DNA of 33,021 nucleotides from a virus. The stretch lies in the IMG/VR virus record IMGVR_UViG_3300021379_002056, positions 1 to 33,021 of that record; one strand, written 5' to 3'. This document shows, in pieces, positions 1 to 33,021 of this stretch (the first letter of the stretch is position 1; each line of letters opens with the position of its first letter). The notes below the pieces were generated by a model. The model was not told the DNA's origin and did no database searches. It was given only the letters and a program-made list of their open reading frames with translations. The position numbers were made by a program, and so were the translations under genes.

Positions 1-2
1 CG

Positions 3-197
3 ACGTCTCTTGGCCTGGTCCCAATCACGCACAAATACATCCTGCGCAACTGGGAAAGCCGAGAGGCAGCGTGGCATGTCTGGAAAGACCTGCTCCTCGA
101 CCCGCGGGGACGTTGCCCCCGTTTTGTTCGCATTGACCCCAATGCGGCTCGATTCGCCCATATCGAAGTTTGGGCAAAACCAATCAAATCACAATGA
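3..197 (+). CDS. C-terminal fragment of an unrecognised phage protein
   Basis: Frame 3 is open from the window edge to a TGA at 195-197 and ends in KPIKSQ. The visible 64 residues are rich in Trp, Arg and acidic residues, with segments such as THKYILRNWESREAAWHVW and VRIDPNAARFAHIEVW, and read like real protein. The alternative frame starting near position 10 has a low-complexity Ser/Thr/Arg look typical of a shadow. The stop codon overlaps the ATG of the next gene (ATGA, 194-197), the coupling seen throughout this phage, which supports this frame. No family was recognised. Its place directly before RecT/RecE suggests a recombination or early-gene operon, which is inference only. Confidence 0.6.
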   Translation, partial: TSLGLVPITHKYILRNWESREAAWHVWKDLLLDPRGRCPRFVRIDPNAARFAHIEVWAKPIKSQ

Positions 198-1171
198 CTA
201 TGACTGAGACAAACACATACACAATGACGACGGCGCCAAAACCATTGGGGCTAAGCACCAACCCTCTCGAGGAGGCACATGACTACGCGGAGGTGTTTTG
301 CGAAAGCGGATTCTTCAAGGACGCACGATCTGTGGCACAAGCGAAGGTCAAGATCCTAGCCGGACAAAAGTGGCACCTCGACCCATTTGAAGCGATGACC
401 GGATTTAACATAATTCAAGGCAAGCTCGAGGTTTCTGCGCACATGATTGCGCAGCGAGTAAAGGGCGATCCCTTGTTTGATTATCGCATCGAGCGTCTCG
501 ATGAAGAGGTTTGCGTGATCCAGTTTTACCAAAAGGGGGAGCCTCTTGGGCCTCCGTTTAGCTACAGCATGGAAGATGCTCGCCGCGCCGGCAAGGGTAG
601 CAGTCAGCAATACAAGCAACACCCTCGCAATATGTTGTTTGCTCGGTGCATCTCAAATGGAGTCAAGATGTATTGCCCGAGTGTCCTGGCCGGAGTCGGC
701 CCGGTCTACGCAGAAGGTGAACTACCGCGGGATGAGCGCAATGTATCGCCGCAAAAAGAGTCGTCGATGGGGACTCTTACGATCAACGTCGACCAACTGG
801 AGCCCGAAGCAAAGCCCGAAGCAAAGCCCGAAGCAAAGCCCGATCCAGTTGAAACCACCTCTTACCAAACGGAGTCGCAAAAGACATACCCCCCGGCTGA
901 GGTTATAATGAAGCAGCACGCCGAGGCTGGGGGTGACCCTGCTGAGTTTGCCAAAATTGCCGTCAAGGATCCGGCCGGGAAAATCCTGCCGCTCCAGATC
1001 GAGATCATCAATGAACGTGCTGCGCAGCTTGGCTACGACGCAGCGAAGATGAACGCAGGAGCAAAGCGTTTCTCGAAGGGGCGCTGCTCGAAGGTCGAGG
1101 ACATGCTGTTGGCGGAAGCCGACGAACTGATCGACGCACTCAACGAGCGAGTAAAGGAGGCAGGCGCATGA
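194..1171 (+). CDS. RecT-like single-strand annealing protein
   Basis: A 325-residue protein resembling phage RecT-family annealases, which coat single strands made by a partner exonuclease and anneal them to homologous DNA. Residues about 28-175 carry the family-like pattern: an early helix (HDYAEVFCESGFF), VAQAKVKILAGQKWHLDP, the repeated 'G..I..G...S...' segment, and HPRNMLFARCISNG at 143-156. A proline/glutamate/lysine linker (three EAKP-type copies, residues about 203-216) separates this from an acidic helical C-terminus. I start at the ATG at 194 because it overlaps the previous stop as ATGA; an in-frame TTG at 170 would add eight residues without a visible ribosome site. The gene overlaps the RecE-like nuclease by 4 bp, matching the usual annealase/exonuclease pairing. 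Membership is judged from pattern memory, not a search. Confidence 0.72.
   Translation: MTMTETNTYTMTTAPKPLGLSTNPLEEAHDYAEVFCESGFFKDARSVAQAKVKILAGQKWHLDPFEAMTGFNIIQGKLEVSAHMIAQRVKGDPLFDYRIERLDEEVCVIQFYQKGEPLGPPFSYSMEDARRAGKGSSQQYKQHPRNMLFARCISNGVKMYCPSVLAGVGPVYAEGELPRDERNVSPQKESSMGTLTINVDQLEPEAKPEAKPEAKPDPVETTSYQTESQKTYPPAEVIMKQHAEAGGDPAEFAKIAVKDPAGKILPLQIEIINERAAQLGYDAAKMNAGAKRFSKGRCSKVEDMLLAEADELIDALNERVKEAGA
803..843 (+). repeat. 12-bp tandem repeat coding an EAKP linker
   Basis: Three perfect copies of CCCGAAGCAAAG (803-814, 815-826, 827-838) and the first five bases of a fourth lie in frame in the RecT-like gene. They encode Pro-Glu-Ala-Lys units forming a flexible linker. Being a multiple of three, the unit can expand or shrink without breaking the frame. 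Confidence 0.9.
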
Positions 1172-1983
1172 AGAAACAGGGATGGTATAGAGACCTGCCC
1201 GAGACCGAGTATTTCGGAGACCCGGCACTCAACTCGAGCATCGTCAAAAAGAAGACGGCAATCGCCATGAAGTCCGAACTCGATGGCAATCGAGACCTGA
1301 CGCCGGCGCAAATCAATGCGTTCGCGCAAGGGACTGCCACTCACCTCGCAACTCTCCAACCGGACAGGTTCGAGGCTGAGTCGATTGTCGTTTCCACCAA
1401 AGGACTCACAACAAAGGAAGCGGAGGAGGCTCGAGCCAAATACCCGCATAAAGCCGTCATCACGGCAGACATGAGGGAGATCGCACTCAGGCAGGCCGAT
1501 GCAGTCAGGAAGCACGGGTATGCCCGGGAAATCCTCGAGGCGAGCGTTGACCGGGAGATCAGCGGATTTGCCACCGACGAGAACGGCATCGATCTCAAAG
1601 CGAGGATCGACATGCGACCCCCAGGCGCAAACTTCCTTGCCGATCTTAAAACGACTTCGACCGAGGAACTGCGCAGCTTCCGCAATGCCTGTGTTGACTT
1701 CGGATACCTGATACAAGCACCCTTCTACCTGCGGGTAGATGGCTTGATTACGGGACAACCCCGGCACAATTTTGCCTTTGTTATTGTCACAAAGACCCCG
1801 CCTTACTTTGTAAGGGTGTTCCAACTCACCGAGGAGTCAATCCACCGGGCGCACGACGTCCTTGATCGGCGCCTTGAAATCTTCCGCGAGGCGCAGCGTA
1901 TGCGCCAGTGGGAAGGATACGAAAACGAAGGGGTGCGGGTCATCGACATCCCCGAATGGGCATGGGAGCAACTCGAAGCATGA
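1168..1983 (+). CDS. RecE/DUF3799-like PD-(D/E)XK exonuclease
   Basis: A 271-residue nuclease of the type that degrades one strand of a double-strand end to feed an annealase. Visible motifs match the RecE/DUF3799 branch of the PD-(D/E)XK fold: GTATH with His59, Glu130 in DREISGF, Asp148 in LKARIDM, the catalytic DLK (Asp159, Lys161) in ADLKTT, and a Q-x-x-x-Y motif (Gln183, Tyr187) in LIQAPFYL. The N-terminus (GWYRDLPETEYF) also looks like this family's start. ATGA overlaps join it to the RecT-like gene upstream and the helix-turn-helix gene downstream, implying one transcript. All expected catalytic residues are present, so an active enzyme is likely. Confidence 0.85.
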   Translation: MKKQGWYRDLPETEYFGDPALNSSIVKKKTAIAMKSELDGNRDLTPAQINAFAQGTATHLATLQPDRFEAESIVVSTKGLTTKEAEEARAKYPHKAVITADMREIALRQADAVRKHGYAREILEASVDREISGFATDENGIDLKARIDMRPPGANFLADLKTTSTEELRSFRNACVDFGYLIQAPFYLRVDGLITGQPRHNFAFVIVTKTPPYFVRVFQLTEESIHRAHDVLDRRLEIFREAQRMRQWEGYENEGVRVIDIPEWAWEQLEA

Positions 1984-2183
1984 AAACCGACGACGAACTT
2001 TTCACCACCAACGAGGCCGCGGCCTTTATGAAGCTGCACCCTCATAGTTTTCGGCGGATCGCAAAGAACTTAAACATCCCATTTTTGGCTTTGACCAAAT
2101 CCGGAAGATCGAGGCGTTACCGCAAGAGTGACCTGCTCAAGCTCAACCATGAAAGTAAAGCTGATATTCAACCTTCCGCATGA
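1980..2183 (+). CDS. small helix-turn-helix DNA-binding protein, excisionase-like
   Basis: A 67-residue protein with the MerR/excisionase-type helix-turn-helix layout: TTNEAAAFMKLHPHSFRRIAKNL as the two helices, then a short wing ending in GRSRRYRKSDLLKL. The R-R-Y-R-K-S-D-L pattern is typical of excisionase and AlpA/MerR-like DNA-binding domains. The ATG at 1980 overlaps the RecE-like stop. It lies beside the integrase, so it could be a recombination directionality factor or a regulator; the sequence does not decide between these. Confidence 0.75.
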   Translation: MKTDDELFTTNEAAAFMKLHPHSFRRIAKNLNIPFLALTKSGRSRRYRKSDLLKLNHESKADIQPSA

Positions 2184-2349
2184 TCAAGAGCTATACCATG
2201 CCGCCCGAAGGGCGCCGGAACTGCTCGATACTCTGCAAATCATCGATACGGAGTGCCGCGGACATCTCAAGCACGATGGCAAGCGGACTGCGGATGAGCT
2301 TGCCGAAGACATCCGTCGCCTGTGTTGGGAGGAACTCAGCCAGCACTGA
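2149..2349 (+). CDS. small conserved phage protein, function unknown
   Basis: A 66-residue protein starting MKVKLIFNLPHDQELYHAA. It resembles a common group of small phage proteins that begin with a short beta strand (MKaxLxFxLPxDQ), followed by helices and ending in a 'LRxLxxEEL'-like helix; here RRLCWEEL. Function is unknown as far as I recall. I chose the ATG at 2149 over an in-frame upstream start at 2128 because the conserved part begins here. It overlaps the upstream gene by 35 bp and runs 14 bp into the 3' end of the convergent integrase gene, so there is no room for a terminator between them. Confidence 0.65.
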   Translation: MKVKLIFNLPHDQELYHAARRAPELLDTLQIIDTECRGHLKHDGKRTADELAEDIRRLCWEELSQH

Positions 2350-3427
2350 TTGACCAGTATGCTTCAGCCTCCTTCTCCGGAACTGCAGCCAGATAATGGT
2401 CGTGAATCATGTCCCCGCTCCGATGCCCCATGAGATACTGCAGCCTTCCTTGATCGTGATGATGCGCCAACCAGTAACTAGCAAAACTGTGCCGGCAACA
2501 GTCTTGAGGCCAAGTCTCGAGCGAAGCCCAGGCACTCGATTTCCTGACCTGCTCAAAGATGCGCCTGTGGCGCCGTCCGAGGGACAGGGGGACTATCTTA
2601 CGCGATCGGTCTCCGCACTGCTCAATCCAGCCTCGCAGGTTGTCAGAGAGAGGCACAAACCTCTGCCGGGAGACCCTGCGGCTCTTCGTTGCCGTGAACC
2701 TGATCGTCCCGGCCTCGAGGTCGATGTCGCGCCACTCGAGACGCTGAATTTCCGAAGGACGTCCACCAGCAAAAAGACCGATCGCGTAAAACAGGGTCAA
2801 CTCGTCGGCGTATCGCAGGAGCGTCGTAGCTTGACCAACCGTCAAGATCGAGATGTGCCGGATGGGTGCCTCGCCTATGTCGCATCCTTCCGCGGCATTC
2901 CCCTCAACCCAACCCCGGGAGGGTGCTGCCGCCCAGTTGAGCATCGCTCGCATCGAGGCTTTGCGCAGGCGAGCAGTATTGAAGGGCAGGGGATCGAGGA
3001 CTCTCTGAATGTTGTGGACGTTGATGGTGGCAACCTGCCGCTTCGCTCCAAGCTCCCTGACAAACAGGTTTCGAGCCTGCCGGTAGGTCTCATGCGTTCG
3101 AGGACGTCGACTCTTCTTCGCCGCAATAAAAGCATCCCACGCTTCAGCAAGCGTCACCTTCGGCCTGGGACGTCCACCATGCCGGTTGATGTAGTCCTTC
3201 ACGACGTCGGTCATCGTGACACCGGTCGGGAGCAGGTCACTGAGATTGCCGGCGATCTGCTGCTCGTTCCACGCTCGAGAGAGTTGGTCGGCGTATCTCA
3301 CGGCAGATTCCCGAGTCGGGAAATATCGCAGCTTCCAACCCTTGTCTCGAAGGGCAACAGGCACCGGAATCATCCAAGGGTTCTTTCGCCCTTCGACCTT
3401 CCTCGGCTTAAATCGGGGTTTTTTCAT
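2336..3427 (-). CDS. int: tyrosine recombinase (phage integrase)
   Basis: A 363-residue site-specific recombinase that would integrate the phage at a tRNA gene. The N-terminal part (about 1-80) is an arm-binding-like region, residues about 90-165 a SAM-like core-binding domain (TLAEAWDAFIAAKKSRRPRTHETY), and 190-360 the catalytic domain. Catalytic residues seen: Arg223 (GGRPSEIQRLEW), Lys248 (TATKSRR), Arg312 (CCRHSFASYW), His335 (LMGHRSGDM) and nucleophile Tyr345 (HDHYLAA). The usual first His of the HxxR box is Asp309 (DCCR), a variant I associate with some integrase subgroups. The EAEAYW tail resembles Verrucomicrobiota/Planctomycetota integrases. Its start faces the attP at 3434-3654, the classical int-attP arrangement. 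Confidence 0.93.
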   Translation of the reverse strand: MKKPRFKPRKVEGRKNPWMIPVPVALRDKGWKLRYFPTRESAVRYADQLSRAWNEQQIAGNLSDLLPTGVTMTDVVKDYINRHGGRPRPKVTLAEAWDAFIAAKKSRRPRTHETYRQARNLFVRELGAKRQVATINVHNIQRVLDPLPFNTARLRKASMRAMLNWAAAPSRGWVEGNAAEGCDIGEAPIRHISILTVGQATTLLRYADELTLFYAIGLFAGGRPSEIQRLEWRDIDLEAGTIRFTATKSRRVSRQRFVPLSDNLRGWIEQCGDRSRKIVPLSLGRRHRRIFEQVRKSSAWASLETWPQDCCRHSFASYWLAHHHDQGRLQYLMGHRSGDMIHDHYLAAVPEKEAEAYWSISAG

Positions 3428-3433
3428 CGGACA

Positions 3434-3454
3434 TACCGCATCTTTAACGAATCT
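3434..3454 (+). repeat. putative integrase arm-type site, left copy
   Basis: This 21-bp copy matches the block at 3634-3654 with two mismatches; shared core CCGCATCTNTAACGNATCT. It lies 54 bp on one side of the tRNA-derived core, seven bases upstream of the integrase start codon, so integrase binding here could also repress its own gene. Each copy contains two related GCATCT/NATCT half-units. Confidence 0.7.
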
Positions 3455-3508
3455 AGTGTATCCCTTTTACTTGTATCAAACATTTGTAAGTTGTTGATTA
3501 TGAAACTG

Positions 3509-3555
3509 AGCCGATGGCGGGACTCGAACCCGCGACCTACAATTTACGAAACTGC
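3509..3555 (-). other. attP core: 3' half of a tRNA-Thr(CGU) gene
   Basis: Read on the minus strand, this block folds as the 3' half of a tRNA. It has an anticodon stem GCAGT/ATTGT (two G-U pairs), loop TTCGTAA with anticodon CGT (Thr), variable loop AGGTC, T-arm GCGGG-TTCGAGT-CCCGC, the 3' acceptor strand CATCGGC and discriminator T. No matching 5' acceptor strand (GCCGATG) or D-arm lies upstream, so this is not a functional tRNA. It is the part a phage carries to rebuild the host gene after integration. Position beside the integrase and between direct repeats supports attP. The exact identity block could be shorter, because the wobble pairs in the anticodon stem may mark where phage sequence begins. 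Confidence 0.88.
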
Positions 3556-3633
3556 AAACGCAGGTTTTAGGTATCAGGGGGTCCAGCATTTATGCGGGTG
3601 TTTTGAAACAATTGCGAACATTTCGTTCAATCT

Positions 3634-3654
3634 TACCGCATCTATAACGCATCT
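3634..3654 (+). repeat. putative integrase arm-type site, right copy
   Basis: Second copy of the 21-bp direct repeat, exactly 200 bp from the left copy and 78 bp beyond the tRNA-derived core. Same orientation, two mismatches (A for T at the 11th base, C for A at the 17th). It lies just before the AAAGGAGGT ribosome site of the next gene. Direct repeats flanking a core are the expected layout of integrase arm sites. Confidence 0.7.
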
Positions 3655-3669
3655 GAAAGGAGGTGCGGC

Positions 3670-4287
3670 ATGAGGCACTCCGATGCTCCTCCTCCTTTTG
3701 CCAGTTGGCATGAGTTTTACGTCTCGGCCTGGGCCGATGAGCTAGAAAGAGCCGGCATCATCCTCGGATACGAGTTCGAGCCTGAGACCTTCCAGCTTTG
3801 CGATCCACTCAAGGCTCCCTTCATCAAGGAAGGGAAGACGAGGGATCTCATCAAGGATCAGGCAGTCCTGAGACCGCACTCCTACACACCTGACTTCAAA
3901 CTCCTCCTGCCCACTGACTTCTGCCGGGTCTTCCGGCATTACGACGAGGCACATCGAGGGCGCCACCATGGACTGTGGGCGTCTACCGACAGGGATGGCA
4001 GACCAGCAGTCTACCTCGAGGTCAAAGGCGCAGGAGCGACCACCAGAGGGGCCGAGGGGAAAAAACGCGAGGCAGTCATCAACCAGAAGTGGCTCTTCTC
4101 GAAGACCGGCATCTTGACCAACTTCGCCCATATCGGGCCGGGATCTCGAGGACAGCAAGGCAAGACCTTCTTTGAGCAGACCTTCTGCCCTTTCCGTTTC
4201 CTCGTCACCGACAAGACCCTCAAACAGCGCCGGCTGCACTTCACGCCCAGGAGCATCGAGGACTGGATCGCATCATGCAAATTATGA
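3670..4287 (+). CDS. putative PD-(D/E)XK endonuclease
   Basis: A 205-residue protein with a nuclease-like signature: YTPD (Asp75) closing a helix-strand unit, then AVYLEVKG (Glu117, Lys119), then a Gln-Lys pair in VINQKWLFSKTG (139-140). The spacing PD...ExK...QK fits small phage PD-(D/E)XK nucleases, including Holliday-junction resolvases and DUF1064-like proteins. Substrate cannot be told from sequence. An excellent ribosome site (AAAGGAGGT, 3656-3664) precedes the ATG. The stop overlaps the next small gene, and the run continues into the replication genes, so a role in resolving recombination or replication intermediates is plausible inference. Confidence 0.6.
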   Translation: MRHSDAPPPFASWHEFYVSAWADELERAGIILGYEFEPETFQLCDPLKAPFIKEGKTRDLIKDQAVLRPHSYTPDFKLLLPTDFCRVFRHYDEAHRGRHHGLWASTDRDGRPAVYLEVKGAGATTRGAEGKKREAVINQKWLFSKTGILTNFAHIGPGSRGQQGKTFFEQTFCPFRFLVTDKTLKQRRLHFTPRSIEDWIASCKL

Positions 4288-4415
4288 AAAAAAAGAGACT
4301 ACCACTGAAACAGTTGCAGTTGAGACTGCGACTTAAACCACGACCAGATGATGTTCTGCCGAAGAACAAATCGCTCGCACTAATCCGCAAACTCAAGCTC
4401 GAAATCGCACGATGA
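4284..4415 (+). CDS. 43-residue highly basic protein, function unknown
   Basis: A short frame, MKKKRLPLKQLQLRLRLKPR... ending KLKLEIAR, easily missed by length cut-offs. Its ATG (4284) overlaps the previous stop as ATGA and its TGA (4413-4415) overlaps the next ATG (4412) as ATGA. It therefore fills the 124-bp gap between two genes with exact coupling on both sides. The composition is dominated by Lys, Arg and Leu with only a few acidic residues, suggesting an amphipathic, nucleic-acid-binding or partner-binding peptide. No family recognised. An ATG at 4275 would add three residues. Confidence 0.6.
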   Translation: MKKKRLPLKQLQLRLRLKPRPDDVLPKNKSLALIRKLKLEIAR

Positions 4416-5287
4416 ACGCATTCATAAAGGCAGGGTTCTGGACGGCGCCAGAATACGACGATATGACACCCGATGTGCGCCTTGCGGCACTCTGGATGAT
4501 GACGAATCCGGCTCGAGATGCAGCCGGGTTTACCAAGGTGGGGAAGCGTCGTTTCGTCTTTGAAACGGGTCTCGATTTTGACGTCCTCGAGAAGTTATTC
4601 ACCTACCCACAATTCGAGAAAATAGACGATAGCACATTTTGGGCAGTCGGTTTTGTCCAGCATCAGGTAGGTCGAGGTGCTGCTGCAGTCAAAAATAACA
4701 TGGCTAAGGGGTGCATAAGGGCTTTGCAAGGGCTTCCAAGGGCTTGCAAGGCTAGGTTTTACGCGGAATATCCTGAGTTTGAGGAGTTAGATCAAAGCAA
4801 AAAAGTAGATCAAAAACACAAGCCCTCCGAAGGAGTCGGTAAGGACAGGGTAGGGAAGGGTAAGGTAAGTATAGATAATAGTAATAACTGTACAGGGGGA
4901 GATGAACAGACTGTCATCGAGGAAGACCCTCGAATCGAGCCGGCAAAAAACAGGATCGATGCACTGACCGAGGCGTGGGTCGATGACGGCACCGAGTGGT
5001 CACTGCACGGTACCCAACAGATCCTCTTTGCCTCCCTCCCCCAACTCGACAAGCTCCAACCCGAGGACTGGCGCATTCTGCGGTGGCATTACGTCCGCGC
5101 CACAAAGGATCCTAAAATCAAAGTCAGCTTTTCGCGGCAACGGTTCCTCGAGGCACTCACCGCAAACCTTGCTCGAGCGAGGTCAGACTGGAGCGCAGCG
5201 GGAGAACCGTCGCTCCGGAGCGTCAAGAAAGCTGAATCGAGGTTGACACAAGCCGCTGTTAGTACCAAAGGAGGTGCGGCAGCATGA
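4412..5287 (+). CDS. putative replication initiator / helicase loader
   Basis: A 291-residue protein immediately before DnaB, with a 4-bp overlap. Residues about 1-100 (FWTAPEYDDMTPDVRLAALWMMTNP, then KVGKRRFVFETGLDFDVLEKLF and FWAVGFVQHQV) have the look of the winged-helix N-terminus of phage replisome organisers and DnaD-like proteins. Residues about 125-170 are a charged, low-complexity linker. The C-terminal third (ALTEAWVDDGTEWSL to RQRFLEALTANLARARSDW) is helical and could contact DnaB. Known helicase loaders commonly sit directly upstream of the phage replicative helicase; the assignment rests mainly on this position and the N-terminal pattern. Local base composition at 4800-4900 is unusually AT-rich, so an origin inside the linker-coding part is possible but unproven. 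Confidence 0.6.
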   Translation: MNAFIKAGFWTAPEYDDMTPDVRLAALWMMTNPARDAAGFTKVGKRRFVFETGLDFDVLEKLFTYPQFEKIDDSTFWAVGFVQHQVGRGAAAVKNNMAKGCIRALQGLPRACKARFYAEYPEFEELDQSKKVDQKHKPSEGVGKDRVGKGKVSIDNSNNCTGGDEQTVIEEDPRIEPAKNRIDALTEAWVDDGTEWSLHGTQQILFASLPQLDKLQPEDWRILRWHYVRATKDPKIKVSFSRQRFLEALTANLARARSDWSAAGEPSLRSVKKAESRLTQAAVSTKGGAAA

Positions 5288-6630
5288 TTGCGCAAATCGA
5301 AACCTCGAGCCGGCCGAGACCCTCATCGCGTGATGCCGAGCGTAGCGTCCTCTCCTCGCTGCTCGAGGTGCCGAGGTTGTTCAACGATCTGCCCGACCTC
5401 ACCGATGCACTCTACGAACCCGATCACAAGATCGTTTATCGCGTCCTTCGAGAGCATCACGATGCCGGCAAACCCGTCGATCTGGTCTCCCTCGCTGAAA
5501 CGCTCCGCGCCAAAAATCTCATCGCAGACATGGGAGGCCCAGGCGCCTTAGCAGACATGGCAGCGTTTAATCCTGCTCCCGGCGTTGCGTTACACCACGC
5601 CCGACTGGTGTTGGATAATGCGCTGCGCAGGAAAGTCATCACACTGGCTAACAACGCAGTCTCTCAGGCATACAACGAGGATCTGCCGGTTGCTGACCTC
5701 CTCGAGAATCTGCAGCAGCAGGCTCTCGCGCTCCACTCCAACGACGCAGGCACCGTCGGGAAGGATCTGAGGGATTGCGTCCGAGAAGCAATCGACCGCG
5801 CCGAGGAAATGGCTGCCGCCGATGGTCTGATCGGAGTTCCAACAGGATTACCCTTGCTCGACCAGCACACAGGAGGCTACCGGCCGGGACTCAACGTCAT
5901 TTGCGCAAGACCAAGCATGGGGAAATCTGCTTTTGCCTTGCAAGGCGCCCTTGCCGCTGTAGCTGCCGGCAGGAAGGTCGGGTTTTTCAGCTTCGAGATG
6001 GAGGGTGCGGAAGTTGGTGAACGCACTGTCCAGCACGTTCGAGGGGTCAGTCTCCTCGACTTAGCCAACCGCATCAAAGTCAATCAGGCCACCAAAGCGG
6101 AAGCCAAAGCAGCGAAAGAGGCAATGGAGATGATCCCTGCCGGATCATTTTTCGTTGATGACCACGCTCGAAGGACACTCAGCGACATTCGGACAATCGC
6201 AAAGTCGTGGGTCCGTGATCGGGGAATCGATATCATCTACATCGACCAGTTGTCGTTCGTGGATATGGGCAAGCGTCCCGGCGATAACCTTGCCGCCGAG
6301 CTAGGGAAGATAACTCGAGGCTTGCACCAACTGAGTCATGCGCTGCACATCCCGATCGTTCTGCTCGCGCAATTAAACCGTGAGGCCGAAGGCAGGGAGC
6401 CGGATATGTCAATGCTGAAGGGATCCGGCAGCATCGAGGAAGACGCTAGACTCATTCTCTCGCCCTGGAGGGAGGATCCATCAGACCCCGACGAGATTAA
6501 CGCAAAGATCATCGCGTTAAAGACTCGAGGCGTTGCCATGTTTAATCCTGTCCTGTGCGAGTGGCACGGGGCCAAGCAAAAATTCATTCAAACTGATTCG
6601 CAGCTTAAACGTGCGGATCTCGATTGGTAA
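5284..6630 (+). CDS. dnaB: replicative DNA helicase, DnaB family
   Basis: A 448-residue hexameric 5'-3' helicase of normal family length. The N-terminal domain (about 15-150) has the DnaB-type helical bundle (AERSVLSSLLEVPRLF, ARLVLDNALRRKVITLANN). The linker and RecA-like motor follow: GVPTGLPLLDQHTGGYRPG, Walker A ARPSMGKSA (Lys214), the FFSFEME segment, Walker B IDIIYIDQL (Asp321) and VLLAQLNRE with a sensor Gln. An ATGA overlap with the loader candidate and a preceding AAAGGAGGTG ribosome site fix the start. It would unwind phage DNA and recruit host primase and polymerase; no phage polymerase is present in this window. Confidence 0.95.
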   Translation: MIAQIETSSRPRPSSRDAERSVLSSLLEVPRLFNDLPDLTDALYEPDHKIVYRVLREHHDAGKPVDLVSLAETLRAKNLIADMGGPGALADMAAFNPAPGVALHHARLVLDNALRRKVITLANNAVSQAYNEDLPVADLLENLQQQALALHSNDAGTVGKDLRDCVREAIDRAEEMAAADGLIGVPTGLPLLDQHTGGYRPGLNVICARPSMGKSAFALQGALAAVAAGRKVGFFSFEMEGAEVGERTVQHVRGVSLLDLANRIKVNQATKAEAKAAKEAMEMIPAGSFFVDDHARRTLSDIRTIAKSWVRDRGIDIIYIDQLSFVDMGKRPGDNLAAELGKITRGLHQLSHALHIPIVLLAQLNREAEGREPDMSMLKGSGSIEEDARLILSPWREDPSDPDEINAKIIALKTRGVAMFNPVLCEWHGAKQKFIQTDSQLKRADLDW

Positions 6631-6635
6631 AACCC

Positions 6636-6920
6636 ATGCATCAAGACATCGAAGACAACAAGCATTGCGCTACGCTACAAATTCAGTTCTCTGCTGAGTT
6701 AAAAAAACTGGCAGAGGTAGCTGCCAAGATAGAACACATCAAAACGGAACTTGAGACCTTTCGGTGGGTCAAACATGAGGAGTGTATTGACATGGCACTT
6801 AACGCTACGCTAGAGGCTCAACGTAGCCTCACAGGGATTCTCGACAGGCAAATGCTCAACGCAGCGTTAGATGCCGCGACAGAGTTCTCGAAAAACAGCA
6901 ACGGTCTCGGACTCAACTAA
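6636..6920 (+). CDS. hypothetical helical protein after DnaB
   Basis: A 94-residue protein, mostly helical by eye (LKKLAEVAAKIEHIKTELETF, NAALDAATEFSKNSN). Nothing in it identifies a family. It begins five bases after the DnaB stop; an in-frame TTG at 6624 overlapping DnaB would add four residues. It probably shares the replication transcript, and an intergenic stretch with an operator-like palindrome follows. Confidence 0.5.
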   Translation: MHQDIEDNKHCATLQIQFSAELKKLAEVAAKIEHIKTELETFRWVKHEECIDMALNATLEAQRSLTGILDRQMLNAALDAATEFSKNSNGLGLN

Positions 6921-6982
6921 CCCGTTGATTTTACTCTGGACGTCTTAACAAACTGTGCCACTGTTGTCTACTTGCCTTTAGC

Positions 6983-6997
6983 GTTGCGATACGCAAC
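6983..6997. promoter_or_regulatory. operator-like palindrome (copy 1)
   Basis: GTTGCG-ATA-CGCAAC is a perfect inverted repeat in the 125-bp gap before the SSB-like gene. It is the best-formed of six related sites found upstream of genes in this window. I see no convincing -10 element at the right distance here, so it may be an operator for a promoter I cannot read. Confidence 0.65.
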
Positions 6998-7045
6998 ACG
7001 ACACTCTGCCCGTCAAAAGCACGGGAGAACTGAAAAAAAAACAAG

Positions 7046-7333
7046 ATGAGCAATTACACGCATGATGTCGTGGCGACGGTTGGTGAATACACCAACAACG
7101 CCGGTGAAACGAAGAAGCGATTCCAAAAATGTGGGATCGTCCTGACCAACGAAGATGGGCGCATGTCCATCAAACTCGAGAGCATCCCAGTCACTCCAGA
7201 CTGGAGCGGTTGGCTCTCGATCTACCCGAAGCGCGACCGAGAGCAAGCAGGTGCAGGGGATCCGTTCCCGGCTCCAGCCTCGAAACCCGCTTCTCGAGGC
7301 CCAATACCGCAAGAGGACAACATCCCCTGGTAG
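7046..7333 (+). CDS. SSB-like phage protein with acidic IPW tail
   Basis: A 95-residue protein. Residues 8-70 alternate beta strands (VATVGEYTNNAGETKKRFQKCG, RMSIKLESIPVTPDWSGWLSIYP), a pattern I recall from small phage proteins proposed to bind nucleic acid. A disordered Pro/Ala/Ser linker follows, then the end EDNIPW, which closely resembles the acidic tip of bacterial SSB (DDDIPF type) used to recruit partner proteins. Together these suggest a minimal single-strand-binding protein. It sits just after the replication genes and behind operator copy 1. The OB fold itself cannot be confirmed by eye, and the GGGAG at 7022-7026 is too far upstream to be its ribosome site. Confidence 0.5.
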   Translation: MSNYTHDVVATVGEYTNNAGETKKRFQKCGIVLTNEDGRMSIKLESIPVTPDWSGWLSIYPKRDREQAGAGDPFPAPASKPASRGPIPQEDNIPW

Positions 7334-7344
7334 CCCTGGTAGTG

Positions 7345-7443
7345 ATGAGGGAATTCATCGTTGAGATGCTGGCGGCACTGGTGTTTGCCAGTGCCGGCAG
7401 CTTTCTCGCGTTGCTGTTCATGCATTGGTTTCTATCCGCATGA
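7345..7443 (+). CDS. 32-residue single-span membrane peptide
   Basis: A short frame starting MREFIVEMLAALVFASAG and ending FMHWFLSA. Nearly all of it is one hydrophobic transmembrane helix. It begins 11 bp after the SSB-like stop, and its TGA overlaps the ATG of the next gene as ATGA, which supports it being translated. GTG at 7342 is an alternative start. Function unknown; inner-membrane location is inferred. Confidence 0.5.
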   Translation: MREFIVEMLAALVFASAGSFLALLFMHWFLSA

Positions 7444-7889
7444 AGAACATAGTCCAATTGACCTCCTGTGAAATGGTCATGGCAGCAACCGCTGGCATCA
7501 TGCGCCAAGTGGAAAACGTCAAAGCAAAGAGACGACCATATTACTTGGCAGGCAACCAACGCGATTGGCAGATACACGTAGAGGGGTGCTTAGGCGAATT
7601 CGCGTTAGCTAAGTTCTTAGGCATCCACTGGACAGGCAAGGGAGCATTAAGAGCACCAGATGTAGGAACGGTAGACGTCCGCACTGCCGGAAAAAATCAC
7701 TACAAACTAATCCTGCACCCTGACGATGACGATGATCGTCCATTCTGGTTGCTGTGCGGAGTCAACGGGCGATACAGCGTCAAGGGGTGGTTGCGTGCGG
7801 GAGACGGCAAGAAAAAAGAATATTGGAAGGATCCTGCTGACCGGGGGGCGTCTTGGTATGTCCCTCAATCTGTATTAAACAAGCCATGA
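7440..7889 (+). CDS. conserved phage protein, possible nuclease-like fold
   Basis: A 149-residue protein with order VEGCLGEFALAKFLGI (Gly52-Glu53), then APDVG...VDVRT (78-82), then LILHPDDDDDRPFWLL and a closing WYVPQSVL. The GE...D...VxVR...LI order recalls a degenerate PD-(D/E)XK-type core found in phage hypothetical proteins, but the usual ExK lysine is replaced by Arg81, so catalysis is doubtful. The five-Asp run at 95-99 is notable. ATGA overlaps join it to genes on both sides. I would call it a conserved hypothetical with a tentative fold. Confidence 0.5.
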   Translation: MKNIVQLTSCEMVMAATAGIMRQVENVKAKRRPYYLAGNQRDWQIHVEGCLGEFALAKFLGIHWTGKGALRAPDVGTVDVRTAGKNHYKLILHPDDDDDRPFWLLCGVNGRYSVKGWLRAGDGKKKEYWKDPADRGASWYVPQSVLNKP

Positions 7890-8356
7890 TCAATAACTTC
7901 AACGAGGACTGCGAGGGTCCAATGATCCAACTCGACGGGTGCGATGACTGCATCATCGGCGTGACTATGACCGAGGAAGGCGAAGCGATCGTCTACAATT
8001 GGGATTGTATGATCGAGCAGAACATGAGTCACGGCATGGACTGGGAGGAAGCCGTCGAGTATTTCGACTACAACCAATCTTGCCTTGCCACCACCGGCGC
8101 CACCTCACCCATTTGGGTCGAGATGTGGCAGCGGCCGGGACAGTATTACGAGCATCAGGTCAAGGCACTCATCGAACTGTTCTATCGACACGTTGGCTCC
8201 AAGGACGGTGAGTGGATCCTCGAGCAGCAGGGCTTCCACCATGAACTCATGGCTACCCTGCAGCCGAAGACTCAAAAACTCGAGGGCATGGAGTATGCCC
8301 AGGCTCTCGATGCCTTCGAGGCTGAACTTTGCCCCCTTCCACCAACATCAGCATGA
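7886..8356 (+). CDS. conserved phage hypothetical protein
   Basis: A 156-residue acidic protein. The N-terminal half (LDGCDDCIIGV, IVYNWDCMIEQ, MDWEEAVEYFDYNQSC) follows a pattern recalled from a widespread phage family in which a short beta hairpin 'DGxDDAIxGV' precedes 'MsxEEAxEyfeyN' and a Gly-Pro turn. No biochemical function is known to me. It sits between two ATGA-coupled genes, with a start (7886) overlapping the previous stop. Confidence 0.6.
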   Translation: MINNFNEDCEGPMIQLDGCDDCIIGVTMTEEGEAIVYNWDCMIEQNMSHGMDWEEAVEYFDYNQSCLATTGATSPIWVEMWQRPGQYYEHQVKALIELFYRHVGSKDGEWILEQQGFHHELMATLQPKTQKLEGMEYAQALDAFEAELCPLPPTSA

Positions 8357-8631
8357 TCGAGGGGAAGCAACCATGGCGCATTGAATGGTCTGACCGACTG
8401 CTCACCTTCAACATCGAGTCTGTTGCCGTCATCAGGGAGCCGCACGACGACTGGCAGCAGGTCGGCGCAGTCCACGGGACTCACCGCGAAGCAGTCGACT
8501 GGGCGAAGAAGTGGTTGGCCCAACACCCCGAGCTTGAGAAGAAGTATGAAGCTCGAAGCAGGAACAGGAAGATGGACTGGTGGGAAGAGCCAGACCTTGG
8601 CCACCAGAATACGATTTTAACGAAAAAGTGA
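8353..8631 (+). CDS. hypothetical protein, 92 residues
   Basis: Starts at an ATGA overlap (8353). Contains a beta-rich N-terminal half (WRIEWSDRLLTFNIESVAVIRE) and a helix (HREAVDWAKKWLAQHPELEKKY) before a basic, Trp-containing tail. Family not recognised. It is the last gene of the coupled run that begins at 7345. Confidence 0.5.
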   Translation: MIEGKQPWRIEWSDRLLTFNIESVAVIREPHDDWQQVGAVHGTHREAVDWAKKWLAQHPELEKKYEARSRNRKMDWWEEPDLGHQNTILTKK

Positions 8632-8745
8632 AGATGGCGCTGTAATGCGATTTAAGAGGGGGTGGGCCTGCTCTGAAGGGGATCTTACCTTAAAAGGCTA
8701 AAACCCCTCCTAATGGACACGACAGAGGTGCTCAGAGGCATTTGT

Positions 8746-8753
8746 GCTATAAT
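8746..8753 (+). promoter_or_regulatory. extended -10 promoter for the TerS-like gene
   Basis: TGCTATAAT (8745-8753) holds a perfect TATAAT (8748-8753) preceded by TGn, an extended -10 of the housekeeping type. The region 17 bp upstream (GAGGTG) is not a good -35, which the extended -10 can offset. It lies 33 bp before the TerS-like ATG in the 154-bp gap after 8631, the best promoter readable here. No operator palindrome accompanies it. Confidence 0.6.
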
Positions 8754-8785
8754 GTAGGGTTGAATTGCATACGGAATGAAGAATT

Positions 8786-9436
8786 ATGGCAGAAAATGGA
8801 CAAAATCCGCATGAAATCAGGGAGGTGGATGATCAGACTCTGCCTCCGGCCGATCTCCCCCACGCCGACCCCGCCCCGGCACCGGCACCGCTTGACAATG
8901 TAAACACCAAATCCGTCGAGGTCGAGGTCGTCCCTCCGCGGAAGAAGAGGTTGTCCCCCGGGTTGACTGCTCGCCACAAGCGGCAGGCTGCACAAGGCGT
9001 AGAGACTCGAAACAAGGTTTGGGAGCTTTGCGTCCGGCGCGGCATGTCGATCAGCAAAGCGGCCGAGCAGATCGGACTGACGTATAGTGCCGTCTTTCAA
9101 GCCTATGCGAAACGCCTCGATGAGATGCTTGAAGCGGAAAAGCCAGCCGGCCCGAATGCTGACCGGCTAAGGCTCGAGCTAGACAATCATCTCCGCGATG
9201 CCCTGGAATCGAGCAAAGAGCAAATGGACGAGGATCCTCGTTACGCTGCGATCATGCTCAAGACCCTCGAACAGCTTGCCAAGCTGCACGGTCTCGACAA
9301 GCCCCAGGAGCAGAAGCCCGAGACTTCGATCACGGCCGGGGAGATTAGTGACAAGCTCAAGCTGATGTCGCCAGCCTTAGCCGGCCGGAGGGAGCAACTC
9401 GAACGGATCCTCGAGTCCCGGGAGCGTAACAAATAA
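8786..9436 (+). CDS. terminase small subunit-like protein
   Basis: A 216-residue protein. The first 50 residues are Pro/Ala-rich and disordered. Residues about 65-115 contain a helix-turn-helix (VWELCVRRGMSISKAAEQIGLTYSAVFQAY), and the rest is a helical oligomerisation-like region with KLHGLDKP, a motif I associate with small terminases ('akLhGLdkP'). The small subunit would recognise the packaging site. The expected large-subunit gene does not follow it, which weakens the call; a DNA-binding regulator is the main alternative. It begins a transcription unit with its own extended -10 promoter. Confidence 0.55.
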   Translation: MAENGQNPHEIREVDDQTLPPADLPHADPAPAPAPLDNVNTKSVEVEVVPPRKKRLSPGLTARHKRQAAQGVETRNKVWELCVRRGMSISKAAEQIGLTYSAVFQAYAKRLDEMLEAEKPAGPNADRLRLELDNHLRDALESSKEQMDEDPRYAAIMLKTLEQLAKLHGLDKPQEQKPETSITAGEISDKLKLMSPALAGRREQLERILESRERNK

Positions 9437-9533
9437 TCATGCCCTGGCTTTTGGCTGGGATTTCCCTTTAACACTGGGGGTGTAGGCCGGTCTTTTGAGG
9501 CACATAATGTCTCGCGTAACCTTTTGTTTTTAT

Positions 9534-9562
9534 GTTGCGTTATGCAACAGTTTTGGTATATT
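9534..9562 (+). promoter_or_regulatory. operator palindrome overlapping a promoter (copy 2)
   Basis: GTTGCG-TTA-TGCAAC (9534-9548) is an inverted repeat with one mismatch. Its TTGCGT (9535-9540) sits 16 bp before TATATT (9557-9562), which is preceded by TG-G, so the left arm can act as -35 of an extended -10 promoter. A protein bound to the palindrome would block polymerase. The downstream start at 9615 heads a run of three small genes. The rest of the 178-bp gap (9437-9614) shows only a short GGCGG/CCGCC hairpin near 9570. Confidence 0.65.
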
Positions 9563-9614
9563 CCTGTGGCGGGATGATCCGCCCAAGCAAACGAAAAAGA
9601 AAGGAACCAAGATA

Positions 9615-9827
9615 ATGGACCACCACATCACCATCACCCTCAATACAGATAACGCAGCCTTCGACAACGTGGGGGAGATACCCCGAATCCTCGAGCGAGC
9701 GGTAGCCGAGATCAAGGAGGAGTTAGCACTATCCGAGGGGCTCAATGATACCGCCCACGGCACGTTCCCACTGAAAGACCTCAACGGGAACAAGGTGGGG
9801 AGCGTAGCCATCCTCTCGGAGAACTAA
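9615..9827 (+). CDS. small conserved phage protein (ITLNTDNAAF type)
   Basis: A 70-residue protein. Its sequence (ITITLNTDNAAFDN, IPRILERAVAEIKE, LKDLNGNKVGSVAI) closely follows a small protein family I recall from actinobacteriophages: beta strand with TDNAAF, one helix, then a 'DxNGNxVG' hairpin. Function unknown. The leader AGAAAGGAACC (9598-9608), nearly identical before the next two genes, gives a good ribosome site. I start at 9615; the frame stays open upstream to a TTG at 9495 but runs through the promoter/operator. Confidence 0.7.
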   Translation: MDHHITITLNTDNAAFDNVGEIPRILERAVAEIKEELALSEGLNDTAHGTFPLKDLNGNKVGSVAILSEN

Positions 9828-9852
9828 GAACAAACCAGAAAGGAACCACATC

Positions 9853-10056
9853 ATGAACAGCAATATTCGTTACCCCGAGGTTACCGTCACCCTTATGGGG
9901 GAGGACGGGAATGCATTCAACCTTCTTGGAATCACTATGCGCGCCCTGCGCCGTCATCGTGTTCCCGAGGAGGAGGTGCGTGAGTTTTACGAGGAGGCTA
10001 CCGCGGGTGATTACACCCACCTTCTCACCACAATCTCACGATGGGTAGTGGTTTAG
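9853..10056 (+). CDS. small conserved phage protein (YPEVTVTLMGEDGNAF type)
   Basis: A 67-residue protein: YPEVTVTLMGEDGNAFNLLG, then a helix (TMRALRRHRVPEEEVREFYEEA) and GDYTHLLTTISRWVVV. This layout strongly matches a very common small family of actinobacteriophage and other phage genomes ('YPNVxVxLxGxDGNAFxIxGxVxRALRRAG'). Its function is unknown to me. Leader AGAAAGGAACC at 9837-9847. It follows another actinophage-like family member 25 bp upstream, so the pair may have moved together. Confidence 0.75.
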   Translation: MNSNIRYPEVTVTLMGEDGNAFNLLGITMRALRRHRVPEEEVREFYEEATAGDYTHLLTTISRWVVV

Positions 10057-10085
10057 ACTAGCCAGCAACCAGAAAGGAACACACC

Positions 10086-10385
10086 ATGAACATCACAGCA
10101 ATCCGAGCCTTTGACCCTACCGGGTCGAGGTTCGCCGTCACGACTGACCGTGTGTATGCTGCTACTGTAGCTCACACGGTATCCTTCACCTACATGGGGA
10201 CTTATAACCCCATGTTCTTCCACGATCACTTGCGTGGGGTCATCGGCCGGGTGGCGCCGATCAAGGACCGGGGAGGGAACAACACCATGCTCTCGCTCGC
10301 AGCCTACGCCCTGGAGCGTTACGAGGCAGGCGACTACGAGGAGATGGTGGACAATCGTTGGTCCCGCCCAAAAACAAGTGATTAG
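10086..10385 (+). CDS. hypothetical protein, 99 residues
   Basis: Begins MNITAIRAFDPTGSRFAVTTD and ends in a short Asp-rich helix (YEAGDYEEMVDNRW). Mostly beta strands in the first half. No family recognised. It shares the AGAAAGGAAC leader (10071-10080) with the two genes upstream. Its stop codon overlaps the left edge of an operator palindrome, so the next gene can be transcribed independently. Confidence 0.55.
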   Translation: MNITAIRAFDPTGSRFAVTTDRVYAATVAHTVSFTYMGTYNPMFFHDHLRGVIGRVAPIKDRGGNNTMLSLAAYALERYEAGDYEEMVDNRWSRPKTSD

Positions 10386-10416
10386 GTGTTGCGATACGCA
10401 TCACCTGAGCGATAAT
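10384..10416 (+). promoter_or_regulatory. operator palindrome overlapping a promoter (copy 3)
   Basis: GTTGCG-ATA-CGCATC (10388-10402) sits inside a longer inverted repeat with outer arms AGGTG (10384-10388) and CACCT (10402-10406). TTGCGA (10389-10394) lies 16 bp before GATAAT (10411-10416), a good -10. The spacing matches copy 2 exactly, supporting a regulated promoter for the DUF932 gene at 10466. The 80-bp gap holds no other feature. Confidence 0.65.
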
Positions 10417-10465
10417 CCCAATGCCCTCCGCACCCGCGGGGGGCTAACTACAAACGAAAGAAACA

Positions 10466-11206
10466 ATGAGTAATGCAAAGCTACTGCTCCACTGCGGGGC
10501 AGAACAAACCACGCGAGAGGACGTCTGGAACGTCACCACGCCCGAGCCGACCCGCACCCACTACCCTCTGCCTCACCGGGATCTTGTCGGGGAAGTCGAG
10601 GACATGCTGACTGGCGCCGGCTTCGAGATTGGCGACCAGAGACACGCCTTGTCGCATGAAGGCGCCCGATACTTCGGCACCTTCGCCGTCTCGCTGCCCG
10701 ATGCCCCCTCGAAGGACTATTCGTGGGTCGTCGGCCTCCGAAACAGCCACGACAAGTCGCTGCCGGCCGGATTGGTCGCCGGCACTCGTGTCTTCGTCTG
10801 CGACAACCTCGCCTTCACCGGCGAGATCAAGATCAGCAGGAAGCATACCCGCTTCGCTGCCCGGGATCTCAGTCACATGACTGCTCGAGCGGTTGGGCAG
10901 CTTGGTGAGCGGTTCCACAGGCTCGATCGGCAGATCGAAGCGTATCAGGAAGCTGAGATCAACGACAGGACGGCGCATGACGTCATCATTCGCGCCATTG
11001 ACTGCCGTGCGGTCAACCCGACTGCGGTCAAGGGAGTGTTGAAGGAGTGGCGCCAGCCGAGTCATGAGGACTTTGAGCCTCGCACTGCCTGGAGCCTGTT
11101 CAACGCCTTCACCGAGAGGATGAAGGGCGGCAACCCAAACACCACGCTGCGGAGGACACAAGCTCTTCACGGTCTCTTCGATGGGGTTGTGGGACTGGCT
11201 AACTGA
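10466..11206 (+). CDS. DUF932 family protein
   Basis: A 246-residue protein of the DUF932 type found in phages and plasmids. The diagnostic stretch is WVVGLRNSHDKSLPAGLVAG, then FVCDNLAF and the following SRKHT (about residues 90-132): 'GLRNSxDKSxxxxxxxGxxVFVCDN'. Upstream is the GxEExxHALSxxGARxFGTF-like part (QRHALSHEGARYFGTFAV). The C-terminal half is helical. The molecular function is not established to my knowledge. It is transcribed from the palindrome-overlapping promoter and ends 1 bp before the serine recombinase start. Confidence 0.8.
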   Translation: MSNAKLLLHCGAEQTTREDVWNVTTPEPTRTHYPLPHRDLVGEVEDMLTGAGFEIGDQRHALSHEGARYFGTFAVSLPDAPSKDYSWVVGLRNSHDKSLPAGLVAGTRVFVCDNLAFTGEIKISRKHTRFAARDLSHMTARAVGQLGERFHRLDRQIEAYQEAEINDRTAHDVIIRAIDCRAVNPTAVKGVLKEWRQPSHEDFEPRTAWSLFNAFTERMKGGNPNTTLRRTQALHGLFDGVVGLAN

Positions 11207-11207
11207 C

Positions 11208-11843
11208 ATGAAGACCAGAACACCTGTGGCGATCCTTGTCAGGGTCTCCACCAAGAAGCAGGAAACTGACCGTCAGATTTCAGAACTGCGCCTTGTGGCT
11301 ACCTCCCGTGACTGGGAGGTGGTCGAGGTCGTGGAAGAGGCTGGCGTGTCGGGGTCATCGGACGAGCGTCCCGGTCTAGAGCGCATCCTTGAGTTGGCGC
11401 AGGCGAAGAAGATCAAGAAGGTGATGGTGCATGAGGTATCGAGGGTGGCGCGGAAGAACAGCATTGCGCACCATTTTCTCGAAGACCTGCACGATGCTGG
11501 GGTCTCGCTTTACTGGCACTCCCAGGGGATCGAGACACTGCTTGCCAACGGCAAGGTCTCGCCTGCTGCTGCGATCATGTTCGCCCTGCTCTCCGAGATG
11601 GCGAGATACGAGAACGAAGAGCGTCGAGAACGCATCTTGAGCGGCCTCGAGGAAGCACGCCGGAAGGGTGTGAAGTTGGGTCGTCCGAAGGGGTCTGGTT
11701 TGGCTCCCGGCGACTTGGCAAAGAAGCATCCGAAGGTGGTCAAATACCTTGAGTCTGGCGATCACAGTTTGCGTGAGATCGGCCGGCTTGCTGGTGTTAG
11801 CGCGATGACAGTTAAGAGGGTGAAGGAGGACATAGCAGCATGA
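11208..11843 (+). CDS. small serine recombinase (resolvase/invertase type)
   Basis: A 211-residue serine recombinase. The catalytic domain begins VAILVRVSTKKQETDRQISEL with the nucleophile Ser in VRVST, then GVSGSSDERPGLERIL, VHEVSRVARKN with the conserved S-R, and LLSEMARYENEERRERILSGL leading to the long E helix. LGRPKGS precedes a C-terminal helix-turn-helix (SLREIGRLAGVSAMTVKRV). Small resolvases and invertases of this length resolve dimers or flip DNA. I start at the ATG at 11208. Its substrate is not evident. A second recombinase type beside a tyrosine integrase is unusual for a phage this size. Confidence 0.9.
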   Translation: MKTRTPVAILVRVSTKKQETDRQISELRLVATSRDWEVVEVVEEAGVSGSSDERPGLERILELAQAKKIKKVMVHEVSRVARKNSIAHHFLEDLHDAGVSLYWHSQGIETLLANGKVSPAAAIMFALLSEMARYENEERRERILSGLEEARRKGVKLGRPKGSGLAPGDLAKKHPKVVKYLESGDHSLREIGRLAGVSAMTVKRVKEDIAA

Positions 11844-12208
11844 ACATAGCTACTGACATCAAGATCGACGGCAAATTGATCACCGTCTACGGGCATCGGG
11901 TCGGTGATCAGCTTGAATTCCTGTGTGCGGAGGATGAAAACGGCGATAGCGTCGATCTGAATTTCACTGCGACTGATCTGGCGATCGAAGCGTTGTGGAA
12001 TGAGGTGGAGACATTGAAGAGCATTTACGGTGGCGCCCCTGACGACAAGCATATTTGCGAGCGTTGCGGGGACCGTTGTGAGGATCATCGTCGTGTTCAC
12101 GCCGGCCGGATGGACCCGTGGGACAAGTTCTGGTCTTTGCGTCTTTGTGGGGCTTGTGGCGTCAAACTGGAGGAGTGGGCGCGATGTGGTGCCAAAAGTG
12201 TGACCTAA
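11840..12208 (+). CDS. hypothetical protein with a zinc-ribbon-like C-terminus
   Basis: A 122-residue protein, ATGA-coupled to the serine recombinase. The first 65 residues are beta-rich (KIDGKLITVYGHRV). The C-terminal part has ICERCGDRC (CxxCxxxC) and LRLCGACGVKLEEW (CxxC), enough cysteines for one zinc site. A nucleic-acid or protein-contact role is possible. Family not recognised. Confidence 0.55.
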   Translation: MNIATDIKIDGKLITVYGHRVGDQLEFLCAEDENGDSVDLNFTATDLAIEALWNEVETLKSIYGGAPDDKHICERCGDRCEDHRRVHAGRMDPWDKFWSLRLCGACGVKLEEWARCGAKSVT

Positions 12209-12230
12209 ATAGGTGGTTGCGTAACGCAAG
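12203..12230 (+). promoter_or_regulatory. double palindrome including operator copy 4
   Basis: ACCTA-AA-TAGGT (12203-12214) is a perfect inverted repeat spanning the stop of the zinc-ribbon gene. Directly after it, GTTGCG-TAA-CGCAAG (12216-12230) is operator copy 4, with a perfect TTGCG/CGCAA core. A -10 is not clear: GCTAAT (12238-12243) lies 15 bp after TTGCGT. Confidence 0.55.
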
Positions 12231-12270
12231 TCATTAAGCTAATCTCGTTTGGGTAGTCTCATGACCCATA

Positions 12271-12319
12271 GCGGCCGGTTGGAGTTCTGGTGCTGGTTCT
12301 CCAGCCGGTCGCTTTTTTT
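12271..12319 (+). terminator. rho-independent terminator
   Basis: Arms GCGGCCGGTTGGAG (12271-12284) and CTCCAGCCGGTCGC (12299-12312) pair over 14 bp with two G-U pairs and no mismatch, followed at once by seven T. A strong stop for the DUF932-recombinase unit. Only 12 bp separate it from the next ATG, so that gene needs read-through or a promoter inside the hairpin region. Confidence 0.9.
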
Positions 12320-12331
12320 AAATTTGCCCTT

Positions 12332-12643
12332 ATGACAAAAACTGGTGGTAATAAGCGTGAGGCCCAGGCGAGGGAGTATGTGGCTAGTAAGTTGAGCGGG
12401 ACTCAACATACTGGTGAGAACCAGTCCCGTGGAGCCACTGCGGGAGAGCTATCCAAGCTCTTTGCCGGCATGAATCCTGACGTGGTTTTGGTTTGCGCCT
12501 GGGTCTATGGTGACTCGATCAAGCTACCGGAGGGGGTGTCGTGGGACTCAATAGCGGATCTCTGTTACCGGCACGGGATCGGGTTCGAGGAGTTGGCTAG
12601 GATCGTGCAGTATGTCGCAGAGAACCGGGATTTACTCGAATGA
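12332..12643 (+). CDS. hypothetical protein, 103 residues
   Basis: Starts MTKTGGNKREAQAREYVASK; a charged first half is followed by a folded-looking helical part (ELSKLFAGMNPDVVLVCAWVYG, WDSIADLCYRHGIGFEELARIV). No family recognised. I start at the ATG after the terminator; the frame is open further upstream but would read through the hairpin. No clear ribosome site precedes it, so translation may be weak or leaderless. Confidence 0.5.
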   Translation: MTKTGGNKREAQAREYVASKLSGTQHTGENQSRGATAGELSKLFAGMNPDVVLVCAWVYGDSIKLPEGVSWDSIADLCYRHGIGFEELARIVQYVAENRDLLE

Positions 12644-12672
12644 AACCAAAAATGCTCATTAATGAGTGAGGA

Positions 12673-12927
12673 ATGACACAATACCCGCAACCACCGCAAA
12701 CCTGCCGCCTTACCGTATGCGGATGTCATCTTGAGGACGGAACGGAAATTAAGCCGGATCACAACCTCGAATGGGTGGGCGATGTCCAGATACGATATTG
12801 CCCCGACAAGGACAACTTGTTGAAACTCTACGCTGGGGATTCCTTCACGTGGCAAGAGGTTTCCTGCATTGAGTTCTTGGGGCGACCCGATAAGGCTTTC
12901 TCGTTGAGTGAAGCAGCGAACGCATGA
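12673..12927 (+). CDS. hypothetical protein, 84 residues
   Basis: Begins MTQYPQPPQTCRLTVCGCHL with four Cys in the whole chain, mostly beta strands (VQIRYCPDKDNLLKLYAG) and an acidic/aromatic middle (FTWQEVSCIEFLG). A GTGAGGA ribosome-like site precedes the ATG. Its end overlaps the next gene as ATGA. Family not recognised. Confidence 0.45.
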   Translation: MTQYPQPPQTCRLTVCGCHLEDGTEIKPDHNLEWVGDVQIRYCPDKDNLLKLYAGDSFTWQEVSCIEFLGRPDKAFSLSEAANA

Positions 12928-13211
12928 GCGCGGCCATCGACAACGAGCGGAGCGAGGCAGGCGGTAGTTCTGCTTACACGGTGCGGGTAACGCGGCTGTC
13001 CGTCCTTCCGCCCAAGGAGTCGCTGTTTAGCGAACGATGCACTCACGTCACAATCGTTGACGAGGCAGCAGGCGAATACGTCGAGATTGAGCAGCAGTCC
13101 GCGCATGTGGACGTGAAACCGCAGAAAATCGACGTGACCCCGGAAGAGTGGCCTGCGCTCAAGCGAGCGGTCTCGAGGTTGCTCGCGGATATTCAGAATA
13201 ACGACCAATGA
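12924..13211 (+). CDS. hypothetical protein, 95 residues
   Basis: A beta-rich protein (SAYTVRVTRLSVLPPKESLF, HVTIVDEAAGEYVEIEQQ) ending with a helix (PEEWPALKRAVSRLLADIQ). The VTPEEWPALKRAV tail looks like a small phage domain ending in 'W..l..ai..ll', but I cannot name it. Start and stop both overlap neighbours as ATGA. Confidence 0.5.
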   Translation: MSAAIDNERSEAGGSSAYTVRVTRLSVLPPKESLFSERCTHVTIVDEAAGEYVEIEQQSAHVDVKPQKIDVTPEEWPALKRAVSRLLADIQNNDQ

Positions 13212-13522
13212 TGAGCGACCCGAAAAGCGACCTGTTAATCCAAGCTATTGCAAATCTAGACCGAGAGCATAGATCGTCAATGTCCCTCTGGACTGCTTAT
13301 TGGGAAGCCAGAAATGCACTACGAGATGTGGCGCTAGAACGGTATCTGGGAGTCCACCACGAATATCTGGAACGGGGAGAAGATGCTTGGCTACCCAGTG
13401 AGGGATTCAAGGAAATCTCAGCAGATGAAACTATGTCGATGCGACTTGTTAAAAACTTAGGGCCTGCGGATTGTTCGAGATTTGACGACGATGAACATAA
13501 GCGGAAAAAACCACCGGCATGA
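13208..13522 (+). CDS. hypothetical protein, 104 residues
   Basis: Begins MMSDPKSDLLIQAIANL; the second Met (13211) is an equally possible start. The sequence is helical (SLWTAYWEARNALRDVALERYL) with a charged, Lys-rich tail. Family not recognised. The TGA at 13520-13522 lies two bases from the convergent stop of the SNF2 helicase, so no terminator separates the two. Confidence 0.5.
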   Translation: MMSDPKSDLLIQAIANLDREHRSSMSLWTAYWEARNALRDVALERYLGVHHEYLERGEDAWLPSEGFKEISADETMSMRLVKNLGPADCSRFDDDEHKRKKPPA

Positions 13523-13524
13523 AG

Positions 13525-14928
13525 TCATAGCGCCTCCTCGATCACCGTCTCTTTGCGTTCCAGAAGGTCAAGCATCCCCTCATCCAGAGAGTCCTCGAGG
13601 ATGAACCTGTGGATGGTCACTGGTTTTGTTTGCCCGATTCGCCAGATTCGATCTTCGGTCTGTTGCATATTCCCGGGGGACCAGTCGAGTTCTGCGAGTA
13701 TGAGGTGGCGTGCTGCAGTGAGTGTGACTCCGCTCGAGGCAGTGCCGATGGTTGCGAGGAAGATGAATGCGCCACCTGTTTGAAACCTGTCGACGGCTTC
13801 CTGGCGTTGTTTCGGGTTGGTTTGTTGACTGATCGAGGCGACTCGGAACTTCCTTCCCTTGAAATGGGCGTAGAGGGTGCGGTAGATCTGCTGGTGGATG
13901 CAATAGACCACGACTGGTTCGCCCTTTTTGCGCAATTGCTCGACTAGAGCGATGACTCTTGGCAGCTTCGCTTCAGCGGCGAGGATCCTTGCCGGGTGTA
14001 AGTTCCGGTTAGCCTCGTTTTGCAGCCTGTTTGCGTCCGAAAGAAGTGGTCTCTTGTGGACGATCATCTTGCATTTTGCGATCTGCCGGTAAAGGTCATT
14101 GAGGTCTCGCTTGTAACGATCTGCTGTTTCTTTGTATTCTGAAATTTTTTGTCTCGTCTCGTCGTTTGGAGTAATACGGATGGTTTCTTGCGTCTTTGGC
14201 GGCAGGTTAGTGAGGCATTTTGCTTTAGTGCGTCGAATTAGGCATGTTGCGTAAAGTTTGTCCTGCAATTCGTCGAGGTTTGTGGCGCCTTCCGCGATCC
14301 ATTCGCCATTCCACCATCGGCCCTTGCAGTATCGCTTGGTAAAATCGATGAATGACCCGAATGCTCCCGGCCGGATTGCATTGATAGCGGTAAAGATCTC
14401 GACTGGTCGGTTGAGGATTGGGGTGCCAGTGAGAAAATACCGGACTCGAGCCTCGAGCGAGAGGGCTATTTGAGTTCTTTGGGCCTCGTTGTTCTTTATG
14501 TAGTGCGACTCATCGAAGACGATGACCGGGAAATACGTTTGCACGAGCTTCCTGAGTTTCTCGTAGTTGATGAAGAGAGGTAGTGGTAGTTCTGGCAAGG
14601 CCCAGGTGGTCCATTCTCTTTTCCAATTTTCGACCAATGATGCCGGCGAAACGATCAGGACTGGTTCCGGTGGATTGAGAGTGTTGATGGCAGCTATTGT
14701 GACAGCTGTTTTCCCGAGACCCATTTCGTCGGCGTTGAGGGAGCCTCCGTGAAAGGCGTCTTCGACCATGAGTTGCGCTGCGGCGACTTGGAATGGCAGC
14801 AAAGTGGGTCCACTCTGGTTGGTTTTGATCTCGAGTCCTTGTTTTGGCTCGATCCCCTTGCCTCGATCGGCTCTTCCTTTGCGTTCTGCGATGACTGGCG
14901 AGTGAAGCGAGAGGGTAGTTTGCTGCAT
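13525..14928 (-). CDS. SNF2/SMARCAL-type helicase
   Basis: A 467-residue superfamily-2 ATPase. Motifs: Q-like LLPFQVAAAQ (43-52), Walker A DEMGLGKT (67-74), DESH box (139-142, FDESHYIKN), motif III LTGTPILNRP (166-175), then the C-terminal half with VVVYCIHQQIYRTL, LATIGTASSGVTLT and QTEDRIWRIGQTKPV, the SNF2 'Q..DR.hRiGQ' motif. Such proteins move on double-stranded DNA, remodelling or annealing it. It lacks accessory domains and is near minimal length. I start at the ATG at 14928; an upstream TTG at 14952 lies inside the operator palindrome. It is inverted relative to its neighbours and convergent with 13208. Confidence 0.9.
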   Translation of the reverse strand: MQQTTLSLHSPVIAERKGRADRGKGIEPKQGLEIKTNQSGPTLLPFQVAAAQLMVEDAFHGGSLNADEMGLGKTAVTIAAINTLNPPEPVLIVSPASLVENWKREWTTWALPELPLPLFINYEKLRKLVQTYFPVIVFDESHYIKNNEAQRTQIALSLEARVRYFLTGTPILNRPVEIFTAINAIRPGAFGSFIDFTKRYCKGRWWNGEWIAEGATNLDELQDKLYATCLIRRTKAKCLTNLPPKTQETIRITPNDETRQKISEYKETADRYKRDLNDLYRQIAKCKMIVHKRPLLSDANRLQNEANRNLHPARILAAEAKLPRVIALVEQLRKKGEPVVVYCIHQQIYRTLYAHFKGRKFRVASISQQTNPKQRQEAVDRFQTGGAFIFLATIGTASSGVTLTAARHLILAELDWSPGNMQQTEDRIWRIGQTKPVTIHRFILEDSLDEGMLDLLERKETVIEEAL

Positions 14929-14938
14929 TTCGCACTGT

Positions 14939-15003
14939 GTTGCGCATCGCAATTTCCGCGACTGGAAAATTGAGCAGTTAGGGGCTAACTGGGCGATTTT
15001 TTT
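14939..15003. promoter_or_regulatory. divergent control region with operator copy 5
   Basis: This gap separates the SNF2 gene (-) from the portal (+). GTTGCG-CAT-CGCAAT (14939-14953) is operator copy 5. TTTCC (14953-14957) and GGAAA (14964-14968) form a second inverted repeat, and CAGTTAG-GGG-CTAACTG (14975-14991) a third, followed by GGCGA and a run of nine T. The last may act as a terminator or an mRNA-leader hairpin. I cannot assign a clear -10 on either strand. Confidence 0.5.
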
Positions 15004-15039
15004 TTGCCATTTCCTTGCCCGAGCGAGAGTTTTCCGATT

Positions 15040-17145
15040 GTGGAGATATTAGGATCAAAGCAGCAGATTCAAGCTCGTCGTGCTGAGAAGCTCAATCGAG
15101 CCGGATCGGTGCGAAGAAAGCGATCGAAAACTGCACTCGAGGACGGTCTGAACGACTCGAAGGCGTTGTGGTTGATCCAGCATTGCAAAAGCCGGTGGGA
15201 GGCATTGCACGGTGCGCTGAACAGCTACCGGGAGATCCGTGAGGTTGCTGAAAAGCAGATGCGTGAAGATTTTTCGTGGCGATTGCAGAAAGAAAGTCGG
15301 CACCCTGACGTTGCCGAGACCATCTTCGAGCGAAACAACGACACGCTTAATATCGTCGGCGCCTTTAGGGATTTTCTGTCTGCTCAAGCAAAGAACGACA
15401 TTTTCGGCGGGAAACCGTGGTTTGCGGTGCAACCGGAAGGTCGCAGCGATGCGGAATTATCTGAGAAGTTACAAAAGCATTTCGCCTTTAAGCTCAAGAC
15501 GAACAACCTCGAGAACACTTACCTCGAGGCGATTGATCTTGCTGCTGGGCTAGGGGAGTCGTTCATTAAGACGACCTGGCGCACGGAGACCGACACTTTT
15601 GAACGTGCCGTCCTTGCGCTGCATGTGAACGGCGAACCATTCGTGTTGCCGAGTGGCGAATATGTCTACTCGACTGATGAGATAGTCGATGAGCGAATGC
15701 AGCCGGCCGAGGAAGGTGCTGAGTTTGAAACTCCGAAGACTCCGCGGATTTATGCGGCCAAGGCGCCTGATTTCGACCTGCCGAAGAATGGCACCTTCGA
15801 GATGCTTTACGAGGAGGCAACGACTATCATCGAGAATGGCCTCGAGGCGAAATGCCTCTACTACCGTGACGTCGCATTTGACCCGACTGCGCCAGAATTA
15901 GACTTGGTGCATACCGATTTCTTCAACCAGTTCACTTTGGGTCTGCAGGATGCCAAGGGGCAATACGAACTGACACATGAGCAATACGAGACGCTTCGGA
16001 CCACGGTCGAGGAAGGGTCTGACATGGTTGAGTCTGGCAGGCCCAGGGGGGCGGTAGACGAGGACGTCGAGCGTGATGACTATTTTGACGATCAGGGTCG
16101 AGCCAATCTGCCAATCCATCTTGTAGAGGGTTACGTGCGCTGCGATCCATTCGGTGACGGCAAACTCCGCCGCATCTATATCGTCTTTAACCCTGCCTCT
16201 GAGACGATTCTGTTCTGCGACTACCTCTCGAACATTACTCCGGATGGGTCATTGCCTGTTTCGATTCACCGGATCTACCCTGTCTCCGGCAGGCTTTACG
16301 GTTGCGGCATGTTCGAGCGTTACGGCTACTTGCAAGAGTATTCGGACGACTTGTTTAACCAGATTTCATGGCGCAACCGGTGTCACTCCAACCCCATCAT
16401 CGCTTACGATCCTCACTCCCTCGAGGAAGAGGAAGAGGATGCGAAGTTCATTTTTGAACCGGGGAAGACATGGAAACTGAAGGAAGGGGCGAAGCTCGAG
16501 GATGCCATCCAGATCGCGCAGCTTCCGGACATGGATGCTCGGACCATGGAACTCTTGCAGATGTCTATCCAGTTTGGGCAAATGCGGACAGGCATCTCCA
16601 GTGCTTCTCAAGGCGAGATGTCTAGCCTTCCTCAAAACAACACGGCTACCGGCGTGCAAGCTATGATGTCGAGGGCAGCTACGCTCCTCAAAGAGCCGAT
16701 CGACTGTTTGAAGAAGTCTTTGACCTGCGATTTGAGATACGCAATCAAGCTCACCTACGCTCGATTCGACCAAAAAGAGGCATTTGTCCACGGGGAAGGG
16801 GAGGCGCAGGAACTCATTGCTCTCACTCCCGAGGATATTGCCAATCTCGAGATGGATGTTCGTTTGTTGATGACTCAAGCGCAAAACACCGAGAAGCTCG
16901 AGAATTCCCAAGTCGCCATCCAACTGCTGATGCAATACACGCAGTTGCCCGAGCATGAGAAAGCGGCCGGCCGGGATCTCTTCCTGCAGGCATTGAAGGC
17001 ACTTAACTTTGATAATGCGGACACGATTATCCGCGAAGCAATCACCGACCCGAATCAACTCCTCGAGATCCTACCTCCGGATCTGCAGCCACTCTTCGCT
17101 CAATTTTTGCAGTCCATGCAAACACCGGCAGAATCACCGCAATGA
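15040..17145 (+). CDS. portal protein
   Basis: A long phage portal (701 residues from this GTG; up to 713 from a TTG at 15004). Portals form the dodecameric ring at one capsid vertex through which DNA is packaged and ejected. Portal-like features: EIREVAEKQMREDF early; a middle with DFFNQFTLG and RRIYIVFNPASETILFCDY; RLYGCGMFERYGYLQEYSDDLFNQI; then GISSASQGEMSSLPQNNTATGVQAMMSRA and a helical tail, the 'A.G...qA...' type seen in podovirus portals. The TTG start lies inside a T-run and has no ribosome site, so I prefer the GTG, also weak. ATGA overlap with the holin candidate. No large terminase lies directly before it, unlike in most phages. Confidence 0.8.
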   Translation: MEILGSKQQIQARRAEKLNRAGSVRRKRSKTALEDGLNDSKALWLIQHCKSRWEALHGALNSYREIREVAEKQMREDFSWRLQKESRHPDVAETIFERNNDTLNIVGAFRDFLSAQAKNDIFGGKPWFAVQPEGRSDAELSEKLQKHFAFKLKTNNLENTYLEAIDLAAGLGESFIKTTWRTETDTFERAVLALHVNGEPFVLPSGEYVYSTDEIVDERMQPAEEGAEFETPKTPRIYAAKAPDFDLPKNGTFEMLYEEATTIIENGLEAKCLYYRDVAFDPTAPELDLVHTDFFNQFTLGLQDAKGQYELTHEQYETLRTTVEEGSDMVESGRPRGAVDEDVERDDYFDDQGRANLPIHLVEGYVRCDPFGDGKLRRIYIVFNPASETILFCDYLSNITPDGSLPVSIHRIYPVSGRLYGCGMFERYGYLQEYSDDLFNQISWRNRCHSNPIIAYDPHSLEEEEEDAKFIFEPGKTWKLKEGAKLEDAIQIAQLPDMDARTMELLQMSIQFGQMRTGISSASQGEMSSLPQNNTATGVQAMMSRAATLLKEPIDCLKKSLTCDLRYAIKLTYARFDQKEAFVHGEGEAQELIALTPEDIANLEMDVRLLMTQAQNTEKLENSQVAIQLLMQYTQLPEHEKAAGRDLFLQALKALNFDNADTIIREAITDPNQLLEILPPDLQPLFAQFLQSMQTPAESPQ

Positions 17146-17414
17146 TCATCACCTATAAACCAACTAACTCAATAAAACCCATGATTGAAAAACTTCTTAA
17201 AGGCGACTTTCTCGACGGCAAGAAAACATACATCTCGCTGCTTGTTGCAGCGGCCGGCCTCGTTGCAGGTCGTTTTGGCATCGACCTTCCGAAGCAGGAG
17301 GTTAATGGCATCATCGAGATCGTGAGATTGAACTGGGAAGACATCACTGTTCTTGCCGGCCTCGTTGCTGCTGCCTGGGCGCGATTGGTGACGAAGGGTC
17401 CGCAAAAAAAGTGA
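17142..17414 (+). CDS. putative holin (two membrane spans)
   Basis: A 90-residue protein with two hydrophobic helices, about 29-45 (TYISLLVAAAGLVAGRFG) and 66-83 (EDITVLAGLVAAAWARLV), an N-terminal basic stretch and a Lys-rich tail. Two-span proteins of this size next to an endolysin are typical class II holins, which puncture the inner membrane at lysis. The ATG overlaps the portal stop as ATGA; an internal Met at 17181 might give a shorter form. Function is inferred from topology and the endolysin 68 bp downstream. The 67-bp gap 17415-17481 shows nothing. Confidence 0.65.
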   Translation: MIITYKPTNSIKPMIEKLLKGDFLDGKKTYISLLVAAAGLVAGRFGIDLPKQEVNGIIEIVRLNWEDITVLAGLVAAAWARLVTKGPQKK

Positions 17415-17481
17415 AACCTCCCTTTGTCGAAGCGCAAAACAAGGGGAGTTTGAAACCGCGCCCATTTTACCGCAAGCGTCG

Positions 17482-18105
17482 ATGAAGAGTTTTCCTGATC
17501 GGTTTGCTATCTCTATGCTGCAGTTATCTTTGACTGCGTTGGGGCAGGACGTTGGTGCCGTGGACGGTATCATGGGGAATAAGACCCGTGCCGCATTACG
17601 CGCGCTCCTGGGCGATAAACCCCTCCCGTCGCCGGTCGTAAAGAGCGAGGATCCGAGTCTGAGGTGGCCGCTCGAGAGTGAGCTTGATGAGTTCTACGGT
17701 GCTCGAGGTGACCACTCCCAACTGTCGCTGCTGAAGCTCCCGCGGCCGATGCGGCTTTATTCGCCCGAAGGTCCGATCATCGAGATGCTGTATGCTCATA
17801 ATAAGGTCCACAAGCCGATGTATCGATGCCTCTCAAAGATGCTCCAGATGCCTGATGCGTTTATCAAAAAGCATGAGCTAAACGTAACAGCAGGCGTCTA
17901 CAATGATCGACTAAAAATCGGCGGCAGTGGCCCCTCTACACATAGTTGGGCATGTGCAATCGACATCTCTCCTCGCCTCAATGGCTATGGGAGCCATCCT
18001 GATTTGCCCCAAGAAATCGTAGATATTTGGAAAGCCGAAGGCGCAGAGTGGGGCGGAGATTGGTCTACCCCCGATGGGATGCACTTCCAATTTTGCAGAA
18101 GCTGA
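17482..18105 (+). CDS. endolysin: peptidoglycan-binding domain plus M15 peptidase
   Basis: A 207-residue lysis enzyme. Residues about 10-42 match a PG_binding_1 domain (LQLSLTALGQDVGAVDGI and KTRAAL). Residues about 135-207 are an M15 (VanY/carboxypeptidase-type) zinc peptidase, cutting the D-Ala-containing peptide of peptidoglycan. Zinc ligands: His154 and Asp161 in STHSWACAID (the SxHxxGxAxD box with Ala157 replacing Gly) and His201 in DGMHFQF. GGDWSTPDGMHF is the common M15 ending. No signal peptide or transmembrane helix is seen, so release by a holin is expected. The stop overlaps the next ATG as TGATG. Confidence 0.9.
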   Translation: MKSFPDRFAISMLQLSLTALGQDVGAVDGIMGNKTRAALRALLGDKPLPSPVVKSEDPSLRWPLESELDEFYGARGDHSQLSLLKLPRPMRLYSPEGPIIEMLYAHNKVHKPMYRCLSKMLQMPDAFIKKHELNVTAGVYNDRLKIGGSGPSTHSWACAIDISPRLNGYGSHPDLPQEIVDIWKAEGAEWGGDWSTPDGMHFQFCRS

Positions 18106-18428
18106 TGACGGTCGACGCTCTAACTTTGATGATTGTGATCATGGGCGGCCTGACTGTCGGGTTGTCAATTTATGTTGCCCTCAGATTTTGGTGGCATCAC
18201 CGCTTTTTGAAGTCCGGTGCGCGTAAATTGACCCGTGCTCTAGCGGGGATGCTGATTGGAGAGGCGATTATAGGTTTGGTGACTTTGACTTTCGGTATAC
18301 TAGAGTGGACCGGTGCCTTGCCGAGTATAGCAATTGAAATGCAGTCCGCTCTTCGAGTAATAGCATTCTCAGCAACGTCGATAACCACTCTGCATTTATA
18401 TTTAGTGGTCGAAGATTTACACCGATGA
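18105..18428 (+). CDS. three-span membrane protein of the lysis cassette
   Basis: A 107-residue protein starting at the ATG in TGATG. Three hydrophobic segments: about 5-30 (LTLMIVIMGGLTVGLSIYVALRF), 45-68 (AGMLIGEAIIGLVTLTFGIL) and 80-100 (RVIAFSATSITTLHLYLVV). Three spans recall class I holins, so it may be a second holin or an antiholin beside the two-span candidate. It lies between endolysin and the next gene with overlaps at both ends. Family not recognised. Confidence 0.6.
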   Translation: MTVDALTLMIVIMGGLTVGLSIYVALRFWWHHRFLKSGARKLTRALAGMLIGEAIIGLVTLTFGILEWTGALPSIAIEMQSALRVIAFSATSITTLHLYLVVEDLHR

Positions 18429-18733
18429 TAGCGACAAATCTAGCCCTCCCCTCTCAGTGGGGCGAATACGGATTAGCCGGCCTCGTTATAGGCTCCCTTT
18501 TTTTGCTTGTATACTCATTTTTGTCTACCTTGCGTTCAAAGGACTCCAGTCATCAAAAATTTATCAAAGAACTGCTCGATGACGATAGAATCGAGCGCAG
18601 AGAGGATCGACGGGAGCATAGGGAGATCAACAACAAATTAGCTTCCGCGATCGAAGATTTGACCGAAGAGATTCGGCAGCATAACACGCTGCTCCCCCCG
18701 CATGGCATTGAGGGACATCATAAAAGTGGATAA
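18425..18733 (+). CDS. putative inner-membrane spanin-like protein
   Basis: A 102-residue protein with one N-terminal membrane span (YGLAGLVIGSLFLLVYSFL, about 15-33) followed by a long charged helix (KFIKELLDDDRIERREDRREHREI) and a short tail. A single span followed by a coiled coil is the i-spanin (Rz-like) plan, disrupting the outer membrane in Gram-negative hosts. A partner lipoprotein (Rz1-like) was not found. Alternatives are a BhlA/UviB-like holin. ATGA overlap with the gene upstream marks it as the end of the lysis operon. Confidence 0.5.
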   Translation: MIATNLALPSQWGEYGLAGLVIGSLFLLVYSFLSTLRSKDSSHQKFIKELLDDDRIERREDRREHREINNKLASAIEDLTEEIRQHNTLLPPHGIEGHHKSG

Positions 18734-18745
18734 AATCGGCCACTT

Positions 18746-18816
18746 AGCACAAGTGCTGCTTGACTTTTGTGCCATGGTGTAAACGTCCCCTGATTTTAGT
18801 GTGTGGAAACACACAC
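18746..18816. promoter_or_regulatory. inverted repeats before the scaffold gene
   Basis: AGCAC-AA-GTGCT (18746-18757) is a perfect inverted repeat. A second, GTGTGTG-GAAA-CACACAC (18799-18816), is a 7-bp stem with a GNRA-type loop; it contains the only usable GTG start of the scaffold frame. No -10 or -35 is convincing, although TTGACT occurs at 18760-18765. Confidence 0.5.
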
Positions 18817-19945
18817 ATCAGAGGAGGCAAGTGAACAACTGCCACCAGAAGAGACGGTCCCTACCGAAGCAGCGGAGGCTAGTGAGCAACTGCCCGTCCT
18901 TGTTGACGAAGGGAAGCCCGAGGACGCACCTCCAACTGATCCACTGGACCAGTTAGGGTCGGACGTCCTCGATGATCTATCGGCCGAGGATCTTGACGCT
19001 TTGGCGTCTGGTGATCCTGCTGCAATCGCTCGCATTTTGGGTGAGGAAGCACCGGCAGAAGATCAACCACGCAACGCAGAAGAAGCAGACACTCAGTCCC
19101 AGGCCGAAGAAGGTGAAGAACCTCCGGAAGCTGAAGCGACTGAAAGCGGCCCGACCCGCGTGAGTCTCAAGAGCCTGCCTGTCGAAGATCGCAAGAAGAC
19201 TGCAACTGCAGTTACTCTGGTTAGAGACGGGGTATATGAGAATCTCGCGGAAGCGTTAGCCGACGTCTACGGACTTAACAGACAATCTGCGCAGTCCTCG
19301 ACCGAGACGGCTGAAGGATCAGATGCGGAGGATAGCGAGTCTGAGGAGACTGTAGCGGAGGAACTGCCAGAAGCGGTAGCTGAAATCCAATCTCGAATCG
19401 ACCAGTTGGTTGAGGAGCGTAAAACTGCGCTTTCAGAATTCGAGACAGATAAAGCGATCGAAATAGGTGATCAAATTGCCGAGCTTCGGCTCGAAGCATT
19501 TGTCGCCAAACAACAGGCAGAAGCGCAGGCGCAATCGCAGGAACAACTAGCTCAAGAAGAGGCGACTTACATCGACAAGGCACGGGACCAATATCCCGAC
19601 CTGCTCGATGAAGAGAGCACATTCTTTGAGGAGGCTATCCGTGAGCGTGCATACCGGGAGGCAACTGATCCTGATTTCTTCGACAAGCCTGACTGGCCGC
19701 TCCGATTAGCGGAGACGGTCAACGAGCGAATCGGAGGAGCAAAGCCAACCGCAACTACGCAAGAGACGACCTACGCCAACCAAGGCAAGGCGCCCCCCGC
19801 TCGCCCACCGGGACAGGTGGCAACTGGCGGGAATGGTATGCCGGTTCTCTCCGCGGAAGACGCCATGGCAAAGATCGAAGCCGGCGAAGTCGATGCTGAA
19901 TCCATCCTCGAGGAACTGACTCGTCGGGAGATGAGCGTTGCGTAA
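18803..19945 (+). CDS. putative scaffolding protein
   Basis: A 380-residue, highly acidic and low-complexity protein between portal/lysis genes and the capsid, the usual place of a scaffold that shapes the procapsid and is then lost. The first 120 residues are Glu/Pro/Ala/Ser-rich (EEASEQLPPEETV, DEGKPEDAPPTDP). Later parts are helical and coil-prone (RIDQLVEERKTALSEF, EAFVAKQQAEAQAQSQEQLAQ), and the tail includes KIEAGEVDAESILEELTRRE. The start is doubtful. GTG 18803 is the first in-frame start after a stop at 18797, has no ribosome site and lies in a hairpin. A GAGGAGG at 18820-18826 would serve a GTG (18831) in the +1 frame, which closes after about 40 codons. Confidence 0.65.
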   Translation: METHTSEEASEQLPPEETVPTEAAEASEQLPVLVDEGKPEDAPPTDPLDQLGSDVLDDLSAEDLDALASGDPAAIARILGEEAPAEDQPRNAEEADTQSQAEEGEEPPEAEATESGPTRVSLKSLPVEDRKKTATAVTLVRDGVYENLAEALADVYGLNRQSAQSSTETAEGSDAEDSESEETVAEELPEAVAEIQSRIDQLVEERKTALSEFETDKAIEIGDQIAELRLEAFVAKQQAEAQAQSQEQLAQEEATYIDKARDQYPDLLDEESTFFEEAIRERAYREATDPDFFDKPDWPLRLAETVNERIGGAKPTATTQETTYANQGKAPPARPPGQVATGGNGMPVLSAEDAMAKIEAGEVDAESILEELTRREMSVA

Positions 19946-19951
19946 CGCAAT
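19937..19951. promoter_or_regulatory. operator-like palindrome (copy 6)
   Basis: GTTGCG-TAA-CGCAAT, with a perfect TTGCG/CGCAA core, overlaps the last codons and stop of the scaffold gene and lies 30 bp before the capsid ATG. It is the same motif as the early copies, which would put a late structural gene under the same DNA-binding factor. No clear -10 follows. Confidence 0.6.
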
Positions 19952-19980
19952 ACAAACAACCCAAACAGGAGACAATAACA

Positions 19981-21507
19981 ATGGCTGGAACATACAATGC
20001 CAATGCAAATGTCATGCAGCTTGCCGATGCTTTGTCGTCCGCTCCGGACGCAAAGGGCAGACTGTATGCCAAGATGCTCGAAGATGGGGCCGCTCAATAC
20101 GATGACTTCACAATGTTTGAAGGCTCGATCGGCCGGAGTGGCAGTACGCCGAATGCTGTTTTTCTTCGGAAAAACGACTTCCGCAAAGCTGCCGGAGACA
20201 AGATGACGTTCACTGTTCAAAGTGACGTTGCAGGACCGGGTGTCCGTGGTGAGCAAGAGCTTACCGGAAATACCTCGACGGTGGAATACACCACCTACGA
20301 CTGCATCGTGGACTACTGGAGGGATGCGTTTGAATTGAATCAGAAAAAGACCAAATTCATGGCAGCAGGCGGCGACGTCCATTCTCACGCAATTAAAAAG
20401 TTGCGGAAGAAACTGGGTCGCCAGCGCAGCTACGACATGAAGCTGTCTCTGATTCGCAAAGCGAACGGCAACATCATTCGTCCGAACAATCGCAAATCAC
20501 GCGACGAGTTGACCTCAATCGATACTCTGCAGCCGGGATTCCTCCCGATCGCAAAGCCTCAATTGCAGCGTCTTGGAGCGAAGCCTATATCGATTCAGAA
20601 GAACAAGCATGGATCGCCGGTGCATACCTTTGTGGTTTATGCTTCGGACGTCGCAATGGAGGGTATCCGCAACAGCACATCCTTCCAAAATGCTTTGCTG
20701 AACGCACAGTCGCGCAGCGACCAGAACCCTACCTTTAGTGGTCGACTGGTTGACTGGCAGGGTCTTGCGCTCTTCGAGCATCTGACTGTCGATCCCGATT
20801 GGGATGATAAGTTGAGCGACCCGACTGCACCTCGCGCACTACTGAAAGTCGCATTCTCCGCGGACTCCGCGGCCGGCGACACCAAGCTGAAGTCGAGTGC
20901 TACCAACACGTTCCATCGTTACTACGAGTGGTTCCCCGGTTATGACTACCAGTGGTATGAGGGGCAACCGGCCGCGCCGGATACCGCTCGTTACTATGCG
21001 TGGATCATCACTCCGGACGGTGAGGTTGGCTTCGTCAGCTACGTCGGCACCGGAAACGACGGCAACGAGATCCTTCTCGACCAGATCCTGTCCCCCGCGG
21101 GTGCAGGAACCTCCGGCAAAGGGCTCGCCGTTGTGGGTAACATCGACGCGACCGGTGACGGTTGGGGTGGTGGAACTCCTGGGCCGGGTGGTGTTGGCGG
21201 TGGAAACACTGATGCCAACTTCGTCTACACCGATGACTTCGCAGCGGATTCCTATATCATCCCTGCGAATGCCAACGGTGTTCCGGTCGGACATACGTTC
21301 ATGTTTGGTCGTGGTGCAGCCGTGAGGGGCTACGGTTCGTCCGAAGTCTACATCACGCAAGATCGTGATTATGGCTTCGTGAAAGGCGCCGGCTACCAGT
21401 GCATCTTCGGTCAGGCACCTTGTGTCAGGACTGACGGCAAAACCCACAACTACGGGTTGCTCGAACACGCAATCCAACATCAGGGCCTTGAGGTTCCTGC
21501 GCTGTAA
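19981..21507 (+). CDS. major capsid protein (DUF4043/N4-gp56-like)
   Basis: A 508-residue HK97-fold candidate. The N-terminal part (MTFTVQSDVAGPGVRGEQEL, YTTYDCIVDYWRDAFELNQKKT) follows the layout 'Gd.vtf.....l.g.gv.Ge..L.G.....' of DUF4043/N4 gp56-like capsids. The core (TFVVYASDVAMEGIRN, GRLVDWQGLALFEHL) and a C-terminal GHTFMFGRGAAVRGYG segment also fit. A Gly-rich stretch at about 392-412 (GGGTPGPGGVGGGN) may be a flexible loop or a site of insertion. A good ribosome site (CAGGAGA) lies 9 bp before the ATG, and a strong terminator follows, as expected for the most abundant late product. Confidence 0.8.
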   Translation: MAGTYNANANVMQLADALSSAPDAKGRLYAKMLEDGAAQYDDFTMFEGSIGRSGSTPNAVFLRKNDFRKAAGDKMTFTVQSDVAGPGVRGEQELTGNTSTVEYTTYDCIVDYWRDAFELNQKKTKFMAAGGDVHSHAIKKLRKKLGRQRSYDMKLSLIRKANGNIIRPNNRKSRDELTSIDTLQPGFLPIAKPQLQRLGAKPISIQKNKHGSPVHTFVVYASDVAMEGIRNSTSFQNALLNAQSRSDQNPTFSGRLVDWQGLALFEHLTVDPDWDDKLSDPTAPRALLKVAFSADSAAGDTKLKSSATNTFHRYYEWFPGYDYQWYEGQPAAPDTARYYAWIITPDGEVGFVSYVGTGNDGNEILLDQILSPAGAGTSGKGLAVVGNIDATGDGWGGGTPGPGGVGGGNTDANFVYTDDFAADSYIIPANANGVPVGHTFMFGRGAAVRGYGSSEVYITQDRDYGFVKGAGYQCIFGQAPCVRTDGKTHNYGLLEHAIQHQGLEVPAL

Positions 21508-21538
21508 ACTGACTGATTCGCACATCAGGCACAACCAA

Positions 21539-21587
21539 GCGGGGGAGGAGAGTTTGTTTCTTTCCTCTCCTTCCCCGCTCACTCTTT
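21539..21587 (+). terminator. rho-independent terminator after the capsid gene
   Basis: Arms GCGGGGGAGGAGAG (21539-21552) and CTCTCCTTCCCCGC (21565-21578) pair over 14 bp with one G-U pair, a 12-nt loop, then TCACTCTTTTT. Ten bases separate it from the next ATG, so part of the transcription must read through or restart. Confidence 0.85.
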
Positions 21588-21596
21588 TTAAACATC

Positions 21597-22022
21597 ATGC
21601 ATCTTCCTATCCTCGTTGATTCCAAGTCTCTCGCTAAATACGGCAAACCGGGGGAACCGACTGTGTTAGTTCTGAGTCCCGACACGGGGGCAAGCAGCAC
21701 GTTTGAGTTCTCTGGAGTGGGAATGCGGAAGTATGTGTTCCAGTGGGACAAGGCTCGATACATGCATGTGTTGCGAGTCCCTCTGAGCGTTTGGCAACAA
21801 CGCAGTGACCGCAGCGGAGTCTGCGATCTGTCTAAGGACATCTTGGGGCAACCATTACTTTACCCTCTTCATATCGAGGTTGAGATGGGACCGGCTCCCA
21901 CCGTCAAGCCGACGGTAAAAGGTGTTCCTCTCGAGGACATTGAGCGAGGCAAAGAGCGCATCGACCTCGAGAAAGGGAAGAAACCTCGCAAAAAGCGAGC
22001 AAAAAAAACGGTGGCTGCATAG
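21597..22022 (+). CDS. hypothetical head-region protein
   Basis: A 141-residue protein between capsid and adaptor. The first 80 residues are beta-rich (LPILVDSKSLAKYGKPGEPTV, FEFSGVGMRKYVFQW) and look folded. The tail is strongly basic (GKKPRKKRAKKTVAA), so it could touch DNA inside the head. Its position suggests a minor head protein, but no family was recognised. Confidence 0.55.
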   Translation: MHLPILVDSKSLAKYGKPGEPTVLVLSPDTGASSTFEFSGVGMRKYVFQWDKARYMHVLRVPLSVWQQRSDRSGVCDLSKDILGQPLLYPLHIEVEMGPAPTVKPTVKGVPLEDIERGKERIDLEKGKKPRKKRAKKTVAA

Positions 22023-22030
22023 GAGGGTGA

Positions 22031-23041
22031 ATGATCTCCACGGTTAGACAGGCAGTGGAGGATCTTTACCTCTACTTAAAAAAGGAGCAGCGGGGATTCC
22101 CTCCGGCCGATGATTGTTATTCGGACCTGTGCAAAGTTGCTGCTGACGCATTGACTGCGGCAATGCAGGAATTTGCCAGTTTGGGTCCACTTTACGCATT
22201 TCGCCGGAGTAAGGCAGTTGAGGTGCATGCCCCGAAGAGCATCGAATTGACGACTGTTCCAGCCTCCGGCCGATCAGTCACGGTTAATCCTATTGATTGG
22301 GAAGACTGGATGGAGGGGTGCAGTATTTCCATCTCGGGTCACGACGATTGGAACGAAATCCTTGAATATGACTCAAACACCAATACCGCGACCCTCTTGA
22401 ACCCACTCATCGCCGGCGCCGGGTCGAATGTTGCAGCTACGGTTTACTGCGATTCGTTGACCCTGGACGCTGATGTTCTCGAGGTCATCGCTCCCGTGAC
22501 GGTGGCGGATCGCTATGAATTGGCTCCAGTTGATGGGATCCAAGCTATTCGCTACTGGAATTACGAGGATGGATACGGTGACTACGGTCGTGGTTTTTGG
22601 AGGGGGCAGCGCCGGCGCCGCTCATCAAAAGGGACCACGGCATATCAACCTCAAGCGTATTTCGTGGACACCTACATGCGGGAAGACCTCAGTATGGCAG
22701 AACCCGAGCTTCGCATGAGAATAGCACCCATGCCAGATCGCCCGATGGTCATTCAGTATCGCGCCAAGATTGAACCTCCCCGGTATTCGTGTGCTGATGT
22801 TTACGATCCTGATGATGTTGCTAATCCGCCTGCCGATCCCGGGATCCAACTGCCGATCCCGAATCAGTTTGTGGAGAGTATCTTCATGCCGATTGCTCGC
22901 CAACGGTGGACACGAGTCCCGTATTTTAGAAACGACAACGCAATTGGCGAGATCGCTCGTCAATATGACATAGCCCTGCAGATCGCACGGGATAATCGCC
23001 CCCAGTCGCGCAGTGGTCACCGATACGGACCAAGGATCTAG
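22031..23041 (+). CDS. putative head-tail adaptor protein
   Basis: A 336-residue protein with helices at both ends (QAVEDLYLYLKKEQRGFP, KVAADALTAAMQEFASLG) around a beta-rich middle (VHAPKSIELTTVP, SVTVNPIDWEDWMEGCSISISG). A helical frame with an inserted beta domain fits podovirus adaptor ('gp11-like') proteins, which bind below the portal. The C-terminal segment (FVESIFMPIARQRWTRVPYF, AIGEIARQYDIALQIARD) is the alpha-helical part that usually returns to the portal contact. AGGAGGGTGA is the ribosome site. The assignment is from layout and order, not a search. Confidence 0.5.
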   Translation: MISTVRQAVEDLYLYLKKEQRGFPPADDCYSDLCKVAADALTAAMQEFASLGPLYAFRRSKAVEVHAPKSIELTTVPASGRSVTVNPIDWEDWMEGCSISISGHDDWNEILEYDSNTNTATLLNPLIAGAGSNVAATVYCDSLTLDADVLEVIAPVTVADRYELAPVDGIQAIRYWNYEDGYGDYGRGFWRGQRRRRSSKGTTAYQPQAYFVDTYMREDLSMAEPELRMRIAPMPDRPMVIQYRAKIEPPRYSCADVYDPDDVANPPADPGIQLPIPNQFVESIFMPIARQRWTRVPYFRNDNAIGEIARQYDIALQIARDNRPQSRSGHRYGPRI

Positions 23042-23044
23042 GTA

Positions 23045-26000
23045 ATGGCTCAAAGCTACGCAGACATCGCCCAGGCGTTACGGGACCGGCCGGCGATTAA
23101 CTACTCGTCCTCGAAGACCCCGATTGCGCAGGTATGGTATGAGACGGCTACCGTCCCTGCGGATTGTTTTGGTAGTTGCCCTTTGTTGGTCATCACCGAA
23201 GACCGCACCGGCATCGACGTCAGTCCTGATGTAGCCGGCAACCAGAACGGGTTGTATTTTGAGCTAAATAATGGCACTGACACATTCCGCATCTATCTCG
23301 ACGTAGACCCGTGGGGGGATGTGGCGCCGGTTGAGCCTCCAGCATTCGGCGTGGTTCAAATCAAGCAGAATGCAACCGCGGCGGAAGTCGCTGCCGCGGT
23401 TGCGGAGCAAGTGAAGTGCTTCTGTGATGAAAATGATTTTTTCGAGCAGGTCAAGGTATTTGCTAAAGGTGATCAGATTTTCATTGATGCGAAAAATGGG
23501 ACGACACTTTTCTCTGACGCCGGCACGACGGGTTACACAACCTCTGTCACCTCTGTCACCGTCTGCAATCCCAACATCCCCGAGGAGTTTCGGATCGGCT
23601 CCACTCACCCGTGTTGCCCATACCTTGAACTGATCGATGCGTGGATGACGGGGGGTGACGATCATCACGTAAACTGGATCAAAGTCTACGAGGTAGACTA
23701 CGGCAAACTCGAGGATGCCTGTGATGATTTCTCGACCGATGATCTGTTGGGGGATGTCACCGAAACTGATTTCCCGTATTTTGATGATTCACGCCGGATC
23801 ACCGAGCAGATCGACATTGTGAATCCGGAGTGCTACGCCCGGAAGCCGCAATGCTCTCCTCATCCCTGCTACCCAAATGCATTGCTGGTGAGCGAAAAGC
23901 TCTCGAAGGACGGCGCCAAAGCATCGGTGGTGAGGGTCTACCATGACGTAGCCGATCTCGCGCAGCAGGCAAAATTCGGATTCGAGGTGACCTACGAGTG
24001 CCAGGACAGTGGCAATCAATATCCAATAGTCACATGGACGTATGACTCGAAGCTCGAGGATTACGCACCTCCGCAATGCGGAAGTGCAATCCCAATCAAT
24101 CAGGGTGGCGATCTTGATTTTACCAGCCTGGGGCTTGTCTTGATCGAGCCTCCGACTTTCGAAGCGGAAAACACCTGCTTTGGTCGTGTTACGGCGAAAT
24201 ACGGTAGGCTCCCCGGCTACCTTAAAGCCTCTGAGCAGACCGATGACGATTATGGCACCATCTACGAATATAATCAGGTGGTGCCAGCTTCGACTCCGCT
24301 GCCTGCAATTGGTAGCACCTATGAGGGCAATCCCGTCCTCAACGCGGAAATTGTCGAGGAGCATTGCTGTGTCAAAAAACTGCGTGTTATTACTGGCGAG
24401 GATGCTGAGTGCATCAAGGTAAGCATTCTTCCCGATCAGGCGTGGTGCAGTTTGACTCGTTACGAGTGGAAAAATGCTGACGGCACATATGTCTTGCCCG
24501 AAACGGGTGACACCTATTCAGGGCGCATTGTTCTCGACGCAACCTCCCAGCAAACTAAATGCGCCGGAGAGTTGCAAATCCGAATTGACACTGTTTTGGT
24601 CCCATCTCCTGTGGCGACTACTATCAGTGATGATGCCACGTTTTGCGAAATAACTACCGAAACATGGGTTGACCTTACGGAAAATGTAACACTTCCGGCA
24701 CTAGGTGACTCCTACGGGAGTGGTTTGTATGTTGTGGGCGCAAGTTCCTCTCCCCGAAAATGTGATAAATTTTCCACCATAGAAATACAAACAAGCGAGC
24801 TTCCCTCGCCGCTTCAGACATCTACTAAAGAGGACAATGATTTTTGCGAAGTAACGACAGTTAGTTATGTCGACTTAGCCAGCAATGTAGCGAGCATCGA
24901 TTTAGGTGATGATTATGCGCCTATTCCGGGAACTAAAGTCATTGCGTTTAATAGTGAACCCTACAAATGCGCAGAATTGCAAAGAGTCACAATAACGGTA
25001 GCACCTTTCCCTGCCCCTGTAATTCGTACGGAGATTGAAGACAATGATTTTTGTGAAGCATACCGAAATACGCAAATACTAACCGCTGACGAATTAGTCG
25101 CATCACCCCTTCCAGCAATTGGTGATGTTTATGGGAGCGAATGGGTCATCGGGGTGGACTCTTCTCCTTATCTTTGCGACTCCTTAGTAAGGACTACCGT
25201 CATCTCAGCCACGGTGCCTTCGGTGGTAAAAACAAGCACTCGCAAAGACAATGATTTTTGCGAGGTATCTGTTGTCTCTTTTATCGACTTAGTGGCTACT
25301 GGCGTAGGGCATGCGGTTGGTGACGTTGCGTTGGGTGGGACTATCATCGAAGTGTCCGTCGATCCTTACAAGTGCGACACTTTACAAAGAGTCACCTATA
25401 CAGTTGCTCCGACATTCCCGGCCCCTGTCATCCGCACAGAAATTGAAGACAACGATTTTTGTGAAGCATACCGGAATACTCAGGTGGTAACTGCTGCTGA
25501 ATTAGCAACGACTCCCCTTCCAGAAATTGGTGATGTTTATGGAAGCGAGTGGGTCATCGGAGTGGACTCAGACCCATATCTCTGTGATTCGTTAATTAGA
25601 ACTACCATCATCTCAGCCACGGTGCCTTCGGTAGTTAAGGAATCCGCTCGACCGGATCGAGACCTGTGTGAGGTAACCTCCCATAGCTTTGTCGATCTCA
25701 CTGCAACTGCATTAAGCTATGCCGTGGGAGACTCTGCTTACGCGGGGACCGTCATTGCCGTTAGGGTAGACCCCTACAAGTGCGACACCTTGCGTCGTGT
25801 CACCTACGAAGTCGCCACAATTCCCTCACCAGAAATAGAAACGGAAACTGAAGATGCGAATTTTTGCTCAAAAACGACATATACTAAGGTCGTTAAGGGA
25901 GCCGCATTAAGTTTGCCTGCTATTGGTGGCTCCTATCAAGGGGGGACCGTCATTGCCTTGGACTCTGCTCCATACTTGTGTGACCAGCTTTTGAAGCAAA

Positions 26001-27055
26001 GCATTACGGTTGCCACGGTTCCTTCTCCCGAGGTGGTGCTGGAGCAGGACGATAAGGAGTTTTGCTCGACGACCGTCTACGAACGCATCCAGCCAGACAC
26101 ATACAATGCCCCGGCTATTGGGGACACCTACAACGCCGACACCGTTGTTGCAGTGAGTGAGTCGGCTTATCTTTGTGACCAGCTAAAGCGGGTGCGCATT
26201 GTGACGGCGAATTTGACGAATAGTCAGCGCACAACCAAGGAACTGCATCCCGAACTATGCTTCATCAATCGGACCACTTGGGTCGGCGCAGACGGGTATG
26301 CCTTGCCTGATACCACCTACAATAACGAGCAGGTCTACAGGGCCTCGAGCGAGGCATATCATTGCTCGACACTAAAGCGTTACTCTATTGAGACGGTGCC
26401 GGTCCCCACGACTGTCTTCAAGGAAATCCAGATCGATGACGCTATTCTAGGGGCTACTGAGACTCACCATCAGTTCTACGACGGCAACTCTCCTGTTTTG
26501 CCAGCAGTCGGAGACACCTACGATTCCGAAGAAGTGGTTGGGGTTCGCATGGATCAAGCGGCGTGCAAAATGAAAAAGGTGACTATCATTACATCGAACA
26601 TCCCAGAAGATTACGACCACTTTGAGACGGTAGCTTACACATTCCCACCGATTTATCGCTATCGCGTAGAGTTGCCACTGACGGTAAAAGCAAGGGTGAG
26701 CTACTCGTTCACAACAAACCCCGCTATAGTAGCTCTCCTGAGTCCACAGAGTTTCATTTCCAATATCCAGTCGATCAATAACGCTGTGGACGTAAACGGT
26801 GTTCCGCTGCGCTCGCAGATTGCTCAACCCTGGAGAGATTTGGGTAACACCCTGCACGACCAGATTAACCTTTTTAACCCCGGCACTTCTCGCGCAATTC
26901 CTGACCTTGCTGTCGTGGTTTCGGCTTCGGTGCCATCGGCAACGACTTACCTTGGTTGGATTTCTGGTGGCACTGAGTTCGTCTTGTCAGACTCAATTGA
27001 AAAATGGAAGGGTAATATTTGGGTACGTAAAACCGTTCGCATTGTCGCACACTGA
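23045..27055 (+). CDS. giant cysteine-repeat structural protein, possible tail spike/fibre
   Basis: A 1336-residue protein. Residues about 1-450 are non-repetitive and beta-rich, with cysteine pairs (CFGSCPL, HPCCPYLEL). From about residue 460 to 1190 there are roughly eleven modules of 62-70 residues. Each typically has one Cys near the start (DNDFCE), a Gly-turn (AIGDVYGSEWVI), a second Cys near the end (PYLCDSL or PYKCDTL) and a closing strand ending VPSP or FPAP. Modules D to G are a two-module unit duplicated in tandem. The last 140 residues are unlike the repeats. It lies after the adaptor, where receptor-binding or tail proteins sit. I would call it a virion structural or host-binding protein; no known family recognised. 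Confidence 0.6.
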   Translation: MAQSYADIAQALRDRPAINYSSSKTPIAQVWYETATVPADCFGSCPLLVITEDRTGIDVSPDVAGNQNGLYFELNNGTDTFRIYLDVDPWGDVAPVEPPAFGVVQIKQNATAAEVAAAVAEQVKCFCDENDFFEQVKVFAKGDQIFIDAKNGTTLFSDAGTTGYTTSVTSVTVCNPNIPEEFRIGSTHPCCPYLELIDAWMTGGDDHHVNWIKVYEVDYGKLEDACDDFSTDDLLGDVTETDFPYFDDSRRITEQIDIVNPECYARKPQCSPHPCYPNALLVSEKLSKDGAKASVVRVYHDVADLAQQAKFGFEVTYECQDSGNQYPIVTWTYDSKLEDYAPPQCGSAIPINQGGDLDFTSLGLVLIEPPTFEAENTCFGRVTAKYGRLPGYLKASEQTDDDYGTIYEYNQVVPASTPLPAIGSTYEGNPVLNAEIVEEHCCVKKLRVITGEDAECIKVSILPDQAWCSLTRYEWKNADGTYVLPETGDTYSGRIVLDATSQQTKCAGELQIRIDTVLVPSPVATTISDDATFCEITTETWVDLTENVTLPALGDSYGSGLYVVGASSSPRKCDKFSTIEIQTSELPSPLQTSTKEDNDFCEVTTVSYVDLASNVASIDLGDDYAPIPGTKVIAFNSEPYKCAELQRVTITVAPFPAPVIRTEIEDNDFCEAYRNTQILTADELVASPLPAIGDVYGSEWVIGVDSSPYLCDSLVRTTVISATVPSVVKTSTRKDNDFCEVSVVSFIDLVATGVGHAVGDVALGGTIIEVSVDPYKCDTLQRVTYTVAPTFPAPVIRTEIEDNDFCEAYRNTQVVTAAELATTPLPEIGDVYGSEWVIGVDSDPYLCDSLIRTTIISATVPSVVKESARPDRDLCEVTSHSFVDLTATALSYAVGDSAYAGTVIAVRVDPYKCDTLRRVTYEVATIPSPEIETETEDANFCSKTTYTKVVKGAALSLPAIGGSYQGGTVIALDSAPYLCDQLLKQSITVATVPSPEVVLEQDDKEFCSTTVYERIQPDTYNAPAIGDTYNADTVVAVSESAYLCDQLKRVRIVTANLTNSQRTTKELHPELCFINRTTWVGADGYALPDTTYNNEQVYRASSEAYHCSTLKRYSIETVPVPTTVFKEIQIDDAILGATETHHQFYDGNSPVLPAVGDTYDSEEVVGVRMDQAACKMKKVTIITSNIPEDYDHFETVAYTFPPIYRYRVELPLTVKARVSYSFTTNPAIVALLSPQSFISNIQSINNAVDVNGVPLRSQIAQPWRDLGNTLHDQINLFNPGTSRAIPDLAVVVSASVPSATTYLGWISGGTEFVLSDSIEKWKGNIWVRKTVRIVAH
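24422..26610 (+). repeat. array of about eleven 62-70-residue modules
   Basis: At protein level the modules share C near the FCE position, LPAIGDxY, and CDxL followed by a hydrophobic strand. The closest pair is D/E (25013-25420) versus F/G (25421-25825), with near-identical DNA: both contain ATTGAAGACAAYGATTTTTG and TGGTGATGTTTATGG. Period there is 408 bp, two modules. Confidence 0.85.
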
Positions 27056-27606
27056 TGGAACCCCTTGATAAAAGACCGACACCCCGCTTGCAGCAGTCAA
27101 TAGACGAGCGTGTTGTTTCGGGTCCGCATAACACGGTTCCAAAGAGATGGCACGCCACCTACGGGGAGGGAGGGGGAGTGGATTTACCTGTAGCTGAACC
27201 CCTTGCCGTTAGTGTGCTAGAGGCAGGCAAGCTAACCCAAAACGCCGGAACGATGACCGACACGACGGTTGGCTCGACCTTTAACGGAGTGCCTGCTGTT
27301 CTTGCTGCTGCCGGCGTTGCTTACACTGACGGCGATCTGGTCGTCGTTAAACTGGAGTATGAAGCGGTGGATGACGCTGTAGAAGCATCCGACTGGATGA
27401 CGACTGCTGCTGAATTTGAGGTTTATGCAACGGGCAGCATCCCGACCGACACAATCCCCAGTTGGAGCGGCACGTTGTGGTCAACAGGCGTCTATTACAT
27501 GACATGGGCGACGACCGATAGTGGTGATGGCTCAGTCACCGCGACCGAGACGGGGCCGTGTCGCATTGTCTATTGCAGTGAGTCAGATATTAGGGTGGTG
27601 ACATGA
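27055..27606 (+). CDS. hypothetical structural protein
   Basis: A 183-residue protein whose ATG overlaps the stop of the repeat protein (TGATG). The first 45 residues are basic and extended; the rest is Thr/Gly/Val-rich beta sheet (LVVVKLEYEAVDDAVEAS, EFEVYATGSIPTDTIPS) as in small phage tail or decoration proteins. Two cysteines (CRIVYC) near the end echo the Cys-rich neighbour. No family recognised. Confidence 0.55.
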   Translation: MEPLDKRPTPRLQQSIDERVVSGPHNTVPKRWHATYGEGGGVDLPVAEPLAVSVLEAGKLTQNAGTMTDTTVGSTFNGVPAVLAAAGVAYTDGDLVVVKLEYEAVDDAVEASDWMTTAAEFEVYATGSIPTDTIPSWSGTLWSTGVYYMTWATTDSGDGSVTATETGPCRIVYCSESDIRVVT

Positions 27607-28196
27607 GCTTCGAAGCAAAAATGCAGCTTGCTCCTGACTTTTTGGATACATGCGTCTGCTGCACTTCCTGCCCTAATTTCCCGTTTTATCTCGATGTCAC
27701 GGTCACCGGCGGCACTTACCCATGGGATTGGATGGGCTTCACATGGACGTCATCGGGGCAGACTAAGCCGGTCTGCGGCACTGGCTACCAAGGCGACTCG
27801 ATTGTCAGCACGTTTTACGGGTATCCGATCTACACTTTTGCTGGGTATCAAAACTGGATAAACAGCACGACAACTACAGGCAAAGTCAATCTTGCAGTCG
27901 GCGGCGCAGGTAAAGGCTTTGTTAATCCTGCGATCAAGCTAAAAAAAACCAACACGCCAAGCGCATTCACCTTTTATTTACAGGTCGCCGGATTCACGTT
28001 TTACGGCACCCCTACAACAAACCTGACAACAGTCAACGTCAGCAGCTATTCACCGGCACCTGCATCGCTATTTTCTCAGGCGACAAGCAGCAGATTGACG
28101 CCAATCATGTTCGGCAGCGTAACACTGACCAGCGGTAGAACCATTTCATGGGTTGCTAATCCTGTGTTGCCTTGGGACTACGACAACCCACCTTAA
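27603..28196 (+). CDS. hypothetical cysteine- and aromatic-rich structural protein
   Basis: A 197-residue protein. A CVCCTSC cluster sits at residues about 17-23; the rest is Thr/Gly/Tyr-rich beta sheet (FYLDVTVTGGTYPWDWMGF, TTTTGKVNLAVGGAG) ending in PWDYDNPP. ATGA-coupled to the previous gene. Together with the two genes upstream it forms a Cys-rich structural group, likely part of one external virion structure. No family recognised. Confidence 0.55.
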   Translation: MSFEAKMQLAPDFLDTCVCCTSCPNFPFYLDVTVTGGTYPWDWMGFTWTSSGQTKPVCGTGYQGDSIVSTFYGYPIYTFAGYQNWINSTTTTGKVNLAVGGAGKGFVNPAIKLKKTNTPSAFTFYLQVAGFTFYGTPTTNLTTVNVSSYSPAPASLFSQATSSRLTPIMFGSVTLTSGRTISWVANPVLPWDYDNPP

Positions 28197-28199
28197 GCT

Positions 28200-29171
28200 A
28201 TGATAGTTATATCCGGATGCCCAAGAAGCGGCACAAGTCTCATGTCCTCAATCCTCCGCAAAGTAGTCGGGGAGGACAAATTTCATGGTGTCAAGTTCCC
28301 TCAAGAGGAGCGGCTTGAGCAGATGAAGAGAAACATGCGCCCGATTGATTTTTACATCAAAGACAAGGCCGAGCCTGGGTGGAACGACGTAAAATACAAA
28401 GACCTCAACCCGAATGGTTTTTGGGAATGCCCGTGGACGGTTCGAGGATGTAGTCGATACGACAGTCGCCCGACAGAACTAGAGGGTGCGAAGATCGTCT
28501 CGCAGGGTTTGGCAAACTCCAATCCCGAGGCTATTTCCCGCGTGCTTTACATGGTCCGCGATCCGCACTCAGTTGCCAAAAGCCAAGAGCGACTGAAGCG
28601 AAAATTTGATAATGCCGGGACGGTCCACTCGCCCGAGATGTTTATAAAAGTCCACCAGCAAGCGGCACGATGGATAGTAGGTCACAAGCCTGACGTCAGG
28701 GTGGTTAATTTTGATGATCTTGTAGCGGACCCTGCCAGTGTCCTCTCTGATTTAGACGCATGGGTTGAAGGAGTCGGATTTCCGGGCAAATTTATGGATT
28801 CGGTGGGCGAGATTGAGCCTCGGCTGCGTCGGAGTGCAGACCATGAGACTCCGCAACAAAGTGCCGAGGATGACGCATGGGAAGACGCCGAGAGCATACA
28901 TGCCTCGCTGCTCGAGGGGGACTTTGAGTCAGTGGCGAGCCACAAAAGAACTAAACTTGATCCGCTTCGTAATTTTTACTGCGTCAGGCTCAATCAACCG
29001 ATGCCTGCTGCTGCCTGTAAACACTGCCTCTCTGACAAGGACACCCGAAACAACTTCAAAAAAACTGCTGAACAACGGCAAATTGATTGGCGTAAAGAAC
29101 CTTGCACATATCAGTGCAAGGTCGACAACATGAAGATCGAAGAAAGCGTAGCCTTAAACCACTGGAGATAA
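28200..29171 (+). CDS. sulfotransferase-like P-loop protein
   Basis: A 323-residue protein with sulfotransferase motifs. ISGCPRSGTSLM (4-15) is the 5'-phosphosulfate loop binding the donor PAPS. YMVRDPHSVAKSQERL with Arg120 and Ser128 is the 3'-phosphate site (RDPxxxxxS). VVNFDDLVADPASVLSDLDAWV (168-189) matches the 'YEDLvxdPxxvlxxixxFl' helix pair. Such enzymes move sulfate from PAPS to hydroxyl or amino groups of sugars or lipids. The C-terminal 75 residues add CKHC and C-x-x-x-C, perhaps a metal site. Acceptor unknown. It lies at the end of the late structural run, so it may modify a virion glycan or the host surface. Confidence 0.8.
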   Translation: MIVISGCPRSGTSLMSSILRKVVGEDKFHGVKFPQEERLEQMKRNMRPIDFYIKDKAEPGWNDVKYKDLNPNGFWECPWTVRGCSRYDSRPTELEGAKIVSQGLANSNPEAISRVLYMVRDPHSVAKSQERLKRKFDNAGTVHSPEMFIKVHQQAARWIVGHKPDVRVVNFDDLVADPASVLSDLDAWVEGVGFPGKFMDSVGEIEPRLRRSADHETPQQSAEDDAWEDAESIHASLLEGDFESVASHKRTKLDPLRNFYCVRLNQPMPAAACKHCLSDKDTRNNFKKTAEQRQIDWRKEPCTYQCKVDNMKIEESVALNHWR

Positions 29172-29449
29172 TGGAACACACACAAATAGTCAGACACCTG
29201 CAAGCCACCCTAGCTCCCGCAATGGTATCAAAGTTGCGGCGAGATCCAGCAGAGTTGAATGAGTTTATAGACGGTCAGATCGAATCGATACGGCAGTCGG
29301 CAGCAAACAGGTCTGCTACCTTAAAAGAGCCTCTTGAGGACTCACTTGCAGCAACCTTGAGCGACCTGGAGCCACTTCCTTACAAGGTCAATGACACCGA
29401 TAGGTCCGATTTGGACTCGCATCTCAAAGGGTATTACTACGGAGAATGA
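29171..29449 (+). CDS. hypothetical protein, 92 residues
   Basis: Starts at TAATG overlap with the sulfotransferase stop. An acidic helical protein (VRHLQATLAPAMVSKLRRDP, LNEFIDGQIESIRQ) with a Tyr-rich end (GYYYGE). No family recognised. The TGA at 29447-29449 abuts the stop codon of the convergent giant gene with zero spacing. Confidence 0.5.
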   Translation: MEHTQIVRHLQATLAPAMVSKLRRDPAELNEFIDGQIESIRQSAANRSATLKEPLEDSLAATLSDLEPLPYKVNDTDRSDLDSHLKGYYYGE

Positions 29450-32400
29450 TTATTGGGCCTGCCATTGTCGCAGTAGCTCAGCTTGGTGCTTCTTGATCAT
29501 CACTCCTCGATACACCGACCTAGCCTTTTTCAGCGTTTTGTCGATGCGCTCAATGCCGGCCGCGGTCGGGTTAGTGTAATCCCAGTCATCTCCAAGCACC
29601 TGTGCCGCGGCTTGTCCGATCAGATTAGCATATTCGGTGTTATACTCTTCTGGCGTCAGGTCGATCTTAGCCGTCTTGCCGTTTCTGGTGACGGTGATAG
29701 TCCTCGAGGGTGCGGTAGGCGCCCACTTCTCGGCTGGATTGATCCTGTTCCATGCTGCGATGTAAGCATCAACCGGATTTACCTCTGCCTCCAATTCGGT
29801 GTGGATCGGCATGAGTATGCGGTAAAGGGCATCAGTGAGGGGTCCGCCGATCGCTTTGCCATCGTAACGCATGGTGGGATTGCCCCATACGTCAGTCTTT
29901 ATCGGACCAACCTGTGGCACGATGCCTCGAGCCGTGCGGACGAACAACTCCTCGAGCGTTCCCATCCCGGCCGGTAATTTTGAGTCTCGAATAAACGGAT
30001 CAACCTGCCGGATTGGTTGACGAATCAGGTTGGGAACTGCTGCTGATGTGATGTTTGCTGCCCACCTGCTGCCCCAATAGTCCGGATCCTCTACGGCATT
30101 CATGATGTCCGAGATCCCCTGGAGGTAAGATTTTTCTTTTACGCCGGCCGCGGTGTGGGCGACAAATCGGCTAAACGCATCCCATCCATTCTCGCTTTCA
30201 TCAATCGAGCGGAGCAGGTCAATCGATGTGGCAAACCATGTTGCGAATGGGTCCAGCCTCCGGTAGCTGAATATCTTGTTGCCGAATCGGATCGACATTG
30301 GAGGCATCACCCGGTAAGCAAGATCCCGCTCGCTGCGTTTTGTGCCTTTGTAGGGCATCGAGCCTGTGATGCTTGGGCGCCCCCACTCGTCGTCTTCGTC
30401 GCTCTTGAGCAGTTCGCTCATGGCGAAATAGATCATCCAGCCGAACGTCTGATTTGTGATGTCTTTCAAGGCCCGAGCTTGATTATAGATGTCTCCGGCG
30501 CCGACTCGTTCGCCGGTCTTGGTTTTTGGAGCCTTCGCTTGTGCTGCGACTTCACGGGACATGTCGCTTATGGTTTCGAGCAGTCCAAGCGGAGTCATTC
30601 GCAGTCCGCTCTTCAAGATGTTCGTAGGAGTGTCCACAAATGGAATAAAGAAGGCACTGCCTTTTGCCAAGCTGCCGTATTTTCCTGCCTTGATGTCCTT
30701 GAGCCACATTGCTGCCGGGTCTATTACCCGATCGAAGGTTCTGTTCTCCGATCCGATCTGCGTCTGGAAGGTGAGTTCATGCGCCTTGTCCATGGCGGCA
30801 GACCATGCGGGTGACCCGTGCTTGAGATAATGGTCAATTCTGCCCTGATAGGCTTCGCCTGCCGATTCTGCTTGTGCAATCGACTCTGCTTGTTGCCGAG
30901 AGAGTTGCTTATTTGCCGCTCGAGCTTCTTGCAGCAGTTGCTCGGTTCGTAGTGCTTTTACATTTCCTGCCTTTTGCTCTTTTGCCACAATGCGATGCGC
31001 TTGCGCTGCTGCCTCGAGCGTTCCCCAAAAGCTCTTGATGAATTCGTCCGCTGCAGTCATCCCGCGGAAGCTGATCGACCGCATGATCTTGCCGAACTTG
31101 CCGCGCATTGCCGGCGCGAACTTGTCAGCTTTCATCCCATTGAATCCCATCTGCGTTACTCTGCCCATCACCTCTGTCTCGAGGACGCGATCCTCGAGTT
31201 GCCAACTACGCACGGCATTTCTCGCTGCCCTTTGCAGGGCAGGCTTTGTTTGCTTCCACATGTGCAAGGCTTCGGAAAGAGTGGGACCGTCTTTCACTCC
31301 CAGGCCGAGGAAATTCAGAGAGTCATTCAAGCCTCCCTCGAATGCCTTGCGCAGTGTCATGTCGGTGAGTCCAAACATGACGCCAGATCCGATGTTGACT
31401 GCTTGCGTCTGGAATCCAGAGAGAATGCTCGCTTTCCAGTATTCGTGAACGACGTCGAATGCGGTGCCTCGAGCTTGCAGGAACTCGTCCATGATGCGCT
31501 TGACGGCGAGCGGGTCATTGAGGTCAAGTTGCCCTTCCTCGCGTGGGAACCTGCTCGCGTATGGCAATACCTTGTCCTCTTCGGCTTCCGGTTGCTTGTC
31601 TTGCTTCTTCTGCTTCCTGCGCTTCCTCTTTCTCTTAGGGGCTTTGCCCCGGGAATCAATCTCATCAAGGGAAGGCAAGCCGATCGACGTTGCGTAGAAA
31701 AACTCGTCACCCTTTGCACTGGCGGCAGAGAGTGCAGCTTCCTCGAATTTCTTCGCTGCGGTTTGACCGGCGTTATGGACTGCGGCGAGAAATGCTTTGT
31801 AGCGAGTTTTGACGTCCGCCTCCGATAAACCAGTCACTCGAGCCGCAACTTCCCATGTGGATCCGCTGCGGAGAACTCCGATGATCTCCTTAGTTCTGGG
31901 ATCCGCTTTCTTGATCTCTTCCTGCGCATGTTGCGGCAACGGTTGCATCGCTTGCTGCTTCTTGCGGTAATCTGCGAGGATCTGGTCGACGTCAATCTGC
32001 CGGTCCTTGAGCGTTTGCTTGATGCCGTCGATGCGCTTGACCCATTCGCGCATGATTGCCTCCCGCTCCCCTGCGTTTTTCGCTTTCTTGAGGCGCCGGC
32101 GTGTTCGCGGGTCTGGCAGGAACATCGCCTCACCGATATGTTGTGCGTGACGTTCCCCGGGAGACATGTTGGCGTCTCGCCGTATTGCCAATGCCCTGGC
32201 ATCCTCCGTTCCGAGTTCACGGTATCCGAGCGCAAGTCCAGCTAGTTCCATGCGGTCCTCGAAGGAGTTTGTTTCGCCTGCCGTAATTTTGCGTCCTAGC
32301 TCACGTTTGGAAGCTGCCACCATGAGCATCTTTAAGTATTGTTCCGCTTTTGCCTCCCCGATGACTCCCTTCAATGCGGTCGGGATGTCTGCGACCAGCA

Positions 32401-33021
32401 TTCCGCCATTGCGCACGTAGTCTTTGACCAGTTGCTTTGTCCCTGCCTGATCGAGCTTGAACATCTGGTCTGCTGCAGTTTGCACTTCGGCAAAGGTCAC
32501 CTTGGACGGCGCACCTTCGTCGTTCCGGATCTGGTCCATCATCACCATCGGCTCGACTGCGCCACCCGATAAGTCTGGTCTCCCTCCTCCTTTGTAGACC
32601 CTCCTGCCGTCGGGAAGGGTTGCCCGAGGCACTTTCATTTCGTTTGCTGCTGCTAACGTGTTGGCGCGAAGGCGGATTCTGCCGGAGCGGACGATACCCT
32701 GCACCGCGGACTCACTGATTCCTTCCTCCCGGGCTACCGTCTCGATCTTCGCTCCCTCGATGATCCTCGAGAATACTCTAGCGAATTGTGGGGTCATCTG
32801 CTCAAGGGTAGCCTGCAGGGCGTTGGTTCCTGCTTCCGGAGGCGTGGCGAATGTCTTCCTCGAGAGTGCCGCGACCGCGAGTTCTGGTTGAGTAAATTGC
32901 GGTTGGATGTCGACCTCACGCTTGTCGTAGTAGATTTGATCAACCGAGGTCTCCATTAGCATGTCGAAAGACGAGATCGGAATGAGTTCCTCGTCCATCT
33001 CTAGGAAACGATACAGCGATT
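29450..33021 (-). CDS. giant polyvalent / internal virion protein, open at window edge
   Basis: At least 1182 residues from the ATG at 32996-32998. The frame stays open to the window edge and that ATG lacks a clear ribosome site, so it may continue. Features (numbered from that Met): a helix-turn-helix-like part at about 80-110 (IIEGAKIETVAREEGISESAV), a second at 370-402 (TWEVAARVTGLSEADV), a Lys/Arg patch at 454-468, then YWKASILSGFQTQAVNIGSG (520-539), matching the 'LSGpxTxxxNixgN' core I recall from large phage polyvalent proteins, then long helical and mixed regions. Large late proteins of this type are ejected with DNA into the host; that role is inference. It is inverted relative to the other late genes. 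Confidence 0.7.
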   Translation of the reverse strand, partial: SLYRFLEMDEELIPISSFDMLMETSVDQIYYDKREVDIQPQFTQPELAVAALSRKTFATPPEAGTNALQATLEQMTPQFARVFSRIIEGAKIETVAREEGISESAVQGIVRSGRIRLRANTLAAANEMKVPRATLPDGRRVYKGGGRPDLSGGAVEPMVMMDQIRNDEGAPSKVTFAEVQTAADQMFKLDQAGTKQLVKDYVRNGGMLVADIPTALKGVIGEAKAEQYLKMLMVAASKRELGRKITAGETNSFEDRMELAGLALGYRELGTEDARALAIRRDANMSPGERHAQHIGEAMFLPDPRTRRRLKKAKNAGEREAIMREWVKRIDGIKQTLKDRQIDVDQILADYRKKQQAMQPLPQHAQEEIKKADPRTKEIIGVLRSGSTWEVAARVTGLSEADVKTRYKAFLAAVHNAGQTAAKKFEEAALSAASAKGDEFFYATSIGLPSLDEIDSRGKAPKRKRKRRKQKKQDKQPEAEEDKVLPYASRFPREEGQLDLNDPLAVKRIMDEFLQARGTAFDVVHEYWKASILSGFQTQAVNIGSGVMFGLTDMTLRKAFEGGLNDSLNFLGLGVKDGPTLSEALHMWKQTKPALQRAARNAVRSWQLEDRVLETEVMGRVTQMGFNGMKADKFAPAMRGKFGKIMRSISFRGMTAADEFIKSFWGTLEAAAQAHRIVAKEQKAGNVKALRTEQLLQEARAANKQLSRQQAESIAQAESAGEAYQGRIDHYLKHGSPAWSAAMDKAHELTFQTQIGSENRTFDRVIDPAAMWLKDIKAGKYGSLAKGSAFFIPFVDTPTNILKSGLRMTPLGLLETISDMSREVAAQAKAPKTKTGERVGAGDIYNQARALKDITNQTFGWMIYFAMSELLKSDEDDEWGRPSITGSMPYKGTKRSERDLAYRVMPPMSIRFGNKIFSYRRLDPFATWFATSIDLLRSIDESENGWDAFSRFVAHTAAGVKEKSYLQGISDIMNAVEDPDYWGSRWAANITSAAVPNLIRQPIRQVDPFIRDSKLPAGMGTLEELFVRTARGIVPQVGPIKTDVWGNPTMRYDGKAIGGPLTDALYRILMPIHTELEAEVNPVDAYIAAWNRINPAEKWAPTAPSRTITVTRNGKTAKIDLTPEEYNTEYANLIGQAAAQVLGDDWDYTNPTAAGIERIDKTLKKARSVYRGVMIKKHQAELLRQWQAQ

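Follow-up and report, generated by a model that had tools for sequence, protein, structure and literature searches.

Six dispersed TTGCG-N3-CGCAA palindromes in a fragment of a probably temperate phage: candidate operators of one phage regulator

Six copies of a short palindrome are scattered over 13 kb of a viral DNA fragment, which raises the question of whether they form a real set and, if so, what recognises them. The window, i.e., the whole stretch of DNA analysed here, spans the full 33,021 bases of its IMG/VR record, which represents a linear fragment of a genome. An earlier note had read the palindromes as dispersed operators of a repressor or of a late regulator with many targets.

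The fragment and its palindromes

The window encodes RecT, exonuclease VIII, a DnaD-like loader, DnaB, a serine recombinase and an SNF2-like helicase, together with an SU10/P22-type portal, an endolysin, a scaffold-like protein, capsid and tail proteins, some of these being assigned by position; the gene of a large internal virion protein runs off the right end. No homologues of the capsid and portal proteins were found in GenBank phages, and a DUF932 protein has no close relatives in IMG/VR and only distant homologues in GenBank phages. The following genes and elements bear on the lifestyle of the phage and on possible regulators.

1980–2183 (+): HTH_17 protein, directly beside the integrase gene
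2336–3427 (−): tyrosine integrase (Pfam PF00589, E 4e-13; phrog_1, E 2e-36), missed in the earlier note
about 3510–3555 (−): putative attP-like 3′ half of a tRNA gene, adjoining the integrase gene
11181–11843 (+): small serine recombinase (resolvase/invertase family), its gene flanked by two of the palindromes

Given the integrase and the attP-like tRNA fragment, the phage is most likely temperate, which in turn makes dispersed operators of one phage regulator plausible and a repressor expected. ARAGORN detected no complete tRNA, and the attP-like fragment, compared for host assignment with 388 Verrucomicrobiota genomes, gave no match.

All six sites proposed earlier were found at their positions. 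The 15-mers given below comprise a 13-bp core plus one base per side, and the sites are named hereafter by the first base of the core (e.g., 6984).

6983–6997: GTTGCG-ATA-CGCAAC, exact; in the gap between a gene end at 6920 and a gene start at 7046
9534–9548: GTTGCG-TTA-TGCAAC, one mismatch (right arm TGCAA); symmetry extends out to TG...CA
10388–10402: GTTGCG-ATA-CGCATC, one mismatch (right arm CGCAT); symmetry extends out to GGTG...CACC
12216–12230: GTTGCG-TAA-CGCAAG, exact; shortly 3′ of the stop codon of gene 11840–12208 and 5′ of an intrinsic terminator
14939–14953: GTTGCG-CAT-CGCAAT, exact; divergent region between helicase (−) and portal (+) genes
19937–19951: GTTGCG-TAA-CGCAAT, exact; end of the scaffold-like gene, with the major capsid gene 30 nt further on

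Four sites (6984, 12217, 14940 and 19938) thus match TTGCG-N3-CGCAA exactly, and two (9535 and 10389) carry one mismatch. The four exact copies compare with 0.09 expected in the 33,021-base window from dinucleotide shuffles, none of 100 shuffles reaching four; with one mismatch allowed, there are eight matches versus 1.72 expected. The two further one-mismatch matches, at 6665 and 16732, are intragenic and within chance. Among all exact dyads with 5-bp arms and gaps of 0–10, TTGCG with a gap of 3 is the commonest in the window (simulated maxima of 2–3 copies), although a CTCGA arm with an 11-bp gap also reaches four copies once gaps above 10 are counted. A variant of the dyad with a 5-base spacer showed no excess.

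A symmetric weight matrix separates the same six sites, which score 18.5–22.9, from the next matches (15.1, 15.0 and 12.4) and from the remainder (at most 9.4); 0.15 matches scoring at least 15 are expected by chance. When each site was left out of the matrix in turn, it still ranked between 2 and 6 within the 33 kb. Across the set the arms are constant and the 3-bp centre is variable, and the clearest asymmetry of the dyad is the base preceding the core, which is G at all six sites. The six palindromes are therefore confirmed as a real feature, and chance, or the capture by the phage of binding sites for a host regulator, is a very improbable explanation: it would agree with the motif not being conserved in relatives (see below), but it is opposed by the four exact copies against 0.09 expected and by the only known host of a relative, Verrucomicrobium sp. 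BvORR106, whose 8.7-Mb genome holds nine matches versus four for the control and hence no regulon.

The weaker matrix matches at 5585, 6665 and 16732 (15.0, 15.1 and 12.4, over a background of 9.4) lie inside genes and may be weak intragenic sites or chance. Another word stands out in the window, CTCGAG, which occurs 65 times where dinucleotides predict 12, irrespective of frame and in minus-strand genes as well; the excess is already present in its sub-words TCGAG and CTCGA, and most relatives have few or none.

Placement relative to genes, promoters and terminators

By our gene map, intergenic DNA makes up 6.4% of the central part of the window (3670–29171). Five of the six sites are wholly intergenic nonetheless, and the sixth (19938) shares 8 nt with the 3′ end of the gene before it, stop codon included. 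Equal frequency in coding or shuffled DNA had been named in advance as grounds for dropping the proposal; the sites exceed the shuffles and are mainly intergenic. The further claim that all of them lie immediately upstream of genes needs correcting: an intrinsic terminator intervenes between 12217, and likewise 14940, and the gene that follows on the right. Site 14940 has the start of the leftward helicase gene at about 11 bp and the portal gene at about 86 bp. The promoter- and terminator-like elements next to the sites are as follows.

9557–9562 (+): −10-like TATATT, 16 bp after TTGCGT
10411–10416 (+): −10-like GATAAT, 16 bp after TTGCGA
12270–12319 (+): strong intrinsic terminator (long stem with T run), separating site 12217 from the gene that follows; its ends were read from the fold
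14975–15009 (+): intrinsic terminator, CAGTTAG-GGG-CTAACTG followed by a T run, between site 14940 and the portal gene

Both 16-bp spacings, in which the left arm would form the −35 element, had been reported earlier and proved correct on re-checking. Counted over the set, a −10-like hexamer stands at promoter distance in the gene-ward direction at three of six sites and in the opposite direction at none, against a background of 5.8%, a statistic that is partly circular, as two of its three cases came from the earlier note. At 6984 and 19938 no recognisable promoter was found.

This arrangement can be read in terms of a positive regulator of middle or late genes, the portal and capsid modules included, acting as an activator or as a lambda Q-like DNA-binding antiterminator. 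Both the portal module and the gene of the major capsid protein do have a site in front of them, and the order of site, terminator and gene at 14940 and 12217 resembles the lambda late promoter. However, sites and start codons are anywhere from 30 to about 105 nt apart, where a late-gene activator site would be expected at a fixed distance; four sites precede small non-structural genes; and at 9535 and 10389 the left arm is positioned like a −35 element, so that a bound protein would sooner block transcription. We regard a positive regulator as unlikely, and return to it below with the evidence from a relative.

The palindromes might also act in the transcript, as a nut-like antitermination site, a processing site or a 5′ stabiliser. 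They could form a stem of 5–6 bp with a loop of 3 nt, G-U pairs occur at three places, and a second hairpin follows downstream at five of the six sites, two of these being the terminators. Yet it is the stem sequence that is constant and the loop that varies, compensatory changes are seen in none of the six pairs, and the leader at 19938 folds weakly, making an RNA element quite improbable. We favour a dimeric DNA-binding protein as the better fit, since the arms are invariant, the centre is variable and compensatory changes are absent.

Recombination sites of the serine recombinase encoded at 11181 were considered as well. Sites of serine recombinases have a longer layout with two half-sites. 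The symmetric 13-mer comes without such a layout, which makes this reading less likely.

Relatives and unrelated phages

Searches with the capsid, portal and virion proteins gathered 14 related records, among them a prophage of BvORR106 (G001); their shared proteins are only about 24–62% identical to those of the window. TTGCG-N3-CGCAA is above chance in none of the 14, which is literally the absence in relatives that the earlier note had said would count against a regulon. The relatives are distant, however, and one of them has a different dispersed dyad of its own, so that operators particular to each lineage account for the absence no less well than a lack of function.

The BvORR106 prophage contains GACTTGGCTCCAAGTC three times (21109, 33439 and 49002; L007–L009), and nowhere else in the 8.7-Mb BvORR106 genome does GACTTGG-N2-CCAAGTC occur. 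All three copies are followed at exactly 47 nt by an ATG, namely that of the scaffold gene, of the gene after portal and of a gene upstream of the giant virion protein. A second relative (G002) carries near-identical dyads at two homologous places (6591 and 28238), likewise at 47 nt. Among the three prophage sites, the spacer sequences differ. In the leaders of the prophage dyads we saw no obvious ribosome binding site, and two of the three have a −10-like hexamer (TACAAC, CACAAT) at −12. The constant 47 nt, the lack of an obvious ribosome binding site and the hexamers suggest that these are late promoters of leaderless transcripts, the regulator having its centre near −55, and the dyad looks like a phage-specific late-promoter element. 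This different dyad, at a fixed distance before three late-gene ATGs and with two of its places recurring in G002, speaks for a positive regulator at the window sites too. In the other relatives, no common palindrome was found upstream of capsid, portal or scaffold genes.

The same prophage has a short-unit array at 16496–16640 with six copies of the dyad GTCCG-N5-CGGAC, possibly an origin or iteron-like region. The 1182-aa open reading frame at 29450–33021 (−) of the window is the open-ended C-terminal part of the counterpart of a 4000-aa virion protein encoded by the prophage (35552–47554, −). The size of this protein, together with the 5-bp stem and 3-nt loop of the window palindromes, led us to consider N4-type hairpin promoters for a virion RNA polymerase. 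In Pfam searches the protein has ddrB-ParB, MuF_C and a sub-threshold ART-PolyVal match and no RNA polymerase, and the loop is unconserved; this candidate was rejected.

Outside these relatives, GTTGCGTAACGCAA was located at 119 loci when IMG/VR was scanned. In each of the 50 whole records inspected from these loci there are at most two exact sites, so the four in 33 kb are unusual. Within 300 bp of genes of XRE/CI-type repressors of unrelated phages, GTTGCGTWACGCAA occurs in 5 of the 119 matches versus 1.4 expected, a modest enrichment of a 13-mer that also occurs by chance. The loci concerned include the following.

L155: sites 987, 1027 and 1073 in the gap separating divergent XRE and cro-like genes, with a further site at 1314
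L069: sites 412 and 652 in the neighbourhood of an XRE gene
L110: sites 2323 and 2358, with an XRE gene on either side
L159: the same 13-mer in a CI/cro-like switch region

A second scan, with TGTTGCG-N3-CGCAACA, yielded four contigs from environmental relatives of Cluster O mycobacteriophages (G453–G456; L283–L292), each holding 19–42 TTGCR-N3-YGCAA dyads versus 0.2–0.35 expected; in the two contigs checked, many dyads lie 20–60 nt before start codons. G453 and G455 have proteins that are 100% identical and are apparently one phage; they share ParB-like and Ku proteins with G456, and G454 has less in common with them. The ParB-like and Ku proteins are 56% and 58% identical, respectively, to proteins of Cluster O mycobacteriophages. 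No protein homology between the window and these contigs was found.

The proposed regulator and known dispersed-site systems

The reading we prefer, to which we give about an even chance, takes the six sites as operators of a single dimeric regulator of the helix-turn-helix type that the phage itself encodes. An XRE/CI-type lysogeny repressor with its gene off the fragment is the most likely candidate. The sites are near-identical, far above chance and mainly non-coding, as repressor operators should be, and the phage shows the temperate traits, an integrase and an attP-like tRNA fragment, that such a repressor calls for. The 13-mer in CI/cro-like switch regions of unrelated phages and the three gene-ward −10-like hexamers also speak for it. 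Counting against a repressor, the motif is present in no relative, two sites precede terminators instead of promoters, and 6984 and 19938 lack a recognisable promoter. What stands of the original proposal is a non-random, intergenic, dyad-symmetric set in a phage that is most likely temperate.

The small protein encoded at 1980–2183, which had been put forward as the candidate regulator, is not supported in that role: it is of the HTH_17 class, adjoins the integrase gene and resembles an excisionase, and from this position it is probably an excisionase/directionality factor rather than a repressor. An XRE profile search of the window returned no XRE gene. The BvORR106 prophage carries its XRE repressor upstream of RecT, and since the fragment begins at the RecT gene, it is without the corresponding region. 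We hypothesize that an XRE/CI-type repressor, encoded in the part absent from the fragment, would bind the dyads as a dimer, blocking initiation where they overlap promoters (9535, 10389 and possibly 14940). At the promoterless sites (12217 and 19938) it may act as a roadblock, in the fashion of a stoperator, and the outcome would be silent early and late modules in the prophage.

More tentatively, we speculate that a temperate, probably Verrucomicrobia-infecting phage family, with capsid and portal unlike those in GenBank, regulates its modules via genome-wide dyads that are replaced wholesale between lineages, TTGCG-N3-CGCAA in the window versus GACTTGG-N2-CCAAGTC in the BvORR106 prophage, where it is placed 47 nt ahead of the ATGs of late genes. 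Phages other than actinophages would then possess a global regulator that switches its specificity. If a deep, unclassified lineage offered a clear case, it would, along with the exact-distance late dyads of a relative, demonstrate the repeated origin of genome-wide regulons in phages. The phylum concerned has seen hardly any phage genetics, and the sites supply short sequences on which its phages can be tested. No published account of the 13-mer TTGCG-N3-CGCAA was found in the literature.

The best descriptions of dispersed operators come from actinophages (Clusters A and O) and from a few other phages. Cluster O phage Corndog has 34 copies of TGTTCGG-N3-CCGAACA with no established function, rarely near promoters, and a transcriptional role was doubted by the authors (PMC4351075). 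Like these and the dyads of G453–G456 (consensus TGTTGCR-N3-YGCAACA), the window sites are short, dispersed dyads whose 3-bp centre is mostly A/T-rich and which often occupy small gaps ahead of genes; with the G453–G456 dyads they share the core TTGCR-N3-YGCAA, the outer TG...CA being weakly retained in the window. The window might hold dyads of the same many-copy type, bound by a dimeric phage protein with a perhaps non-transcriptional role in DNA organisation, partition, replication or recombination, given the same core and spacing in G453–G456 (19–42 copies) and the 34 copies in Cluster O proper (PMC4351075). We consider this rather unlikely, as the window has six copies only and its phage lacks protein homology to those actinophage-related contigs, and at least 10 of the 34 Corndog sites lie well inside genes, which the window sites avoid. 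The 17-bp Cluster O repeat itself (TGTTCGG/CCGAACA) has no match in the window, where six copies have 5–6 bp arms; the two have only the 3-bp spacing in common.

The operators and stoperators of Cluster A phages (L5, Bxb1) are dispersed, some in promoters and most not, with a consensus that differs among related phages (PMC6550527). The window sites are likewise dispersed in a temperate phage, some at promoters, but they are fewer, and they are dyads, unlike the asymmetric Cluster A stoperators with their one orientation relative to transcription; in the crystal structure of one Cluster A-type repressor, an asymmetric site is occupied by a monomer (PMC9283540). With the CI/cro-type operators of XRE repressors in L155, L069 and L110, the window has the 13-mer TTGCGTWACGCAA in common, although the sites there cluster at the repressor locus and those of the window are spread over 13 kb of other genes.

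Follow-up and report, generated by a model that had tools for sequence, protein, structure and literature searches.

The window analysed here is the whole of a viral record of 33,021 bases (IMGVR_UViG_3300021379_002056), which is classed as linear, a class that often denotes a fragment. Its genes include those for the portal and the major head protein, for a helicase of DnaB type and for a RecT-like protein, and it ends with a minus-strand open reading frame (29450-33019) that runs for 1,189 residues without a stop and reaches the contig end. The features of this frame are given below, with residues numbered along the frame, seven higher than in the earlier note on this DNA.

29450..33019, minus strand: C-terminal part of the gene for a predicted giant polyvalent ejection protein; 1,189 codons plus stop, 5' end off the contig
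32666..32809, minus strand: first helix-turn-helix (HTH1), sigma region 4-like; frame residues 71-118
31985..32596, minus strand: middle domain, helical and conserved, carrying the motifs GRPDL and GTExAR...RRD; frame residues 142-345
31766..31918, minus strand: second helix-turn-helix (HTH2), sigma region 4-like; frame residues 368-418
31589..31642, minus strand: Lys/Arg-rich patch, variable linker; frame residues 460-477
29507..31549, minus strand: predicted ejection core; homologue, internal virion protein D of Autographiviridae; frame residues 491-1171
31394..31429, minus strand: 'LSG..T...N' motif, SILSGFQTQAVN, inside the ejection core

The ATG at 32998 is merely the first internal methionine of the frame, which stays open 5' of it, and an exact-match scan for sequence extending the contig beyond its end found no match. 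The 1,189 residues align with the C-terminal end of much larger proteins in related phages. The earlier note had placed the HTH folds at the N-terminus of the protein, but this is not the case: the contig stops within the gene, which makes that apparent terminus internal, and in relatives several thousand residues usually precede the folds. The plus-strand neighbour has its last base at 29449 and the minus-strand stop begins at 29450, and the two genes therefore meet stop to stop with zero spacing, as had been reported. No terminator or promoter pattern was found near this junction.

Predicted ejection core and giant relatives

On sequence comparison the last ~680 residues of the frame share homology with the internal virion proteins of podoviruses. 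The profile PHROG 6651 ('internal virion protein') matches residues 791-996 (E 3.1e-12), and tblastn of the window protein finds CRP-227 (E 2e-10) and CRP-114 (E 1e-9). The core is 24-25% identical to two roseophage proteins, one of them annotated as internal virion protein D, and 37-42% identical over residues 491-1171 to nine relatives. The 'LSG..T...N' core named in the earlier note is conserved among these relatives, with L43, G45, T48, V51 and N52 invariant in 10/10 alignment rows. LPD38 (PF18857), considered as the identity of the core, matched 0/10 records, yet the control genomes were silent too. The protein is very probably packed in the phage head and injected with the DNA. The Lys/Arg patch pointed out previously is present in the window, where a stretch of 15 residues holds up to 11 K/R, but it belongs to a variable linker in which the corresponding maximum is 6-10 in the nine relatives.

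Searched at full length against viral contigs, the window protein at first gave no match. A core profile built with three phage homologues retrieved 80 loci, ten of which (L005-L014) are 35-40% identical to the window protein in their best segment. The frames of the relatives are very long, with 6,457 aa in G001, 3,698 in G002, 4,000 in G005, 6,098 in G010 and 6,551 in G009, the last read through a 127-base terminal repeat. Two others give lower bounds (at least 4,574 aa in G006 and at least 3,559 aa in G007), and in G003, G004 and G008 the genes are truncated at contig ends. Pfam searches of six relatives (G001, G002, G005, G006, G009 and G010, with the scan covering parts of the last four) found ART-PolyVal, Kinase-PolyVal, ddrB-ParB, Zeta_toxin, SNF2/Helicase_C, adenine methylase, RadC, InPase and MuF_C domains, and a sub-threshold RelA_SpoT. 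The earlier description of a giant polyvalent protein is thus supported by complete genes of 3,698-6,551 aa with polyvalent domains. The visible part in the window holds the HTH module and the ejection core only; upstream cargo of its own protein, which we infer from the relatives, would sit off the contig.

The setting of the gene is that of late genes, with portal and major head protein genes in the window and a position upstream of the portal gene in relatives. In 10/11 relatives showing both genes (G001, G002, G003, G005, G009, G010, L113, L114, L115 and L116) the giant and portal genes share a strand, the giant one coming first with 0-2.4 kb between the two. Only in G006 is the giant gene on the other strand, as in the window. 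The reported orientation against the late region therefore holds in the window and in G006 without being a general feature; it is a detail of the lineage, and as a clue to function it was rejected on the same count.

Two sigma region 4-like folds

Profiles built from ten rows detect both HTHs in 11/11 clade members that show the region, the window included; G004 starts within the core and so does not show it. In L115, a locus in an Acidobacteriales MAG that was outside profile building, the two HTHs match at i-E 2e-22 and 4e-24. The module of clade members is 30-38% identical to that of the window. Profile search detected neither fold in two other loci, L111 and L161, and no Pfam family was found for the helical middle domain between the HTHs.

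The likeness of these segments to sigma factors is faint in single sequences and clearer at the level of fold. Searched alone against Pfam, the window protein matches Sigma70_r4_2 with 19 bits (E 0.0011), and its module row with 22.5 bits, both below the cutoff of 25.7; five of nine module rows match the same family at E up to 1, the best at 2.6e-5. The domain search proposed in the earlier note thus does ring for sigma region 4, but under the Pfam threshold. A PDB sequence search with the window protein gave no match, and with the module alignment the best was a 'cap repeat' protein (8vd6), via short HTH2-like repeats, the others being weak. AlphaFold2 with the single sequence (1,182 residues) gave a useless model (pLDDT 38), whereas a nine-row alignment gave a mean pLDDT of 72 and three-helix folds at both HTH1 and HTH2, the outcome that the note had looked for in a structure prediction. 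In VIA-align, the top match of the HTH1 model is 2h27, sigma-E region 4 on -35 DNA (Z 10.1, 68 residues, rmsd 2.1), and that of HTH2 is 3vfz, SigD region 4 (Z 9.2, 60 residues, rmsd 1.3). Sigma factors make up most of the 50 rows, the remainder being LuxR-type, ArdK and KorA folds. These strong Z scores come from VIA-align only, as a second-look aligner, and compare a predicted model at the fold level; Foldseek E-values are weak, with a best of 0.23, and 2h27 at E 2.1 with a target TM of 0.78.

Computation also indicates that HTH1 and HTH2 are a duplicated sigma region 4 fold. Aligned with each other by hhalign they score 94% (E 1.4e-7), and in a scan of 16 module windows the three centred on HTH2 reach 44-93% while the other 13 stay at or below 1.6%. 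The recognition helices differ in character. That of HTH1 has a net charge of +1 to +3 in 10/10 rows and a nearly constant AV.NI core. The helix of HTH2 has conserved aromatic residues and a net charge that varies from -2 to +2; since it is not consistently basic, HTH2 may not bind DNA. A chance HTH pattern was rejected as an explanation, as the segments are conserved, folded in the model and alike to true region 4. The sigma-like segments that the earlier note had placed at about its residues 80-110 and 370-402 can accordingly be taken as real.

Complete sigma factors in a sister clade

Two giant frames outside the window's clade carry more of a sigma factor. Sigma70_r2 scores 39.0 bits in L113 (G797; frame of 3,846 aa) and 29.6 bits in L114 (G798; 6,131 aa), against a Pfam cutoff of 24. 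Region 4 is matched in L114 by Sigma70_r4 (35.1 bits, cutoff 24.1) and in L113 by Sigma70_r4_2 with 15.9 bits, under its cutoff of 25.7. In both proteins the order within one frame is region 2, region 4, middle domain and ejection core, and the sigma segment of L113 matches WhiG (best, E 7e-10), FliA and SigA structures in the PDB. In a tree of 22 cores the 11 rows with HTH1 form one group (support 100/98), and a sister group of six includes L113 and L114.

The window-clade HTH1 aligns without gaps to region 4 of L113 and L114 (hhalign, 96%, E 3e-9). When it was scanned over 62 windows of the C-terminal alignment of these two proteins, region 4 scored 86-96%, the place of HTH2 60-71% and everything else 7% or less; the three best windows overlap region 4, the three after them HTH2. 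HTH2, scanned over the same number of windows, finds its own place at 80% and then region 4 at 51%. These comparisons place the window-clade HTH1 in the slot of the complete sigma factor of the sister clade.

The complete form is rare. Sigma70_r2 was found in 2/52 virus records, a selection from the loci then collected, and both times inside the giant frame. In the window clade it was found in 0/10 records (the window record and nine others), in their visible parts. L116 opens at its contig end within a sub-threshold region 4 fragment. L112, the closest to L113, has HTH2 (i-E 1.7e-7) but no sigma factor by Pfam, and the sigma part therefore comes and goes; the window clade may have lost region 2, or the sister clade may have gained it. 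Among five further genomes or records, all Sigma70_r2 matches listed are in frames shorter than 1,000 aa, and by this search none of the five shows an embedded sigma factor. Viral contigs scanned with the embedded sigma returned only the records of L113 and L114 themselves, and tblastn of the L114 stretch from sigma to middle domain against 50,697 phage records gave no match.

Bacterial genomes were also scanned with the module. In the phylum of Verrucomicrobium sp. BvORR106 it is matched at E 1e-3 or better in 20/387 genomes, with more than 200 of 384 model positions covered in 3/387, the provirus of BvORR106 itself (L117, G005) included. The phylum of the Acidobacteriales MAG gives 12/396 genomes at the same E-value and 1/396 with more than 200 of 384 positions, which is that MAG itself. 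The remaining bacterial matches, at the HTH ends, are probably ordinary HTH proteins. The major head protein of the window is 62% identical to one in the BvORR106 provirus, and a host in the Verrucomicrobiota is on that ground a reasonable guess.

Possible roles of the module and comparison with known systems

We tentatively favour the reading that the frame is the end of a giant ejection protein whose sigma-like transcription module acts on the first phage transcription after entry. The ejection core would position the protein close to the portal inside the head and carry it into the cell along with the DNA. The predicted transcription module, two region 4-like HTHs around a helical domain, precedes the core. 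After entry HTH1 would act as a minimal sigma, binding a -35-like element on the incoming phage DNA, the beta-flap of host RNA polymerase, or both, which would favour first transcription from the phage genome. Upstream enzyme domains would meanwhile disarm the host. Binding to DNA or promoters at entry, as the earlier note had suggested, is plausible. The form in the window is best understood as a sigma module consisting of region 4 alone that would be delivered with the DNA, and the module most likely steers host RNA polymerase or anchors the protein to DNA; DNA binding, polymerase contact and the timing of action are what we infer here, as are packaging and ejection. Against a role in transcription count the lack of region 2 in the window clade and the rarity of whole sigma factors, absent even from L112 beside L113; the sub-threshold Pfam scores for region 4, the weak Foldseek E-values and the varying charge of the HTH2 helix also weigh against the favoured reading. 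Region 2 is the main anchor of a sigma factor on core polymerase.

The same lack of region 2 would suit a DNA tether, in which the two folds hold phage DNA at the ejection channel or within the head, play no part in transcription and owe to sigma factors only their fold. Duplicated folds around one domain would make a suitable clamp, and the consistently basic recognition helix of HTH1 would serve it, but the helices of HTH2 are not consistently basic and a tether has no need of the whole sigma factor that L113 and L114 keep in the slot. We regard this as rather unlikely, while noting that Iyer et al. (2017, PMC5512222) list rare double-strand DNA-binding folds in polyvalent proteins. The complete sigma factors, with region 2, also argue for initiation in L113 and L114 and hence against host shut-off there, that is, region 4-like folds that bind the beta-flap or compete with host sigma and so stop host transcription. 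For the window clade, region 4 without region 2 would be more in keeping with a competitor than with an initiator, and the ART-PolyVal and Kinase-PolyVal domains that neighbour the module in relatives would be apt for attacking the machinery of the host. Other small phage proteins act on region 4 or the flap in this way, and PMC7824862 describes T4 gp33 and AsiA as HTH proteins acting on polymerase or sigma. Even so, shut-off seems distinctly improbable as the role of the module. Least probable of all, in our estimate, is that the folds no longer bind DNA or polymerase and persist only as structured spacers, coming apart and refolding as the protein is ejected. The conserved aromatics and varying charge of the HTH2 helix would agree with such a relic, as would L111 and L161, in which neither fold was detected, but the retention of both folds in every clade member showing the region, at 30-38% module identity, and the nearly constant AV.NI core of HTH1 speak against it.

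Taking the favoured reading of a sigma-like module acting at entry one step further, and with some added reserve, it is possible that podovirus-like phages pack a sigma factor, or a form of one reduced to region 4, in a giant multi-enzyme protein and inject it with the genome, capturing host RNA polymerase on phage promoters at entry. The start of transcription and DNA uptake in phages without their own virion polymerase are mostly unexplained, and a sigma module tied to an ejection core would directly account for both in this phage group. Polyvalent proteins, besides disarming the host, would then also direct its RNA polymerase. The order HTH, helical domain, HTH and ejection core is a fixed module, by which these giant proteins can be identified even from contig fragments.

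A literature search, with most subscription papers, preprints and supplements outside its reach, found no ejected or virion-carried sigma module, and within the literature covered a sigma-type module inside a polyvalent ejection protein was not found in print; one set of hits, judged by its listing, concerned animal viruses, mostly the sigma proteins of reoviruses. Polyvalent proteins of phages, such as DarB and DdrB of phage P1, are described by Iyer et al. (2017, PMC5512222). Like those in the available text, the proteins of this family are very long, multidomain and near late genes, and the ART, kinase, ddrB-ParB, methylase-SNF2, RelA/SpoT, InPase and MuF domains of the relatives are of the kinds found there. 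That paper lists rare HTH domains, the word 'sigma' being absent from its main text, whereas here the ejection core has as its neighbour a sigma region 4 fold in duplicate or an entire sigma factor; RadC, which its available text limits to conjugative elements, is here found in a phage protein. With Autographiviridae internal virion protein D (T7 gp16-like; CRP-227 and CRP-114) the family shares a homologous core with LSG...N and YxRxDP motifs, at 24-25% identity over 43-45% of the window query. It differs in that the CRP-227 and CRP-114 proteins are of ~1,300 aa, lack the HTH module by profile search and have no annotated polyvalent cargo.

Single region 4-like HTHs that are proposed to bind promoter and beta-flap are described, in the accessible part of the source, for the minimal sigma factors of jumbo phages and for gp33 (PMC7824862). 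The jumbo-phage factors stand alone, whereas the window module is part of a giant protein that is predicted to be ejected. The N4-type virion RNA polymerase is, according to the text available, a giant (~3,500 aa) ejected podoviral protein with a transcription function (PMC12633501), and the present family resembles it in size and in its predicted ejection and transcription role. Pfam found no RNA polymerase among the domains of the six relatives, four of them scanned in part, and PF00940 matched 0/10 records, with the control silent too. Where N4 ejects a polymerase (PMC12633501), this family would eject a sigma-like factor in its place and would therefore depend on the polymerase of the host.

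Recombinase, SNF2 and late genes of the window

The genes of the window considered here are:

11181-11843 (+), DNA invertase-type recombinase, 58% identical to the recombinase near the giant ejection protein gene of L161, a related locus
13525-14952 (-), separate SNF2/Helicase_C gene, directly upstream of the portal gene
19981-21507 (+), major head protein gene, 62% identical to one in the Verrucomicrobium sp. BvORR106 provirus
23045-27055 (+), 1,336-aa protein with internal repeats and hardly any family matches
28200-29171 (+), Sulfotransferase-like gene (Sulfotransfer_3, 34.1 bits, cutoff 27), within the phage late region

The separate SNF2/Helicase_C gene occupies the position at which the giant gene stands in relatives, and in some of these an SNF2 part is found inside the giant gene itself. 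Within the gene of the 1,336-aa protein, a 261-nt repeat is present in copies at 25007 and 25415 (77%).

Domain order and RadC in related giant proteins

The Verrucomicrobiales MAG contig of the relative L116 (1-4851) starts within a sigma region 4-like HTH, which is followed first by LPD3, next by a GerE-like HTH and then by the ejection core. In L099 (G010), a relative from the clade of the window, the second piece of the phage polyvalent protein carries a RadC domain at residues 1268-1323 (48.1 bits, cutoff 22.1), whereas Iyer 2017 (PMC5512222) reports RadC only in the polyvalent proteins of conjugative elements.
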